Shown: one piece after another, positions 1 through 64,000 of the stretch
How positions within the stretch are numbered: the first letter of the stretch is position 1
Layout: the number at the start of each line of letters is the position of its first letter
Assembly (NCBI RefSeq): GCF_016745425.1
Contig: NZ_JAERVK010000009.1
Span: forward strand, 124,001-188,000
Direction of reading: 5' to 3'
Length of the DNA: 64,000 nt
From: Candidatus Methylomicrobium oryzae
Lineage (GTDB): Bacteria > Pseudomonadota > Gammaproteobacteria > Methylococcales > Methylomonadaceae
Made by a program: the position numbers and the translations under genes
The notes under the pieces: generated by a model
Seen by the model: only the letters and a program-made list of their open reading frames with translations
What the model was told of the DNA's origin: nothing
Databases searched by the model: none

Positions 1-2
1 TC

Positions 3-875
3 ATGATGTCCCCTCTCACCATCGTGACGAACAGTTTACCGGCTTTCAGCCGCGCGAAAGTTTCGCTGGATAAGATTTTGCAACTCGATGAGAAGCTTGC
101 TGAACGAAGCCTTGCCGAACGTCCGGCCGGGTTAGCGTTACAGAAAAGCTTTACGTCATTGACCCTTACCGGCGTTACCCATAGCTTTCACCGGGAAAAG
201 GAAAACCGGAATTTCACGTTGGGACCGATAAATCTTGAGTTTCATCCCGGCGAGCTTGTGTTTCTGGTAGGCGGAAACGGCAGCGGCAAGACGACATTGG
301 CAATGCTGTTGATCGGCCTGTACCATCCCGCAAGCGGCATGGTTTCATGGAACGGCTGCCCTGTCGATGGGCACAACCGGGATGCTTATATGCAGAACTT
401 TTCGGTGATTTTCTCCGACTTTTACCTATTTGACGAGTTGTACGGCGTTGATGCGGTACAACATCGAGACGCCGTGGACGATTATTTACAGCGTTTACAT
501 CTTAACCATAAGGTAGAAATCATCAATGGCCGGTTTTCTTCGGTGAGCCTGTCCCAAGGGCAACGTAAGCGTCTGGCATTGTTGGTGGCTTATTTAGAGG
601 ACCGGCCCTTCTATGTGTTTGACGAATGGGCTGCCGATCAAGACCCGGAATTTAAACATGTGTTCTATACCGAGCTGTTGCCGGCACTGAAGGCGCGCGG
701 CAAAACGGTTTTGGCGATCACGCACGATGAAAAGTATTTCTATCTGGCCGATCGATGCATCAAGCTCGATGAAGGCAATATTGCCGCAATTGAATATCCT
801 CAGGGATACGCCGGGCACGGTGCGGTAAACGCTGAATGGCCGCGTCCGGCTCAAACAGAAACTTCGATTTCGTGA
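3..875 (+). CDS. Cyclic-peptide/siderophore ABC exporter, ATP-binding half (partial)
   Basis: This is the C-terminal part of an inner-membrane ABC exporter whose membrane domain lies before the window start. The visible 290 residues hold a short tail of the membrane domain and then a complete nucleotide-binding domain. Walker A (GGNGSGKT) is at about residues 90-97, the signature reads SLSQGQRKRL, and Walker B runs into VFDEWAADQDP. That unusual DEWAADQDP ending is typical of the SyrD/PvdE family, which exports cyclic lipopeptides and pyoverdine precursors to the periplasm. The next gene, 15 bp downstream, is a PvdQ-like acylase, which supports a siderophore role. The substrate is inferred; the upstream peptide synthetase genes, if any, are outside the window. 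Confidence 0.85.
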   Translation: MMSPLTIVTNSLPAFSRAKVSLDKILQLDEKLAERSLAERPAGLALQKSFTSLTLTGVTHSFHREKENRNFTLGPINLEFHPGELVFLVGGNGSGKTTLAMLLIGLYHPASGMVSWNGCPVDGHNRDAYMQNFSVIFSDFYLFDELYGVDAVQHRDAVDDYLQRLHLNHKVEIINGRFSSVSLSQGQRKRLALLVAYLEDRPFYVFDEWAADQDPEFKHVFYTELLPALKARGKTVLAITHDEKYFYLADRCIKLDEGNIAAIEYPQGYAGHGAVNAEWPRPAQTETSIS

Positions 876-890
876 TGCAGGCGGGCGGCA

Positions 891-3272
891 ATGGCTAAAC
901 CGAAAAAATGGCTGAGTATTGGACTTGGCTTAATTGGATTACTCGTTATTGCAAGCGGATTGGGCTATCGCGGGTGGCTGCAATCGCTGCCTCTTCTGGA
1001 CGGTGAGTTCAGATTGGCCGGCCTGTCTTCGCCGGCCAGCGTGGACACGGATGCTTACGGTATTCCGCTCATCAACGCCAATAACCGCATCGATGCGGCG
1101 CGCGTACTGGGTTATGTGACGGCCCGCGATCGGTTGTTTCAAATGGATTTGATGCGGCGCAAGAGCGCCGGGCGATTGGCGGAGATATTCGGTGAAATGG
1201 CGCTAAAAAGCGATATACAGTCAAGAATCTACGGCTTTAATGTCAAAGCGCGGCAAATATTGTCCAAGCAGTCGGCAATACATCGCCAGTATTTAGAGGC
1301 TTACGCGGAGGGCGTCAACAGTTATCTCCGGCAAAATCCTGCTTTGCCCTTTGAGTTCAAAGTACTCGGCTACCGGCCTGAGCCTTGGCAGGCTGAAGAT
1401 TGCCTGCTGGTCGTGTTGGGGATGTTTGAAAACTTGACGGCCTGGGTTGAGCGCAGCGAGCGGATGCTCAGCATCATGGAGCGGACCCTGCCGCCCGAAG
1501 TACTGGCGTTTTTGACGCCGGACAGCGACCGGTTTACCGACGATTTGATGAAATTCGCCAAATCCCTTCGGCCTCCGCAAGGCATCCCCGCAGCCGCGAT
1601 GCAAACCTTGCTGGCAGGCGGTGCGCCTGATTCGAAAAGCCTGGCCAAGGCTCCGGAGGAAACCCTGGCCGGCTCCAATGCCTGGGCGGTGAGCGGCGGC
1701 AAGACAAGCGACGGCCGCGCCATACTGGCGAATGATATGCATTTGGGGATTAGCGTCCCCAACATTTGGTACCGCGTTGAACTTCAATATTCCGCGGTGC
1801 GGGCAGCCGGCCTGAATTTGCCGGGCACTCCTTTTCTTATTTCAGGCAGTAACCGGCATATTGCCTGGGGGATAACCAACCTCAGCGGCGACTTTCTGGA
1901 TTTGGTAAAACTTGAAATCAATCCCGACAACGCTCAGCAATACCGGCTCGGCGACCGTTGGCAAAATTTCGACGAACGGCATGAAACGATCCCTATCAAA
2001 GGCTCGGAGCCCAAGGCATTGACGGTGAGAGAAACGCAATGGGGGCCGGTCGCGGAGCAACCGTTATTGGAGCAGCCGGTTGCCATTCATTGGGTGGCTT
2101 TGGATGCGGACGCGGTTAATGTCGGCATTATGGATTTGGAAGAGAGTAAAACCCTGGAAGCGTCTTTGGCTATTGTAAAGCGGGGAGGCGGACCGCAATT
2201 GAACGTTTTATTGGCGGATGAACATGGGCATATTGCCTGGACATTGACCGGCAAGATTCCCCGGCGTTTTGGCGGGGACGGGGCAATCAGCCGTTCGTGG
2301 GCCGATGGTAAAACAGGATGGCAAGGCTATATCCAACCCGATGAAATGCCGCAGTCCATTGATCCTGCCGAAGGTTTTTTGGTATCAGCCAATGATCGGC
2401 GATTTGCGGCCGATTTTCCGTATGTCATTGGCCATCAATACGCTAACGGCTACCGGGCGTACCGAATCAATCAAAGGCTCAAGCAAGCGGCGGTCCATAG
2501 CGAATGGTCGTTGTTCAATCTTCAGCAAGATACGCGAACCGAATTTTATGACTATTACCAGCAGCTTGCATTAAAAGCCTTGTCGCCGGACGTTTTAGCG
2601 CAAAAGCCCGAATTAATTGCTTTACGGAACTATTTAATAAGCTGGAACGGCAGGGCCGATATTGCAAGTTTGGGATTGCCGATCTTGGTGGAATTCCGCA
2701 AGCAACTGATTGATTCGGTTTTCACGCCATTCTTAAATGCCTGCAGGCAAGTCGACAAAGATTTTGTGTATCACTGGAATTACGTCGATACCCCCTTACA
2801 AGCTTTGTTAAACGAAAAACCGGCGCAATTGTTGCCGGACGCCGCGCATCATAAGACGTGGAAGCAATTTATTCTGGCGCAATTGGAAACCGGTGCGGCC
2901 GCGGTGATGTCTCGCCATCCCGATGTCGGTCTGGCCGATCTGACGTGGGGCAAGCAGAACATCGTCGGTCACGCTCACCCTTTCTCCAAAGCCCTGCCTT
3001 TGCTTTCTCCCGCCTTGGATATGCCTCATCAACCGTTAGCGGGCTGCGGCGGGTTTTGTGTGCGGGTAACAGGCGCCGATTTTGGGGCGAGTGAGCGCTT
3101 GGTCGTCTCCCCGAATCACTTATCGGAAGGGATTTTACATATGCCGGGCGGACAATCCGGGCATCCGCTCTCAAGCTATTACAAGGATCAACAGGCTTTT
3201 TGGGTAGAGGGATTGCCCATGTCCTTGTTGACCGGCAAATCCCGACATAAACTGGTGTTAAGGCCGGAATGA
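891..3272 (+). CDS. Penicillin acylase family protein (PvdQ-like)
   Basis: N-terminal-nucleophile hydrolase of the penicillin amidase family, 793 aa, which usually matures by self-cleavage into alpha and beta chains in the periplasm. An N-terminal hydrophobic stretch (about residues 8-26) is the export signal. The predicted cleavage is between Gly261 and Ser262 in AGSNAW, making Ser262 the catalytic beta-chain N-terminus. It is followed by NDMHLG, which carries the expected His. In pseudomonads PvdQ deacylates the pyoverdine precursor and also hydrolyses acyl-homoserine lactones. Position directly behind a PvdE-like exporter favours siderophore maturation here, but quorum quenching or another amide substrate cannot be excluded. 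Likely co-transcribed with the exporter (15 bp gap). Confidence 0.85.
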   Translation: MAKPKKWLSIGLGLIGLLVIASGLGYRGWLQSLPLLDGEFRLAGLSSPASVDTDAYGIPLINANNRIDAARVLGYVTARDRLFQMDLMRRKSAGRLAEIFGEMALKSDIQSRIYGFNVKARQILSKQSAIHRQYLEAYAEGVNSYLRQNPALPFEFKVLGYRPEPWQAEDCLLVVLGMFENLTAWVERSERMLSIMERTLPPEVLAFLTPDSDRFTDDLMKFAKSLRPPQGIPAAAMQTLLAGGAPDSKSLAKAPEETLAGSNAWAVSGGKTSDGRAILANDMHLGISVPNIWYRVELQYSAVRAAGLNLPGTPFLISGSNRHIAWGITNLSGDFLDLVKLEINPDNAQQYRLGDRWQNFDERHETIPIKGSEPKALTVRETQWGPVAEQPLLEQPVAIHWVALDADAVNVGIMDLEESKTLEASLAIVKRGGGPQLNVLLADEHGHIAWTLTGKIPRRFGGDGAISRSWADGKTGWQGYIQPDEMPQSIDPAEGFLVSANDRRFAADFPYVIGHQYANGYRAYRINQRLKQAAVHSEWSLFNLQQDTRTEFYDYYQQLALKALSPDVLAQKPELIALRNYLISWNGRADIASLGLPILVEFRKQLIDSVFTPFLNACRQVDKDFVYHWNYVDTPLQALLNEKPAQLLPDAAHHKTWKQFILAQLETGAAAVMSRHPDVGLADLTWGKQNIVGHAHPFSKALPLLSPALDMPHQPLAGCGGFCVRVTGADFGASERLVVSPNHLSEGILHMPGGQSGHPLSSYYKDQQAFWVEGLPMSLLTGKSRHKLVLRPE

Positions 3273-3362
3273 TCGGATTTGGAAAAGATAAAATGAGCTA
3301 ACGAACGCAGACTTCGATAGAATAACCCGTTGTTTTTAAATTAGGTCAAGTAGTAGAGTATT

Positions 3363-4319
3363 TTGGAATCCGATCTGAATGACAATATAGACGAACAGGC
3401 TGTGGCGTGGTTTATCCGTTTACGGGCTGATAACGTAAGTAACGAAGATAGGAAGTCTTTCGATCGGTGGCTCGAACAAGCCGCCGATCACCGTCGTGCG
3501 TTTGATGAAGTTTGCGCCATGTGGGGCGATACTGCATTATTGAACAGCCTGAGAATCAATGCAAAATTACATGGCATTGCCCCTAAACGGCTTAAAAAGC
3601 GTTATATCAATCCCAAAATAGCATTGGCCCTTGCCGCGTGTTTGGTGCTTGCCGTGCCGCTTGTTGCCGGCCAAATGCGGATTCTATTGAGAGCGGACTA
3701 TTCGTCGGCAATTGGAGAGCGTAAAACCGTTTTATTAGAGGATGGGTCCACCGCGATGCTTAACACGGACAGTGCCATTGCCGTCAGTATGAAAGACGGC
3801 AAGCGTTCCGTCGAACTGCTCAAGGGAGAAGTTTTTTTCGATGTTAAGCACGATCCCGGCCACCCTTTTTTGGTCCACGCGGATCATTCGACGACGCGCG
3901 TATTGGGCACGCGGTTCTTTGTTAATCATCGCAAAGAAGGTGACGAGATTAAGGTGCTCTCCGGCCGTGTCGAAGTATCCGATAATCCAATTTGGAAAGA
4001 TCCTGTCGTTTTAGGCGAGGATGAGGCGGTCACCGTTTACGAGGCCTCATTGGGGCGCCCTAAAAAATTGGATTCGAAACTTTCTACGTCATGGATTAAC
4101 GGATTTTTGGTGTACGAAAATGACACGCTAGAGGCAGTCATTGAGGCCATCAATCGGTATCGTCCGGGAATGGTTTTCTTTAAAGATGCTTCATTACGGC
4201 AACTGAAAATCAACGGTCGACTCAGCATCAAAGAGTCCCATGATATGCTGAAAGTGTTGCAAAGAACCCTGGATATTAAGATGACCTATGTAACCGACTG
4301 GGTCGTTATTATCGGATAG
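3363..4319 (+). CDS. FecR-type transmembrane anti-sigma / signal relay protein
   Basis: FecR proteins pass the signal from an outer-membrane siderophore receptor to an ECF sigma factor of the FecI type. The 318-aa protein has the usual order: a cytoplasmic DUF4880 domain (residues 1-75, with the typical WLEQAADHRRAF motif), one transmembrane helix (about 86-105), a periplasmic FecR domain (about 115-210) and an STN/DUF4974-like C-terminus. The start is TTG at 3363, since an in-frame stop sits at 3354-3356 and the first ATG would remove the DUF4880 domain. No fecI gene precedes it and no TonB receptor follows, which is unusual. Its partners may lie upstream of the window. The siderophore-type neighbours fit an iron role. 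Confidence 0.85.
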   Translation: MESDLNDNIDEQAVAWFIRLRADNVSNEDRKSFDRWLEQAADHRRAFDEVCAMWGDTALLNSLRINAKLHGIAPKRLKKRYINPKIALALAACLVLAVPLVAGQMRILLRADYSSAIGERKTVLLEDGSTAMLNTDSAIAVSMKDGKRSVELLKGEVFFDVKHDPGHPFLVHADHSTTRVLGTRFFVNHRKEGDEIKVLSGRVEVSDNPIWKDPVVLGEDEAVTVYEASLGRPKKLDSKLSTSWINGFLVYENDTLEAVIEAINRYRPGMVFFKDASLRQLKINGRLSIKESHDMLKVLQRTLDIKMTYVTDWVVIIG

Positions 4320-4458
4320 GCCATTAACGCGAGGCCGACCTGGGAAGAATGAAGTGATGATCGGCAAAATCCAAATTCTAAGCGCTTAGGATTTAGACGG
4401 GTATAACTTCCCGGTTTTAATCTGTTCGCATTGTGTAGCTTTTCAGCGCGAATGCATT

Positions 4459-4541
4459 CACTCCCCTCTTTGAAAAAGAGGGGGGCGGGGGAGATTTATT
4501 AAATAAATCCCCCTTGATCCCCCTTTTTCAAAGGGGGAAGT
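4459..4541. repeat. Dispersed imperfect palindrome (CCCCTCTTTG...CAAAGGGGG type)
   Basis: Inverted repeat of about 80 bp: the left arm CTCCCCTCTTTGAAAAAGAG pairs imperfectly with a right arm ending CTTTTTCAAAGGGGGAAG, with AAATCCCCC / GGGGGAGATTT in the interior. A second copy, split by an insertion, lies at 15850-16026. This is the main content of the 4320-4679 gap; the rest of that gap shows no gene. A stretch at 4588-4605 (ATTTGGAGCCAAATCCTTAG) recurs near 21988. Confidence 0.8.
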
Positions 4542-4679
4542 GAGCGTTTATTTCAGCCTCTCTCTAGCCTACTGATTTCGGGAAATTATTTGGAGCCAAA
4601 TCCTTAGTGCGGTATTTTCGCGACTAAATCGTCTTCCTTCTAATACACGTTATTAAAAGATGAAGATTTTGGAGTTGTT

Positions 4680-5873
4680 ATGAAAATCCGCCCGTTTTGG
4701 GTGCTGGTTCATCGCTATACCGGTTTAGGGATGACCCTTTTCTTAGTCGTTGTAGGACTGACCGGCAGTTTACTGGCGTTTTACAAAGAACTGGACGGCG
4801 CCATCAATCCCCATTTGTATGTTGAAGCGCACGGCCGTACGCCGCTCGATTTCGATACGCTCATAGAAAGTGCCGAGAGTCGCATCGTACCGCAGGCTAA
4901 TGTGCAATCGTTATGGATGAGTTCTGCGGCGGTACAATTTTCGGTATCTCCACGTCAAAATGAGCAAACGGGCCAATCGTTCGAGTTGAATTACGATCAG
5001 CTGCTCCTTGATCCTTATACCGGCGCTGAATTGGGCCGGCGCCGTTGGGGAGTTATTTCGGAAGGCATGACCAATCTCATGCCTTTTATCTACAAGCTGC
5101 ATTTCAACCTGGCATTGGATGATGCCGGCATGTGGATTTTAGGCATCACCGCCTTGATCTGGACTTTCGACTGTTTCGTCGGTTTTTATTTAACCTTGCC
5201 GGCCAAGGTGTTTGCCGCTCAACACAATCAACCGACCGCCTCGCCGTTTTGGCAGCGCTGGCGTCGCGCCTGGCTAATCAAATGGCGCGGTTCGCCTTTT
5301 CGAATCAACTACGATTTACACCGGGCCGGCGGACTATGGGTATGGTTGGCTTTATTGGTGTTCGCTTGGTCAAGTGTCTACATGAATCTGGGCGATACGG
5401 TCTATCAGAAAGTAATGCAATCAGTCAGCGACTTTCATCAACCCTGGACGGATATCGAAGATTTACCTGAACCCGTGGTTCATCCGGCCATTGATTTGCG
5501 CGAGGCGTATCGCTTGGGTCATCAAGCCATGACGCGTGCCGCTGCCGAACACGGTTTCCAAATCGAAACGCCCGTGTCAATTTGGATCAATCGCGCCAAA
5601 GGGTTCTACGTCTATTGTGTGCGCAGCAGCCTGGATATTCAGGATCATGAAGGTCAAACGCGCGTTGTGATCGATGCCAATAGCGGACAACAAAAAATGT
5701 TGCTGTTGCCTGCCGGCCAATATAACGGTAATACCGTAACCTCCTGGTTAATGGCCTTGCACATGGCTAACGTTTTCGGCTTGCCGTATAGGCTGTTTGT
5801 GTGTGTATTGGGCTTGGCCATTGTGATGTTATCCGTGACAGGCGTCGTAATCTGGTTAAAGAAGCGCCGTTGA
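4680..5873 (+). CDS. PepSY-associated membrane protein (PiuB-like)
   Basis: Inner-membrane protein of the PepSY_TM family, 397 aa. Hydrophobic segments are seen at about residues 16-36, 152-175, 222-242 and 370-392, with long periplasmic PepSY-type loops between. Members are often encoded beside TonB-dependent siderophore receptors and are thought to help reduce or release iron from siderophores; the exact reaction is not settled for this family. A ribosome site (GGAG at 4671) sits properly in front of the ATG. The location after fecR and the exporter/acylase pair supports an iron-acquisition role. Confidence 0.8.
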   Translation: MKIRPFWVLVHRYTGLGMTLFLVVVGLTGSLLAFYKELDGAINPHLYVEAHGRTPLDFDTLIESAESRIVPQANVQSLWMSSAAVQFSVSPRQNEQTGQSFELNYDQLLLDPYTGAELGRRRWGVISEGMTNLMPFIYKLHFNLALDDAGMWILGITALIWTFDCFVGFYLTLPAKVFAAQHNQPTASPFWQRWRRAWLIKWRGSPFRINYDLHRAGGLWVWLALLVFAWSSVYMNLGDTVYQKVMQSVSDFHQPWTDIEDLPEPVVHPAIDLREAYRLGHQAMTRAAAEHGFQIETPVSIWINRAKGFYVYCVRSSLDIQDHEGQTRVVIDANSGQQKMLLLPAGQYNGNTVTSWLMALHMANVFGLPYRLFVCVLGLAIVMLSVTGVVIWLKKRR

Positions 5874-5916
5874 TGGCGATTCCACGGTTACCCATGCATA
5901 AATCCGGTAAAGAGCC

Positions 5917-5945
5917 TTCAGTAGGGTACGCTGCGCGTACCATCG
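5917..5945. repeat. Partial copy of the GTAGGGTACGC palindrome arm
   Basis: TAGGGTACGCTGCGCGTACC resembles the left arm of the full palindrome that starts at 6005. It lies in the 5874-6220 gap, which is filled by these repeats and holds no gene. Confidence 0.5.
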
Positions 5946-6004
5946 AGGGGAAAACGGTACCGCTGGACGGGATATTTATCCCGTCTCGCTCAGATCACGA
6001 ACGC

Positions 6005-6208
6005 CTGTAGGGTACGCTGTGCGTACCGTTTCACCTCTCCAATGGTACGCACAGCGTACCCTACAGTTGAAAATGCAAAATAAGGGGAATGTTTTAAAGA
6101 GCGTACCTACACCGTTGCCGCCACACGATGTGTCTCATGCGCGCGTAGCGCGTGAGAAACGATCCGGCGGCCTTTCGGGAAGTTATTTTTTTGCCGCGTC
6201 CTTAATAA
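6005..6208. repeat. About 200-bp dispersed intergenic element, copy 1
   Basis: It begins with a near-perfect hairpin: TAGGGTACGCTGTGCGTACC, a short loop, then GGTACGCACAGCGTACCCTA. A diverged tail follows that includes a TTTAAAGA block, a GTTGCCGCCA block and a final GGAAGTTATTTTTTGCCGC block ending CCTTAAT. The same order of blocks is found at 16243-16436. Both copies sit just upstream of a gene start. Confidence 0.75.
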
Positions 6209-6220
6209 CCGAATCAGTTT

Positions 6221-7423
6221 ATGTCTGGCGTGAGGCGGTGCCGTTTGAACGATAAACAACGCTTTATAAAAACACTTTTACCGGCTGCGGTGTTGCTGAC
6301 GGCCGTGGGGGCGTCATGGGCAATGATCGAATTGCGCCCCAGCACGCTGCCCAAAGCAGCAGAGCCTGCCGTGCCGACTGTGCAAATCGTTCGCGCGGAA
6401 CCGCAAACGCTGAAGCTGAATGTGATATCGCAAGGCGTGGTGGCGCCGCGCGAGGAGATCGATTTGATCGCCGAAGTGGGCGGTAAAGTCTTGCAGGTGC
6501 ATCCGGCGCTGGTCTCCGGCGGTTTTTTCGACATCGACGACGTTTTATTGATGATCGATCCGCGCGATTACGACTACGCCATCGTCACGGCCCAAGCCAA
6601 AATAGCCGAAGCCAGGCGGGTATTGACCAACGAACGTGCGCAAGTCGAACAAGCCGAGAGCGAATGGCAGGCGTTGGGCCAAGGCGAAGCCAGCGATTTG
6701 GCATTGCATAAACCCCAATTAGCCGAAGCCGAAGCAAAACTGCAGGCGGCCGAAGCGGATTTGGCCAAAGCAAAACTGGATCGCAGCCGTTGCGAGGTGC
6801 GGGCTCCTTTTGCCGGGCGCGTGTTGAGCAAACAAGTCGGGCATGGCCAATTCTTGCCGGCGGGCAGCGTGATTGCCCGTATTTTTGCCAACGATGTCGC
6901 CGAGATCCGTTTGCCCATCGGCATCGATCAACTGGCGTTTCTGGATTTGCCCCAGGGAAACAAAACCCCCAAGAGCCGCTGGCCGAACGTGGTGCTCCAT
7001 GCGGAAATCGGGGGCCGGCTACAGCATTGGCCGGGCCGCATCGTGCGCAGTGAAGCGGCCCTGGACAAGAGCAGCGGCCAATTATTTTTAATCGCCCAGG
7101 TCGAGCAGCCCGATCAAAGCGCGGCGGGTCGTGTTCCGCTGCTCAGCGGCTTATTCGTCCAGGCCGAGATTGAAGGCGCGACGCGCGACAAGGTATTTGC
7201 GTTACCGCGCACCGCCTTAAATACGCTGCAGCAAGTCAGATTGGTCGACAACGAACAGCGCCTGGAGCTCCGTCAGGTAGAGGTGCTGCGTACCGAAGCG
7301 GATAGAGCGATTATCAAATCCGGCCTCGTTTCCGGCGAACGGGTGGTGATTTCGGAAATGCCGATGCTGGTGGCCGGCATGCGTGTCGTCATTACCGAGC
7401 CTCAAGCGGCTAATACGCCATGA
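6221..7423 (+). CDS. RND efflux periplasmic adaptor (HlyD/MFP family)
   Basis: Membrane-fusion protein linking an RND pump to an outer-membrane channel, 400 aa. It has an N-terminal membrane anchor (about residues 18-35), a lipoyl-like beta domain, an alpha-helical hairpin rich in Ala/Glu/Gln (about 107-190), the second lipoyl half (CEVRAPFAGRVLSK) and a C-terminal beta-barrel/MP domain. A TTG at 6245 preceded by GAGGCGG at 6232-6238 is a plausible alternative start that would drop eight residues. The stop overlaps the pump gene by 4 bp (ATGA), so the two are translationally coupled. No TolC-type channel gene is nearby, so the pair probably borrows one. Confidence 0.85.
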   Translation: MSGVRRCRLNDKQRFIKTLLPAAVLLTAVGASWAMIELRPSTLPKAAEPAVPTVQIVRAEPQTLKLNVISQGVVAPREEIDLIAEVGGKVLQVHPALVSGGFFDIDDVLLMIDPRDYDYAIVTAQAKIAEARRVLTNERAQVEQAESEWQALGQGEASDLALHKPQLAEAEAKLQAAEADLAKAKLDRSRCEVRAPFAGRVLSKQVGHGQFLPAGSVIARIFANDVAEIRLPIGIDQLAFLDLPQGNKTPKSRWPNVVLHAEIGGRLQHWPGRIVRSEAALDKSSGQLFLIAQVEQPDQSAAGRVPLLSGLFVQAEIEGATRDKVFALPRTALNTLQQVRLVDNEQRLELRQVEVLRTEADRAIIKSGLVSGERVVISEMPMLVAGMRVVITEPQAANTP

Positions 7424-10400
7424 ACAAACCGCTCACCCCAATGCAGGCGCATGAGCGGATTTCCGGTTTGCTGGCCTGGTTTGCCGGCAATCCCGTGGCT
7501 GCCAATCTGCTGATGCTGTTGATTCTCACGGGCGGCGTTCTCGGCATGATCGAGGTTGACAAGGAAGTCTTTCCGCGCTTCAGCCCGCATCAGATCGAGG
7601 TAACGGCGATTTTTCCCGGCGCGGGCCCGTCGGAAGTCGAAGAATCCGTCTGCATTCCGATCGAAGAAGCGGTGCACGACTTGTCGGGCATCAAACATCT
7701 GCACGGGGAAATCCGCGGTGACACCTGTACCTTAGGCGTCGAGATTCTGCCGGGTCGCGACCGGGAGCAGATGATGGCGCTGTTGCGCGGGCGAGTCCAG
7801 TCGATTCAACGTTTGCCGAAACAATTGGAAAAAATCGACGTATTGCCCGCCGACCGCAAAGACGATGACGGCGTGATTTGGGTGGCTCTGCACGGTGAAA
7901 CCGATGCATTCACGCTGCAGCAATTCGGCGACCGGATTCAACAGCAGCTGGCCACCATTCCGGGGGTTAGCCGTGTCCGTAATTACGGTGAAATCGCTTA
8001 TGAAATCGGTATTGAAGTGGCGCATGAACAACTGCGCAAATACCGGCTGACCTTGGATGAGGTCGCCCAGGCCATCCGCAAGGCTTCCGTCGAATTGCCG
8101 GGAGGCTTGGTCAAAAGTCCGGATGGCGAATTGTTATTACGCGTGCATAGCCGGGCCAAAGACGCCGAGGCCGTCGGCAGTTTGGTGATCAAGACGCTGC
8201 CCGATGGAAATCGCCTGAGGCTGGATCAGATTGCTGCGATCAAAGACGGGCTCGAAGAGCGGCTGTACACCTGGCGGCACAATGGGCAAACCGCGCAAGG
8301 CTGGGAAATACATACCGAACAGGACAGTGTCGCGGTGGCCAGGCAGGTCAAAGCCACGGTTGAAACTCTACGTGCCAGTCTGCCTGAGGGTTTGCGCTTG
8401 ATTACCTGGTGGGACGATTCGCAAGCGTATGACGAACGGATCGGCACGTTGTTGGAAGACGGCTTGAGCGGTTTTTTACTGGTCTGTCTGGTGTTGACGC
8501 TATTCTTGCGCTTGCGCGTGGCCTTATGGGCCGGCGTCGGTATTTTTACTTCGGTCCTGGGCGCTTTTTGGCTGATGCCGGCGCTGGATATTTCGCTGAA
8601 TATGCTGTCGTTGTTCGGCTTTCTTTTGGCGATGGGCGTTTTAGTCGATGATGCCATCATCATCGGCGAAAGCGTGCATAGCCGGCAAATCGAGGGCGGT
8701 GAAACGCCTTTGCAGGCGGCCATCAACGGCGTAAAAGCCGTTGCGTTACCGGTCACGTTGTCGGTATTGATTGTGCTGGTGGCGTTTTTGCCCGGTTTGT
8801 ATCTGCCGGGATGGGCAGGCCAGATGATGCTGCCGATTTGTCTGATCATGATTCTGACCTTGGTTTTTTCCCTGGTCGAAGCTTTATTGATATTGCCCTC
8901 GCATCTGGTAGCGGTTGCCGAATCGGCTACCGAAACGACGCGTTTGCAACGTTTGCGCGTACGGCTCAATCAGGGCCTGGATCGTTTTGTCGAGTCGGTT
9001 TATCGGCCGTTACTGCATGCGGCTCTGAATTGGCGTTATTTGACGGTCGCTTTATTTGCCGCCTTGTTGATTTTATGTGCGGGCTTGGTGGCAAGCGACC
9101 GTGTGCGCCAATCCATCAATCCCGACGTCACCAAAGACAGTTTCTGGGTCTCGATTCAACTGCCGCAGAGCGCGCCGTATAGCGAAGCTCAAGCACTGGC
9201 TGCCCGCGTTGAAAGCGCTTTGTTTGCGCTGCGGGATGAATTGGACGGCGTCCCTCAGGATAGCCAAAGCCGAAACGCCGGCGTTAACGCCGCTCGCGCG
9301 CATGACCGCAGCGTCATTGTCGGAGTCGAAACCATTATTTGGGAACATGGTGCCGGCATCTGGCTGGAATTGTCGGCGGAAGGCCGGCAACGCATCAAGG
9401 TGGAAGATTTTATCCGTGACTGGCGGCAACGTATCGGCGATATCGGCCGCGGTAAAGTGGACTTCATTTTCAAGGAAGGCGACGAGCCCTACGACATTGA
9501 ATTGATGTTGGGAGCCGATCAATCGAACATTCTGGGTCCGGCCGTCGAACAGCTCAAGCAGCAAATCAAGGCTTTTCCGGGCGTATACGATGTCATCGAT
9601 TCCGCAGAACCGGGTAAACCGGAAATCCATTTGACGTTGAAACCCGATGCGGAACGGCTGGGATTGCGCTTGGAACTGTTGGCCGAACAAGTTCGCCAGG
9701 GTTATTACGGCGAGGAAGTGCATCGATTCATGCGCGGGCGAAAAGAAGTCAAGGTCATGGTGCGTTATCCGTTAAACGAACGGCGTTCGCTGGATCAATT
9801 AAAAGACCAGCCGATCCGGTTGCCGAATGGCACGAGCGCGCCCTTGTCCAATTTAGCCGATGTCGAGCTGGTACAGGGGTATTCCCGTATTCACCGGGAA
9901 GACCGGCAGCGCGTGTTGAAAGTCCAGGCGCGCGTCGATCCGACGCAGGCCGATGCCAACGAACTCTATGCCATACTGGAAAAGGATGTTTTTCAAGCAT
10001 TGGAAAATCGGTTTCCCGGGCTGAACATCGAAATCGGCCAACAACGCCAGGAACAAAAAGCGTTATTGGCGGCGTTCAGCAAAAACACCCTCATTGCGCT
10101 GTTAGTCATTTATGCGCTGATCGCGGTGCCGTTTCGTTCCTACAGCAAACCTGTCATCTTTCTACTCGCGGCTCCCGTGGCCTGGAGCGGTGCGGTGCTG
10201 GCGCACTGGGCAACCGGTTTGCCGCTATCGATGGAGTCGCTGGTGGGCATGATCGCGGCCAGCGGCGTCGTGGTGAACGATAGCCTGGTGCTGTTGGATT
10301 ACATCCGTCAACACGACGGCGATGAGCGCCCCGTCGAAGTTTTGATTACCGAAGCGTGTACCTCGCGTTTTCGACCCATTTTGTTGGCCTTTCTGACTAA

Positions 10401-10578
10401 TTTTGCCGGTTTCCTACCCACCCTGCTGGAAACCAGTCCGCAGGCACAATTTCTGATCCCGATGACCTTGTCGTTATCGGCAGGCCTATTGATCGGCATG
10501 GCGGCCAGCCTGATTCTGACTCCCGCTTGCTATGCGATTTTGGGAGACTCGCCGAGGGAAAAATATCGATCCGCATGA
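7420..10578 (+). CDS. RND efflux pump, inner-membrane transporter
   Basis: Large proton-driven exporter of the AcrB/MexB/hydrophobe-amphiphile type, 1052 aa, with the standard two-fold layout of six-helix bundles around two big periplasmic loops. The proton-relay Asp pair is seen in the TM4 motif LLAMGVLVDDAIIIGE. The last bundle contains the matching GVVVNDSLVLLDY segment, in which the usual Lys of the relay region is not obvious from reading alone. Overlaps the adaptor gene by 4 bp. The substrate cannot be told from sequence. Confidence 0.88.
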   Translation: MNKPLTPMQAHERISGLLAWFAGNPVAANLLMLLILTGGVLGMIEVDKEVFPRFSPHQIEVTAIFPGAGPSEVEESVCIPIEEAVHDLSGIKHLHGEIRGDTCTLGVEILPGRDREQMMALLRGRVQSIQRLPKQLEKIDVLPADRKDDDGVIWVALHGETDAFTLQQFGDRIQQQLATIPGVSRVRNYGEIAYEIGIEVAHEQLRKYRLTLDEVAQAIRKASVELPGGLVKSPDGELLLRVHSRAKDAEAVGSLVIKTLPDGNRLRLDQIAAIKDGLEERLYTWRHNGQTAQGWEIHTEQDSVAVARQVKATVETLRASLPEGLRLITWWDDSQAYDERIGTLLEDGLSGFLLVCLVLTLFLRLRVALWAGVGIFTSVLGAFWLMPALDISLNMLSLFGFLLAMGVLVDDAIIIGESVHSRQIEGGETPLQAAINGVKAVALPVTLSVLIVLVAFLPGLYLPGWAGQMMLPICLIMILTLVFSLVEALLILPSHLVAVAESATETTRLQRLRVRLNQGLDRFVESVYRPLLHAALNWRYLTVALFAALLILCAGLVASDRVRQSINPDVTKDSFWVSIQLPQSAPYSEAQALAARVESALFALRDELDGVPQDSQSRNAGVNAARAHDRSVIVGVETIIWEHGAGIWLELSAEGRQRIKVEDFIRDWRQRIGDIGRGKVDFIFKEGDEPYDIELMLGADQSNILGPAVEQLKQQIKAFPGVYDVIDSAEPGKPEIHLTLKPDAERLGLRLELLAEQVRQGYYGEEVHRFMRGRKEVKVMVRYPLNERRSLDQLKDQPIRLPNGTSAPLSNLADVELVQGYSRIHREDRQRVLKVQARVDPTQADANELYAILEKDVFQALENRFPGLNIEIGQQRQEQKALLAAFSKNTLIALLVIYALIAVPFRSYSKPVIFLLAAPVAWSGAVLAHWATGLPLSMESLVGMIAASGVVVNDSLVLLDYIRQHDGDERPVEVLITEACTSRFRPILLAFLTNFAGFLPTLLETSPQAQFLIPMTLSLSAGLLIGMAASLILTPACYAILGDSPREKYRSA

Positions 10579-10588
10579 AGTTTGAATA

Positions 10589-11029
10589 ATGAGGAGATCG
10601 AATATACGACAAAAAAATATAGGAGAAAGCCGCATGTATAGTTCGTCCAGGGAATCCGCAACGGAGAGCCTGCCAAGTGCGGCGCATTATCGAACGCTGA
10701 ACAAACTGTTCGGCGGCACGCTGAAACCCTACGAGGAACTGCAAGCGGAATATCAAGCCGTCCAACGGCAAAACCGCCGTTTTGGGCTGGCCAGGTACGT
10801 GCTTTATACCAATGTCTGGGATTTCAAGCCGGCGCCCTGGTATCCGGGCAAGCATCTCTGCGAAAAGCCGCTGGAGTTGATGCGGCATATCGTCGAGGCC
10901 AGCTCCCGTCCCGGAGATATGATGCTCGACGCCTTCGACGGCAGCGGCTCGATGGCGATCGCTTGCCGGGCGTTGGGAAGGGGATTTGTGGGGTGTGAAA
11001 ATGAGGAAAGCCCGCGTAGGTCCGAATAG
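10589..11029 (+). pseudogene. Truncated site-specific DNA methyltransferase (C-terminal fragment)
   Basis: The readable part (from about residue 30) matches the C-terminal third of phage-type N4/N6 adenine/cytosine DNA methylases: the YPGKHLCEKPLELM block followed by the SAM-binding motif DAFDGSGS and GRGFVGCE. The catalytic DPPY block expected before it is missing, and the frame stops shortly after motif I where a palindrome (11009-11050) breaks the gene. It is therefore a remnant, not an active enzyme. The first 15 or so residues have no family match and may be read-through of flanking DNA. Confidence 0.7.
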
Positions 11030-11050
11030 CGGGAGCGTATTCGGACGCAT
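11009..11050. repeat. REP-like palindrome interrupting the methylase fragment
   Basis: AGCCCGCGTAGG leads into the inverted repeat TCCGAATA (11021-11028) / TATTCGGA (11038-11045), then CGCATGG. It is the class of short intergenic palindromes seen in many proteobacteria. The 12-bp lead AGCCCGCGTAGG recurs at 11204-11215. Confidence 0.7.
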
Positions 11051-11209
11051 GGGGCTCCGGCCGGCGGCAAAACCCTGGCCTACCAGTACGACCCGGCCGG
11101 CAACCGCACCCGCCTGACCTGGCCGGAAGCCGCCGCGTTCTCCGTCACCACCACCTACGACGCCTTGAACCGGCCCACCGCCTTGCTGGAGAACGGCAGC
11201 GTCAGCCCG
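11051..11209 (+). pseudogene. Rhs/YD-repeat gene fragment
   Basis: In one open frame this stretch encodes two YD repeats, with YQYDPAGNRTRL and then YDALNRPTALLENG, the hallmark of Rhs and related polymorphic toxin proteins. It is GC-rich and very unlike the AT-rich DNA that follows. Both ends are cut by palindromic elements that share AGCCCGCGTAGG, so only about 53 codons remain of a gene that is normally several kilobases long. Confidence 0.75.
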
Positions 11210-11268
11210 CGTAGGAGGAATGTAGATTTCAAATTCGTACGATTACGCTGCGCTAATCGTACCTACGG
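11204..11268. repeat. REP-like palindrome at the end of the Rhs fragment
   Basis: AGCCCGCGTAGG followed by the inverted repeat GTACGATTA (11237-11245) / TAATCGTAC (11254-11262), closing with CTACGG. It is related to, but not identical with, the palindrome at 11009. Confidence 0.65.
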
Positions 11269-11302
11269 CTCTTTTAAGAATTTATTGATTGAGATTGGCG
11301 CG

Positions 11303-11485
11303 ATGGATCCGGTGACTCTCGTTATTGCGCCTGAGGTGATGGATGATTTCTTACATATCGATCGGGACGCAAATTGGTCGACGATGCAAGATCATCTGAT
11401 CGATATACTGGCTACAAGATATCCTCAATTTCAAGACCACATTCAGTCAAAAATTAAGCGATTAGCTGGGAGAGAATATGATTGA
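11303..11485 (+). CDS. Small hypothetical protein
   Basis: I do not recognise this 60-aa protein. The frame is open further upstream, but that part is Rhs fragment and palindrome, so the ATG at 11303 (MDPVTLVIAPEV) is the sensible start. It is mixed charged, with no membrane segment or signal. It overlaps the next gene by 8 bp, so the two are probably made together. Position after an Rhs fragment would fit an orphaned immunity-type gene, but nothing in the sequence proves that. Confidence 0.45.
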   Translation: MDPVTLVIAPEVMDDFLHIDRDANWSTMQDHLIDILATRYPQFQDHIQSKIKRLAGREYD

Positions 11486-11762
11486 GTCTATTTTTGATGC
11501 TCCACATCATGCTACCGAAACAGAGTTTCTCATTTTGTTTCGTGATGCGTTTTCATCGCGGCACGATTATGAACAGCACAGTTCGCATCATCATGACAAT
11601 AGATTGCTACATTTGTGGGAACTTTATCAGTTACGAGGCAACACAGCCGGTATGGCGGCCCAAGAAGCCCGGTTAAATGATCCCCATTACCTCGAGGAAA
11701 TCAAATATCGCGATACGTTTGTGGATATAAAAACACTCGGAATTGATCTTAAAACAAGCTAA
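11478..11762 (+). CDS. Small hypothetical protein, His-rich segment
   Basis: Unrecognised 94-aa acidic soluble protein that starts inside the end of the preceding gene (8-bp overlap). A short His/Asp-rich stretch (about residues 30-42, including HSSHHHD) might bind metal. No signal peptide or membrane helix is visible. Its base use is AT-richer than the surrounding genes, which together with the Rhs/methylase debris suggests acquired DNA. Confidence 0.45.
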   Translation: MIESIFDAPHHATETEFLILFRDAFSSRHDYEQHSSHHHDNRLLHLWELYQLRGNTAGMAAQEARLNDPHYLEEIKYRDTFVDIKTLGIDLKTS

Positions 11763-11895
11763 TTTTTATTTTTACCCCGCGAAAATTATTTTTATTTTAT
11801 TTTCCGTTTTATCCCTCTTCATTTCGTTTCATTTCCATTTATCTCGCTTTTTCCCTTTCATTTATCTAATTTCTGTTCATTTTACACATTATTCA
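11763..11895. other. Polypyrimidine tract
   Basis: About 130 bp that is almost free of G on the plus strand, with recurrent TTTCATTT / TTTATCTC-like units. It has no coding potential. It separates the small gene pair from the duplicated tRNA flank. Confidence 0.6.
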
Positions 11896-11917
11896 AAAGC
11901 AGCATGATAGGATGGGC

Positions 11918-12240
11918 TGAGGTACGAAGCCCATCCATCGCGAACGATGGGCTTCCTTCGTCAGCTCATCCTATGGGGCTGCCAAACCTACGCCCATCTT
12001 TCACCGCCACGAGCCAAACCCTGCGCCAAATTCACTTCTTTTCGCCCACGCGATTTTTGCGAAAAATTGATCCTGAAAAGGGAGGGTATGAGAAAAACGC
12101 CGGTTCGGATTGGCGATAAGAAGATAAAGAAGGGAAGGGGAACAGCCATTCAATAATTTTTACGCTGTAAATTTTTTGATCGATAAGAAGATTTTTGGCT
12201 GGCCCGAGAGGATTCGAACCTCTGACCTTAGCCTCCGGAG
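11918..12240. repeat. Direct repeat, left copy (tRNA-Arg 3' half plus flank)
   Basis: Roughly 290 bp here match 13211-13509 with few changes. The match runs from GAGGTACGAAGCCCAT through a shared block around GAAAAACGCCGGTT to the 3' half of tRNA-Arg. The left copy carries an extra palindromic insertion (11938-11972). The two copies bracket the HicA-type module, as expected for attachment-site ends or a segmental duplication. Confidence 0.75.
12196..12240 (-). pseudogene. Partial tRNA-Arg(CCG): 3' half only
   Basis: The complement reads the anticodon arm 3' side, variable loop, T arm (GGTTCGAATCC) and the 3' CCA of the tRNA-Arg found intact at 13465-13541. The match stops in the anticodon loop, after which the sequence is unrelated. 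One acceptor-stem base and one anticodon-stem base differ. This is a typical attachment-site duplication, not a working tRNA. Confidence 0.75.
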
Positions 12241-12356
12241 CGCGTCCAGGGGAGTTTTTCAACTTTTTTAACGCGCTGAAACCCATTTAAATCAATAGCT
12301 TATCATCAACTTGAAAGTGGCTCAACGCCTTTAAAAGCGTCCGGTTTTGTTTGGCG

Positions 12357-12377
12357 TGGTGTATTAGTTGGTGTATT
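12357..12377. promoter_or_regulatory. Paired TGGTGTATT direct repeats, candidate integrase arm sites
   Basis: Two TGGTGTATT repeats start 12 bp apart. Repeats of this form commonly lie between a tRNA attachment site and a P4-type tyrosine integrase gene. No integrase gene follows here, so these would be leftovers of a decayed element. Confidence 0.45.
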
Positions 12378-12443
12378 TTTTCAGACCTCAGCCTCTGATG
12401 GCTGTTTGTTTTTTCGGGCCGGTTTTATGATCGCCAGGCATAA

Positions 12444-12466
12444 AAAAACCGGGTTGACCCGGCTTC
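12444..12466 (-). terminator. Rho-independent terminator after the HicA-like gene
   Basis: AAAAAAACCGGGTTGACCCGG on the plus strand gives a CCGGGTCAACCCGG hairpin followed by a U run on the minus transcript. It lies at the stop of the toxin gene. Confidence 0.75.
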
Positions 12467-12710
12467 AAAGCTGCCGAAAAATACGGTAGAAATCTTTCTT
12501 CTTCAATCCGGCTTGTTCGGCCATGCTTTTGATCAATGTTTGCGAAAAAGGGGCTTTCGGGCAATCCACGGTGACTTTGTACAGCCTGCCGTTTTCCACC
12601 TTGACCCATTGCTCGTGTGACGTGCCTTTTGAAGGCCGGGCGACAAACCCGAGATAAGCGAGAATTTTCTTAACGTCCCTGCACGTCAGCGGAGGATAAT
12701 CGCCGCTCAT
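12465..12710 (-). CDS. HicA-family type II toxin (mRNA interferase)
   Basis: Small 81-aa protein of the HicA/YcfA family. It has the double-stranded-RNA-binding-like fold, with the LTCRDVKKILAYLGF start and the conserved catalytic His in KGTSHEQW. HicA toxins cleave mRNA and block translation. The gene overlaps its upstream partner by 4 bp (ATGA) and comes second in the operon, whereas classical hicAB has the toxin first. It lies inside the tRNA-flanked remnant, a usual place for toxin-antitoxin modules. Activity is inferred from the intact His. Confidence 0.8.
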   Translation of the reverse strand: MSGDYPPLTCRDVKKILAYLGFVARPSKGTSHEQWVKVENGRLYKVTVDCPKAPFSQTLIKSMAEQAGLKKKDFYRIFRQL

Positions 12711-13021
12711 GCCGGGCGTAAAGGCATCGTTTCATCAAAAATGCGCTGATGGGTATGGCACAGGGCGATTTTCAGCCGGATAAAATGAAATCTTAGCCAG
12801 GCGGACAGCGGGGCGCTTCTCGACAGTAATTGCGCGGCATACGCTTTGTCTTCGCCTACCAGCGCATCATAGACATAATCGTTTATCATCGCTTCCAGCT
12901 TGGTTTTGACTTCTTCGAATGAGTCGCCTTGGGCGGCCAAATTGAAGTTGATGCATACAGCAACCCAGTAATTTTCTTCTTGCTCGGCATAGCATTTCAA
13001 AATCAGTTGTTTGGGATCCAT
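12707..13021 (-). CDS. HicB-like antitoxin candidate
   Basis: A 104-aa protein encoded directly upstream of, and overlapping by 4 bp, the HicA-like toxin. Its N-terminus (residues 5-60) resembles the degenerate RNase H-like HicB fold: a beta hairpin with YWVAVCINF, then the GDSFEEVKTKLEAMI helix. The C-terminus has no visible DNA-binding helix-turn-helix or ribbon-helix-helix, so autoregulation may work differently. The antitoxin function rests on the pairing, not on a firm family match. Confidence 0.65.
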   Translation of the reverse strand: MDPKQLILKCYAEQEENYWVAVCINFNLAAQGDSFEEVKTKLEAMINDYVYDALVGEDKAYAAQLLSRSAPLSAWLRFHFIRLKIALCHTHQRIFDETMPLRPA

Positions 13022-13087
13022 GGCTCGCTCGCGGTTTTAGGAATTTATTACTAGGCCAGTATACCAGACCGATATATAAAGACCGCG

Positions 13088-13114
13088 CAAAAAAGCCGGG
13101 TTGTCCCGGCTTTG
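13088..13114. terminator. Bidirectional terminator hairpin
   Basis: AAAAAAGCCGGG TTGT CCCGGCTTT forms a stem with an A run on one side and a T run on the other. It sits between the RadC tail and the HicB-like gene and would end minus-strand transcription coming from the RadC side. Confidence 0.7.
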
Positions 13115-13133
13115 ATGGATTGGCGATCGATTC

Positions 13134-13210
13134 TTACATCTTCCCGTGTTCGGCGAACGAATGTACTGCGTTCTTGCCAATAATGAAGTGATCCAGCACG
13201 ATAGTGTGGG
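13134..13210 (-). pseudogene. RadC-family C-terminal fragment
   Basis: The minus strand encodes a 24-residue tail, LDHFIIGKNAVHSFAEHGKM and stop, which matches the end of RadC/JAB-domain proteins (usual form LLDHiiVG...SFAErG). The rest of the gene is gone: the frame meets the right copy of the tRNA-flank repeat at 13211. RadC-like genes are frequent on integrative elements. Confidence 0.65.
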
Positions 13211-13509
13211 TGAGGTACGAAGCCCATACTATGGGGCTGCCAAACCTACGCCCCTCTTTCACCGCCACCAGCCAAATCCTGGGCCAAATTCACTTCTTTT
13301 CGCCCACGCGATTTTTGCGAAAAGTTGATCCTGAAAAGGGAGGGTATGAGAAAAACGCCGGTTTTGATTGGCGATAAGAAGATAAAGAAGGGAAGGGGAA
13401 CAGCCACTTTACAGTCCTTTAATAGTCTTAGGGCTGTAAGTTTTTTGATCGATAAGAAGATTTTTGGCGCGCCCGAGAGGATTCGAACCTCTGACCTCAG
13501 CCTCCGGAG
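13211..13509. repeat. Direct repeat, right copy (tRNA-Arg flank and 3' half)
   Basis: Partner of 11918-12240. It runs without the extra palindrome up to and into the intact tRNA-Arg, ending in the anticodon loop. There is no gene in this stretch apart from the tRNA. Confidence 0.75.
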
Positions 13510-13541
13510 GGCTGCGCTCTATCCAGCTGAGCTACGGGCGC
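13465..13541 (-). tRNA. tRNA-Arg (anticodon CCG)
   Basis: The complement folds into a full cloverleaf: acceptor GCGCCCG/CGGGCGC, D arm with AGCTCAGCTGGATAGAG, anticodon stem CAGCC/GGCTG around the loop CTCCGGA (anticodon CCG), T arm with GGTTCGAATCC and an encoded CCA end. It decodes CGG. Its 3' half is duplicated at 12196-12240. Confidence 0.95.
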
Positions 13542-13576
13542 TTTGAGCCGACTATTATAACCAAATTCTAAAATAA

Positions 13577-15580
13577 TTACGACAACATTGTTTTCAGATG
13601 AGCGAGGCTGGCCCGGCCGCGCTCTTTGACCGTTTCGGGATCGAGCTGTTTTTTGTTGGCCCATTCGAGGTCGTCTGCGGGCAGTTCGCTCAGAAAACGG
13701 CTCGGTTCGCATTCCTCGACTTCGCCGTAGCGCTTGCGGTGCGTGCAGTAGCTGAAGGTCAGGGTGCGCTGGGCGCGGGTGATGCCGACGTAGGCGAGGC
13801 GGCGTTCTTCTTCGATATTGTCGGTGTCGATGCTGTTCTGGTGCGGCAAGAGGTTTTCTTCCATCCCGATCAGGAACACGTGCGGAAATTCGAGGCCCTT
13901 TGCGGCGTGCAGAGTCATCAGGCTGACCTGGTCGCCGGCTTCTTCTTCGCGGTTGCGTTCGAGCATGTCCATCAACATGATCTTCGAGACGATATCGGAC
14001 AGCTTGGCGTTGCCCGATTCTTCCTTTTCGGCCATGCGCTTGAGCCAGTCGAGCAGTTCGTAGACGTTCTTCAGCTTGCGCTCGGCGGCGTCGCGGCTGC
14101 CGGTGTTTTCCTGCAGCCATTGCTTGTAGCCGATCTGGTCGATCATCTGTTCAAGCACTGCGAACTGGTCGCCGCGTTCGGCCCGGTCGGCGGTGTCGAC
14201 GATCCAGTCGCGGAACCGTTCGAGGCGGTGGACGGCGTTGTCCTGCAGCTTCTGCTTCAGTCCGAACTCGCCGCTGGCCGCGAACAGGCTGATGTGGCGC
14301 TCGTTCGCATAGGCGCCGAGTTTTTCGAGCGTGGCCGGGCCGATCTCGCGGCGCGGAGTATTGATGATGCGCAGGTACGCGGCGTCGTCGTCCGGGTTTA
14401 CCAGCAGGCGCAGATAGGCCAGGATGTCCTTGATCTCGGTATAGGCGAAGAACGAGGTGCTGCCGCTGATGAAGTAGGGCACGTTGTTTTCGCGCAGGCA
14501 CCGTTCGAACAGGCGCGACTGGTGGTTGCCGCGGTAGAGGATCGCATAGTCGCCGTACGAGCCGCCGGTCTTGAAGCGGTGGTGCACGATTTCGGAAACG
14601 ACCTGCTGCGCTTCGGTGATCTCGTCCTTGTGGCTGAGTACGCGCAGGGGATCGCCGTAGCCGAGCCGGCTCCACAGGCGTTTTTCGAACACGTGCGGAT
14701 TGTTTGCGATCAATTGGTTCGCGACTTTCAGGATGCGGCCGGTCGAGCGGTAGTTTTGTTCGAGCTTGATCACCTGCAGGCGCGGGTAATCCCGTTGCAA
14801 TTGCGCCAGGTTTTCCGGTTGCGCGCCGCGCCAGGCGTAGATCGACTGGTCGTCGTCGCCGACCACGGTAAAGCGGCCGAGATTGCCGGCGAGCTGGCGG
14901 ACCAGTTCGTACTGGGTCGAGTTGGTGTCTTGGTATTCGTCGACCAACAGGTAGCGGATCTTGTTCTGCCATTTCTCGCGGATCGCCGGATGCTGCTGGA
15001 ACAGCAGCACCGGGATCAGGATCAGGTCGTCGAAATCGGCCGCGTTATAGGCTTTCAGGCTCTGGATGTAGTCCGCGTAGAGCAGAGCGGCGTGATGCTG
15101 TTCCTGGGTCGCGTGCGAGAGCGCCTGTTCGGGCGTCACGAACGCGTTTTTCCACTGGCCGATTTGCCAGGCGTAGCGCTCGTACTGGTCCGGATCGAAG
15201 CTAAGGGAACTGTGCGCGATCAGGTTGCGCAGCAGGGTCTGTTTGTCCTGCTCGTCGAATAGGGTCAGGCCAGGCTTGTAGCCGAGCGTTTTGGCTTCGG
15301 CGCGCAGGATGTCGAGCCCGAGCGAATGGAAGGTCGAGACGCGCAGGCCGCGCAATTGGTTGTCGTCGAGCAATCGGGACACCCGGGTCTTCATTTCGCG
15401 CGCGGCCTTGTTGGTAAAGGTGACCGCCGCGATATGGCGCGCGGGCGTGCCTTGTTTGACCAGGTAGGCGATCTTTTCGGTAATTACGCGGGTCTTGCCG
15501 CTGCCGGCGCCGGCCAGCACCAGTAGGGGGCGGTCGATGGCTTTGACGGCGGCTTGTTGCTCTGGGTTTAGCTTGTTCAT
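13577..15580 (-). CDS. rep: ATP-dependent DNA helicase Rep (UvrD/Rep superfamily 1A)
   Basis: 3'-5' DNA helicase that helps replication forks pass obstacles. The 667-aa protein begins MNKLNPEQQAAVKAI and carries the SF1A motifs in order: Q motif, Walker A (LAGAGSGKTR) near residue 25, TFTNKAAREM (Ia), LLVDEYQDTN (II), VVGDDDQSIYAWRGA (III), LEQNYRST (IV) and the VSLMTLHAAKGLEF and AYVGITRAQ motifs (V, VI). Length agrees with E. coli Rep (673 aa). An in-frame ATG at 15601 is possible and would add seven residues; the still longer upstream frame is not family-like. The gene ends 36 bp from tRNA-Arg. Confidence 0.92.
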   Translation of the reverse strand: MNKLNPEQQAAVKAIDRPLLVLAGAGSGKTRVITEKIAYLVKQGTPARHIAAVTFTNKAAREMKTRVSRLLDDNQLRGLRVSTFHSLGLDILRAEAKTLGYKPGLTLFDEQDKQTLLRNLIAHSSLSFDPDQYERYAWQIGQWKNAFVTPEQALSHATQEQHHAALLYADYIQSLKAYNAADFDDLILIPVLLFQQHPAIREKWQNKIRYLLVDEYQDTNSTQYELVRQLAGNLGRFTVVGDDDQSIYAWRGAQPENLAQLQRDYPRLQVIKLEQNYRSTGRILKVANQLIANNPHVFEKRLWSRLGYGDPLRVLSHKDEITEAQQVVSEIVHHRFKTGGSYGDYAILYRGNHQSRLFERCLRENNVPYFISGSTSFFAYTEIKDILAYLRLLVNPDDDAAYLRIINTPRREIGPATLEKLGAYANERHISLFAASGEFGLKQKLQDNAVHRLERFRDWIVDTADRAERGDQFAVLEQMIDQIGYKQWLQENTGSRDAAERKLKNVYELLDWLKRMAEKEESGNAKLSDIVSKIMLMDMLERNREEEAGDQVSLMTLHAAKGLEFPHVFLIGMEENLLPHQNSIDTDNIEEERRLAYVGITRAQRTLTFSYCTHRKRYGEVEECEPSRFLSELPADDLEWANKKQLDPETVKERGRASLAHLKTMLS

Positions 15581-15849
15581 GGATCGGTTGGTTTGTGGCA
15601 TTTCCGTCCGCTCGAAAAGCCGGCAGCCTGCCGATGGGCGGGACGCCATTGTAGAGGTTCGGGCGCTCGGAAAAAAGTCCGGCAAGTAAAAAATCCGCTT
15701 TTGCTTGTGGAACGAGGGACAGGCGGGTGAGGATCAGGAATTTATCGGCGCCGAATAGGCTGAAAATACCTTTTCCCGGTGAAGCAATGCCTTAAGGATC
15801 GGGTAGGAAAGAACTTTCCGAAGTTGATCGTTTCGAAAAGCGGATTGTT

Positions 15850-16026
15850 CATTCCCCTCTTTGAAAAAGACGACTGCATGGATGCAGGAGGTAGGGCAAT
15901 GCAGGAGCGATTGCCGACGACTGCATGGATGCAGGAGGTAGGGCAATGCAGGAGCGATTGCCGAGGGGTTAGGGGAGATTTTCCAAAATATAAATCCCCC
16001 TCGATCCCCCTTTTTCAAAGGGGGAG
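15850..16026. repeat. Second copy of the CCCCTCTTTG palindrome, split by a tandem repeat
   Basis: The arms TTCCCCTCTTTGAAAAAGA and CCCTTTTTCAAAGGGGGAG match the element at 4459-4541, but 94 bp of tandem repeat sit in the left arm. A truncated third copy of the right arm follows at about 16045-16065. The gap from 15602 to 16552 holds only repeats and promoter sequence; no gene is supported. Confidence 0.75.
15871..15964. repeat. Two identical 47-bp tandem units nested in a palindrome
   Basis: The unit starts CGACTGCATGGATGCAGG and ends GCGATTGCCGA; copies are 15871-15917 and 15918-15964. Removing them restores the parent sequence AAAAAGA-GGGG of the surrounding repeat, so the units were inserted into it. 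Confidence 0.85.
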
Positions 16027-16105
16027 ATGTATTTGACGAAGTTCCTCTTTTTCAAAGGGGAAAATTATTTTTGACGAAATCCTAAGTTAAAGTTGGGCCT
16101 GTCAA

Positions 16106-16128
16106 TTCCGGCAATCCATGCCGGAATG
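16106..16128. repeat. Short palindrome (CCGGCAATCCATGCCGG)
   Basis: An inverted repeat CCGGCA / TGCCGG with flanking AATTCCGG/CCGGAATG arms in the repeat-rich gap. It resembles other dispersed intergenic hairpins and has no assigned role. Confidence 0.5.
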
Positions 16129-16242
16129 ACGGCTTAACTTAGAATTGGGTCGATCATTACTTCCCTCTCTCGTTCTCCAACCGAGCGCTTATCCGTAATA
16201 CCGCCTTTACCCGGCTTGGGCTACACCCCAAAGGATAAACCG

Positions 16243-16436
16243 CTGTAGGGTACGCTGTGCGTACCTTTTCATCCCCCCTAATGGTACGCACAGCGTACCC
16301 TACAACTGGTGGTTGTATTTAAAGAACGTCTCTACACGGTTGTCGCCATACGAGGGGGCTCTCAGGACGCGCGCCGAGCGTGGGAACGATCAGGAGGCAT
16401 GTCGGGAGGTTATTTTTAGCCACATCCTTAATTCTG
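16243..16436. repeat. About 200-bp dispersed intergenic element, copy 2
   Basis: Same order of blocks as 6005-6208: the GTAGGGTACGCTGTGCGTACC hairpin, a TTTAAAGAACG block, a GTTGTCGCCA block and the closing GGGAGGTTATTTTTAGCC block ending CCTTAATTC. It ends about 55 bp before the sigma-54 promoter of the ANTAR gene. Confidence 0.75.
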
Positions 16437-16491
16437 AAAAAAGGGGGGGGCGTTCGTGGGTGAATTTTTTATTATTTTTTGAAGGGCGCGT

Positions 16492-16508
16492 TGGCGCGAA
16501 TATTGCAT
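16492..16508 (+). promoter_or_regulatory. Sigma-54 (RpoN) promoter before the ANTAR gene
   Basis: TGGCGCGAATATTGCAT matches the consensus TGGCACG-N4-TTGCA with one change and exact GG-N10-GC spacing. The transcript would start near 16518, giving a leader of about 35 nt before the ATG at 16553. It excludes longer upstream starts. Confidence 0.75.
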
Positions 16509-16552
16509 TTCTGTTTTTATTAAATTCTTTTTTAAGTTGCGCGTCTACCGCC

Positions 16553-17122
16553 ATGCCGAATTTCTTGATAGTCGAATGCGGAGTCGATAATACTCCCTTG
16601 GAAAGTGCCCTGCTTGAGGACGGCTCCGAAACGGTTTCGATTCAGTACGGGCCGTCGTTCATTGCGCAGGTCAGGGAAATAAGGCCGGACGCGGTCATTT
16701 TCAATCTTGAATCGCCTTCCGAGGCGCTGCTGGCCGACCTTCTCGCGCTGAGCCGGCAGTCGCCGCTGCCGGTGATCATGTTTGCGGCCGACGGCAGCAG
16801 TGCGACGATCCAGAAAGCGATTCAGTCGGAAGTCACGTCTTACGAGGTGAATGGCCTGGATGGCGATCGGCTTCCTTCCATCATCCAGGTGGCCCTGGCC
16901 CGGTTCAAGCATCAACAGGCGCTCAAACAGGCGCTGCAGGAAGCGAAAATCCAGCTCGAAGACAGGAAGCAGATCGACCGCGCCAAAGCGATTTTGATCA
17001 ACACGCGAAACTTTACCGAGAACGAAGCCTACCATACTCTCCGAAAACTGGCGATGGACCGGAATATCACGCTGGGCCAGATGGCCCGGAACGTGATTGC
17101 GATGGCGGAATTGCTGAAATAG
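16553..17122 (+). CDS. NasT-like ANTAR regulator with degenerate receiver
   Basis: RNA-binding antitermination regulator of the NasT/AmiR type, 189 aa. Residues 1-115 form a receiver-like domain, 118-138 a coiled coil, and 137-188 the ANTAR domain, with the conserved pattern ERAK.IL (here DRAKAIL), EAYHTLRKLAMD and the final helix. In NasT-type receivers the acceptor Asp lies just before a DSP motif; here that stretch is FNLESP (Asn51, Glu53), and the N-terminal acidic pair is also missing. The domain therefore probably is not phosphorylated. The start at 16553 fits the sigma-54 promoter at 16492. ANTAR proteins control nitrate/nitrite genes by melting terminators, which suits the downstream island. 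No NasS sensor is present; the GAF protein next door may replace it. Confidence 0.85.
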   Translation: MPNFLIVECGVDNTPLESALLEDGSETVSIQYGPSFIAQVREIRPDAVIFNLESPSEALLADLLALSRQSPLPVIMFAADGSSATIQKAIQSEVTSYEVNGLDGDRLPSIIQVALARFKHQQALKQALQEAKIQLEDRKQIDRAKAILINTRNFTENEAYHTLRKLAMDRNITLGQMARNVIAMAELLK

Positions 17123-17146
17123 AACGCTGACTTTTATCGACCCGCC

Positions 17147-18070
17147 ATGAAAACGTTTATCAAAGTGATCGAAATCTGGATTCCCGACAAAGAACGGACG
17201 CAGTTGGAGTTCGGCTCGGGATTGTACGGCAGCTTGACGGATTTCAAGCGCATCAGCGAAAAACAGCGTTTCGCTTACGACGAAGGGTTGCCGGGCAAAG
17301 CATGGGCCGCGGGCCACCCGATCGTGCTGAGCCGGTTTGAAGATTCCTATTTCAAGCGCACCGCCGCGGCGCAAAAAGCGGGTTTGACCTGCGGCATCGC
17401 CATGCCGATTTTCTCCGGCGATTTTTTATTGGCTATCGTGGTGTTTCTCTGCGGGGACGATCGGGAGCAGGCCGGGGCGATCGAGGTCTGGTGCAACGAG
17501 CCGGCCGCCCCGGAAACCCTTCATGTGCTGGACGGCTATTACGGTTCCTTGGGGCAATTCGAGGCTTTATCCCGGCAAATCAGGCTTGCCAAGGGGCAAG
17601 GCATACCGGGCATGGCCTGGGAGGCGGGGATGCCGGTTTTGACCGAGGATATCGGCCTGGCGGCCGGTTTTCCCCGCGCGGAGGAAGCGCAAAAATCGGG
17701 CGTTGCCACCGGGCTGGGCATTCCGTTTATTCACGGCGATGAGCAAGTTTATGCGATCACTTTTCTTTCCGCGAACGCGACGCCCCTCGCCAAGCGCATC
17801 CAGATATGGGTTCCGGATCCCGAGCGCGGACAGTTGGTCTGCCGGCAAAGCTACAGCAAAAACAGCAACAATCTGGCGGAAATCTTCGAAACGCTGACGG
17901 TCGACAAGGGAGCAGGCGCCTTGGGCCGGGCCTGGCTGACCGGCATGCCGTCGATCAGCGGCAATCAGGAAGAAGTCTATAACGTCGAACTGGACGATCT
18001 CAGCAGCATGCTGGCGATTCCGGTGATCGAGCAAGGGCGGCTGAAGGCGATCGTGACGTTTCTGTTTTGA
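17147..18070 (+). CDS. Triple GAF-like repeat protein, candidate sensor
   Basis: A 307-aa soluble protein built from three related GAF-like units with no output domain. Each unit opens with an IWIPD-like strand (residues 9-14, 112-118, 218-224), then a G(L/I)PG-AW motif (47-53, 152-158, and GALGRAW at 257-263), and ends with an A-P-I/V strand followed by AIVxFL. GAF domains bind small ligands; the ligand here is unknown. It begins 24 bp after the ANTAR gene, so the two are almost certainly one operon. The natural idea is that it senses a nitrogen compound and gates the ANTAR protein, in the way NasS gates NasT; that is inference. Confidence 0.75.
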   Translation: MKTFIKVIEIWIPDKERTQLEFGSGLYGSLTDFKRISEKQRFAYDEGLPGKAWAAGHPIVLSRFEDSYFKRTAAAQKAGLTCGIAMPIFSGDFLLAIVVFLCGDDREQAGAIEVWCNEPAAPETLHVLDGYYGSLGQFEALSRQIRLAKGQGIPGMAWEAGMPVLTEDIGLAAGFPRAEEAQKSGVATGLGIPFIHGDEQVYAITFLSANATPLAKRIQIWVPDPERGQLVCRQSYSKNSNNLAEIFETLTVDKGAGALGRAWLTGMPSISGNQEEVYNVELDDLSSMLAIPVIEQGRLKAIVTFLF

Positions 18071-18260
18071 AGTTTTCTCCGGTCGAGCCGGAAGCTTTCG
18101 TCCTCATGTTTAGGCATAGGAACGGTTAGGCCTGAATTTTTCAACTTTCGCCGGCCGATCGATTCGCCGAACAGTCGCATTGGCGCCGGCTCGGCCGCCC
18201 TCTTTTCCTCTCATCCGCCCCGGGTCATTCAATCGCCCCGCACCATTCGAACACTCGGCC

Positions 18261-18277
18261 TGCACCAGATTGGTTCG
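18261..18277 (+). promoter_or_regulatory. NtrC-binding-like dyad upstream of the nitrite channel
   Basis: TGCACCAGATTGGTTCG fits the NtrC pattern GCAC-N5-TGGTGC with one mismatch. It lies about 75 bp upstream of the sigma-54 element at 18352, a usual distance for an enhancer. The 18071-18452 gap contains no gene. Confidence 0.55.
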
Positions 18278-18351
18278 GCTGCCGGCGCAATTATCATAAA
18301 TTTAGCAATTAAATGGGGAAAGTTCCAAAATATTGCCGTCTCTCTCCGCTG

Positions 18352-18367
18352 TGGTGCGTTTTTTGCT
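18352..18367 (+). promoter_or_regulatory. Sigma-54 promoter before the formate/nitrite channel
   Basis: TGGTGCGTTTTTTGCT has the invariant GG-N10-GC spacing and a good -12 TTTGC box; the -24 box departs from TGGCAC at two positions. It is about 85 bp before the ATG. Confidence 0.6.
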
Positions 18368-18452
18368 TCATCTTTAGAACGCATGTCCCCGGCATGTCCA
18401 AATCGGTTCTTGATTGAACTGCTCATAATCACTTTCGGATGTAGAGAAAATT

Positions 18453-19265
18453 ATGTCTTATTTAGTCCCTTCAGAATTTGTCACAAAAATGGTGGATGCG
18501 GGTGAATCCAAAATTTTCATGTCGACCCGGGATACGATAATTCGGGCTTATATGGCCGGCGCTATCCTGGCATTGGCCGCTGTGTTCGCGGTTTCGATGA
18601 CCGTCCAGACAGGTTCGCCGCTGATTGGCGCGATCCTGTTTCCGGTCGGCTTTTCGATGCTGTACCTGTTGGGTTTCGACCTTCTGACCGGCGTTTTCGT
18701 ATTGACTCCGCTGGCGCTGATCGACAAACGGCCGGGCGTTACGATCGGCGGCGTGTTAAGGAACTGGAGCCTGGTTTTCGTCGGCAATTTCATGGGGGCG
18801 TTTACGGTGGCGGTGATGATGTCCATTGTCTTCACGTTCGGTTTTTCGACCGAGCCGAATGAAGTGGGGCAGAAAATCGCCGGCATCGGCGAAGCGCGGA
18901 CCCTGGGCTACGCAAAATACGGTGCGGCCGGCATGCTGACGCTGTTCATCAGAGGCATGCTTTGCAACTGGATGGTATCCACCGGCGTGGTCGGGGCGAT
19001 GATTTCCACCACGGTCAGCGGCAAGGTGATCGCGATGTGGATGCCGATCATGCTGTTCTTTGCGATGACTTTCGAGCATTCCATTGTCAATATGTTCCTG
19101 TTTCCCTCCGGACTGATCATGGGCGGAAAATTCTCGATCATGGATTATCTGATCTGGAACGAAATTCCGACGGTAGTCGGAAACCTGGTCGGCGGACTGG
19201 CCTTTACCGGACTAACCTTGTATTCCACGCACGTCAAAACGGCGCCCAAACGCTCTATTGCCTGA
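18453..19265 (+). CDS. Formate/nitrite transporter family channel (NirC/FocA-like)
   Basis: Inner-membrane pentameric channel for small monovalent anions, 270 aa with six hydrophobic helices. The FNT signatures are present: the MLCNWMVS segment and FEHSIVNMFLFP, which contains the central pore His. The nitrogen-type neighbourhood (ANTAR, kinase, cyanase, NrtABC-like transporter) suggests nitrite rather than formate, but sequence alone does not decide. It has its own sigma-54 element and NtrC-like dyad upstream and a strong terminator directly downstream. Confidence 0.87.
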   Translation: MSYLVPSEFVTKMVDAGESKIFMSTRDTIIRAYMAGAILALAAVFAVSMTVQTGSPLIGAILFPVGFSMLYLLGFDLLTGVFVLTPLALIDKRPGVTIGGVLRNWSLVFVGNFMGAFTVAVMMSIVFTFGFSTEPNEVGQKIAGIGEARTLGYAKYGAAGMLTLFIRGMLCNWMVSTGVVGAMISTTVSGKVIAMWMPIMLFFAMTFEHSIVNMFLFPSGLIMGGKFSIMDYLIWNEIPTVVGNLVGGLAFTGLTLYSTHVKTAPKRSIA

Positions 19266-19280
19266 TTTGAGCACCACCTT

Positions 19281-19326
19281 AAAGCTTCTGCCGGCTTCTC
19301 CGGCTGAAGCTTTCTCGTTTTTTCTT
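19281..19326 (+). terminator. Terminator/attenuator between the channel and kinase genes
   Basis: AAAGCTTC (19281-19288) pairs with GAAGCTTT (19306-19313) and GCCGG with CCGGC inside, followed by CTCGTTTTTTCTTT. The kinase gene starts only about 15 bp later, so kinase-cyanase expression from upstream requires read-through, a situation suited to ANTAR-type antitermination. Confidence 0.75.
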
Positions 19327-19340
19327 TATATACGCGCTGA

Positions 19341-21227
19341 ATGCCCGGTCAATTAAAAGCCGCCCTAGGGAAATATTCCGAAAAAGGCCGCAAGGAAATC
19401 AATCAGGATTTTCACGGCGCCCATATTCCGAAAGAACCTCAATTGAGCTTTAAAGGAATTGCCGTTGCGCTGGCCGACGGGATCAGCAGCAGCGACGTGA
19501 GCCATATCGCCAGCGAAGCCGCCGTGACGGGATTTCTGGAGGATTATTACTGCACTTCGGAGGCTTGGTCCGTTCAGAAATCCGCACAGCAGGTCCTGCA
19601 GGCGGCCAATTCGTGGCTGCATGCCCAGACCCGGCAAAGCCCGTATCGCTACGATAAGGACAGAGGATACGTCTGCACTTTGAGCGCAATGGTGATCAAA
19701 TCGACCACCGCGCATATTTTTCATGTAGGCGATTCGCGCATCTATCGATTGCGCGGCAATGCGCTGGAACAATTGACCAATGATCACCGGTTTTGGGTTT
19801 CGCAGGACGAAAGTTATCTGGGCCGTGCGTTGGGAATCAATCCGCAGATCGAGATCGACTATCGCGCTCTGCAAGTCGAAGTCGGCGACGCTTTTTTATT
19901 TGCGACGGACGGCGTTTACGAATATGCCGGCCCCGGTTTCGTCGTCGATGCGTTCAAAGCGCATTCGAACGATCCGGATGCGGCGGCGAAAGCGATCGTG
20001 GTGGAAGCCTACCGGCAAGGCAGTCCGGATAATTTGACCGCCTTGGTGGTCCGGGTCGAAGACCTGCCCGGCCAGGATGCCGACGCGCTTTACCGGCAGT
20101 TGACCGAGCTGCCTTTTCCTCCGCCGTTGGACGCCCGTATGGTTTTCGACGGCTACAAGATCGTCAGGGAAGTCCATGCCAGCAGCCGCAGCCACGTATA
20201 TCTGGCGGTGGATAACGACACCGGTGCGTCCGTCATCCTGAAAACGCCGTCGATCGATCTTCGCGGCGACCCCGCTTACCTGGAAAGGTTTCTGACGGAA
20301 GAGTGGATCGCGCGGCGCATCAATAGCGCCTACGTGTTGAAACCCTGCGTCCGGACGCGGCAGCGCAACTATCTCTATCTCGCGACCGAATTCGTCGACG
20401 GCAAGACATTGACGCAGTGGATGATCGACAACCCGAAACCGGATATGGAATCCGTGCGCGGCATCGTCGAACAAATCGCCAAAGGCCTGCGCGCTTTTCA
20501 CCGGCTGGAAATGCTGCATCAGGACCTGCGGCCGGACAATATCATGATCGACACGACCGGCACGGTCAGGATCATCGATTTCGGCTCGACGAAAGTGGCC
20601 GGCCTGATGGAGATCGCCACGCCGATTCAGCGCAGCGAACTGCTCGGAACCGCGCAATATACCGCGCCGGAATATTTTCTGGGAGAAAGCGGGACGACCC
20701 GTTCGGACATTTTTTCGCTGGGCGTGATCACCTATCAGATGTTGTCGGGGAAACTGCCCTACGGCGCCGAAGTCTCCAAAGCCAGGTCCCGCGCCGCGCA
20801 AAAGAAGTTGGGCTATTGCTCGGTGCTGGATGACGATCGCGAGATTCCCGCCTGGATCGACGATGTGCTCCGGAAGGCGGTGCATCCGAATCCGTATCAG
20901 CGCTACGAGGAGTTATCCGAATTTATCTACGATCTTCGCCACCCGAACCAGGCGTTTCTGAATAAAACCCGGCCGCCCCTGATCGAACGCCATCCGGTGG
21001 CTTTTTGGAAAAGCGTTGCTTTAATTCTGGCAATTACGGTTGTCGCATTGTTGTTCAAATTAAAAAGTGAGGAGTCTAAAAATGAAAACCGCACCCGCAC
21101 AAACGCCGTCGTCCGGCAAAGCCGAATCGCTGCTGACCAAAGAGCAAATGACCGACCTGATCATTACGGCGAAAGTGAAAAAACAGCTGACCTGGACCGC
21201 GATTGCGGAACAGGTCGGCGTCGATGA
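19341..21227 (+). CDS. Bifunctional PP2C phosphatase / Ser-Thr protein kinase
   Basis: Fused signalling enzyme: a PP2C-type phosphatase (about residues 8-240, with ALADGIS, HVGDSRIYRL, ATDGVY and DNLTALVVRV) followed by a Hanks-type kinase (about 272-535). The kinase has Lys301 in VILK, the catalytic HQDLRPDN loop (Asp395, Asn400) and the IIDFG metal Asp413. One hydrophobic helix near residues 552-571 anchors it to the membrane. In pseudomonads such fusions lie inside nitrate-assimilation clusters, which matches the present setting; the target is unknown. Oddly, the frame runs about 145 bp into cynS, beyond where family members usually end just after the helix, so a late frameshift may have extended it. 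Confidence 0.85.
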   Translation: MPGQLKAALGKYSEKGRKEINQDFHGAHIPKEPQLSFKGIAVALADGISSSDVSHIASEAAVTGFLEDYYCTSEAWSVQKSAQQVLQAANSWLHAQTRQSPYRYDKDRGYVCTLSAMVIKSTTAHIFHVGDSRIYRLRGNALEQLTNDHRFWVSQDESYLGRALGINPQIEIDYRALQVEVGDAFLFATDGVYEYAGPGFVVDAFKAHSNDPDAAAKAIVVEAYRQGSPDNLTALVVRVEDLPGQDADALYRQLTELPFPPPLDARMVFDGYKIVREVHASSRSHVYLAVDNDTGASVILKTPSIDLRGDPAYLERFLTEEWIARRINSAYVLKPCVRTRQRNYLYLATEFVDGKTLTQWMIDNPKPDMESVRGIVEQIAKGLRAFHRLEMLHQDLRPDNIMIDTTGTVRIIDFGSTKVAGLMEIATPIQRSELLGTAQYTAPEYFLGESGTTRSDIFSLGVITYQMLSGKLPYGAEVSKARSRAAQKKLGYCSVLDDDREIPAWIDDVLRKAVHPNPYQRYEELSEFIYDLRHPNQAFLNKTRPPLIERHPVAFWKSVALILAITVVALLFKLKSEESKNENRTRTNAVVRQSRIAADQRANDRPDHYGESEKTADLDRDCGTGRRR

Positions 21228-21573
21228 AGTCTGGCTGGCTTCGGCCTGCCTGGGCATGAACAGCATGAAGCAGGACATTGCCGAAAAGCTCTGCGCCGTT
21301 TTGGAACTGCCTGCCGAAGTTCAAACCGCCTTGGAAATGTTTCCTTATAAACGATGGTCTTTTGATGTCCCTCAAGATCCGCTTATTTACCGGCTTTACG
21401 AAATCGTCGGCGTTTACGGCGAAACTTTGAAGGAAATCATTCATGAAAAGTTCGGCGACGGCATCATGAGCGCCATCGATTTCAGCATGACGGTCGGCAA
21501 AGAAGAAAACCTCGCCGGCGACCGCGTCGTGATCACGATGAACGGCAAATTTTTGCCTTACAAATCGTGGTAA
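21082..21573 (+). CDS. cynS: Cyanate hydratase (cyanase)
   Basis: Converts cyanate and bicarbonate to ammonia and CO2, giving usable nitrogen and removing toxic cyanate. The 163-aa protein has an N-terminal helical DNA-binding-like domain and the conserved C-terminal catalytic domain. Arg104, Glu107 and Ser130 fall exactly eight residues after E. coli Arg96, Glu99 and Ser122, and the PLIYRLYE and GIMSAIDF motifs are intact. The ATG at 21082 follows GAGGAG at 21069-21074; a GTG at 21067 would lie before that site. The start overlaps the 3' end of the kinase frame. Confidence 0.95.
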   Translation: MKTAPAQTPSSGKAESLLTKEQMTDLIITAKVKKQLTWTAIAEQVGVDEVWLASACLGMNSMKQDIAEKLCAVLELPAEVQTALEMFPYKRWSFDVPQDPLIYRLYEIVGVYGETLKEIIHEKFGDGIMSAIDFSMTVGKEENLAGDRVVITMNGKFLPYKSW

Positions 21574-21942
21574 CCGGTTTGTTGCTTTAGCATAGCGTTT
21601 GGGGGGCAGCCGGGTCATCGCTCGGTTGCCTCTGCTTTTTTCTTTCGGTTCAATCGTCGGCTTTCGGCAAAGATCATGTCGAGGGCTGATTCTTCCGCCT
21701 CAATGCCGTGGGGCCTTCAGCGTTCCGAACTGCAGCGTAAGTAAAATCCGCATCCCCGTTAGCGCATGTTCATATTGCGTCCGGGGAATGCATGCGTTTT
21801 TCCATGCGCGTGGGAGGGCACCCGCATTTCCCCTTATCCAATCCATGATGCCGTTCAATATTCGCTAAGAATTACTGCCCTGTAGGGCAAAAGTCCTCTA
21901 CCGAGGCGCGGCATTGCTTAGGATCTGGCCTATATGGGGGAT

Positions 21943-21975
21943 AGACCTGCCAGGTTTTTAAAACCTGGCAGGTCT
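21943..21975. repeat. Perfect palindrome AGACCTGCCAGG...CCTGGCAGGTCT
   Basis: 33-bp hairpin with arms AGACCTGCCAGGTTTT / AAAACCTGGCAGGTCT. This type of palindrome is scattered in many bacterial genomes. Other repeat pieces lie nearby (TTTGGAGCCGAATTCTTAG at about 21990, also near 4588). The 21574-22231 stretch has no supported gene. Confidence 0.75.
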
Positions 21976-22066
21976 TGGGCCGGGAAGTGATTTGGAGCCG
22001 AATTCTTAGGGCTGTATGCCCGAAACGGGAAGCTTCAGCCCGGTATTTTGCGAATCAAACCCCTTT

Positions 22067-22115
22067 TGTCTTAACTTGGTGCAATGCGGTAGGTCTCCTG
22101 CACGTTCATTGGGCA
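22067..22115 (+). promoter_or_regulatory. Two NtrC-like dyads upstream of the ABC transporter operon
   Basis: 22067-22083 ends in a perfect TGGTGCA half-site; 22099-22115 (TGCACGTTCATTGGGCA) matches the dyad TGCACCA-N3-TGGTGCA at 10 of 14 positions. The two sites are 32 bp apart, about three helical turns, and 115-165 bp upstream of the sigma-54 promoter, as expected for an enhancer pair. Confidence 0.5.
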
Positions 22116-22231
22116 ATCTCTCCGCTCCCGTTCGCCGGTTTATTTCTGCAAATAAATAAATTCATGCAAATGGCTTATGCAAATATATGAAAAATAATAA
22201 AAAATAAAGAAAAAGAAGGGGTTTGTGGTAT

Positions 22232-22247
22232 TGGCACAAATAATGCT
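22232..22247 (+). promoter_or_regulatory. Sigma-54 promoter of the nrt-like operon
   Basis: TGGCACAAATAATGCT carries a perfect -24 TGGCAC and a -12 GC at the required spacing (GG-N10-GC). The transcript would have a leader of about 130-140 nt. Confidence 0.75.
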
Positions 22248-22314
22248 TTTACCCAAGTGAAGACTCTAACGGTGGGGTCAAAAATTTGTGCTTAAAGATG
22301 AGCGATTGACAAAG

Positions 22315-22370
22315 GCATCACTATGGGATGCGGCATTGCCGGCGTTCCCGCAGTAAGACTGCTTTATGCC
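22315..22370 (+). promoter_or_regulatory. Structured leader of the nrt-like mRNA
   Basis: Two adjacent hairpins are visible: GCATC-ACTATGG-GATGC (22315-22331) and GCAGT-AAG-ACTGC (22350-22362). GGCAT copies at 22314 and 22332 can both pair with ATGCC at 22366, so the hairpins could exclude each other. A paired-hairpin leader is what ANTAR proteins bind, but the loops do not clearly fit the published hexaloop pattern and no strong U run follows. Confidence 0.3.
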
Positions 22371-22396
22371 TTAAATTTTACCCCGAGATGAATTTT

Positions 22397-23797
22397 ATGA
22401 AACAAGGAACATTTACCCTGACTCAATTGGCCGGCCTATTCGCCAAGGCGGCAGCTACTACGGCTTTGATCTTCAGTACTTCCGCCGGTGCGGTGACCGA
22501 GAATTTGGAAACCGAAACCGTTAGGCTCGGCTTTATCAAGCTGACCGATATGGCGCCGCTCGCGGTCGCTTTCGAAAAAGGTTTTTTCGAGGATGAAGGC
22601 TTGTCCGTGCAAGTGGAGGCGCAGGCTAACTGGAAAGTCGTGCTGGACCGCGTATTGAGCGGCGAACTGGACGGCGCCCACATGTTGGTGTCGCTGCCTT
22701 TCGGCGCAGCGATCGGTTACGGTACGAAAGGCGACATCATCAGTGCCTTGACGCTGTCTTCGAATGGCGTTGCGATTTCCGTATCGAACGACGTCTGGAA
22801 AGAAATGAAACCGCAGATTCCTGTGAAGGACGGCAAGCCGGTGCATCCGATCAAGGCGGATGCGCTGAAGCCGGTGCTCGAAAAATATAAGGCGGCCGGC
22901 AAACCGTTCAACATGGGGATGACTTTTCCGGTCGGTCCGCACAACTTTAAACTGCGTTACTGGCTGGCGGCCGGCGGCATCAATCCGGGCTTCTATGCAC
23001 CGCCTCAGGATACGTCCGGACAAATCAATGCCGAAGCATTGCTGTCGGTAACGCCGCCGCCGCAAATGCCGGCAACCCTGGATTCCGGTACGATCGTCGG
23101 TTACTGCGTCGGTGAGCCCTGGAACCAGCAAGTCGTATTCAAGGGTATTGGCGTGCCGGTAATCGGTGATGTTGAATTGATGAAGAACAGCACCGACAAA
23201 ATTTTCGGCGTAAACAAAGCCTGGGCCGAAAAACATCCGAATACGCATAAGGCGTTGATCAAGGCGCTGATTCGAGCGGAGATGTGGCTGGATGCGGAAA
23301 ACAACAAAAACCGCAACGAAGCCGTCGAGATGCTCTCGCAAACCCAATATGTCGGCGCCGATTATGACGTGATCGCGAACAGCATGAACGGTACTTTCGA
23401 GTATGAAAAAGGCGACAAGCGCTCGTTGCCCGATTTCAACGTGTTCTTCCGCTACAACTCTTCGTATCCGTATTACAGCGATGCGGTCTGGAATCTGACC
23501 CAGATGCGCCGTTGGGGCCAAATCAGCGAAGCGAAGCCGGATTCCTGGTATATGGATGTGGCCAAGCAAGTTTACCGTCCCGATATCTACATGGCGGCTG
23601 CGAAAGAGCTGATCGCCGAAGGCAAGGCGAAGGCCAGCGATTTTCCGCCTGAAAGCGAAACCGGTATCAAGCCGCCGAATGCCGACTTCATTGACGGTGT
23701 TGTCTTCGATGCGACGAAGCCGAACGAATACCTGACCAAATTCCCCATTGGTCTAAAAGGCAAGCAAAAGGTCACCGGCGGCAAGATCGTCGAGTAA
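22397..23797 (+). CDS. ABC transporter substrate-binding protein, NrtA/CmpA family
   Basis: Periplasmic binding protein for a nitrate-type ABC importer, 466 aa from this start (an ATG at 22388 is nearly as good). Residues 1-32 form an export signal ending TSAGA. The mature part begins with the RLGFIKLTDMAPLAVAFEKGFF motif that marks the NrtA/CmpA/SsuA-like fold, and includes GVAISVSN and the MTFPVGPHNFKLRYWLAAGG region typical of NrtA. Substrate may be nitrate, nitrite or cyanate: cyanobacterial CynABD cyanate importers are close relatives and cynS is the nearest upstream gene. First gene of an operon with its own sigma-54 promoter. Confidence 0.85.
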   Translation: MKQGTFTLTQLAGLFAKAAATTALIFSTSAGAVTENLETETVRLGFIKLTDMAPLAVAFEKGFFEDEGLSVQVEAQANWKVVLDRVLSGELDGAHMLVSLPFGAAIGYGTKGDIISALTLSSNGVAISVSNDVWKEMKPQIPVKDGKPVHPIKADALKPVLEKYKAAGKPFNMGMTFPVGPHNFKLRYWLAAGGINPGFYAPPQDTSGQINAEALLSVTPPPQMPATLDSGTIVGYCVGEPWNQQVVFKGIGVPVIGDVELMKNSTDKIFGVNKAWAEKHPNTHKALIKALIRAEMWLDAENNKNRNEAVEMLSQTQYVGADYDVIANSMNGTFEYEKGDKRSLPDFNVFFRYNSSYPYYSDAVWNLTQMRRWGQISEAKPDSWYMDVAKQVYRPDIYMAAAKELIAEGKAKASDFPPESETGIKPPNADFIDGVVFDATKPNEYLTKFPIGLKGKQKVTGGKIVE

Positions 23798-23958
23798 CGG
23801 CCCGGAAGCTTGATTAAGGGTTAACCCTTCTTGTTCTAGATGTGCCTCTGATGTGTACAACGGATGTCGAGTGAGTGCAGGGACGCACATTTTTTTCGGC
23901 ACGATTCCTTCAAGACACCACTTATTCGGATCCCCCCGGTAACGGGCGCGGGCAAATT

Positions 23959-24972
23959 ATGAATAACAAATTGATCAAATTCTTGAATATTACCGGTTTG
24001 ACCTGGTTTATTCCGATGGTGAAAATCGCCTCGGGAGAAAATCCCGCGCAGCAACTGCGCCAGTTATGGCTGATGATGGGCGTGCCGTTCATCGCCTTCC
24101 TGCTGTTTTTGGGACTGTGGAGTTTTTCCGCAGCGCGCGTGAATACCAGCCTCGGCGCGATTCCGGGACCCGTTGCGGTCTGGCAGGAGGCCGGCGGGCT
24201 GATGGACGAGCATCATGCGCAGCGCCAAAAAGAACGCCAGTATTACGAGCGCCAGGAAGCCCGGATCAAGCAGGCGCAGGCCGAGCATCCCGACCAGCCG
24301 CCTCCGAAAGCGCGCCCTTATAACGGCAAAGGCACCTATCTGGATCAGATCGGCACCAGTCTGGCAACCGTATTCACCGGCTTCTTTCTGGCGACGCTGG
24401 TCGCGGTGCCGGTCGGTCTTTTGTGCGGCATGAGCCCGACCATCAATACGGCGATCAATCCGCTGATCCAGATCTTCAAGCCGGTGTCGCCTTTGGCCTG
24501 GCTGCCGATCGTGACTCTGGTCGTTAGTGCGGTCTACGTTACCACCGACGATTCCTGGTTCGAAAAATCGTTCCTGACTTCCGCGATCACGGTAACCCTG
24601 TGTTCGCTGTGGCCGACGCTGATCAATACGGCGGTCGGCGTTTCCTCGATCGACAAGGATCTGGTCAATGTCGGCAAGGTGCTCCGCTTGAACTGGAGCA
24701 CGCAGATCAAGAAGATCATCCTGCCTTCGGCCGTACCCTACATTTTTACCGGCATGCGGCTGTCGCTGGGGGTGGGCTGGATGGTGCTGATCGCGGCAGA
24801 AATGCTGGCGCAGAATCCGGGGCTCGGCAAGTTCGTCTGGGACGAGTTTCAGAACGGCAGTTCCAACTCGCTGGGCCGGATCATGGTGGCGGTGTTTACG
24901 ATCGGGATCATCGGCTTCATTCTGGACCGGATCATGCAGTCGCTGCAAAAAGTCTTTTCTTTCGGACGCTGA
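23959..24972 (+). CDS. ABC transporter permease, NrtB family
   Basis: Inner-membrane permease of the nitrate/sulfonate/taurine class, 337 aa. After one N-terminal helix (about residues 45-65) comes an unusual highly charged insertion (about 88-125, rich in Gln, Glu, Arg and Lys with a QPPPKARPY end). The conserved five-helix permease core then follows, with the cytoplasmic EAA-like loop near STQIKKIILPSAVPYIFTG. Typical NrtB proteins lack that insertion and are shorter. The ATG at 23959 precedes MNNKLIKF; the frame is open upstream, but that part is not family-like. Operon partner of the genes on both sides. Confidence 0.87.
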   Translation: MNNKLIKFLNITGLTWFIPMVKIASGENPAQQLRQLWLMMGVPFIAFLLFLGLWSFSAARVNTSLGAIPGPVAVWQEAGGLMDEHHAQRQKERQYYERQEARIKQAQAEHPDQPPPKARPYNGKGTYLDQIGTSLATVFTGFFLATLVAVPVGLLCGMSPTINTAINPLIQIFKPVSPLAWLPIVTLVVSAVYVTTDDSWFEKSFLTSAITVTLCSLWPTLINTAVGVSSIDKDLVNVGKVLRLNWSTQIKKIILPSAVPYIFTGMRLSLGVGWMVLIAAEMLAQNPGLGKFVWDEFQNGSSNSLGRIMVAVFTIGIIGFILDRIMQSLQKVFSFGR

Positions 24973-24984
24973 GGGGAGGCCGGC

Positions 24985-26784
24985 ATGATTTCAGCCCAAT
25001 TAAAGTCGAACAATGCCGACGTTTCGGATCGCCCGAAGGACAATGTGGTAGAGCTTCCTGCGAAAACCCGGGCTTCCGAACCGAAGGGCTCCAAAGAGGC
25101 AGCCGCCAAGACGCTGCTTGAATTGAAGGATGTCTGCAAGTCCTACGGCGAAGGGACGCAGAAGACTTCGATATTGAAGGACATCAACCTGACGATCCGC
25201 GAAGGCGAATTCATCGCGATCGTCGGTTTTTCCGGCAGCGGCAAGACGACGCTGGTGTCGATCATCGCCGGCCTGTGCGGCGTCGACAGCGGCGACGTGT
25301 TGAAGCAGGGCCAGCCGATCACGGCGCCCGGCCCGGACCGCGGCGTGGTGTTTCAGAATTATTCCCTGATGCCCTGGCTGACCGTGTACGAAAACGTCGC
25401 TTTGGCGGTCGATCAGATTTACCGGGACTGGACGCCCGCGCAACGCCAGGCGCATACCGAGAAATACGTGCGGATGGTGAATCTCGGCGCCGCGATGGAC
25501 AAAATGCCGGCCGAACTTTCAGGCGGCATGCGCCAGCGGGTCAACGTCGCACGGGCCCTGGCGGCGAATCCGGACATCCTGCTGCTCGACGAGCCCTTGA
25601 GTGCGTTGGATGCGTTGACCCGCGGTAATCTGCAGGACGAAATTCTGCAGATTTGGGAGCAGGACAAGAAAACGGTGGTGCTGATCACCAATGATGTCGA
25701 CGAGGCGATCTATATGGCCGACCGGGTCATTCCGCTGAATCCGGGACCGGATGCGACGTTCGGCCCTGCGTTCAAGATCGACATCGAGCGGCCGCGCGAC
25801 CGGACCGCGCTGAACCATAACGAAGAATTCAAGCGCCTGCGTGCCGACATCACCCGTTATCTGATGCAGGTGGGCCTCGAAAAAAACCGGCAGGATAATG
25901 CGGACCGCGTGGTGTTGCCGAATGTCCGCCCGAACACCGGCAACGACTGGAAAACGGATACGTCGGCCCTGAAACCTTCGCAGGACGATCTGGGCCGGCC
26001 GCGCTATCTGGAGTTCTCGCAAGTCTCGAAAATCTACCCCACGCCGGACGGCAACAGCACCGTCAAGGTGGTCGACGGCTTCGACATGAAGTTGAAAAAG
26101 GGGGAATTCATTTCGATCATCGGCCACTCGGGCTGCGGCAAATCGACCGTGCTGTCGATGACCGCCGGCCTGAACGAGATTTCGGAAGGCGGCATCGTGC
26201 TGGATAACCGGGAAATCGATAGCGCCGGTCCCGACCGCGGCGTGGTGTTTCAGGCACCCAGCCTGTTTCCCTGGCTGACGGCATTCGAGAACGTGACTTT
26301 GGGCGTCGATAAAGTCTATCCGCATGCGACCCAGGCCGAACGCGACGACATCGTCGAATATTACCTGACTCGCGTGGGCCTCGGCGATTCGCTGCATAAA
26401 AAAGCCGCCGACATGTCGAACGGCATGCGGCAACGGGTCGGCATCGCCAGAGCGTTTGCGCTGTCGCCCAAATTGCTGCTGCTGGACGAGCCTTTCGGGA
26501 TGCTGGACTCTTTAACGCGTTGGGAATTGCAGGAAGTATTGATGGAGGTGTGGGAGCGGACGCATGTGACCGCGATTATTGTGACGCACGACGTCGATGA
26601 GGCGATCTTGCTGGCCGACCGGGTCGTGATGATGACCAACGGTCCGCACGCCAAAATCGGCAAGATTCAGGACATCGATCTGCCGAGGCCGCGCAGCCGC
26701 AAGGCGCTCCTGGCGCATCCCGATTACTACCGTTACCGGGAAAGCCTGCTGACCTTCCTCGCCGAATGCGACCACACTCACTAA
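24985..26784 (+). CDS. Fused double ATPase subunit of the NrtCD-type ABC transporter
   Basis: Two complete ABC ATPase domains in one 599-aa chain. Domain 1 (about residues 46-285) has GFSGSGKTT, LSGGMRQRV and LLLDEPLSALD. Domain 2 (about 335-595) has GHSGCGKST, a variant signature MSNGMRQRV and LLLDEPFGMLD. Cyanobacterial systems use separate NrtC (ATPase plus binding domain) and NrtD; here two ATPases are joined by a linker and there is no NrtA-like tail. A strong ribosome site (GGGGAGG at 24973) lies before the ATG. Because the second signature has Asn for Gly, the two ATP sites may not be equal. Confidence 0.88.
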   Translation: MISAQLKSNNADVSDRPKDNVVELPAKTRASEPKGSKEAAAKTLLELKDVCKSYGEGTQKTSILKDINLTIREGEFIAIVGFSGSGKTTLVSIIAGLCGVDSGDVLKQGQPITAPGPDRGVVFQNYSLMPWLTVYENVALAVDQIYRDWTPAQRQAHTEKYVRMVNLGAAMDKMPAELSGGMRQRVNVARALAANPDILLLDEPLSALDALTRGNLQDEILQIWEQDKKTVVLITNDVDEAIYMADRVIPLNPGPDATFGPAFKIDIERPRDRTALNHNEEFKRLRADITRYLMQVGLEKNRQDNADRVVLPNVRPNTGNDWKTDTSALKPSQDDLGRPRYLEFSQVSKIYPTPDGNSTVKVVDGFDMKLKKGEFISIIGHSGCGKSTVLSMTAGLNEISEGGIVLDNREIDSAGPDRGVVFQAPSLFPWLTAFENVTLGVDKVYPHATQAERDDIVEYYLTRVGLGDSLHKKAADMSNGMRQRVGIARAFALSPKLLLLDEPFGMLDSLTRWELQEVLMEVWERTHVTAIIVTHDVDEAILLADRVVMMTNGPHAKIGKIQDIDLPRPRSRKALLAHPDYYRYRESLLTFLAECDHTH

Positions 26785-26817
26785 CGCCACGCCAATCACA
26801 GAATTTAAGGAATTGCC

Positions 26818-28083
26818 ATGACACATTACACCTCTAAAGTTACCTTTCTGTCGCTGTCCTTGCTGAGCAGTGCGGCGATGGCCGACGTGACGCAGGAAAT
26901 CGAGGATGCGCTGAATTTTTACCATTACGGCAACAACGGCGCGATCAAAGCCGATATCAATTACCGGTGGGAGAACGTCGACCAGGACAAGGGCACGGCC
27001 AAAACCGCGAATGCAAATACCGCCCGGTTCCGGTTGGGTGCCCAATCGCCGAAGTTTTACGGCTTTCAGGGCTATGCCGAATTCGAAGGGCTTTGGGCGA
27101 TGCAGGAGGACTACAACAGCACCCGGAACAAAAACACAACCTACTCTACGATTGCCGATCCCGAGAAAACCGAGCTGAACCAGTTATGGATCAGTTATTC
27201 GGGCATACCCGATACGATTATCAAAGGCGGCCGGCAGCGCATCAAACTGGACGACGACCGCTATATCGGCAACGTCGGCTGGCGGCAACTCGAAACCACC
27301 TACGATGCGATCCTGCTGACGCACGCCAACCAGCAGATTTTCGGACTGACGATCAATGCCGGTTATATCGGCAACGTGCAGACCTTTACTTCGACGACGG
27401 AAAATATCGAAGCGCCGATCTTGAACATCAATTATAAGGTGGGCGATTACGGCAATCTGGTCGCTTACGGTTACTGGCTGGACTACCAGGATGTCAATCC
27501 GGGGCCGGCGGCGGGCAGAAACCTGTTTCTGGAAAAATCCAATCAGACCTACGGTATCCGTTTCAACGGTTCGTCGCCGAAACTCTTCGATACGATCAAT
27601 CTGCTTTATACGGCCGAATGGGCCGACCAGAAGGATTACGGCCACGGCACGACCAAGTACGAAGCCGACCGTTTCAATTTCATGGGCGGCGTCAAGGCCT
27701 TCAACGTCAGCGTGATGGGGGCTTGGGAGCAGTTGAACGGCTACGGGGTCAACAAAACCTTCGATACGCCGCTCGGCACAAATCATGCCTTCCAGGGCTG
27801 GGCCGATCTGTTCCTGACCACGCCGGCGAACGGGATCCGCGATCTGTTCGGCACGGTGATGGTCGAGTTCCCGCGTTACCAAACCACCGTGACCGGCGTC
27901 TATCATGATTTCAGCGACGACACCGGGCAAATGGCTTACGGCAAGGAATGGGATTTCCAGGTCGTCAAGAAATTCGGCAAGCATTATTCGGTGCTGGCCA
28001 AATACGCCAACTTTAACGCGGATACCGGTTTTGCGGCGACCGATACGCAAAAAATCTGGTTTCAAGCGAACGTCAGTTTCTAA
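26818..28083 (+). CDS. Outer-membrane porin, alginate-export (AlgE-like) family
   Basis: Beta-barrel outer-membrane protein, 421 aa, with a signal peptide (cleavage after AAMA near residue 22), alternating amphipathic strands and a C-terminal Phe. The GGRQRIKLDDDRYIGNVGWR region is characteristic of the alginate_exp domain family. It is preceded by AAGGA and lies 33 bp after the ATPase gene, so it belongs to the transporter operon; the likely job is passage of the transported anion across the outer membrane rather than alginate export. Confidence 0.8.
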   Translation: MTHYTSKVTFLSLSLLSSAAMADVTQEIEDALNFYHYGNNGAIKADINYRWENVDQDKGTAKTANANTARFRLGAQSPKFYGFQGYAEFEGLWAMQEDYNSTRNKNTTYSTIADPEKTELNQLWISYSGIPDTIIKGGRQRIKLDDDRYIGNVGWRQLETTYDAILLTHANQQIFGLTINAGYIGNVQTFTSTTENIEAPILNINYKVGDYGNLVAYGYWLDYQDVNPGPAAGRNLFLEKSNQTYGIRFNGSSPKLFDTINLLYTAEWADQKDYGHGTTKYEADRFNFMGGVKAFNVSVMGAWEQLNGYGVNKTFDTPLGTNHAFQGWADLFLTTPANGIRDLFGTVMVEFPRYQTTVTGVYHDFSDDTGQMAYGKEWDFQVVKKFGKHYSVLAKYANFNADTGFAATDTQKIWFQANVSF

Positions 28084-28107
28084 AACTTAAAAATCGGCGG
28101 CATCCGG

Positions 28108-28133
28108 CCGGCCCTTTCGCGGAAGGGCCGGAC
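28108..28133 (+). terminator. Hairpin after the porin gene
   Basis: CCGGCCCTTTCGCGGAAGGGCCGG forms a strong GC stem 25 bp after the stop. It lacks a clear U run, so termination is probable but not certain. Confidence 0.5.
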
Positions 28134-28215
28134 CGCCGAAAGGGCCGGAATCGATTTTATGTTACACTGTGCGGTTTAAGTAACATCTAATCCAACCGAT
28201 TCTCCCGCCGGACCG

Positions 28216-29031
28216 ATGCCCGAACTCCCCGAAGTCGAAACCACCCGCCGCGGCATTGCGCCAGCCATTCAAGGCCGCCTTATCCGGCAAGTCATCGTCC
28301 GCCAGCCGAGGCTGCGCTGGCCCGTGCCCGAGTCGCTCTCCGAAACGGTAACAGGGCAAGCCGTCCAATCGGTTGAGCGGCGCGCCAAATATCTTCTTCT
28401 GCGCACCGAGCGGGGGACGTTGATCATGCATCTCGGCATGTCGGGCAGTTTGAGGATTCTGACGGAGGGACAGCCTTACGGCAAGCACGATCATGTCGAT
28501 CTGATTTTTAGCGACCGGACGCTGCTCCGGTTCAACGACCCCCGCCGTTTCGGAGCCGTGTTGTGGACCACCGGGCCGGTTGCCGATCATCCGTTGTTGA
28601 AAGATTTGGGCCCTGAGCCGTTGACGGACGATTTCGACGGGGCGCACCTCTATGCGTTGGCGCAAAACCGCAAGATTCCCGTCAAGTCCTTCATTATGGA
28701 CAGCCGTATCGTAGTCGGCGTCGGCAATATTTACGCGAACGAAGCGCTGTTCAGGGCCGGCATTCTGCCGACCCGGCATGCCGGCAAAATTTCGCTCGCG
28801 CGCTACCGGCGTCTTGCCGAGTGCATAGTTCTCGTGTTAGAGGATGCGATCCGGCAAGGCGGTACGACCTTGCGCGATTTTGTGAATGAGGCCGGCAGGC
28901 CCGGTTATTTCAAACAGCAACTTCGGGTTTACGGCCGTGCGGGACTGCCTTGTCCGCTGTGCGGCGAGCCTTTGACCGAAATTCGCGTGTCGGGACGTTC
29001 AACCGTTTTCTGCAGACAGTGCCAGCGATAG
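28216..29031 (+). CDS. mutM: Formamidopyrimidine-DNA glycosylase (Fpg)
   Basis: Base-excision repair enzyme that removes 8-oxoguanine and formamidopyrimidines and nicks the abasic site. The 271-aa protein begins [13 protein letters not shown], giving the catalytic Pro2 and Glu3 after Met removal. It also has HLGMSGSLR, the [13 protein letters not shown] helix-two-turn-helix and the C-terminal zinc finger (CPLCG and FCRQCQR). Length matches the E. coli enzyme (269 aa). Confidence 0.96.
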
Positions 29032-29221
29032 TCCGGACTGCACACTCCGACTGCCTGACAGTTTTATCGATGTGATACAATTACACCGAGTTATGAACCT
29101 TTTCTCGGGATTTGCCTGCTAAAATCTGATAGTCTAGGTTATCCTGAACTATTTACCTTTCTTAAACTCTCATTTTTTAAGTCATAAAATCCGCAAATTT
29201 TACTATTCCCGAATCAAAGTG

Positions 29222-30235
29222 ATGAGAATCCGAACGCTTGATATTGTATTGTCTCTCTGCTCGCTGACGGCCGGTCCGGCGTTCGCAACAACCTATGACC
29301 TGCCGCCTAATGGCGATTCGGTCGTAATGGAGTACGCCCAGCCGACCGCCTTTACCAAAGCGGAAGAAGATGAAACGTTGTTGGACGTGGCGCGGCAGTA
29401 TCGACTGGGGCAAATGGAAATCGTCCGCCTGAACCAGAAAGTCGATCGCTGGCATGTCAAAAAAGGCGAACCGGTGCGCCTGGCCAACCGGCGTATTCTG
29501 CCGGACACGCCGCATGAGGGTATTACGCTGAACCTGTCCGAATACCGGATGTATTATTACCCGCCCGGAGGAAAGCAGGTGATGTCCTTCGCGCACGGCA
29601 TCGGCCGGCAGGATTGGAAGACGCCTCTCGGAAAAACGAAAGTCATCAAAAAAGTGAAGGATCCCAGCTGGCATCCGCCCGAGTCGATCCGACGCGAGCA
29701 TGCGGCAATGGGAGATCCGCTGCCGGAAGTCGTGCCGCCCGGGCCGCACAATCCGCTGGGGGCTTATGCGCTGTATTTGAATCTGCCCGGCGACTATCGG
29801 ATTCACGGTACCGACATCGACAAGATTTACGGGATCGGGATGCAGATCACGCACGGCTGCGTTCGGATGTATCCGGAAGACATTGAGGCTTTATACCAGC
29901 ATGCGCCGATCGGCACGCCCGTCTATATCGTGAAACAACCGATCAAAGTCGGCTGGCTCAACAATACTCTCTATATCGAGGCCCATCCCGATCTGGAAGG
30001 CGAGGAGATGAGTCAGGACGAACGCTATGCGCTCGCGCTTGGTCTGATTCAGAAGGTGACTCAAGAAGAAATGCCGGATTTCGATCAGAAAATATTGAAT
30101 CAGGTTTTGCACGACCTCGACGGTGAGCCGACAGCGATCTATGAAAGGCTGCCGCCGCTGGAGCATGAACAGCCTGAAGGGGTTACCCGAGAGGCCAGCG
30201 GAGCTGCTTCCCCCGGTTATTACAGGGGGTCTTAA
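29222..30235 (+). CDS. L,D-transpeptidase (ErfK/YkuD family) with LysM-like region
   Basis: Periplasmic enzyme that forms 3-3 peptidoglycan crosslinks or attaches lipoprotein to the wall. The 337-aa protein has a signal peptide (cleaved after AFA near residue 22), a LysM-like segment (about 40-85) and the YkuD domain (about 100-240). The catalytic Cys is in ITHGCVRMYPED, with the partner His in IHGTD. The tail (about 255-337) is acidic and carries no known domain. A GTG codon directly precedes the chosen ATG and could also start the protein. Confidence 0.88.
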   Translation: MRIRTLDIVLSLCSLTAGPAFATTYDLPPNGDSVVMEYAQPTAFTKAEEDETLLDVARQYRLGQMEIVRLNQKVDRWHVKKGEPVRLANRRILPDTPHEGITLNLSEYRMYYYPPGGKQVMSFAHGIGRQDWKTPLGKTKVIKKVKDPSWHPPESIRREHAAMGDPLPEVVPPGPHNPLGAYALYLNLPGDYRIHGTDIDKIYGIGMQITHGCVRMYPEDIEALYQHAPIGTPVYIVKQPIKVGWLNNTLYIEAHPDLEGEEMSQDERYALALGLIQKVTQEEMPDFDQKILNQVLHDLDGEPTAIYERLPPLEHEQPEGVTREASGAASPGYYRGS

Positions 30236-30242
30236 CTTCCCG

Positions 30243-30273
30243 AAGCGCCGGCTGTTCCGCCAGCCGGTGCTTT
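30243..30273. terminator. Bidirectional terminator between convergent genes
   Basis: AAGCGCCGGCTG, loop TTCCGC, CAGCCGGTGCTTT. It lies between the stops of the L,D-transpeptidase and gpsA and can serve both. Confidence 0.7.
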
Positions 30274-30275
30274 AA

Positions 30276-31292
30276 TTATTCCTGGGACGCACCCGACTCG
30301 CACTTGAGTTCCCGTGAGAGCAGGTTTTGTACTGCAGCGGCCGGGGATAAGCCTTCATACAGTACCTTGAAAACCTGCTCGGTGATCGGCATTTCGATCG
30401 AATATTTCCGGGCGAGCAGGTAAGTTTCTTTCGCTGCGAACACCCCCTCGATTTCCTGGCCTATCTCCCGGATCGCAGGTTCCAAGGCCTGGCCTCGCCC
30501 GAGCGCGATGCCTAGACGGCGGTTCCTGGACTGGTTGTCGGTGCAGGTCAGCACCAGATCGCCAAGCCCTGCAAGTCCCATGAAGGTTTCCTGGTGGCCG
30601 CGAAGACGGAGGCCGAGCCGGATGATCTCGGTCAAGCCCCGGGTGATCAGTGCCGCCCGGGTATTTGCGCCGAAGCCCAGCCCGTCCGCGATGCCTGCTG
30701 CGATTGCCATCACGTTTTTCACTGCGCCTCCGACCTCGACGCCGATGATGTCGGTGCTGGTGTAAGTCCGGAAACGACTGCTGTGGAAAAATTGCGCCAG
30801 TCGACTCGAAAATTCAATGTGCGGCGAGGCGACCGTAATCGCGGTTGGTAATTCGGCCGCGACTTCCTGCGCAAAGGTCGGTCCGGACAGTACCGCAACC
30901 GGCGTCTGCTCGGAAAACAGCGAAATCACCAGTTCATGCAGCAACGAGCCGTCATCCGGATTGAAGCCTTTAGTGGCCCAGGCGATCTGGAGGGATTCCG
31001 GCGCAAACGGTTTCAATTGCTCCAGCGTCGTTTTAAAAGCGTGGCTCGGAACCGCGATCAACAGCAGATCGGTAAAGCTGCAGATTTCCCGAAGCTCGGC
31101 GGTAACGGACAAGTTTGCCGGAAAAGCGGCGCCGGGTAAGTAGTGCTTGTTTTCCCGGTCAGCCGAAAGCGCCTCGATATGATCCGGATGATGTCCCCAC
31201 AGTAGAACGTCGCAACCGGTTCGCGCCGCCTGGATCGCCAACGCGGTTCCCCAGGAGCCGGCGCCCAGAATGCCGATTTTTCTTGGGGTCAT
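30276..31292 (-). CDS. gpsA: Glycerol-3-phosphate dehydrogenase [NAD(P)+]
   Basis: Makes sn-glycerol-3-phosphate for phospholipid synthesis from dihydroxyacetone phosphate. The 338-aa protein opens with the dinucleotide fold GILGAGSWGTALA. It also has AVLSGPTFAQEVA, the catalytic Lys in GGAVKNVMAIAAG, and GLAGLGDLVLTCTD. It follows secB by 3 bp, the usual gammaproteobacterial arrangement. Confidence 0.96.
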   Translation of the reverse strand: MTPRKIGILGAGSWGTALAIQAARTGCDVLLWGHHPDHIEALSADRENKHYLPGAAFPANLSVTAELREICSFTDLLLIAVPSHAFKTTLEQLKPFAPESLQIAWATKGFNPDDGSLLHELVISLFSEQTPVAVLSGPTFAQEVAAELPTAITVASPHIEFSSRLAQFFHSSRFRTYTSTDIIGVEVGGAVKNVMAIAAGIADGLGFGANTRAALITRGLTEIIRLGLRLRGHQETFMGLAGLGDLVLTCTDNQSRNRRLGIALGRGQALEPAIREIGQEIEGVFAAKETYLLARKYSIEMPITEQVFKVLYEGLSPAAAVQNLLSRELKCESGASQE

Positions 31293-31295
31293 CGC

Positions 31296-31766
31296 TTAGT
31301 TCAGGTTTTCCTTCGCAGGCGTTTGATTTTGTGCGTTTTGCATATGCTGGGCATACAATGCATCGAAATTCACCGGCGCCAGTAACAGTTGCGGAAAGCC
31401 GCCTTTGGCGACCAGGTCGGACACCACTTCGCGGGCATAAGGAAACAGAATGTTCGGACAGAAACTGCCGACCATCGGCCCGAGTTCCTGGTCGGTGAAG
31501 CCTGCCATCGTAAAGATGCCGGCCTGGTTCACTTCGACAAGATAAGCCGTGGAGCTCGCGATTTTGACCGTGATCGTTACCGTCAGCACGACCTCGTACA
31601 GGTTTTTATCGAGTGTTTCGACACGGGTGCTCAGGTTGAAATCGACAACCGGCTCCCACTTCTCCATGAAGACTTTCGGCGAATTCGGCGTTTCGAAAGA
31701 GAGATCTTTGGTATAGATTTTTTGAATTGCGAATTGTTTTTCGACGTTTTGGTGTTCTTCTGCCAT
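31296..31766 (-). CDS. secB: Protein-export chaperone SecB
   Basis: Cytoplasmic tetrameric chaperone that holds preproteins unfolded and hands them to SecA. The 156-aa protein shows the family core: FAIQKIYTKDLSFETPNSP, the VVLTVTITVK strand, and CPNILFPYAREVVSDLV. In E. coli the order is yibN-grxC-secB-gpsA; here no glutaredoxin gene lies between the rhodanese and secB, and a terminator separates them instead. Confidence 0.96.
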   Translation of the reverse strand: MAEEHQNVEKQFAIQKIYTKDLSFETPNSPKVFMEKWEPVVDFNLSTRVETLDKNLYEVVLTVTITVKIASSTAYLVEVNQAGIFTMAGFTDQELGPMVGSFCPNILFPYAREVVSDLVAKGGFPQLLLAPVNFDALYAQHMQNAQNQTPAKENLN

Positions 31767-31847
31767 GATAGCTTTTCAGTTAAAGAGTGGATATTTTTGG
31801 ATCATCGCTCAATTCGGATGACCGCAAGGTTATAAAAGGGTCCATTT

Positions 31848-31890
31848 AAAAAAGCGGGTTACAGGTCATGCCTGTAATCCGCTTTTTTAT
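31848..31890. terminator. Strong bidirectional terminator
   Basis: AAAAAAGCGGGTTACAGG, a 4-nt loop, then CCTGTAATCCGCTTTTTT. It is placed after the rhodanese gene and before secB on the minus strand, so these form separate transcripts. Confidence 0.85.
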
Positions 31891-31929
31891 GGGGTTGGGT
31901 AAGCCGATTGACGACCGGGGTCGGTGGGG

Positions 31930-32379
31930 TCAGGCGTTCGCTTTTTGCTTGCGGCGGCTGGCGACCGGCAGTTTGTAGTCTTCCGTCCAGGCATCCATTC
32001 CGCCGGTAATCACGAATATCTGCTCGAAGCCGGCTTTGGCCAATTTCTTGGCGGCGGTCAGGGAGCGGGTGCCGTTCTGGCAGACGACCAGCAGGGGAGC
32101 TTTTTTGTCGCTGGTAATTTTGGGCAGTTGTTCGTCCAGCTTGCTGAGCGGTGCATTGATTGCGTTTTCGATATGGCTGTCCGAGAAATCGGGCGCCTCG
32201 CGCACGTCGAGGATCTCAATGTCGCCTTCGTTCATCTTCGCAACGGCGAGCATCGGCGTGATGGGCTTGAATTTTTTGAAAGCCACATCAAAAAATTCTT
32301 GAATCAATAAATAAGTGACGACCGCCAGCGCGAGCGAATAAACGTAGTGGTTGAAAATGAATTCGAAAAGACGTTGCAT
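31930..32379 (-). CDS. Membrane-anchored rhodanese-like protein (YibN type)
   Basis: 149-aa protein with an N-terminal membrane helix (about residues 9-27) and one rhodanese domain. The active-site loop VVCQNGTRS has the catalytic Cys, followed by the LAKAGFEQIFVITGGMDAW segment common to this group. Rhodaneses move sulfane sulfur; the cellular partner is unknown. It is the counterpart of E. coli yibN, which also neighbours gpmI/envC and secB. Confidence 0.88.
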   Translation of the reverse strand: MQRLFEFIFNHYVYSLALAVVTYLLIQEFFDVAFKKFKPITPMLAVAKMNEGDIEILDVREAPDFSDSHIENAINAPLSKLDEQLPKITSDKKAPLLVVCQNGTRSLTAAKKLAKAGFEQIFVITGGMDAWTEDYKLPVASRRKQKANA

Positions 32380-32424
32380 GGATTGATTGGTTGAAACGGA
32401 TGAAGGGTAAGGAATTAAATCACA

Positions 32425-32739
32425 TCAATGCCGCGAACAAAAGACATCGCGCATCATGTTGATCAGCTGCAGCATTCGGTTGTCGTCGATGTAGTAATAG
32501 ACCCGGTTCGCTTCTTTTTTGGATCCCAGAATGTTTTTTTCGCGCAGGATGGCGAGATGTTGGGAAATGTTGCTTTGCGAGGTGCCCACCTGTTCGACGA
32601 TGTCCTGTACACTGACCGAATTGGTGCCTAAAACGCACAATATTTTTAGCCGTAAGGGATGCGACATCGCCTTGATACACCGTGCGGCCCGGTTGATGTC
32701 GTTGTCGTCGTATATCGTGGGTTTATCAAGGGTGTCCAT
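32425..32739 (-). CDS. ArsR-family winged-helix repressor
   Basis: Small 104-aa DNA-binding regulator. A winged helix covers residues 15-95, with the AMSHPLRLKILCVL and TSQSNISQHLAILREKNIL recognition helix and the RVYYYI wing. The usual ELCVCDL metal motif is not seen; a Cys lies in KILCVL and another near the C-terminus (VFCSRH), so thiol or redox sensing is possible. It sits upstream of, and on the same strand as, the rhodanese gene. That pairing is common for sulfur-responsive ArsR repressors, but the target is not shown by sequence. Confidence 0.85.
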   Translation of the reverse strand: MDTLDKPTIYDDNDINRAARCIKAMSHPLRLKILCVLGTNSVSVQDIVEQVGTSQSNISQHLAILREKNILGSKKEANRVYYYIDDNRMLQLINMMRDVFCSRH

Positions 32740-33019
32740 AAATTCGACCTTCAGAACGGTTTTTTGTTATTGTTTTTAGAAAAAAGCAGCCGCAATGAAT
32801 TATTTTTACACAAGAATTGCCGCGTGTATTAATATAGTGGGCAGTAAGTAGCCCTGTTTTGCGTATACCTACGTACGAAAGCCTAGTAAACGGCACTATG
32901 ATACATTAGTTTTATCTCTAGGGGGTAGAGAATTGAAACAATAATTCATTGGTGAAGAGTGAGGGTTCGAGGGCGGTGCGGCTGTTGATTTTGTGTTTGT
33001 GACTGGAGAAATTTAAAAG

Positions 33020-33496
33020 ATGTCGGATCGGCTAAAGCCCTCAGTTTTGTTGATTCTTGATGGGGGCGGACACGCGCCGGAAAAAGAATGCAATGCTATC
33101 GTGGAGCAGACCGAATACCATGAAGCGTTCGATCATTCGGTTGCGTACCTGCCGGCTCATATCGAGAACGGATTGGGCAAAGTGTTGTCCAATTTCAATA
33201 TGAAACAGCTCAGCCTGGGCGAGACCGAAAAATATGCCCATGTCACTTGCTTCCTGAACGACGGTAAGATGCGGCTAATCGCCGACCACGGTAATATCCA
33301 CCCCATGTATGATGAAGAAACCGGGCAGCACCCTGCAGCCCCTATGAGGAGTCAGGTGCCTCAGGCGTCTATTTGTGGCGGAAAACCGCGAGCGGCGGGC
33401 CGCAACCTGTCCTGTCTGGCGCTGACCATGCTGAATATTTTAAGGATTCCGCAGCTCTCCGGAAGGACGGGCAGATCCCTGCTGGCTGCCCATTAA
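33020..33496 (+). pseudogene. Internally deleted phosphoglycerate mutase (GpmI) remnant
   Basis: The 158-aa frame strings together three pieces of 2,3-bisphosphoglycerate-independent phosphoglycerate mutase, which is normally about 510 aa. The N-terminal metal site comes first (LLILDGGGH, in which the normal GWG has become GGG). A middle piece around GLGKVLS and ETEKYAHVTCF follows. The C-terminal piece has IADHGN and TMLNILRIPQ. The region with the catalytic Ser is absent, so mutase activity is not expected. It lies where gpmI normally lies, just before envC. The frame is free of stops, so it may still be translated. Confidence 0.75.
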
Positions 33497-33503
33497 GCGA
33501 GCT

Positions 33504-34700
33504 ATGCGGACAAGGATCGTAACCTGCATCGTGCTGGGGTTGCTGGCATGGGAATGCGGTGCCGAAGAGGTCATACTTGAGAACGACCTGGGTGTGGTCC
33601 AGTCCGGTATCGCATCGGTCAAGAAAAAAATACGGGAAATGCTGCTCAGGAAGGAGGCGATAACCGACCAGTTGGCCGACATCGAGCAACGTTATGGTGA
33701 AAGCGCGGCCGCATTGAAAAGGCTTCAGGATCAGATCGCGCAGAATCGCCGCCAGATGAAGCTGATCCATCAGGACATTGCGCTGCAGAAGGATGAGATT
33801 GCGTTGCATCACAAAGCGCTGGCGGCGCAGCTGCGTGCCGACTTTGTGATGGGGCGGTCCGGGAAGCTGAAGCTGATCCTGAACCACCAGGATCTCGCAA
33901 AGGCGAGCAGAATGGTGGTCTATCATGATTATTTGCGCAGGCAACGCCTGAAGAAACTGGCTGTCATGCAAAAATCGGTCTCCGGGCTTGCCGAGCTGGA
34001 ACGCCGGCAGCAGGAGGAAGCGTTGCAGATGGAACACGATGTGGAGCAGCACCGTATTGAACAAAGCGCGCTTGAGTTGTTGAGGAATGAGAGAGGCAAA
34101 TTGCTCACCGAGGTCGAGCAGGATTATCTGTCCGGCGAGCAACAGCTGGCGAGATTGAAAGAAAGCGAAGACGAATTGAAGGCGCTGATCGTCGAGCAGG
34201 TCAAGTGGCAAGATCAGGCCGTGGAGGCTCAGGAGTCGCAAACTGCGGCAGCTAACGAGCCGATGCAGAATCCGGACGAGACTTCGCCCGACGCAGTCCG
34301 GAAGCCGGCTAGAGTTCCTGTCGATTTCGAGGGACTCAAAGGGCATTTGCCCTGGCCGATTTCGGGGCAATCGGCTGCCGAAGGGATGCAGAGCCTTTGG
34401 GACGGTATCCTGATTGCTGCTTCGGAAGGCGCGGAGGTTCGTGCGGTGACCCGCGGCAAGGTCGTCTATGCGCAGTGGCTGACGGGTTACGGTTTGCTGA
34501 TGATCCTCGATCACGGTAACGGCTTCATGACGCTTTATGGTTTTAATCAGAGTCTCTATAAGCAGGTCGATGATTGGGTTGAGGCGGGAGAAGTAATTGC
34601 CGGAGCGGGGCAAAGCGGTGGGCGCTCGCAGTCGGGTTTGTACTTTGGCATCCGCAAGAACGGCAAGCCGGTTGATCCGTTGGCATGGTATCCGGGTTAG
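33504..34700 (+). CDS. envC: Murein hydrolase activator EnvC
   Basis: Periplasmic activator of cell-wall amidases AmiA/AmiB at the division septum. The 398-aa protein has a signal peptide (about residues 1-19), long coiled coils (about 25-120 and 150-240) and a C-terminal LytM domain (about 280-398). The zinc ligands of active M23 peptidases are missing: the usual final HxH region reads LYFGIR. This is normal for EnvC, which activates but does not cut. The start lies 7 bp after the gpmI remnant. Confidence 0.9.
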   Translation: MRTRIVTCIVLGLLAWECGAEEVILENDLGVVQSGIASVKKKIREMLLRKEAITDQLADIEQRYGESAAALKRLQDQIAQNRRQMKLIHQDIALQKDEIALHHKALAAQLRADFVMGRSGKLKLILNHQDLAKASRMVVYHDYLRRQRLKKLAVMQKSVSGLAELERRQQEEALQMEHDVEQHRIEQSALELLRNERGKLLTEVEQDYLSGEQQLARLKESEDELKALIVEQVKWQDQAVEAQESQTAAANEPMQNPDETSPDAVRKPARVPVDFEGLKGHLPWPISGQSAAEGMQSLWDGILIAASEGAEVRAVTRGKVVYAQWLTGYGLLMILDHGNGFMTLYGFNQSLYKQVDDWVEAGEVIAGAGQSGGRSQSGLYFGIRKNGKPVDPLAWYPG

Positions 34701-34772
34701 CCATGTAGAATTCAGTTGGCCGTATCATGGAATAACACATTTAGGAATCGAATATTTGGGGTAGCAAGAGGC

Positions 34773-36104
34773 ATGCAGAAAAACAAGACATTTTTTATTT
34801 TGTCCCTGGGGGTCATGTTGGGCGTGTTTATCAGCGTCGGCGGCAGTGTTCTGGCCGAGTTGAACAAGCCTGCTGCGGAAAGCGAGGCGGAGACTCTGCC
34901 ATTCGAAGAACTCAGGACGTTCACCGAAATTTTCGGGCGTATCAAGCGCGATTACGTAGAGCCTGTATCGGACAAAAAGCTCCTCGAGGATGCTGTGCGC
35001 GGTATGTTGAGCGGCCTGGATCCGCATTCCGCCTATCTGGTGCCCGAAGAATATCAGGAGTTGAAAGAGGGCACTACCGGCCAGTTCGGCGGTTTGGGCA
35101 TCGAAGTCACGATGGAAAACGGTTTTATCAAGGTTGTTTCGCCGATCGACGATACGCCGGCGCAACGGGCCGGTCTGAAAACCGGAGACCTGATCATCCG
35201 GTTGGACGACAAGCCGGTCAAGGGGATGAGCCTGGTCGAGGCGGTCAAGACGATGCGCGGCGACCCCGGCAGCAAAATCGATCTGACGGTAGTTCGGGAA
35301 GGCGAAGAAGCCCCCTTGAAGTTCACCTTAACCCGCGACGTGATCAAAGTCAAAAGCGTGAAGAGCAAATTGCTCGAGAAGGGTTACGGCTATGTACGGA
35401 TCAGCAGCTTTCAATCCGGTACCGGCGAAAGCTTGCTGGAAAGCCTGGCGCAGCTGAAAAAAGAAAATGCAGGGGCAATGAAGGGCTTGGTGCTCGATCT
35501 TCGGAACAATCCAGGCGGCGTACTGAATGCTGCGGTCGAAGTCAGTGATGCATTTTTGAAAAGCGGCTTGATTGTTTACACGAAAGGCCGGATCGAAAAT
35601 TCGGAAATGCGTTTTTCCGCGGCGGGAGAGGATTTATTGAACGGCGCGCCGATGGTTGTGTTGATCAACGCCGGGTCCGCATCGGCTTCCGAAATTGTTG
35701 CCGGAGCCCTGCAGGATCAGAAGCGCGCGGTGATCATGGGCGAAAAATCGTTCGGCAAAGGTTCCGTGCAGACGATCTTGCCGACCAGCAGTGGCGCAGC
35801 GGTTAAATTGACGACGGCGCGTTACTATACCCCTTCAGGAAGATCGATTCAGGCGGAAGGCATCGAGCCTGATATTGCGCTCGCTTCGGTTAAGCTGGCG
35901 TCGCTCGAAAAGCCGGAGTTTACGCCGGTTAAGGAAGCCGATTTGTCGCACCATCTGGAAAACGGCAAGAAAAAAGGGGAAAAAGCTGAAACGCCTAAAA
36001 CACCGGATGAAAAGGCGAAGGCGGAAGAGTCATTGGAAATTAACGATTATCCGATATTCGAGGCGTTATCTTTGTTGAAAGGTTTGGCGATCATGAAGCA
36101 TTGA
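34773..36104 (+). CDS. Carboxyl-terminal processing protease (S41, CtpA/Prc-like)
   Basis: Periplasmic serine protease with a PDZ domain, 443 aa from this ATG. It has an N-terminal signal anchor (about residues 5-28), the PDZ region (GLGIEVTMENGFIKVVSP onward, about 85-175), and the S41 domain with catalytic Ser in NAGSASASEI and Lys in GEKSFGKGS. A charged Lys/Glu-rich stretch precedes the C-terminus. The frame is open to a TTG at 34716, but that extension is not family-like. The gpmI-envC-ctpA order is common in proteobacteria. Confidence 0.9.
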   Translation: MQKNKTFFILSLGVMLGVFISVGGSVLAELNKPAAESEAETLPFEELRTFTEIFGRIKRDYVEPVSDKKLLEDAVRGMLSGLDPHSAYLVPEEYQELKEGTTGQFGGLGIEVTMENGFIKVVSPIDDTPAQRAGLKTGDLIIRLDDKPVKGMSLVEAVKTMRGDPGSKIDLTVVREGEEAPLKFTLTRDVIKVKSVKSKLLEKGYGYVRISSFQSGTGESLLESLAQLKKENAGAMKGLVLDLRNNPGGVLNAAVEVSDAFLKSGLIVYTKGRIENSEMRFSAAGEDLLNGAPMVVLINAGSASASEIVAGALQDQKRAVIMGEKSFGKGSVQTILPTSSGAAVKLTTARYYTPSGRSIQAEGIEPDIALASVKLASLEKPEFTPVKEADLSHHLENGKKKGEKAETPKTPDEKAKAEESLEINDYPIFEALSLLKGLAIMKH

Positions 36105-36197
36105 TTTCGCTTCATGCTCGCGAAAATCTCTGTTGGAAGGCAATGGATGCTGCCGACCAGCAGGGATTGAGCAAGCTAATCGGATGTAAGCGAAAAT

Positions 36198-36239
36198 AAA
36201 AAAGCCTTGTCCTGGATTTTTCCGGGCAAGGCTTTTTTG
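36198..36239. terminator. Bidirectional terminator between convergent genes
   Basis: AAAAAAGCCTTGTCC and GGGCAAGGCTTTTTT form a long stem between the end of the S41 protease gene and the end of the DUF934 gene. Confidence 0.85.
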
Positions 36240-36257
36240 CTATTCGGGCGATCCGAA

Positions 36258-36710
36258 TTACTGGATCGACGGCTGATATTTGACCGAAAAATCGCTCAGA
36301 TTCGCAAGAATGGTATTCAGGTGGTCCGGTTTTGCGGGTTGAAACGCATTCACGCCGACGCGAGACAGATAAAAAGTCTGGTCCGTCAAATAGTGACCGG
36401 CCGCCCGGATTTCGCCTTGATAATGATATCGGCCCCGCAGCAGCCAAGCCTGCGAAAACAGGCGCCCGTCCGCGAACTCGGCAAAGTTCAGTTCGATCAG
36501 GTCAATGCGCTTCAGGTCGTCGGCAAGGTCCGAAACGCTGTCGCCAGCCTGGAGGCGCACACCAACTTTGTCTGCATGTGCAAGCAGAGTTTCCCGGTCG
36601 TTTTTCCATCTCGCCAGCGAGACGGAGATGTCGCCGCTGGCCAATGGGGCATCGTCGGCAAGCGGCGTAAAAGTGTCGTCGATAATGGCTTTGTCTTTAA
36701 TGATCTGCAT
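36258..36710 (-). CDS. DUF934 protein, sulfite reductase partner
   Basis: 150-aa protein of the DUF934 family, which is nearly always encoded right after a CysI-type nitrite/sulfite reductase. It may supply or couple electrons or act in assembly; the biochemistry is not established. Typical segments are RIDLIELNF, FSQAWLLRGRYHYQGEIRA and FYLSRVGVNAF. The ATG chosen overlaps the reductase gene by 14 bp; an upstream ATG at 36743 would overlap more and adds no family match. Confidence 0.8.
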   Translation of the reverse strand: MQIIKDKAIIDDTFTPLADDAPLASGDISVSLARWKNDRETLLAHADKVGVRLQAGDSVSDLADDLKRIDLIELNFAEFADGRLFSQAWLLRGRYHYQGEIRAAGHYLTDQTFYLSRVGVNAFQPAKPDHLNTILANLSDFSVKYQPSIQ

Positions 36711-38349
36711 AGACTCGTTCTTTGAAAGGGGTGATGCCAACACGTTTTACCATGTCCAAAAATGATTCTTCTTGCTGCCGTTGGTTGACATAAACCTCCA
36801 GGATCGTGGTGATCGCTTGGGTGACTTCGTCGCGGGCAACCGCAGGTCCCAAGCGTTCGCCGATGGCGGCTTCGTTCTCGGAAGAGCCGCCGAGGGTGAT
36901 CTGATACCATTCGGCACCTTTTTTGTCGACGCCGAGGATGCCGATGTGGCCGACGCTTTGATGCGCGCAGCCGTTCATGCAGCCCGACATATTGATCTTG
37001 ACGTCGCCGATGTCGTGCACGTAGTCCATGTCGTCGAGCGCTTCGTTGATTTCTTTGGCGACGCCGATCGATCCGGCATTCGCCAGCGAGCAGAAATCCA
37101 GGCCGGGGCAGCAGATGATGTCGGTGACCGTGCCGATATTCGGCGTCGCCAGCTTTAGTGTACAGAGGGCCTGCCACAGGGGGAACAGGTCTGCCTGTTT
37201 GGCATCGGCCAGAATCAAATTTTGCCGGTGCGTACTGCGGATTTCGCCGAAGGTGTATCGGTCGGCCAGATCGGCGACCGCATCCAGTTGCATATCGGTC
37301 ATGTCGCCGGGTGGTGAATCCGGGGCTTTTAGCGAGATGAACGCGGCGCGGTAACCCGGCACACGGTGCTCTGCGGTATTGTATTTGTACCAAGTGGCGA
37401 ATGCGGGGTCGGCCGCCAAATGCGCAGACAGGCTTTGATCATGTGCCGCATCCTGATCGTAAGCGGGAGGCGCGAAATGCGCTTTGATTGCCGCTATCCG
37501 TTCATCGCTAAGTTCCATGCCGTTCTTGATTTGCCGCCATTCGGCTTCGACCATCTCGGTAAATTTTTCCAGACCGGTTTCTTTGACTAGGATCTTGATG
37601 CGTGCTTTGTATTTGTTATCCCGACGTCCGAACAGATTGTAGATCCGCAAAATCGCTTCGAGGTACGAAAGCAGGTGTTTCTTTTCCAGGAACGGACGGA
37701 TTACCTGGCCGATGATCGGGGTGCGGCCCAGGCCGCCGCCGACCAGGATTCGGAAACCGGTCTCTCCGGCCTCGTTCTTGACCAGATGGACGCCGATGTC
37801 GTGCAGTTGCGTGGCGGCCCGGTCGTGGCGGGCGCCGCTGACCGCGATCTTGAATTTGCGCGGCAGATAATCGAATTCGGGATGCAGCGTGGTCCATTGG
37901 CGAATGATTTCGCAGTACGGGCGCGGGTCTTCGATTTCGTCGGCCGCAACCCCGGCCAAATGGTCGGAGGTGGTGTTGCGCATGCAGTTGCCGCTGGTCT
38001 GGATCGAATGCATCTGTACGCTGGCCAGTTCGTCGAGGATGTCGGGCACACGCTCGAGTTCCGGCCAGTTGAACTGGACGTTTTGCCGGGTCGTGAAGTG
38101 GCAGTATCCCTTGTCGTACTCGCGGGCGATATGCGCCAGTTTGCGCAGCTGCCTGGAGCTCAAAAGTCCATAGGGTACGGCGATCCGGAGCATCGGCGCA
38201 TGGGTCTGGATATAGAGGCCGTTGCGCAGCCGCAGGGCCCGGAATTGATCCTCGCTCAGTTCGCCTTTCAGGAAATCCTCGGTCTGCCGCCGGTATTGCG
38301 CGGCTCTTTCTTCGACAAGGGTTTGGTCTTGTTCGTTGTACTGATACAT
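36697..38349 (-). CDS. Assimilatory nitrite/sulfite reductase hemoprotein (CysI type)
   Basis: Siroheme and 4Fe-4S enzyme, about 550 aa, that reduces sulfite to sulfide for cysteine synthesis. The duplicated ferredoxin-like and catalytic halves are visible: CHFTTRQNVQFNW and SGNCMRNTTSD in the first, and the cluster ligands CCPGLDFC and SGCMNGCAHQ in the second. The linked DUF934 gene and lack of nitrite-pathway partners here favour sulfite over nitrite. The start is set at MYQYNEQDQ as in relatives; an ATG at 38379 would add ten residues. Confidence 0.88.
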   Translation of the reverse strand: MYQYNEQDQTLVEERAAQYRRQTEDFLKGELSEDQFRALRLRNGLYIQTHAPMLRIAVPYGLLSSRQLRKLAHIAREYDKGYCHFTTRQNVQFNWPELERVPDILDELASVQMHSIQTSGNCMRNTTSDHLAGVAADEIEDPRPYCEIIRQWTTLHPEFDYLPRKFKIAVSGARHDRAATQLHDIGVHLVKNEAGETGFRILVGGGLGRTPIIGQVIRPFLEKKHLLSYLEAILRIYNLFGRRDNKYKARIKILVKETGLEKFTEMVEAEWRQIKNGMELSDERIAAIKAHFAPPAYDQDAAHDQSLSAHLAADPAFATWYKYNTAEHRVPGYRAAFISLKAPDSPPGDMTDMQLDAVADLADRYTFGEIRSTHRQNLILADAKQADLFPLWQALCTLKLATPNIGTVTDIICCPGLDFCSLANAGSIGVAKEINEALDDMDYVHDIGDVKINMSGCMNGCAHQSVGHIGILGVDKKGAEWYQITLGGSSENEAAIGERLGPAVARDEVTQAITTILEVYVNQRQQEESFLDMVKRVGITPFKERVYADH

Positions 38350-38497
38350 AGATGGTTTATAGTTGCTCGTTAAGCGCATAATAGCGACCGCTAATCATAT
38401 ACGCTGCGTCATAAAATGACAAAGGTTATTCCGAAGTGATAGTATATCCGGTTGAAGACCGCTTTAATCATTTAATTTTTCGATATAAAAATCATCA

Positions 38498-39868
38498 ATG
38501 GGGGAGTTTGTGAGGTTTCTTTTTGTTTTGTTGATGACGCTGCTGGTGCCCGAGTTCGCGATGGCCGGCGGTATTGAAAGCCTTGGGCTGACCGGGACCG
38601 AACGCGGTATCTATTGCGTGCTGATCTTCATGATTGCCTACGGCTTCGTGATGGCGGAAGAATTTACGCATCTGCGTAAATCGAAACCGGTCATTTTGGC
38701 GGCTGCGATCATCTGGTCGCATGCGGCAATCCTCGCTTCGCAGGCTGGTATTTCGGTCGAGGCGATGCATGAAGCGTTCGAATACAACTTGAAAGAATAT
38801 GCCGAGTTGATGCTGTTCCTGCTGGTCGCGATGACTTATATCAACGCGATGGCCGAACGCAACGTGTTCGAAACGCTGCGTTCCTGGCTGGTCAGACGGC
38901 AGTTCGGTTACCGCAAGCTGTTTTTGATTACCGGCATCATCACTTTCTTCCTGTCTTCAGTGGCCGATAATTTGACAGCGGCGCTGCTGGTAGGTGCCGT
39001 GGTGATGGCGGTCGGCGCGGACAATCCTAAATTCGTCAGTATCGGCTTCGTGAATCTGGTAGTGGCTGCGAACGCGGGCGGTGCGTTCTGCCCGTTCGGC
39101 GACATTACGACGCTGATGGTATGGCAGGCCGGCTATGCCGAATTCTTCGACTTCTTTAAGTTGTTCATTCCCTCGGCGGTCAACTATGGGATTCCTGCGG
39201 CGGTGATGTATTTTGCGGTGCCGGACGAGCAGCCGAACGCTTCCGAAGAGGAAGCGGTGGTGTTAAAGCCGGGCGCGATCCAAATCTGCGTGATGTTCCT
39301 GTTGACTATTGCGACCGCGGTCAGCTTCAAGCAGGTCCTGCATCTGCCGCCGTTCATGGGCATGATGGCCGGCTTGTCGATTTTGATGCTTTACGGTTAC
39401 CATCTGAAAACCAAATATACCGTGGAAGGCGACGAGGCATTTGATATTTTCAACAAAGTGCGCCATGCCGAATGGGATACGCTGCTGTTTTTCTTCGGCG
39501 TCGTATTTGCGGTAGGGGGCTTGGGGTATATCGGCTATCTGGAATTGCTGTCGGGCGCCATGTATGACGGCCTGGGCCAAACGACTGCGAATATTCTGGT
39601 CGGTTTGATTTCGGCGATCGTCGATAATATTCCGGTGATGTTCGCGGTGTTGAACATGAATCTGGATATGAGCCTGTATCAATGGTTGCTGGTGACTTTG
39701 ACGGCAGGCGTCGGCGGTTCGCTGTTGTCGGTCGGATCGGCGGCGGGCGTTGCGTTGATGGGGCAATCCAATCACAAGTATACGTTCTTCAGCCATCTGA
39801 AATGGAGTCCGGCGATTGCGGCAGGTTATGTCGGCAGTATCGTCGTTCACTATATGCTGAATGCCTAG
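38498..39868 (+). CDS. Na+/H+ antiporter, NhaD family
   Basis: Inner-membrane sodium/proton exchanger of the IT superfamily, 456 aa, with about 12 hydrophobic segments. Conserved blocks include SSVADNLTAALL, ANAGGAFCPFGDITTLMVW and ISAIVDNIPVMFAVL. An in-frame GTG at 38510 with GGGGG in front gives a cleaner signal-like start (MRFLFVLLM) and may be the true one. NhaD is often linked to growth in salty or alkaline conditions. Confidence 0.9.
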   Translation: MGEFVRFLFVLLMTLLVPEFAMAGGIESLGLTGTERGIYCVLIFMIAYGFVMAEEFTHLRKSKPVILAAAIIWSHAAILASQAGISVEAMHEAFEYNLKEYAELMLFLLVAMTYINAMAERNVFETLRSWLVRRQFGYRKLFLITGIITFFLSSVADNLTAALLVGAVVMAVGADNPKFVSIGFVNLVVAANAGGAFCPFGDITTLMVWQAGYAEFFDFFKLFIPSAVNYGIPAAVMYFAVPDEQPNASEEEAVVLKPGAIQICVMFLLTIATAVSFKQVLHLPPFMGMMAGLSILMLYGYHLKTKYTVEGDEAFDIFNKVRHAEWDTLLFFFGVVFAVGGLGYIGYLELLSGAMYDGLGQTTANILVGLISAIVDNIPVMFAVLNMNLDMSLYQWLLVTLTAGVGGSLLSVGSAAGVALMGQSNHKYTFFSHLKWSPAIAAGYVGSIVVHYMLNA

Positions 39869-39882
39869 TAACTTTCTGTTTC

Positions 39883-39912
39883 CGCGCCGCGCTTTCCGTG
39901 CGGCGCGCTTGT
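39883..39912 (+). terminator. Putative terminator after nhaD
   Basis: CGCGCCGC, a 9-nt loop and GCGGCGCG, followed by CTTGTTT. The stem is strong but the T run is short. Confidence 0.5.
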
Positions 39913-39927
39913 TTCAGGTAAAGCCCG

Positions 39928-41280
39928 ATGGCGGCAGATAAAAGCTGGAAGACGGCTTTCGCGATCTATTTGCAGCCGCGCGTTGTAAGTATGGTCTTTC
40001 TTGGTTTTTCCGCGGGTTTGCCTTTCCTGTTGGTGTTTTCCACCTTATCGGCGTGGCTTCGGGATGAGGGAGTCGAGCGCACTGTCATCGGCTTCTTCAG
40101 CTGGGTCGGCGTGATCTATTCGATCAAGGTTTTTTGGGCGCCGGTGATCGACCGGTTACCGATACCGGTGCTGACTCGCTTTCTGGGCAAGCGGCGTAGC
40201 TGGATGTTGCTTGCGCAAATAGGGATTGCCTTGGGGCTGGCGGGGATGGCGAGTCTTGATTCTCATACGCAATTGCAGCTCTTTGTGCTGTTTGCGGTGG
40301 GTGTGGCGTTTTGTTCGGCAACCCAGGATGTGGTGATCGATGCGTTCCGGATCGAAACGGCCGACGCGCGCTACCAGGGCGCGATGGCGGCCGCTTATGT
40401 GTTGGGCTACCGTATCGCTTTACTGGCGGCTGGCGCAGGCGCGTTTTATATCGCCGAGTATTCGAACTGGAATTCGGCTTATTCGGTGATGGCGGCTGCG
40501 ATGTCGGTCGGGATATTGACGACGCTGACGTTGCGCGAGCCCGAGCATCGGCGGGTCGAGTCGGCGCGCAAAGTTGAAGGCCGGCTGGAATCCGCCTTGG
40601 GCGTGTCCGGACGCGCTTCTTTCTGGCAAAGAACAATGGCTGCGGTCACCGATGCGGTATTGAGTCCTTTTGTCGAATTTTTCAGCCGTAACGGCAGAAC
40701 CGGTTTGCTTATTCTGCTGCTGATCGCGGTTTACAAGATGAGCGACATTACGATGGGGGTGATGGCCAATCCGTTCTATCTCGATCTGGGATTCAGCAAA
40801 AAAGACATTGCCGAAATCAGCAAGGTTTTCGGTTTTTTCATGACGATCGCAGGTGCTGCCTTGGGCGGTGTGTTAGTCGTCAGGTACGGCGTCATGCGGC
40901 CGTTGCTGTTGGGTTCTGTGATGGTGGTAGCGACCAATCTGCTGTTTGCGGTGCTCGCGTTGAGCGAGCCCAGCAAGCTCCTGCTCGCTGCGGTGATCAG
41001 CGCGGATAATTTGAGCGGGGGGCTCGCTACTTCGGTTTTTATCGCCTATCTTTCCGGTTTGACCAGCACTGCTTACACCGCCACCCAATACGCTTTGTTC
41101 AGTTCCCTGATGACGCTGCCTGCGCAGTTTTTGGGCGGGTTTGCCGGGTTGGTCGTCGATCATTACGGCTATTACATCTTTTTCATTTATGCCTCCGCGG
41201 TAGGATTGCCCGCTATTTCGCTGGTTTTGCTCCTGATCAGCCGTGAGCGGCGCACCCGGATGCTTGCACAAAGTCCGTAA
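39928..41280 (+). CDS. AmpG-like muropeptide permease (MFS)
   Basis: 12-helix major-facilitator protein, 450 aa, resembling AmpG, which imports anhydro-muropeptides for cell-wall recycling. Family features are the GFSAGLPFLLVFSTLSAWLRDEG start, the KVFWAPVIDR loop and ATQDVVIDAFRIE. Other transporters of this subfamily exist, so the substrate is probable but not proven. Confidence 0.85.
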   Translation: MAADKSWKTAFAIYLQPRVVSMVFLGFSAGLPFLLVFSTLSAWLRDEGVERTVIGFFSWVGVIYSIKVFWAPVIDRLPIPVLTRFLGKRRSWMLLAQIGIALGLAGMASLDSHTQLQLFVLFAVGVAFCSATQDVVIDAFRIETADARYQGAMAAAYVLGYRIALLAAGAGAFYIAEYSNWNSAYSVMAAAMSVGILTTLTLREPEHRRVESARKVEGRLESALGVSGRASFWQRTMAAVTDAVLSPFVEFFSRNGRTGLLILLLIAVYKMSDITMGVMANPFYLDLGFSKKDIAEISKVFGFFMTIAGAALGGVLVVRYGVMRPLLLGSVMVVATNLLFAVLALSEPSKLLLAAVISADNLSGGLATSVFIAYLSGLTSTAYTATQYALFSSLMTLPAQFLGGFAGLVVDHYGYYIFFIYASAVGLPAISLVLLLISRERRTRMLAQSP

Positions 41281-41373
41281 AGCATTAAAATCTGGTTGAT
41301 AAAACAGAATGGAAGCCTTATCATAGAGGGCTTTTTAAACGGTATGTGGCCCTCGCGGGTAATGTGAAGCGTT

Positions 41374-41574
41374 ATGAAACCAGAAATTCATCCAAACTAT
41401 AAACAAATTACAGTGACTTGCGGCTGCGGCAATACTTTTGTAACAGGGTCCGTTCTTTCCAAAGACCTGTTGATCGAAGTGTGTTCTTCGTGCCATCCTT
41501 TCTACACCGGCAAGCAACGCGTCGTCGATACAGCGGGCCGAGTCGACAAATTCCGTAAAAAATACGGTAAATAA
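41374..41574 (+). CDS. rpmE: 50S ribosomal protein L31, zinc-binding type
   Basis: 66-aa ribosomal protein that bridges the two subunits. It is the zinc form, with Cys16, Cys18, Cys37 and Cys40 (CGC and CSSC), followed by the HPFYTGKQR block. Length and sequence are typical. Confidence 0.96.
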
Positions 41575-43051
41575 GTTCGGGCGGGCGGTTCGTGCAATTT
41601 ACGCAATAAAGAAATTGCCAAATGGGTTTTGGGCTTCTGAATTCCGTTTTGGCGACCTATTCGGTCGAGCCGCCATTGCTCTCTTCACAGGTTGATTCCG
41701 GCCGCTGCATTTTAGTCGGTCGTATCTGACAGAAAAAACCACCGCCAAGCGCGGATAAGGTTTCTTCCGGTTCGTTCCGGAAACATCTTTCTTTCCTCTC
41801 CCATTCTTTTCGTCAAACAGCACAGGTAGGGTATCCGTGCGTGAAGGGACGTATCAGGTGTTCTCGAACGGACGGCGCAATTCTTCCTGAAGCTCTATCA
41901 AAACCCTGCCGTTCGATATGCTCGAAAAGCCCGATCAAAGAAGCTTTTTCCTTACCCCAGTCTTCTGTCTGGGGCCGGATCGGATGCTCTCGCTGTAAGC
42001 CTATTTACCTTAAAGCCGCTATTGAAGTCGATACGGGGCTTTCCGCGCGCCGATTGAAGCTGCGTATTCCTTTAATCGGTTGCTTATCCTTGATTTTCAT
42101 CCCGATTGCGCCAGTAATTAAGATTTAAACCACCGCACCGGCTTTAGCCGGTTAGCTGTAGCTGTGAAAATAGCGCGCCAGGAAGTAGGGGATGGATTAC
42201 AGATGCGGGAGCCCTACGGTTTTCTAGCGTGAATAGCATTTTGTTGGGGTAACAAAAGATCGCTATCAGGCTCGGAGAGGAGAGGTTGCAAAACAGGCCA
42301 GAGAAATCGCTCGCTAAACGGGCGAGACATTGGAGATTCGGATTTGTCCGAGATATTGCCAGTAAAGCCCTGTTATTTTGTCGATGTGCCGCCGAATCTG
42401 GCGTCCAGTGAAATCCTGGCGGATTCAGGGCCGAACTTCGAATGATCGGTTTGAAGCATTTCCGCACCTGAAAATGCGTTACGGGGCGGCACTTTTGGGA
42501 GCGGGGCTGATTCTGCGCTACGGTCGGGCAGAGGACGGAAGCGATGATCAAGCTGTATCGGGAGCAGCACTTTGAGTCGAATCCGAACGATAGCCTCAGA
42601 GAATGGAAGCCGACGAAGACGCGTCGTTGAGTTGGCGCGTATCCGGACTTTCAGTCCTTACATCCACCACCGGCTTTCAATTGGGGATGTCTCGTTTAGT
42701 GCGCTACCCGCTATCGATATTTCGGTAGGCTGCAATTCGGCCATCAGTCGCTTGCTTTTTCGGAAGAATACGGATTCGTTGAAGCTATTATTCTATTTTA
42801 TTAAGTATGTGATGCATCCACCAGAAAAATAAGCTAATCTACATAAAATATTAACGTTTCAGGAGCTGTGAAGCATTCGGTGTTGGTGTACGATAAATTG
42901 TATTTTCCCCGGCCAATTTAAAAATCGCTACTATACTTCGTTAGGCAACTCAAGTTGAGGACCGATCATTTCCTCACGGCTGTTAGTATCAGTAAATACA
43001 GGCACTTCGAGATATGAATGATGTTAATGTTCAAATTTTTTGGGATCTATC
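41575..43051. other. 1.5-kb region without a recognisable gene
   Basis: No frame in this stretch resembles a known protein on either strand; the longest open frames are under 140 codons and have no family features. Small hairpins are present (for example CCCCAG...CTGGGG at 41955-41974 and ACCGGCTTTAGCCGGT at 42138). It may be decayed coding DNA. The last 200 bp must hold the promoter of the pil operon; TACTAT near 42932 is a weak -10 candidate. Confidence 0.5.
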
Positions 43052-44113
43052 ATGAGCTTGTTTGATCAGAAGCAGAATGCGGTTCTTGGCATTGATATCA
43101 GCACGGCATCGATCAAATTGCTGGAACTGAGTAAATCCGGATCGCGCTATCGGGTTGAGAGCTATGCTGTGACTCCTTTGCCCAAAGATGTAGTAGTCGA
43201 TAAGAATATCACGAATGTCGATATTATTTCCGGTGCGGTCAAAGCTGCGATCAAACAGTCTGGCACCAGGCTGAGGCAGGCGGCTGTAGCGGTCTCGGGC
43301 TCTTCGGTTATGACCAAAATCATTACGATGCCGGCCTCTCTGTCCGATGAGGAAATGGAAGAGGAGATCCTGATGGAAGCCGACCAGTATGTTCCGTACT
43401 CGCTGGATGAGGTCAATTTCGATTTCGAAATACAAAGGGTCAATGAACATAACCCGGAAATGGTGGATGTTTTGCTGGTAGCCTCAAGAAAAGAGAATGT
43501 CAGTGATCGGGTTACGGCTTTGCAGAAGGCAGGAGTAAAAGCGAAGATCGTCGATGTGGAAGCGTTTGCGATGGAAAATGCGTTTATTTTGCTTGCCGAT
43601 CAGTTTGAGGATTCGGTAAAGGGTAAAACAGTCGCGATTGCCGATATCGGCGCCTCGGTCGTGGCACTGAACGTCCTCCATGACGGGCGTACGGTCTACA
43701 CCCGCGAGCAAGGCTTTGGCGGCAAGCAGTTGACCGAAGAAATTCAACGCCGTTACGGGCTTTCCTATGAAGAAGCAGGGGTGGCGAAAAGGCAGGGAGG
43801 ATTGCCCGACAATTATATTGTTGATGTGCTGGAGCCTTTCAAAAAGGCGATGGTACAGCAAATCGCGAGGTCGCTGCAATTTTTCGTCTCATCCAGCGCT
43901 AATCGCGGCATCGATAGCCTTATTCTTGCCGGAGGGTGTGCCTCGATCGCCGGCGTGGACAAATTAGTGGAGCAAAGCCTGGGCGTGCCGGCGTATATTG
44001 CCAATCCGTTTGTGAATATGTCGTTATCGAATCGAGTCAGGCCGCAGGGTTTGAGTAACGATGCCCCGGCGATGATGATCGCTTGCGGTTTGGCTTTGAG
44101 GAGTTTTGACTGA
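43052..44113 (+). CDS. pilM: Type IV pilus assembly protein PilM
   Basis: Cytoplasmic actin-like ATP-binding protein of the inner-membrane alignment complex of type IV pili, 353 aa. It starts MSLFDQKQNAVLGIDISTA and carries the actin-fold phosphate motifs (GIDISTASIKLLEL and ADIGASVVALNV) and LILAGGCASIAG. GGGA at 43041-43044 precedes the ATG. First gene of a tightly overlapping pilMNOPQ operon. Confidence 0.95.
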   Translation: MSLFDQKQNAVLGIDISTASIKLLELSKSGSRYRVESYAVTPLPKDVVVDKNITNVDIISGAVKAAIKQSGTRLRQAAVAVSGSSVMTKIITMPASLSDEEMEEEILMEADQYVPYSLDEVNFDFEIQRVNEHNPEMVDVLLVASRKENVSDRVTALQKAGVKAKIVDVEAFAMENAFILLADQFEDSVKGKTVAIADIGASVVALNVLHDGRTVYTREQGFGGKQLTEEIQRRYGLSYEEAGVAKRQGGLPDNYIVDVLEPFKKAMVQQIARSLQFFVSSSANRGIDSLILAGGCASIAGVDKLVEQSLGVPAYIANPFVNMSLSNRVRPQGLSNDAPAMMIACGLALRSFD

Positions 44114-44676
44114 TGGCGAAAATTAATTTACTCCCGTGGCGCGAGGAACTGCGTAAGCAAAAATTAAAAGATTTTATTGCGGCGATAGGCGTATCGGTGT
44201 TGCTAACCATTGGTCTGATTGTGGCCGTGCATATTTATATCGAAGGGTTGAAAGAATATCAGAGCCAGCGGAACCAGCTTTTGGAGACGGAGATCCGGCT
44301 TTTGGATGTGCAAATCGCGAAGATTCGCGACATCGAGGAAACCAAGAGAAAATTGTTGGCCAAGATCGACGTGATCCAGAAGCTGCAGGAAAGCCGGCCC
44401 GAGATTGTGCATCTTTTTGATGAAATCCCCAAAGTTACCCCGGACGGAATTTATCTGACCAAGTTGACGCAAATCGGTTCTGCGCTGACTTTCAACGGAA
44501 AAACCCAATCCAATGCCCGGGTCTCGGCGTTCATGCGGGCGATCGAAGCCTCTAAATGGATGAATTCTCCCAAAGTCGTTGTGATCCAGTCTCCGGATAA
44601 AAAAGAAGTGGAGCATGCGAGCGATTTTACGATGACCGCTAACCAGGGTGCCAAAAGCGCGGAGAAACCGTTATGA
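44113..44676 (+). CDS. pilN: Type IV pilus assembly protein PilN
   Basis: Bitopic inner-membrane protein, 187 aa, that binds PilM through its short cytoplasmic start (MAKINLLPWREELRKQK, the conserved INLLPWRE motif). It has one helix (about residues 22-42), a coiled coil and a periplasmic ferredoxin-like domain. Starts 1 bp inside the pilM stop. Confidence 0.95.
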   Translation: MAKINLLPWREELRKQKLKDFIAAIGVSVLLTIGLIVAVHIYIEGLKEYQSQRNQLLETEIRLLDVQIAKIRDIEETKRKLLAKIDVIQKLQESRPEIVHLFDEIPKVTPDGIYLTKLTQIGSALTFNGKTQSNARVSAFMRAIEASKWMNSPKVVVIQSPDKKEVEHASDFTMTANQGAKSAEKPL

Positions 44677-45305
44677 ACCTTTCCGAAATCAATTGGGACT
44701 TCGAAGCTTCGGGAACTTGGCCGCAGCCTATCAAAGCAGGTCTTATCCTGATTTTGTGCCTTTTGGTCATGGGCGGCGGCTATTATTACGATACGATGGA
44801 TCAGTTGGATCAGCTTGAGAGTTTGGAGGTAAAGGAAGCCGAGCTGAAGACAACCTTTGCGAACAAACAGATGAAAGCGGTCAATCTTCCGGAATATGTG
44901 AAACAGTTGGAGCAAATCCGGGGTGCCCTCGGAGAAATGATCAAACAAATGCCTACCGAGGAAGAAGTTGCCAGCCTGCTAGTCGATATTTCGCAGACCG
45001 GTTTGGCGAGCGGCCTGGAGTTTCGTTTGTTCAAGCCTGCCCTTCCGATCAAGAAAGAGTTTTATTCCGAATTGCCAATCGATATTCAAGTCGTTGGCCA
45101 TTACGAGGAACTGGGCTTGTTCGTCAGCGGCTTGGCCTCGCTGCCAAGAATCGTGACAGTCCATAATGTAGCGATTTTACCCATGGAGAAATCCAGCGAG
45201 CAATTAATGGTCATGGATGCGGTCGTCAAAACTTATAAGGAAGACACCGATACACAGTCCGCCGGCGCTGCTGACAAGAAGAAAAGAAAGGGGGCTAAAA
45301 AATGA
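44673..45305 (+). CDS. pilO: Type IV pilus assembly protein PilO
   Basis: Partner of PilN in the inner-membrane subcomplex, 210 aa: short cytoplasmic part, one helix (about residues 22-41), a periplasmic coiled coil and a ferredoxin-like fold (TGLASGLEFRLFKP region). The C-terminus is Lys-rich. 4-bp overlap with pilN. Confidence 0.94.
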   Translation: MNLSEINWDFEASGTWPQPIKAGLILILCLLVMGGGYYYDTMDQLDQLESLEVKEAELKTTFANKQMKAVNLPEYVKQLEQIRGALGEMIKQMPTEEEVASLLVDISQTGLASGLEFRLFKPALPIKKEFYSELPIDIQVVGHYEELGLFVSGLASLPRIVTVHNVAILPMEKSSEQLMVMDAVVKTYKEDTDTQSAGAADKKKRKGAKK

Positions 45306-45862
45306 AATCCCGTAAGCTACCTTTATTGACGCACAGGCGCGTGTGGGTGTCTGTCTTCTGCTTATTCGGCGCCGCATTGCTTTCGGGTTGTGCGAACGAA
45401 GATTTATCCGATTTGCAGGCCTTTATCACCGCCGAAAAAGCCAAGCCGAAAGGCTCGATCGAGCCGCTGCCGGGAATCAAAGTGGTCGAGCCCTTTATTT
45501 TCAATCCCGACGGCCTCCGCGATCCGTTTATCCCGTTGGAACAAACGGCTGAGCAGGCAGAAGCCGTGGCGGCCGCCGGTTCCGGTATTAGGCCCGATCT
45601 GGCGCGCCCTAAGGAGGAATTGGAAGCCTTTCCGCTCGACAGTTTGAGAATGGTCGGCACGGTCAGCATGAAGGACGGCTTATGGGGGCTGATTAAAGCC
45701 GGCGACAGCACGGTTTATCGCGTCAGAGTCGGAAATTATATAGGCAAGAATTACGGAAAAATCATTCGTATTCTCGGCGATAGAATAGAAGTGATGGAAT
45801 TGATTTCCGATAAGCCGGGAGTATGGCGCGAACAGCAAGCCTCATTGGCTTTGGCAGAATGA
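45302..45862 (+). CDS. pilP: Type IV pilus lipoprotein PilP
   Basis: Inner-membrane lipoprotein, 186 aa, linking PilN/PilO to the secretin PilQ. Lipobox LLSGC, with the acylated Cys at about residue 30; a flexible region follows, then the beta-sandwich HR domain (LRMVGTVSMKDGLWGLI onward). 4-bp overlap with pilO. Confidence 0.93.
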   Translation: MKSRKLPLLTHRRVWVSVFCLFGAALLSGCANEDLSDLQAFITAEKAKPKGSIEPLPGIKVVEPFIFNPDGLRDPFIPLEQTAEQAEAVAAAGSGIRPDLARPKEELEAFPLDSLRMVGTVSMKDGLWGLIKAGDSTVYRVRVGNYIGKNYGKIIRILGDRIEVMELISDKPGVWREQQASLALAE

Positions 45863-45879
45863 TTTTCGAGGACAAAAAG

Positions 45880-48204
45880 ATGATTAATCAACAAAATGGC
45901 TTTTTGATGAAAATAATAAGGATCTTTGGCGCCGGCCTGGTTTTATTTATCGCGCAGAATGCATCCGTAAAAGCCGCCGAACTGGCAATTACTCAGGTGG
46001 ATGTGGCGACGCAGGCAGGAGACAAGCTGCAGATCCAGTTGGAAATGAACGGTCCGGCTGTCGCGCCGAGAGTATTCAAGACCGATAATCCTGCCCGGAT
46101 TGCGTTGGATTTTTCGGGAGTCAAGAACGGTCTGCCGAAAAAAACTTATCCGATCAACCAGGGCGTGGTCAACAGCCTGTATGTCGCGGAAGCAGCCGAC
46201 CGGGTGCGTGTCGTGCTGAATTTAACGGAGTCCGCTCCGTTCGATACTAAAACGGACGGACGGAGAGTTTTGTTAACGCTGACCAATGCAAAATCCGTCC
46301 CTGCGACATCCTCCGTAAATTCACTGCCGGTTACGCCAAGCGCTGCTGCCATCACCAGCCAATTGATTCCTCAGCAGTCGATTACCGGTTTTGATTTTAA
46401 ACGGGGGGATAAGGGCGAAGGGCGGATTTTGGTGTCGCTGGCCAATCCCAATACGGTGGTGAACACGCGGGAAGAAAGCGGCAATGTGGTGATAAGTTTC
46501 ATGAATACGCAGTTGCCGGGCCGTTTGAGTAAACGTATGGATGTGTCCGAGTTTGCGACGCCGGTCAAGTATATCGATGCCGCTTCAACGGCCAAGGAAA
46601 CGACGGTCACCGTGTCGCTGCAAAGCCCGTTATATGATTACTCGTTATTTCAGTCCGAAGGATTGTTGACAGTCGAGTTTCGCCCATTGACTCCTGCCGA
46701 AAAAGAGGTAATTCAGAGCCAGCGCGACAAATACACCGGCGATAGGTTGTCGCTGAATTTTCAGGATATCGATATACGCAGCGTGATCGCGGTATTGTCC
46801 GAATTTACCGGCCAAAATGTGGTGGCTGGCGACGATGTGACGGGGACGGTAACGGTAAAACTGGACGATGTTCCGTGGGATGAAGCGCTGGATTTCATCA
46901 TGATGACCAAAGGCTTGGAAAAATACGAGACCGGTAACGTGACGCTCGTCGCTCCGGTCGGCAAGATCAAGGATTATAAGGAAAAACAACGGGAGAAAGA
47001 GGTCGTCATCGAGCAGCTCGATCCCTTGGTGACCGAGTATCTGAAGATCAACTATGCCAAGGCGGAAAATTTCAAAAATCTTCTCAATGGAAAGGATAGC
47101 GGAGGGAATACCGTGTGCGGGCTTGCAAAAGGCTCGAATACCATCTCGAAAGCTTTGTCGAATGCCTCGACCGCATCCAGTGTCGCTGGGCAAGCTCAAG
47201 ATCAGAAAACACAACAGCAAATGGCGAGCGGAGGCGGCATGTCTCCGGGGGCGGGAATGACATCGGGAATGGGTTATGGGCAAAACCCAAGCGAGAAGCT
47301 GAATATGTTGACGGAACGCGGCACCGTCATGGTCGATTCGCGAACCAATACGCTGATTGTCAGAGAAACGGCCAAACGGCTGGATGAAATCAAAAAACTG
47401 ATTCGTAAGCTGGATATTCCGGTCAGACAGGTGATGATCGAGTCCCGGGTGGTGATCGCGTCAAGTGTATTTGCCCGCGAGCTGGGCGTCAGATTCGGCG
47501 TGGCGAAAATGGCGCAGGTCGGTTCGGGCAAAAATTTTGCGCTCGGCGGGGCAGGAACCCATTCTTTCAGTAATGCACAACCCGATGCTGACGGTAATAT
47601 CGGGGAGATACAGGATACGATTGTGGATCTCGCAACGGAATCCAATCCTTACGGCGCTTTGGGCATGACCTTGGCGAGAGGGGCCGATTATGTGCTGAAT
47701 CTCGAATTATCGGCATTACAGGATCAAAACAAGGCGCAAATTCTGTCCAATCCGCGGGTCATGACTACGGACCGCTGCCAGGCAACGATTACTTCGGGTC
47801 AGTCAATCCCTTACGAAACCCAAAGCGGCAATGGCGGCACCAACGTGCAATTCATCGACGCCTTACTCGCGCTCGATGTCACGCCTCAGATCACGCCGAG
47901 CGGCAGCATCAATATGGATCTGGTCATTACGCGCGACGAACCGACGACCGAATTGGTTTTGGGGCGCCCGAAAATAGATATCAATTCCGTCAAAACCAAC
48001 GTGCTGGTAAACGATGGGGAAACCATTGTTTTAGGCGGTATCTATAGAGGCGAGACGGCCAATGAATTGAATAAGGTGCCTTTTTTCGCAGATTTGCCCG
48101 GTATCGGCTTTTTGTTCAAGAGAACCGTCAACTCGGAGGATAAACGCGAACTTCTGGTGTTTGTCACGCCAAAAATCGTCAAGGATATATTAGCCAATAA
48201 TTAG
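45880..48204 (+). CDS. pilQ: Type IV pilus secretin PilQ
   Basis: Outer-membrane channel through which pili extend, 774 aa. After a signal peptide come two AMIN domains that bind peptidoglycan (about residues 30-260), an STN/N0 domain (LSLNFQDIDIRSVIAVLSEFTG), an N1 domain, and the secretin core ending with the VPFFADLPGIGFLFKR signature. A Met/Gly/Ser-rich loop (about 445-475) precedes the core. The ATG at 45880 follows GAGG at 45868; the frame is open further upstream inside pilP but without a signal. Confidence 0.95.
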   Translation: MINQQNGFLMKIIRIFGAGLVLFIAQNASVKAAELAITQVDVATQAGDKLQIQLEMNGPAVAPRVFKTDNPARIALDFSGVKNGLPKKTYPINQGVVNSLYVAEAADRVRVVLNLTESAPFDTKTDGRRVLLTLTNAKSVPATSSVNSLPVTPSAAAITSQLIPQQSITGFDFKRGDKGEGRILVSLANPNTVVNTREESGNVVISFMNTQLPGRLSKRMDVSEFATPVKYIDAASTAKETTVTVSLQSPLYDYSLFQSEGLLTVEFRPLTPAEKEVIQSQRDKYTGDRLSLNFQDIDIRSVIAVLSEFTGQNVVAGDDVTGTVTVKLDDVPWDEALDFIMMTKGLEKYETGNVTLVAPVGKIKDYKEKQREKEVVIEQLDPLVTEYLKINYAKAENFKNLLNGKDSGGNTVCGLAKGSNTISKALSNASTASSVAGQAQDQKTQQQMASGGGMSPGAGMTSGMGYGQNPSEKLNMLTERGTVMVDSRTNTLIVRETAKRLDEIKKLIRKLDIPVRQVMIESRVVIASSVFARELGVRFGVAKMAQVGSGKNFALGGAGTHSFSNAQPDADGNIGEIQDTIVDLATESNPYGALGMTLARGADYVLNLELSALQDQNKAQILSNPRVMTTDRCQATITSGQSIPYETQSGNGGTNVQFIDALLALDVTPQITPSGSINMDLVITRDEPTTELVLGRPKIDINSVKTNVLVNDGETIVLGGIYRGETANELNKVPFFADLPGIGFLFKRTVNSEDKRELLVFVTPKIVKDILANN

Positions 48205-48224
48205 CAATTTTCAGAATCAGGTAG

Positions 48225-48252
48225 AAAAGGGGGCATGGAGTCCCCTTTTTTA
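48225..48252 (+). terminator. Rho-independent terminator after pilQ
   Basis: AAAAGGGG, loop GCATGGAGT, CCCCTTTTTT. It closes the pil operon before aroK. Confidence 0.8.
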
Positions 48253-48382
48253 TTTTCGAGCTGTTTTTCCTTAAAGATTAGGTTTGCGAAACAAATTTCG
48301 TCCCGCCAATTGATCTTGTTTAAAAAAAACAGGCATAATGGCATATTTTTAACCGGTAGAACGGACACCGCAGCGATACGCC

Positions 48383-48913
48383 ATGCGATCTGAAAATATC
48401 TATTTAATCGGCCTGATGGGCGCAGGCAAAACCACGATCGGACGGCAATTGGCAAAAACGCTGAAACTGCCTTTCTATGACAGCGACAAGGCGATTGAGG
48501 AAGCGACCGGCGTTAATATTCCGACCATTTTCGAATTCGAAGGCGAGGAAGGGTTCCGGGACCGCGAACAGAAAATGATCCGGCAGCTCACCCAGATGCA
48601 CGGCATTGTTCTGGCAACCGGCGGCGGTGCTATTTTGCGCGAAGAAAACCGGCGTTTGCTGAAGGAAAACGGTTTTGTCGTTTATCTGAAATGTTCGGTC
48701 GGCCGGATACTCGAACGGACCCGTAAAGACACGCAGCGTCCTCTGTTGAGAACCGATAATCCCCGTGCCCGTCTGGAAAGCCTTTATGCCGAACGTGAGC
48801 CCCTTTACCTCACCTGTGCTGACTTTAAAGTCGATACCGGCGTGATGCAAAGCAGGGCCGTCGTCAATCGCATTTTAGAGCACTACAGAAAATTCAATTC
48901 CAATTCAGAATGA
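48383..48913 (+). CDS. aroK: Shikimate kinase
   Basis: Phosphorylates shikimate in aromatic amino-acid synthesis. The 176-aa protein has the P-loop [15 protein letters not shown], the substrate motif [23 protein letters not shown] and the lid Arg region [11 protein letters not shown]. The pilQ-aroK-aroB-damX order is conserved in gammaproteobacteria. Overlaps aroB by 4 bp. Confidence 0.96.
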
Positions 48914-49992
48914 TACATCTTCATGTCGAACTGGGTAACCGGAGTTATCCTATTTATATCGGCTCGCAGCTTTTGAGCCAACCGGACTTGTATGCGGCTC
49001 ATATTAAGTCCAAACAAGTCCTGATTGTGACCAATGAAACTGTGGCGCCGCTTTATCTCGATCAAGTAAGGCAAAACTTAACCTCTTATCAGGTTGAAAC
49101 GGTGATTTTGCCCGACGGCGAACAGTATAAGACGCTGGAAACGTTGAGCCGGGTTTTCGACGCCCTGCTGGCGGCCAGATTCAGCCGTAACGCGACCTTG
49201 ATCGCGCTCGGTGGCGGCGTGATCGGCGACATGGGCGGCTTCGCCGCAGCCTGTTATCAACGCGGGATCGTATTTTTGCAAATTCCGACTACCTTGCTGG
49301 CGCAGGTCGATTCTTCGGTTGGCGGCAAAACCGGGGTGAACCATCCGCTCGGTAAAAATATGATCGGCGCGTTCTATCAGCCGCAATGCGTATTGGCGGA
49401 TACCGACGTGCTGGATACGCTGGATAACCGTCAACTGGCGGCGGGTCTTGCCGAGGTGATAAAGTATGGGCTGATTCGGGATGCCGATTTCTTTGTCTGG
49501 CTTGAGGAAAATATCGAGGCGCTCTGCGCGCGGGACAAACAGGCGTTGGCTTACGCCATCGAACATTCGTGCCGAAACAAGGCCGAGATCGTTGCCGAAG
49601 ACGAAACCGAAAGCGGAGTCAGGGCCACGTTGAATTTGGGACATACGTTCGGCCATGCGATTGAAACCGGTACGGGGTACGGCGCCTATCTGCACGGTGA
49701 AGCGGTGGCGATCGGCATTTGTCAGGCGGCCGATCTGTCGATGCGCAAAGGCTGGTTGACCGAGCAGGAGGTTCAAAGAATTGGCGTTTTGCTTCGGCGC
49801 GCCGGTTTGCCCGTGATTCCTCCGGCTGGACTCGATACCGAGCGTTTTCTTGAACTGATGGCGGTCGATAAAAAGAATCTGGACGGTCAAATTCGCCTGA
49901 TCCTGCTGGAGAAGATCGGTAGAGCTACGTTGCCGGTTTATGTGGAACGTACCCTGCTGGAATCGACATTGAACGGCTATGGTCGAAATTGA
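48910..49992 (+). CDS. aroB: 3-dehydroquinate synthase
   Basis: NAD-dependent, metal-requiring enzyme of the shikimate pathway, 360 aa. It has the [23 protein letters not shown] nucleotide region, [19 protein letters not shown], the metal-binding [13 protein letters not shown] and LHGEAVAIG. Coupled to aroK by an ATGA overlap. Confidence 0.96.
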
Positions 49993-51412
49993 TAGTGAGA
50001 CCTATCAAGTCAAATCTATGCGGAGAGACGATCGAGCGGTTCCGCCCCGCTTCCTGATCACACCGGGAAGGAGTCAAAATCTCGAGCTGCTCCGTCATTT
50101 GATTGCGAATACCCGCCAGGCCGTCGTGCTGTGCGGACCGGAAGGCGTCGGCAAAACCGGCTTGCTGGAGGTTTTGCAGCAGCGTCTGAAGGATGAATTG
50201 CGCTGGTGCTCGGTGAAAGGGCATGGCGGCCTTACTTTCGATGAGGTCCAAGAGCGCATAGGGCCTTTGCTAAGGCATCAGCGGACCGAAGCGGTGAGCA
50301 AAAAGGACTCGCCGGTTTTTTCCGGCACTGTCGTTCTGGCTGTCGATGATGCCGGCGACATCTCGCCGGGCCTTATCGGCCGATTGATCCAATATGCCGA
50401 AACGCATTCGGAGTTGCGCCTGCTTTTTGTTTTGACGCACGATCAGTGGCATATCAAGCATTATACCGATCCTGCGATCGAGAACTGCTATCTGGTGGAA
50501 GCAAAGCCTTTTCTTCAAAAGGAATGCCGCGATTTCATCCAGCATATTGCCTCACTCACAAATTCGCTGCGGTTCGGAAAGGGGGGGGCGGACGATATTA
50601 CCGAGGCGGTTTACCGGGATTCGCATGGCATTCCAGCCAGAATTCTCACTCACTTTCCGGAACTCAACAAGCCCAAAGAAAGCAAGGATCCTTTGACCGT
50701 TCTGGTTATTGCTGTCGTGTGTCTGGTATTGCTCGCGCTTTCTACCCAATGGCTCACAGCCTCAAGGCCAATCAGCGAAAAAAATGGCGCTATGGCTCAA
50801 ACTGGCCAGCGAGCTGAGCATTTCGATTTCGAACAGCCTGTTGTCAGCCTGCCCGTCGGCAATTTACTGAAATATGCCGCAAGTTCCGATCCGGCAGAGC
50901 CTCGGAAAATTGATCCGCCCGCGAATGATCAAAAAGCCGGCCAAATTGTCGGCAATTCGGGAGCGGAACCGACTGCGGCTTCTGCCGTCCCTTTTGCGGC
51001 GGATGGTCCTTCGGAAACAGAGAAACGGCAGGACGCTATTCCGGAGCCGACTTCGACGGAAGAGCCGGCTGTTCGGGCGCCTGTCGAGGATGGCGACTCC
51101 TGGCTGGCTGCGCAGCCCGAGAACGACTATTCGCTGCAGCTGATGGTGTTGTCGAAAGCCTCCTCCATGCGGGCCGTCGTCGCCCGCCATGCCGGATTGC
51201 AGCCGGACTTGCGCATTGTGCGCTCTTTATCGAAAGGAAAAGAAAAATTCGTGCTGATGTACGGCCGCTTTGCGGATGCCGAATCGGCAAAAAAAGCCAA
51301 AAACACGCTGCCGGCCGAGTTTAAATCTTCCGTGATCCGGAAGTTCGGCGCGATCAGAAGCGATTTTCCGCGTGCCCAAGCCTTGGATTCAACCAGCGCA
51401 CCAAACCACTAA
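49979..51412 (+). CDS. DamX-like protein: AAA ATPase domain, membrane helix, SPOR domain
   Basis: Cell-division-linked membrane protein, 477 aa. The cytoplasmic part has a P-loop (GPEGVGKTG) and a Walker B-like VVLAVDDA. One helix (about residues 240-262) follows, then a low-complexity Pro/Glu/Ala linker, then a C-terminal SPOR domain (about 385-465) that binds denuded septal glycan. The position after aroB fits DamX. It starts 14 bp inside the aroB stop. An eight-G run at 50581-50588 lies within the gene. Confidence 0.85.
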
Positions 51413-51432
51413 ATCCACAGATTTCAGAGCGA

Positions 51433-52500
51433 ATGACAGAACTAAAAAACGATATCTTTCTCAGAGCCTTGTTAAGAGAGCCCGTCGAGCGGACGCCGGT
51501 GTGGATGATGCGCCAGGCGGGCCGGTATTTGCCCGAATACCGCAAAGTCAGGGAAGAGGCGGGCAGTTTCATTAAATTATGTACGAATCCCGAACTGGCC
51601 TGCGAAGTGACGCTGCAGCCCTTACGGCGCTTTGCGTTTGATGCGGCGATTCTGTTTTCGGATATTCTCACGGTGCCCGATGCGATGGGGCTGGGATTGA
51701 GTTTTTCCGAAGGGGAGGGACCGCAATTCGCCAGACCGGTTACTTCGGCCGCCGATATTCATCGCCTCGGCATTCCGGACCCGGAAACTGAGCTGCGCTA
51801 TGTGATGGACGCGGTACGCCTGATCCGGCGCGAATTGAACGGCCGCGTGCCGTTGATCGGTTTCTCCGGCAGTCCCTGGACATTGGCCACCTATATGGTC
51901 GAGGGAGGCGGCAGCAAGACATTCCGCAAAATCAAAGCCTTGATGTACGATGAGCCGGCCTTGATGCATCGGCTGCTTGAGAAACTTGCGGAGGCGGTTG
52001 CTGCCTATCTGAATGCGCAGATTGCCGCCGGAGCACAGGCGGTGATGGTGTTCGATACCTGGGGCGGCATGCTGACGACCGAAGATTATCAGGCGTTTTC
52101 GCTCCATTACGCGAGACGCGTGGCCGGGCTGTTGAAATCCCAAGCTGAAGGCAGGAAAATCCCGAAAATTTTGTTCACTAAAGGCGGCGGGCTCTGGCTC
52201 GAAGCGATGACCGAAGCGGGCTTCGATGCGCTCGGACTGGACTGGCAGACCGATATCGGCCGCGCGCGCGCCCGCGTCGGCGATAAAGTGGCCCTGCAGG
52301 GCAATATGGATCCGGTTGCGCTGTACGCCAAGCCGGAGGTGATCACCGAAAAAGTCAGAATTATCCTGGAACAATACGGTTCCGGGGCGGGTCATGTATT
52401 CAATCTCGGCCACGGGATTCTGCCGGACATCAATCCGGACCATGTCGGTGCGATGGTCGACGCGGTGCATCGTTTCAGTCCGGCTTACCATCAGTCATAA
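51433..52500 (+). CDS. hemE: Uroporphyrinogen decarboxylase
   Basis: Heme-pathway enzyme converting uroporphyrinogen III to coproporphyrinogen III, 355 aa. The signature [15 protein letters not shown] is at residues 18-32, and the second block [22 protein letters not shown] and [13 protein letters not shown] are intact. Confidence 0.97.
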
Positions 52501-52530
52501 AATCCGATTTCACACCAGTGAGGTGATTCC

Positions 52531-52986
52531 ATGAGAGCAATTCAGATCGTTTTGGGGATTTTTATCGCGGCGTTTTCGTTTGCCGTCGCCTATGCGGAAG
52601 ATAAACCGCTCGAGGTGACCGTCTATCGCAGTCCGACCTGCGGCTGTTGCGGAAAATGGATCGACCATCTGAAGCAAAACAACTTCAACGTCAAAGACAA
52701 CATCACCGACGATATGGAGGCGATCAAGGCCCGCTACGGGGTGCCGAAGGAAATGGCTTCGTGCCATACCGCCATTGTCGACGGCTATGTGGTCGAAGGG
52801 CACGTACCGGCCGCCGATATCATGAAATTGCTGAAAACCAAACCCAAGGTGACCGGCCTTGCCGTCCCGGGCATGGTCACCGGCAGTCCGGGCATGGAGA
52901 TGGGCGGTCGAGTCGATCCCTATGACATCGTGAGCTTCGACAAGGAAAAACATTTTGAAGTCTTCAACCATTACCCCGGCAAATAA
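52531..52986 (+). CDS. DUF411 periplasmic metal-binding protein
   Basis: Small exported protein, 151 aa, with a signal peptide (cleaved near residue 22) and the conserved SPTCGCCGKW motif of the DUF411 family; members are often linked to copper handling. A conserved ASCHTA segment and a Met-rich stretch (GMVTGSPGMEMGG) could add metal ligands. A good ribosome site (GAGGTGA) lies before the ATG. Confidence 0.88.
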   Translation: MRAIQIVLGIFIAAFSFAVAYAEDKPLEVTVYRSPTCGCCGKWIDHLKQNNFNVKDNITDDMEAIKARYGVPKEMASCHTAIVDGYVVEGHVPAADIMKLLKTKPKVTGLAVPGMVTGSPGMEMGGRVDPYDIVSFDKEKHFEVFNHYPGK

Positions 52987-52988
52987 CC

Positions 52989-53984
52989 ATGATACTGGCA
53001 GGCGATGTCGGCGGCACCAAGACGATTCTGGCGCTTTTCGAATCGGAAGGAAAAAATTGGCGCTGCGTTAAAAAAACACGCTATGCGAGCTTGGATCATC
53101 CCACTTTTACCGGCCTGTTGCAGCATTTTTTAGCGGATTGCGACGGACGGACGATCAGCTCGGCCTGCCTGGGCGTGGCCGGCCCGATCGTCGACGGCGA
53201 CTGTGTAGCGACCAATCTGCCCTGGGTTCTGCTCCGGCGTGAAATCGGCGCCTTGGTCGGGACTCCGAACGTACGGCTGTTGAACGATCTCGAAGCGACC
53301 GCCTGGGGCATCTTGGACTTGCCGGAAGCGGATTTCGTGACATTAAATGCCGGCGGCGATGCGCCGCCGCACGGCAATCGTGCGGTGCTTGCGGCGGGCA
53401 CGGGCCTCGGCGAGGCGATCATCGCCTGGAACGGAGAAGCCTATCAGGTGCTGGCTAGCGAAGGGGGACATACCGATTTTGCGCCCGGAAGCGAGCAGGA
53501 GGTCGCCTTGCTGCGGTATCTGTGGGAAAAATATCCCGGCCATGTCAGCTATGAAAGATTGCTGTCCGGCGAAGGGGTGGTCAATATCTACCAGTTCTTG
53601 AAGAAGATCGGTCATGCCCCTGTTCAATCCGGGCTCGAGGAGCGGATGATGGAATCCGATCCGGCCGCGGTGATCGGCGAAGCCGGCGTGGCCGGCACCG
53701 ATGAGCTGAGCGTCGCGGCCTTGTCGCTGTTTTGCCGGATATATGGTGCCGAGACGGGCAATCTGGCGCTCAAATGCCTGCCCTATGCGGGCATTTATCT
53801 TGCCGGCGGGATTGCGCCCAAGATCTTGCCGCTATTGATCCGCGGCGATTTTATGGAGGGTTATCTGGAAAAAGGCCGTTACCGTACCGCTTTGAAGCAG
53901 ATTCCGGTCAAAGTCTGCATCAACCAGGAAATCGGCCTGTTAGGCGCATTGGGTTTCGCCGCCCGGGCATCCGTGGGCTCCTGA
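52989..53984 (+). CDS. glk: Glucokinase
   Basis: Phosphorylates glucose with ATP, 331 aa, of the bacterial ROK-unrelated Glk family. The phosphate-1 motif is GDVGGTKT, followed by LNDLEATAWG (catalytic Asp) and AAGTGLGEAI. It starts 2 bp after the DUF411 gene, so it may be co-transcribed. In organisms not fed on sugars it usually serves glycogen or sucrose turnover; that is inference. Confidence 0.92.
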   Translation: MILAGDVGGTKTILALFESEGKNWRCVKKTRYASLDHPTFTGLLQHFLADCDGRTISSACLGVAGPIVDGDCVATNLPWVLLRREIGALVGTPNVRLLNDLEATAWGILDLPEADFVTLNAGGDAPPHGNRAVLAAGTGLGEAIIAWNGEAYQVLASEGGHTDFAPGSEQEVALLRYLWEKYPGHVSYERLLSGEGVVNIYQFLKKIGHAPVQSGLEERMMESDPAAVIGEAGVAGTDELSVAALSLFCRIYGAETGNLALKCLPYAGIYLAGGIAPKILPLLIRGDFMEGYLEKGRYRTALKQIPVKVCINQEIGLLGALGFAARASVGS

Positions 53985-54075
53985 GCATACTCTTCCTATT
54001 TTTAATGTTGTTGCCCGGATCGGGGAACCGATATAATGGCCGGTTTATTCGAAAAAAAATCAGTAGGCATCGATT

Positions 54076-55332
54076 TTGAATATTAAAGAATACATGCAGA
54101 GCCTTGGGATCAAGGCCAGGCAAGCCGGAACGGAAATCAGCCGGGCCGAGACGGGCCGGAAGAATCTGGCGTTATCGAAAATCGCCGAGGCGCTCGACAG
54201 TCGTCGTGATTTGTTGGCTGCGGAAAACGGCAAGGATCTCGACGCCGGCCGTGCGAGCGGTCTGGACACGGCGTCGCTGGACCGGCTGACGCTGTCGCCG
54301 AAGGCGATCCAAACGATGATCGACGGTTTGCGGCAGGTGGCGGCATTGCCGGATCCGGTCGGCGAAATCACCGATCTGAACTACCGGCCAAGCGGGATTC
54401 AGGTCGGGCAGATGCGTGTGCCGCTCGGAGTGATCGGAATCATTTACGAGTCGCGCCCGAACGTGACGGTGGATGCAGCCGCCTTGTGCCTGAAAGCGGG
54501 TAATGCCTGCATTCTGCGCGGCGGTTCGGAGTCGATTTATTCGAACAAGGCGATCGCCGCCTGCATTGCCGAAGGGTTGGAGGCGGCCGGATTGCCGAAG
54601 GAGGCGGTTCAGGTCGTGGAAACGACGGACCGCGAAGCGGTCGGCGAACTGATCACGATGGATCGTTACGTCGATGTGATCGTTCCGCGCGGCGGCAAAA
54701 GCCTGATCGAACGGATTTCCAACCAGGCGACGATCCCGGTGATCAAGCATCTGGACGGAATTTGCCATGTTTATATCGACGATTCGGCCGACATCGACAA
54801 GGCGGTCAGGATCGCAGTCAATGCGAAAACCCACCGGTACGGCGTCTGCAACGCGATGGAAACGCTGTTGGTCGCGGAAGCGATTGCTGGACGGGTCTTG
54901 CCGGTGCTGGCCGAGCAGTATCGGGAAAAAGGCGTGGAATTGCGCGGCTGCCCGAAAACAGGTGCGCTGGTTCCGTCCGCAAAGCGCGCGACCGAAGAGG
55001 ACTGGGGCACCGAATACCTGGCACCGATCTTGTCGATCAGGGTTGTGGCCGGCATCGATGAGGCGATTGCCCATATCAACCGTTACGGCTCTCAGCATAC
55101 CGACGCGATCGTGACTGAGAATTACACCTTGGCGCGGCGGTTTTTGCGGGAAGTCGATTCGAGCTCGGTGATGGTGAATACCTCGACCCGTTTTGCGGAC
55201 GGTTTCGAGTATGGCCTGGGCGCCGAAATCGGGATCAGCACCGACAAGCTGCATGCGCGCGGACCGGTCGGCCTGGCGGGTTTAACGACTCTGAAATTCA
55301 TCGTGCTCGGCGACGGCCATATCCGTCAATAA
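54076..55332 (+). CDS. proA: Gamma-glutamyl phosphate reductase
   Basis: Second step of proline synthesis: reduces glutamyl-5-phosphate with NADPH. The 418-aa protein belongs to the aldehyde dehydrogenase superfamily. It has [31 protein letters not shown], the catalytic Cys in [12 protein letters not shown] and [14 protein letters not shown]. The start is TTG at 54076 ([11 protein letters not shown]); the next ATG at 54094 would remove six residues. Confidence 0.95.
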
Positions 55333-55956
55333 ATGATCGGCATTTTCGGCGGTACCTTTGATCCGGTGCATTTCGGCCATTTGCGCGCCATTATCGAGGT
55401 CGGCGAAATCTTCAGCCTGGATCAAGTGCGGCTGATTCCGAACAAGACCCCGCCACACCGGCTCGAACCTTCCGCTTCCACATCGATGCGGCTTGAAATG
55501 TTGCAGCTTGCTGCCTGTACATTGTCCAATGTGGTGATCGATACCCGCGAGCTGGACAGGGACGGGGCGTCCTACATGATCGATACGCTAAGTTCGCTGC
55601 GGAGCGATTTTCCGGAGCAGCCGCTCCTGCTGTTTGTCGGGAGCGATGCCTTTAACGGGCTGACAACCTGGCACCGCTGGTGCGAATTGTTCGACTATGC
55701 GCATGTCGTCGTGATGACCCGGCCCGGTAGCCCGGTGCAATGGGAGAACGATTTTTGGGATGCCCGGCAAGTTTTCGAAGCAGGGCAACTGGCCCGATAC
55801 AAAGCGGGCAAGCTGTTTTTCCAGCCGATTACCCAACTGGACATCTCGGCCAGCGCGATACGGAAAATGATCGCCGAAAAACGCGATCCCCGTTTTTTAT
55901 TGCCCGATACCGTATTAGACTATATTCAGAGTCATCATCTTTATCAAAACGCCTGA
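55333..55956 (+). CDS. nadD: Nicotinate-nucleotide adenylyltransferase
   Basis: Makes deamido-NAD from nicotinate mononucleotide and ATP, 207 aa. It has the nucleotidyltransferase motif GGTFDPVHFGHL at the N-terminus and ISASAIRKMI near the C-terminus. It starts immediately after the proA stop codon, so the two are coupled. Confidence 0.95.
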   Translation: MIGIFGGTFDPVHFGHLRAIIEVGEIFSLDQVRLIPNKTPPHRLEPSASTSMRLEMLQLAACTLSNVVIDTRELDRDGASYMIDTLSSLRSDFPEQPLLLFVGSDAFNGLTTWHRWCELFDYAHVVVMTRPGSPVQWENDFWDARQVFEAGQLARYKAGKLFFQPITQLDISASAIRKMIAEKRDPRFLLPDTVLDYIQSHHLYQNA

Positions 55957-55985
55957 TCCCCGGATCGGCGAATTTAGGAAAACGA

Positions 55986-56336
55986 ATGCAAGCAGAAGAA
56001 ATACTGAACGTCGTCCGGACCGTACTGGACGAGAAGAAAGGCAAATACATCACTACGCTCGATGTCCGCGGCAAGACCAGTTTTACCGACTACATGGTGC
56101 TGGTGACCGGAACTTCCGACCGCCATTTAAAGGCGCTGTGCGATTATGTAGTCGAGAAGCTCGCCGAGTCCGGCGTCAAGCCGCTCGGTATCGAAGGGGA
56201 TTTGGGATCCGATTGGGTCCTGCTTGATCTGGGCGATGTGATCGTGCATGCGATGACCGCGCAGTCGCGCGAGTTTTACCAGCTCGAAAAACTCTGGTCT
56301 GTGGATCAGCCCAAAGAAGCCGGGAAGGCGGTTTAG
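55986..56336 (+). CDS. rsfS: Ribosomal silencing factor RsfS
   Basis: Binds ribosomal protein L14 and blocks subunit joining in starvation, 116 aa. Typical blocks are DVRGKTSFTDYMVLVTGTSDRH and the GSDWVLLDLGDVIVHAM stretch. TAGGA precedes the ATG. The proA-nadD-rsfS order is usual; the rlmH gene that commonly follows is absent. Confidence 0.94.
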   Translation: MQAEEILNVVRTVLDEKKGKYITTLDVRGKTSFTDYMVLVTGTSDRHLKALCDYVVEKLAESGVKPLGIEGDLGSDWVLLDLGDVIVHAMTAQSREFYQLEKLWSVDQPKEAGKAV

Positions 56337-56342
56337 GGTTTT

Positions 56343-56373
56343 GCTCCCTGCCTGCGTGAGCGCAGGCAGGGAG
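56343..56373. terminator. GC-rich hairpin between convergent genes
   Basis: CTCCCTGCCTGCG and CGCAGGCAGGGAG form a perfect stem between the stops of rsfS and the TIGR04073-like gene. There is no long U run, but the position suits a terminator. Confidence 0.55.
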
Positions 56374-56385
56374 GGATGCGGTGCG

Positions 56386-56970
56386 TTATTTCATCATCTC
56401 TTTGTTGAAAATCGCATCGATCTTGCGGTTGGTGTCGGTCGGATACTGCATCGGCGCCACGGGTGCGGAGGCCGGCGCAGCAGGCGGGGCGGCCTGCGGA
56501 ATAGGCGGAAGCGCGGTTTCCTGCGTTCTTATTGGCGGTTCGTGCAGCCGCATCACGTCACCGTAATTGGTATCGACATCGAAATCCTCCCAAATATACA
56601 GTGGATAGATCATCGGTTTGGTGGCGAGCGGCAGGGTGATCAAATCCGCGATGCCGACACCCATCCGGCCTGCGGTATGAATCATCCCTTTCGCCAGGCC
56701 GCCGGTAAAACCGTAGATGATATTGCTTTGATTAGTCGTGTTGATCACGTTCTTGGGCATTTCGAGCCAGCCCGTCGCCAGATTGGCAAAACTGCTGACC
56801 GCTTTCTCGCTGATGCGTTCGCCGTAACTCTGCGGTTTGGTCGGGATTTTGGGCGAAGGCGCATCGATATCCCACGCCTGAGTCACCGGCTCCGCCTTCG
56901 TCAGAGGCACATAGCCGATTGCCAGGCAAACGAGCGACAAGGAGGCAAAAGAACGGAAGAAAGTCATCAT
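56386..56970 (-). CDS. Exported protein, TIGR04073-like (exosortase-associated type)
   Basis: 194-aa protein with a signal peptide (cleaved near residue 26). A central block resembles the TIGR04073 family: SFANLATGWLEMPKNV, then FTGGLAKGMIHTAGRMGVG and ADLITLPL. A Pro/Ala-rich tail (about 150-175) follows. The family is often encoded in genomes with PEP-CTERM/exosortase systems; its function is unknown. AGGA lies before the ATG pair at 56970/56967. Confidence 0.65.
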   Translation of the reverse strand: MMTFFRSFASLSLVCLAIGYVPLTKAEPVTQAWDIDAPSPKIPTKPQSYGERISEKAVSSFANLATGWLEMPKNVINTTNQSNIIYGFTGGLAKGMIHTAGRMGVGIADLITLPLATKPMIYPLYIWEDFDVDTNYGDVMRLHEPPIRTQETALPPIPQAAPPAAPASAPVAPMQYPTDTNRKIDAIFNKEMMK

Positions 56971-57025
56971 ATCTGATCCTGCTCTAGGTATTAATCTTCA
57001 GCAAGTATAGCAGAGCATTTTTTCT

Positions 57026-59308
57026 TTACTTCTTTAATGCGTTCGCCAGCGCATTCGCCATGGCGCCCCGCATCGGCGGCGCGGGCGGAGCGGATTTTCC
57101 CTGAGGTTTTCGAGGTGCGGTTTCGCGTTTCGGTGCACGGTTGACTTCCGCATCTGATTTCATCGATAGTGCGATCCGTTGGCGCTCGACGTCTACCTCG
57201 ATTACCTTGACTTCGACGATGTCGCCGGCTTTGACGACTTCGCGCGGATCCTTGACGAAATTGTCTGCGAGGTGCGAAATATGCACCAGGCCGTCCTGAT
57301 GCACGCCGATATCGACAAAGGCGCCGAAATTGGCGACGTTGGTCACTACGCCGTTCAAGCGCATGCCGGGTTCAAGATGGGTGATCTTTTCGACGCCGGC
57401 CTTGAACTGCACGCTTTTGAACTCGGGACGCGGATCGCGCCCGGGTTTTTCGAGTTCGCGCAGAATGTCGGTCACGGTCGGCACGCCGAATCGGGCGTCG
57501 GTATAACGGGCCGGATCCAGCCGCCGAAGGATTTGAGATTGCCCGATTAGATCGCGAATCGATTTGCCGGTGTCCTTGATGATCGCTTCGACGACCGGAT
57601 AGGCTTCCGGATGCACCGCGGAGGCATCGAGCGGGTTGTCGCCGTTTGTGATGCGCAGGAAACCGGCCGCCTGTTCGTAAGCCTTTTCGCCGAGGCGGGG
57701 CACTTTTTTCAACTGCGCGCGGTTTGCGAACGGGCCGTGCTCATCCCGGTAGGCGACGATGTTTTCGCTGACGCTTTGCGACAAGCCGGAGACCTGCTTC
57801 AGCAGCGGGGCGGAAGCGGTGTTCACGTCGACGCCGACCGCGTTCACGCAGTCCTCGACGACTGCATCCAGACCGCGCGCCAGCTGTACCTGGTTCACAT
57901 CGTGCTGGTATTGGCCGACGCCGATCGATTTCGGCTCGATCTTGACCAGCTCGGCCAAAGGATCCTGCAGACGGCGCGCGATCGAAACCGCGCCGCGCAG
58001 GGAGACGTCGAGCTCGGGAAATTCCTTCGCGGCCAATTCGGAGGCCGAGTAAACCGACGCCCCCGCCTCGGAGACGACGATCTTGCTGAATCTCAATTCC
58101 GGGTGCTGTTTCTGCAAGTCGGCGACCAACTGGTCGGTTTCGCGCGAGCCGGTGCCGTTGCCGATGCTGACCAGCTGCACCTGATGTTTTTCGATCAACC
58201 GGGCGAGGGTCGCGATCGATTCATGCCAGGCATTCCGAGGCGGGTGAGGGTAGATCGTGTCGGTCGCGAGCACTTTCCCGGTTGCGTCAACGACTGCGAC
58301 CTTGACACCGGTACGGATACCGGGATCGAGGCCCATCGTGGCTTTGTGGCCGGCCGGCGCGGCCAGCAGCAGATCGCGCAGATTGCTCGAAAATACTCGG
58401 ATCGCCTCCTGTTCGGCGGCTTCCCGGGCCCGCATTTTCAAGTCCAGGTCGATGCGGGTGAACAATTTGATTTTCCAGGCGAGACGCGCCGTTTCGACCA
58501 GCCAGGCATCGGCCGGTTTATCGGTGCCGGTTACGCCGAGCCGCCCAGCGGTAAACTGCGCGCAGAGATCGTGTTCCTGCTGTTCCTCCTGGGCCGGTTT
58601 TAGGGTCAGCGTCAGCAAATCTTCGTTGCGTCCGCGCAACAATGCCAGCGCCCTATGCGAAGGAATTTTATTGATCGCTTCCTGATAATCGAAATAATCG
58701 CGGAATTTGCTCGCTTCCTGTTCCTTGCCGGGCGTCACGGTCGCATGCAGGATGCCTTTGCCCCAGGTTCTCTCACGTAGGTCGGCCAGCAGTTCGGCAT
58801 CTTCCGACAGGCGTTCCATGAGAATCTGGCGGGCGCCTTCCAGCGCGGAGGCACTGTCCGCAACGCCTTTTTCGGGGTCGATAAAGCCGGCGGCGAATTG
58901 CTCGGGGATCAGGCTGCGATCGGCCAGTATCGCATCGGCCAGCGGTTCGAGGCCGGCTTCGCGCGCAATTTGGGCTTTCGTGCGGCGGCGGGGCTTGTAG
59001 GGCAGGTACAAGTCTTCGAGCAGGGTTTTGGTATCCGCTTCGTTGATGGCCAGTTCCAGTTCCGGCGTCAGTTTATCCTGGCTGCGAATGCTGTCGAGAA
59101 TCGCCGCGCGCCGGGTGTTCAGTTCGCGTAAATAGAGTAAACGCTCTTCGAGGGTTCGAAGTTGTGTGTCGTCGAGACCGCCGGTGGCTTCCTTGCGGTA
59201 GCGGGCGATGAACGGCACGGTCGCTCCCTCATCGAGCAGTGCCACAGCGGCATTGACTTGGCGGATATTGACGGCGAGTTCTTCGGCGATGCGTTGATTA
59301 ACGTCCAT
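57026..59308 (-). CDS. Transcription accessory protein Tex
   Basis: Cytoplasmic RNA-binding protein, 760 aa. From the N-terminus: Tex-N helical region ([17 protein letters not shown]), a YqgF/RNase H-like domain ([17 protein letters not shown], about residues 325-450), helix-hairpin-helix motifs ([15 protein letters not shown]) and a C-terminal S1 domain (about 645-715). A Lys/Pro/Ala-rich tail ends the protein. The start at [11 protein letters not shown] is where relatives begin; the frame is open upstream but without homology. Confidence 0.93.
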
Positions 59309-59663
59309 TTCGAATGCTGTTTGGTTGAAAGCGGCAAATTTTATCAGTAAGCGCGGGTCAGCGGTTGAGGAAATTTTTCTGAAACCGCATTTAGGATTTC
59401 GGGCTCTCGGATAGCGCAAGTGTTGTTGTTTATTGGCAACAGCGAGGTGTTCCTAATTCGGCATTGAGATTTTAATTTGTTATAATTTGGCGTAAACAGC
59501 GCAAGCAGTCAGCCGCGTTTGGAAAATCGAAACATTCCGAACCTATAGCTCTGCTGCTTGTCCAATTGCAAAAATATAGGAAGCCTTGAATGGTTGTCGA
59601 ACATGACGACGCTTCGGATCAATAATAACCAGAGGTGACATCGCGCCTAAGGCGCGACCGGCG
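59309..59663. promoter_or_regulatory. Intergenic region with candidate promoter for the PBP gene
   Basis: Between the divergent tex and penicillin-binding-protein genes. A perfect -10 hexamer TATAAT is at 59481-59486 on the plus strand, with only a weak -35 (TTCGGC) about 18 bp upstream. No gene is visible here. Confidence 0.4.
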
Positions 59664-62600
59664 ATGCAGAACAAAAGACGAATTTTACCCAAAATAGTGC
59701 TGTTAGGCCTATTGGCAGGTTTGCTGATAGTCGGTATTGCAGTCGTCAAATTTGTACGCGAAGAGGTCGAAACTTCGCGGTATCAGGCGCACTATCTCTC
59801 TAACATCGGCAAACGGATCAGCTTCAGACTTGAAAAGGGCCCGAGCCCGTCGATACGCTACCCCGAATACGGCCCGTACGACCAGCGCATGGGCTATACC
59901 TTGTTGCCCGAAGCGGTCGACCGGATGACCCAGGCCGGGTTTTCGGTATCTGCCCAGGCCGTCTCCTCGCCAATGCTGACCCAATTGGTCGACGACGGTT
60001 TTTTTTCGATCTATCACGAAAAGACCCAGGCCGGCCTCAAGATCTACGATCAGACCAACCAGCTGATTTTCAGAAACACCTACCCCAACCATGGTTATCC
60101 CAGTTTCGAGTCGATACCGCCGTTAGTGCTCTATACCTTGCTGTTCATCGAAAACCGCGAATTGCTGAATGAAGCGAAGGTAACTTTGAACCCGGCCGTC
60201 GAATGGGACCGCCTGGGTTATGCCAGCCTGCAGATGGTCGCCAACAAGCTGGGTGTAGATAAGAATGTGCCCGGCGGCAGCACACTGGCGACCCAGATCG
60301 AAAAATACCGGCATTCCCCCAATGGTTATACCAATTCCGTCATCGACAAATTCCGTCAGATGGGATCGGCCTCGATCCGTGCTTACCTGTGGGGAGCCGA
60401 TACCCGCGAAATGCGCCGCCAGATCGCGCTGGCCTACCTTAATTCGATGCCACTGTCGGCTGCGCCGAAAGTAGGCGAAGTGCATGGCTTGGGCGATGGC
60501 CTGGCGGCCTGGTTCGGCGCCGATTTCGACGAGGTGAACAACCTGCTGCGCGCGGCAACGCAAAACTCCGGAGAAAGCGTTACCGACCGGCAAGCGACCG
60601 CTTTCCGCCAGGTGCTCTGCATTCTCTTGTCGCAAAGGCGGCCTTCCCATTTTCTGGGGCCGGGCTTTCATGCCCTGCAGACGCTGGCGAATAGCTATCT
60701 TAGGCTGATGGCCGATGCCGGCGTGATTTCCGGGGCGCTGCGCGACCGGGCCTTAAAGGCCGAGACGCTCAAGCCGCTGCCTGCAGAATCGATGCCTGTT
60801 ACGCAATTCGTTTCCGAAAAAAAGACGCAAGCCGTATTGCGCGCCCGGCTCGCGCAGGCATTGAATGTTAAAACGATTTATGACCTCGACCGGTTGGATT
60901 TAACCGCCAAGACCACGATTGATTACAATACTCAGCAAGCCGTGGCGACCGCCCTGCGCAAGCTCAGCGATCCCGAGGAGGCGCGAGCGGCCGGCGCTTT
61001 CGGCGAGCGGCGGCTGAATGAAAACGTCGACCTGTCGCGTGTTGTCTATAGCTTGATGTTGTTCGAAAAAACGCCGAAAGGCAATTTTTTGCGCGTGCAG
61101 ACCGACAACCTGGACCAGCCGCTCGACATCAATGAGGGAATCCGCCTGGATTTGGGCTCTACCTCCAAATTGCGCACGATGGTGCTTTACCTACAACTGG
61201 TCGCGGAGCTTTATCAGCAGTACCACGGCCAGTCATTGGAAGAATTGAATAAAGTGGTGCTGCATCCCCGGGACTATCTGAGCGACTGGGTCATTACCCA
61301 ATTGAAAGCGCAGCCCAAAATCGGCCTGCAGACGATATTGGATCAGGCGCTGGACCGTAAATATTCGGCCAGCCCGGGTGAATATTTCTTTACCGGCGGC
61401 GGACTTCACCATTTCAATAATTTCCAGAAGAGCGACGACTATCAGATCATGTCGGTGCGGGATGCGCTCCGCGATTCGGTCAACCTGGTATTCATCCGCC
61501 TGATGCGCGATATAGTTTACCATTACCAGTACAGACCTGATGGCATAGCGCGCTGGCTCGACGATCCGGAAAGCCCAAAGCGCCAGGAATATCTCGAACG
61601 GTTTGCCGATCGGGAAGCGCAGGTTTATCTTGGCCGTTTTTTCGCCAAGGTGCAGGGAAAAAGCGAAGCGGAACGTCTCGATATGCTCGCCAAGCGCGTA
61701 TGGCTGAAGTCCTCGCGGCTGACGATGTTGTATCGGGCGATTTATCCCGATCATGACGTGGAGCAACTGAACAAATTCTTGCGCAACTATCTTCCGAAAC
61801 AGATCCTGGACAAGGAAGACATTTACGCCCTTTACGATAAATATTCGGCGGACAAATTCGACCTGCAGGATCAGGGCTATATTACCAAGATTCATCCGCT
61901 CGAATTATGGCTGGCCGGTTATTTGGCCGAACATCCGCAGGCGACCCGCGAGGAAGTGATTGCGGCCAGCGCCAAGCAGCGCCTGGAAGTCTACCGCTGG
62001 CTGTTGAAGAGCAAAAGGAAGAAGGCCGGGCAGCAGCACCGCATTATGAGCATGCTCGAAGCGGAGGCATTTCAGAAAATCCATGCCGCCTGGAAGCAGG
62101 TCGGTTATCCGTTCGGCAGGTTGACGCCATCGTATGCGACTTCGATCGGCGCCTCGGGCGATCGGCCGGCGGCGCTGGCCGATCTGGTCGGCGTCATTTT
62201 GAACGACGGGGTTAGAATGCCCTCTGTCCGCTTCGAAAATCTGCACTTCGCGGAAGGAACGCCTTACGAAACGATTCTGGATAAAACGCCGAACGAAGGG
62301 AAGCGCGTCTTCCCGCCCGAGGTGGCACGGGCAGCCAGAAGCGCTATGGTCGGCGTTGTCGAAGGCGGCACCGCGGCGCGCCTGAAGGGAGTTTACACTG
62401 ATAATCAGGGCCAGGTGATCCCGATAGGCGGAAAAACCGGTACCGGGGATCACCGCAAGGAGATGTTCAATGCCCGTGGCCACATGATCGGTTCGCAGTT
62501 CATCAGCCGTGCGGCCGTGTTTACCTTTTTCATGGGTGACCGGTTCTTCGGCGTGATCACCGCCTATGTAGCAGGCAAAGACGCTGGAGACTATCATTTC

Positions 62601-62732
62601 ACCAGTTCGCTGCCCGTGCAGATCGTCCGCTTCTTGAAGCCGACGTTGATGCCTTTGTTGAATCGGTCCGTGGACGATGGTAGCGGAAACACTCTTCCGG
62701 AGCCGAAAATGGCGATGGTTTCGGGGCAATAA
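59664..62732 (+). CDS. Large class A penicillin-binding protein (transglycosylase/transpeptidase)
   Basis: Bifunctional peptidoglycan synthase, 1022 aa. It has an N-terminal membrane anchor (about residues 9-30), a GT51 transglycosylase domain (about 150-320, with FIENRELL carrying the catalytic Glu, and GGSTLATQIEKYRHSP) and a transpeptidase domain. The transpeptidase motifs are SxxK as GSTSKLRTM (about 500), SVN in RDSVNLVFI, and KTG in GGKTGTGDH (about 920). It is longer than standard PBP1a (about 850 aa), with an extended region between the transglycosylase and transpeptidase motifs, and is not one of the standard mrcA/mrcB types. Confidence 0.88.
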   Translation: MQNKRRILPKIVLLGLLAGLLIVGIAVVKFVREEVETSRYQAHYLSNIGKRISFRLEKGPSPSIRYPEYGPYDQRMGYTLLPEAVDRMTQAGFSVSAQAVSSPMLTQLVDDGFFSIYHEKTQAGLKIYDQTNQLIFRNTYPNHGYPSFESIPPLVLYTLLFIENRELLNEAKVTLNPAVEWDRLGYASLQMVANKLGVDKNVPGGSTLATQIEKYRHSPNGYTNSVIDKFRQMGSASIRAYLWGADTREMRRQIALAYLNSMPLSAAPKVGEVHGLGDGLAAWFGADFDEVNNLLRAATQNSGESVTDRQATAFRQVLCILLSQRRPSHFLGPGFHALQTLANSYLRLMADAGVISGALRDRALKAETLKPLPAESMPVTQFVSEKKTQAVLRARLAQALNVKTIYDLDRLDLTAKTTIDYNTQQAVATALRKLSDPEEARAAGAFGERRLNENVDLSRVVYSLMLFEKTPKGNFLRVQTDNLDQPLDINEGIRLDLGSTSKLRTMVLYLQLVAELYQQYHGQSLEELNKVVLHPRDYLSDWVITQLKAQPKIGLQTILDQALDRKYSASPGEYFFTGGGLHHFNNFQKSDDYQIMSVRDALRDSVNLVFIRLMRDIVYHYQYRPDGIARWLDDPESPKRQEYLERFADREAQVYLGRFFAKVQGKSEAERLDMLAKRVWLKSSRLTMLYRAIYPDHDVEQLNKFLRNYLPKQILDKEDIYALYDKYSADKFDLQDQGYITKIHPLELWLAGYLAEHPQATREEVIAASAKQRLEVYRWLLKSKRKKAGQQHRIMSMLEAEAFQKIHAAWKQVGYPFGRLTPSYATSIGASGDRPAALADLVGVILNDGVRMPSVRFENLHFAEGTPYETILDKTPNEGKRVFPPEVARAARSAMVGVVEGGTAARLKGVYTDNQGQVIPIGGKTGTGDHRKEMFNARGHMIGSQFISRAAVFTFFMGDRFFGVITAYVAGKDAGDYHFTSSLPVQIVRFLKPTLMPLLNRSVDDGSGNTLPEPKMAMVSGQ

Positions 62733-62796
62733 TTGTGCGGCGGGCCGGGCGGGCTGCAAGTCAGGAGGCTGGTCCGCAATTCCCGCTTGCCGCTTC

Positions 62797-63600
62797 ATGA
62801 ACCATTCCCGCCTGATGTTCTTGTTGTTGATCTATTTGCTGATTCTGCTGGCGGCATTTCTGATGCAGCGCAAGATGATGTACTTCCCGTCCCGCTTTAC
62901 TCCGGCGCAGCAGGACCAATTGATGCAGGCACTGGACCTGCAAGTTTGGCCGTCGGTCAACGACCGGCGGGCTATCATCAGCCGGACACCGGTCGAAAAG
63001 CCGAAAGGTACCGTGCTGGTTTTTCACGGCAATGCCGGCGCGGCGCTGCACCGGACCTATTACATCGAGGCTTTGCAGCGCTTGGGTTTTCGGGTTCTGA
63101 TCGCCGAATATCCGGGATACGGCGCGCGCGAGGGCTCGCCTTCCGAAGCGGCATTGATCGAGGACGGCATTGCGACGGCGAAACAGGCACTGCAAGCGTA
63201 CAAGGAGCCTTTGTTCCTGTGCGGCGAATCACTCGGCAGCGGGGTTGCGGCGGGGGTTGCCGCTTCACACCAGGTGCCGATTCGGGGACTATTGCTGATT
63301 ACGCCGTTCGATACGATGGCAAAAGTCGCGCAGCGTCACTACTGGTTTCTGCTCGCGCGCTGGCTGGTCAGAGATAAATTCGACAATGTCGCGAGACTGC
63401 GCGGTTTCAAAGGTCCCATTGCGGTAGTTCTGGCCGGGAGGGACGAAGTGATTCCGAATCGGAACACGCTCGCCTTGTTCGAGACGCTGCCCGCGAAAAA
63501 AAAACTCTGGCGTTTCGAAAATGCGGGGCACAACAGCCTGCTGTTGGAGTCCTGGCGTCCCTGGTGGCAGGAAGCGATGCAGTTTATCGCTCCTCAGTAA
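62797..63600 (+). CDS. Membrane-anchored alpha/beta hydrolase
   Basis: 267-aa serine hydrolase with an N-terminal membrane helix (about residues 5-22). It has the oxyanion motif FHGNAG, nucleophile elbow GESLGSG, and a C-terminal acid/His pair (AGRDEVIP and AGHNSLL). It resembles the YfhR/ABHD13-type hydrolases of unknown substrate. The frame is open upstream inside the PBP stop region, but the ATG at 62797 gives the membrane anchor. Its end overlaps the convergent dehydrogenase gene by 7 bp. Confidence 0.85.
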   Translation: MNHSRLMFLLLIYLLILLAAFLMQRKMMYFPSRFTPAQQDQLMQALDLQVWPSVNDRRAIISRTPVEKPKGTVLVFHGNAGAALHRTYYIEALQRLGFRVLIAEYPGYGAREGSPSEAALIEDGIATAKQALQAYKEPLFLCGESLGSGVAAGVAASHQVPIRGLLLITPFDTMAKVAQRHYWFLLARWLVRDKFDNVARLRGFKGPIAVVLAGRDEVIPNRNTLALFETLPAKKKLWRFENAGHNSLLLESWRPWWQEAMQFIAPQ

Positions 63601-64000
63601 ACGGGCAATTGCTTCATACTTGCCATATCGATCACGAAGCGGTAACGCACGTCGCTTTTCAGCGTCCGTTCGTACGCTTCGTTGATGTTCTGCATCGGGA
63701 TTACCTCCACGTCGGCCGCGACGCCATGGTTACCGCAAAAATCCAGCATTTCCTGCGTTTCGCGAATCCCGCCGATCATGGAGCCGGCCAGGCGCCGGCG
63801 TCCCGTAACCAGTGGCCATGCGGCCAATGGAGTAGGGCCGGGCAGGCCGACCAACACCATGGTGCCGTCGAGGCCGAGCAGATTCAAGTAAGCATTGTAG
63901 TCGTGCATTGCCGAGACCGTATCGAGAATGAAACTGAAACGGCCGGCATTTTGGGTAAAGGCTTCTGCTTCGCGGGTCACGATGAAATCGTCGGCGCCGA
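63594..64000 (-). CDS. Zinc-dependent NAD(P) alcohol dehydrogenase, C-terminal part (partial)
   Basis: The C-terminal 135 or so residues of a medium-chain alcohol dehydrogenase of the cinnamyl-alcohol/YahK type; the gene continues beyond the window end. Visible are the cofactor-fold strand FSFILDTVSA, LLGLDGTMVLVGLPG, RRLAGSMIGGIRETQEMLDF, and the usual end VRYRFVIDM. The zinc-binding N-terminus is outside the window. Confidence 0.88.
   Translation of the reverse strand, partial: GADDFIVTREAEAFTQNAGRFSFILDTVSAMHDYNAYLNLLGLDGTMVLVGLPGPTPLAAWPLVTGRRRLAGSMIGGIRETQEMLDFCGNHGVAADVEVIPMQNINEAYERTLKSDVRYRFVIDMASMKQLPVY

Follow-up and report, generated by a model that had tools for sequence, protein, structure and literature searches.

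The window, by which we mean the whole stretch of 64,000 nucleotides from Candidatus Methylomicrobium oryzae that was analysed, carries a gene for an ANTAR protein and, 24 bp behind it, a gene for a protein of three GAF-like repeats (GAF3). Both are on the + strand, and the pair is located upstream of nrtABC. The coordinates, strand and gap of the pair given in an earlier note on this DNA were all correct. The features of the locus are as follows.

16553..17122, + strand: ANTAR protein with degenerate receiver, 189 aa (Pfam match and receiver alignment)
17147..18070, + strand: GAF3, three GAF-like repeats, 307 aa (GAF_2 matches and structure model)
18453..19265, + strand: formate/nitrite-type (FNT) channel (counterparts in the nas operons of G909 and G976)
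19341..21227, + strand: PP2C phosphatase - Ser/Thr kinase fusion (runs at its 3' end into the CynS frame)
21067..21573, + strand: cyanase CynS (likely ATG near 21082)
22231..22247, + strand: sigma54-type -24/-12 promoter (TTGGCAC..ATGCT) before nrtA (strict pattern)
22262..22279, + strand: hairpin P1, hexaloop AACGGT (A1, G4), predicted ANTAR target
22289..22304, + strand: hairpin P2, hexaloop AAAGAT (A1, G4), predicted ANTAR target
22308..22379, + strand: terminator region (GACAAAGGC..GCCTTAAATTTT), with 3 model pairs non-standard here
22388..23797, + strand: nrtA, nitrate-binding protein (start 22388 or 22397)
23875..24972, + strand: nrtB, permease
24985..26784, + strand: nrtC, two ATPase domains (TIGR01184 in two stretches)
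26818..28083, + strand: porin-like outer-membrane protein (named by resemblance only)

The porin-like gene was also present 3' of nrtC in many relatives. The FNT, PP2C-kinase and cyanase genes (18453-21573) form a module that recurs elsewhere: it is found behind nrt genes in Ca. Methylobacter favarea (L092, L133), and G909 and G976 have it in their nas operons (L249, L251); the cargo of the FNT channel may be cyanate or nitrite. The PP2C-kinase frame (19341-21227) enters the cyanase gene (21067-21573) by about 160 bases in a different frame; in G101 (L046), the end of the PP2C-kinase is matched in two separate pieces. A frameshift or a misread 3' end of this gene is possible. Two other observations were made in the vicinity. 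An inverted repeat around GGTACGC..GCGTACC 5' of the ANTAR gene (16241-16307), with a microRNA match below threshold, looks like a small repeat element, and two small overlapping genes on the - strand (12465-13021) resemble, by eye only, a HicA/HicB toxin-antitoxin pair.

The ANTAR domain was identified with Pfam PF03861 (E 9.7e-17), and the receiver half gave a sub-threshold Response_reg match (18.2 bits against a cut-off of 30.2). This receiver-ANTAR architecture is also that of NasT; in the ANTAR tree the window protein was placed on a branch separate from the NasT rows, to which it is 27-33% identical in the alignment. The receiver residues were read from an alignment with 84 relatives, some rows of which are near copies, and the roles of the positions (acceptor, acidic pair, switch, Lys) are those which we take to apply to receivers in general. 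The acceptor position is Asn51 (FNLESP), and the window receiver has no phosphate-acceptor Asp; the switch Thr/Ser position is Ala78, the conserved Lys position is Asn100, and of the acidic pair Glu8 is retained and the second position is Cys9. Thus, the loss of the acceptor Asp noted earlier was borne out, while the loss of the N-terminal acidic pair noted with it applies to the second position only. In the 64 rows of the GAF group, the acceptor residue is Asn in 56, His in two, Gln in two, Ala, Val and Asp in one each, and a gap in one, and it is Asn in all 11 of the NarK-linked ANTAR rows described below. Asp was found in all six NasT rows (five located beside NasS within the family, and L070) and is likewise retained in the NasT of G909, G883, and G976.

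Since the receiver is without a phosphate acceptor, a phosphorelay is unlikely. In such an ordinary relay, an unlinked histidine kinase would phosphorylate the ANTAR receiver; the structure model, with receiver-like alternating strands and helices, and the retained Glu8 are in its favour, but Asn51, Ala78, and Asn100, together with the near absence of Asp from the GAF group, argue against it, and no PdtaS-type kinase or other histidine kinase was found among the seven window genes scanned. We regard this explanation as scarcely credible. The opinion of the earlier note that phosphorylation is unlikely is therefore upheld, and control of the ANTAR protein by phosphorylation appears, from its residues, very unlikely. 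Note that the second ANTAR protein of the genome (L002) was considered and set aside: it has a canonical-looking receiver (LDIRMP), and no nitrate gene was seen by eye among the ORFs of its 3.2-kb locus.

GAF3 was matched by GAF_2 across three stretches (E 4.1e-20), in agreement with its earlier description as composed solely of three GAF-like repeats, and all 41 members of the GAF3 alignment (A4), window copy included, were matched by the same model. The structure model of GAF3 alone had a pLDDT of 87.9 and a pTM of 0.89. Its best fold matches were GAF proteins generally, with free-methionine-sulfoxide reductases and plant MYC factors first; structures of NreA, including the nitrate-bound 4iuk, were among the matches (Z 9.8-10.5) and, since NreA is one of many proteins with the GAF fold matched, this indicates the fold and no ligand. 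A link with plant NLP proteins was rejected: Pfam GAF_NLP matched 22 of the 41 members (best 5e-6), general GAF models scored far better (best 2e-23), and the GAF_NLP match thus reflects GAF kinship only. A redox site formed by the cysteine pair C82-C102 was also rejected. C102 is invariant in the 72 rows and C82 was present in 69 of them, but the five copies from nas/cyn operons outside the family all carry Ser or Thr in place of C82, and the conserved disulfide was dropped for this reason. The family-specific residues of GAF3 were concentrated in repeat 3 (8 of 10) in a comparison whose "linked" set (n = 52) comprised all family orthologues, including those with a non-adjacent ANTAR gene; this clustering is accounted for equally well by lineage.

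The same gene pair was searched for in a family of 237 genomes, which we take to be the Methylomonadaceae. GAF3 was found in 81 genomes (E <= 1e-5), ANTAR in 135, and both in 79; GAF3 without ANTAR was restricted to G170, where the match begins at a contig edge, and G178, where it is a short remnant. The counter-case named in the earlier note, a GAF protein usually found without an ANTAR partner, is accordingly not what the family presents. Nine partial GAF3 matches were removed, and among the 78 full-length copies that were counted, 58 are located directly 3' of the ANTAR gene on the same strand, which is more than expected by chance, with a spacing of 11-54 bp in 57 and of 278 bp in G168. 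For 11 of the 78 copies, the ANTAR gene is on the same contig, ten of these belonging to genus g11 and being on the opposite strand, some convergent with and touching the ANTAR gene and some 5-12 kb away; none of the 14 full-length copies of g11 is directly 3' of ANTAR on the ANTAR strand. For nine copies, the ANTAR gene is on another contig, and three of these nine are second copies. Adjacency was observed in 12 of the 16 genera with GAF3 (absent in g11, g15, g17, and g28), and the pair is also present in the cultured Methylovulum miyakonense and Methyloglobulus morosus. Second GAF3 copies were observed in some family genomes (L167, L168, and L169 near 10001) beside genes that by eye resemble those for ClpX, glutaredoxin, flavodoxin, and Rieske proteins, with no ANTAR gene there.

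The earlier note had described NasS as missing, and this is what we found: with a NasS query at E <= 1e-60, only NrtA (41% identity) was matched in the genome, which is 99.8% complete. NasS proper (at least 69% identity) was detected in six of the 237 family genomes (G007-G010, G044, and G174) at the same cut-off, which could miss a broken or partial NasS in fragmented genomes. None of the six carries GAF3, and all carry a NasT-type ANTAR protein (28-32% identical to the window ANTAR protein).

A further 49 family genomes have a closer ANTAR protein, with neither GAF3 (E <= 1e-5) nor NasS found; G043 has a distant ANTAR protein only. Twelve of the 49 loci were fetched, and in 11 of them (L188-L192 and L194-L199, a clade that appears Methylomonas-like) the ANTAR gene is located directly 3' of an MFS gene (4 bp or less, or overlapping), the twelfth, L193, being the one in which it is not. 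Eight of the 11 MFS proteins were scanned and gave NarK-family matches (E 5e-88 or better, slightly under the cut-off of that model). In the ANTAR tree, which is unrooted, comprises 82 of 85 rows (L152 and L139, which are incomplete, and L058 were left out) and has bootstrap values that are not fully settled, the 11 NarK-linked proteins form one supported group (98/96) apart from the GAF-adjacent group (100/99). This clade is a possible case of a transporter acting as the sensor.

Outside the family, clear GAF3 copies were found in four of the 369 genomes of a class sample (G538, G284, G420 with two copies, and G589), eight more having no better than weak, incomplete GAF matches within long proteins, and in 11 of the 398 genomes of a phylum sample, own genome included. 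The ANTAR gene is directly beside GAF3 in one of the 14 outside genomes (G589), little flank being visible for G538 and G284, which are on short contigs. In that one genome, the gene order is an nrtC with a NasS-like tail (L070:3007-5268), a nasT keeping the acceptor Asp, GAF3, and nirB. In G909, G883, and G976, which are of another class, the order is nasT-nasS-nrtA-nrtB-nrtC-GAF3-nirB, GAF3 being away from nasTS; NasS was called in these three because a two-sequence NasS profile outscored NrtA. The operons of G909 and G976 continue with FNT, PP2C-kinase, and CynS, the genes beside GAF3 in the window too; in G883, none of these three was matched. The GAF3 gene of G730 is in convergent orientation to a cyanase and an Nrt-like transporter. 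Six other outside genomes belong to one genus (g390) and resemble Bradyrhizobium by their GAF3; no ANTAR, NrtA or NrtC match was found within 1.5 kb of GAF3 in g390. In the named Bradyrhizobium loci that were read, the GAF3 gene is beside a class II aldolase gene and its neighbours are mostly unrelated to nitrate; in the locus L175, NrtB/NrtC-like transporter genes adjoin GAF3 on the other strand. Twelve of the 14 outside genomes were searched for ANTAR (G786 and G968 were left out), and all 12 encode it somewhere. These 12 genomes are from 8 genera and thus are not independent, and the base rate of ANTAR was 70 in 200 phylum-sample genomes, a sample including the own genome and three GAF3 genomes.

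These operons bear on another explanation, in which GAF3 is an accessory of the nitrate operon (acting, for example, on the PP2C-kinase, nitrite reductase or transporter) with no role in ANTAR regulation, and the ANTAR protein is controlled otherwise, for example with the nitrate transporter as sensor. The position of GAF3 between nrtC and nirB in G909, G883, and G976, the three genes that follow it in two of these, and the MFS gene in front of the ANTAR gene in 11 of the 12 fetched loci without GAF3 would fit such a role; the close adjacency of ANTAR and GAF3 in most GAF3-bearing genera of the family, their genome-wide co-occurrence there and the correlation of their distances (r 0.51; see below) speak against it. 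We consider it unlikely, with a real share of the probability nevertheless.

The correlation was obtained by a mirror-tree analysis of 26 of 61 loci, those carrying all five proteins (ANTAR, GAF3, NrtA, NrtB, and NrtC). The ANTAR and GAF3 distances gave a partial r of 0.51 after removal of NrtA, NrtB, and NrtC (0 of 1,000 permutations); the matching values did not exceed 0.20 when ANTAR was compared with the individual Nrt proteins and were 0.18 to 0.35 in the case of GAF3. Such a correlation can come from the co-inheritance of neighbours. A read-through chain of ANTAR and GAF3 was also modelled jointly with AlphaFold (pLDDT 90.2, pTM 0.63); it had no confident interface, and by our estimate this pTM is about the value expected for independent placement of the two proteins. 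On the adjacency, the co-occurrence, the absence of NasS and the correlated change, GAF3 is likely to be the partner of the ANTAR protein.

The leader of nrtA was analysed for a target of the ANTAR protein. ANTAR proteins bind two hairpins having hexanucleotide loops with a common A1 and G4, as described in PMC3369931. Fifty-six of the 59 distinct leaders contain the strict -24/-12 pattern, which occurred in 0.17% of shuffled sequences, and the remaining three had near matches by eye. Of 85 leaders, the three without the strict motif (L046, L077, and L164) were excluded and identical ones were merged, which gave 56; alignment A2 (53 leaders) was obtained after removal of L057 (a near copy) and of L090 and L093 (cut short). 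In A2, changes on both sides were observed for every pair of the two hairpins, six in hairpin 1 and four in hairpin 2. The nine terminator pairs showed no two-sided changes: three are invariant, four have one-sided changes, and two depart only by unpaired cells. For the whole leader structure, 96.1% of the cells were paired. Shuffles gave 90.5%, none of the 500 reaching the observed value, and with the structure slid 41-57% were paired.

The covariance model of the leader, of which the window leader is itself part, gave a single match in the window genome, at the nrtA leader (E 2.1e-8), and matched all 24 chosen relatives. Nine of these 24 have no row in A2 (G101, G164, G166, G062, G013, G092, G202, G159, and G009), G062 being a near copy of a row; G101, which is of the same genus as the window genome, gave an E of 1.1e-6. 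Additional sites in relatives were located 5' of nirB at three loci (L235, L237, and L238) and upstream of a protein which by eye is EAL-like at two (L233 and L234), and there were four further ones. A dual-hairpin target 5' of the FNT gene was tried and rejected, as there was no unusual fold (z -0.64) and the covariance model found the nrtA leader only; no A1/G4 hairpin pair was seen by eye in 18071-18453, and an Rfam search of 10000-30000 gave no ANTAR-type match. Judging from the leader, the ANTAR protein almost certainly regulates nrtABC through antitermination.

The window terminator is weaker than those of most relatives and its T-run is broken. This and the sigma54-type promoter, present in nearly all of the distinct leaders, would suit a system in which the ANTAR protein is always active, the leader only sets the level, the real control is exerted by nitrogen status at the promoter, and GAF3 plays no part. 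The retention of both hairpins throughout the family, with compensatory changes, is hardly what a constitutive factor would require, and we hold this explanation to be improbable.

The system was compared with those already described. The dual hexaloop leader with a terminator on nitrate genes is present in the window as in NasS-NasT, and the acceptor Asp is retained in the NasT proteins compared but lost in the window ANTAR protein. The acceptor Asp of two-component phosphorelays (EutVW, PdtaSR) is likewise lacking in the window receiver. In PdtaS-PdtaR, a GAF-containing sensor acts on an ANTAR regulator, and PdtaS is a histidine kinase. AmiC has the periplasmic-binding-protein fold, which is not that of GAF3. 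In NasS-NasT of Paracoccus denitrificans (PMC3795266), as in the window, a receiver-ANTAR protein occurs together with hairpins in the leaders of nitrate genes. A separate protein exerts the control there, which is a proposal for the window system, and the sensor there is the NrtA-like NasS, whereas the window has a three-GAF neighbour and no NasS was found. Three classes of ANTAR control are distinguished in PMC7496416: a kinase with a receiver, a pseudo-receiver with a signal-responsive protein, and one-component proteins, GAF-ANTAR among them. AmiC-AmiR, a pseudo-receiver ANTAR system under contact control by a signal-responsive protein, is of the second class (PMC7496416), and the window receiver is likewise acceptor-less. 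GAF-ANTAR one-component proteins (PMC3369931 and PMC7496416) combine a GAF sensory part with ANTAR output, which are both present in the window too, but they are one chain, whereas the window has two genes 24 bp apart, three GAF repeats, and a receiver in addition. NreA of Staphylococcus is a soluble GAF-fold protein acting on the NreBC system (PMC8199190) and binds nitrate (PMC9310391). It shares the GAF fold with GAF3 at the Z scores given above; NreA has one GAF domain and a kinase system as its partner, whereas GAF3 has three repeats and a nitrate binding that is presumed. No GAF partner of NasT or of any ANTAR protein was found in a literature search covering mostly papers free of subscription. 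The window system would thus fall in the pseudo-receiver ANTAR class, with a type of sensor that we did not find described in the literature searched.

We suggest, with slightly better than even confidence, that the pair is a two-protein antitermination switch for nitrate uptake, composed of the ANTAR protein and of GAF3 sensing a small ligand. By analogy with known ANTAR systems, the ANTAR protein would bind the leader hairpins and prevent termination, and nrtABC would be read through. GAF3 would hold or release the ANTAR protein by direct contact via the receiver in response to the ligand, which most likely would be nitrate or nitrite, as for NasS with NasT. A role of GAF3 as the nitrate sensor is plausible, NreA being a precedent for a separate GAF nitrate receptor.

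GAF3 is not a simple stand-in for NasS, because it is found in the NasT and NasS operons of G909, G883, and G976 and because another clade retains a related ANTAR protein without GAF3. For these reasons GAF3 looks like an older part of nitrate operons, and, since it coexists with NasS elsewhere, its original role may be accessory; it would have become the only visible partner of the ANTAR protein where NasS is absent. The suggestion of the earlier note that GAF3 represents a different sensor class is thus retained in part: NasS was not found, the receiver is degenerate, the pair is conserved, and an ANTAR-type RNA target precedes nrtA, but GAF3 as a mere substitute for NasS was not sustained. 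A wider reading, which we offer tentatively and consider rather doubtful, is that a single family has changed the sensor of one nitrate antiterminator repeatedly: a few genomes would use NasS, most a three-GAF nitrate/nitrite receptor, and a third clade a NarK-type transporter encoded directly 5' of the ANTAR gene. The RNA target and the set of regulated genes would have remained unchanged, and the acceptor Asp of the receiver would have disappeared following the loss of NasS.

With its three partner situations, the family constitutes a natural experiment on a regulator changing its sensors. The occurrence of GAF3 in the nas operons of a different class suggests that nitrate assimilation has a component not yet named. 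Should GAF3 be the sensor, the pseudo-receiver ANTAR class would gain a sensor fold besides those of NasS and AmiC, and the control of nitrate in methane oxidisers would have a testable molecular switch.
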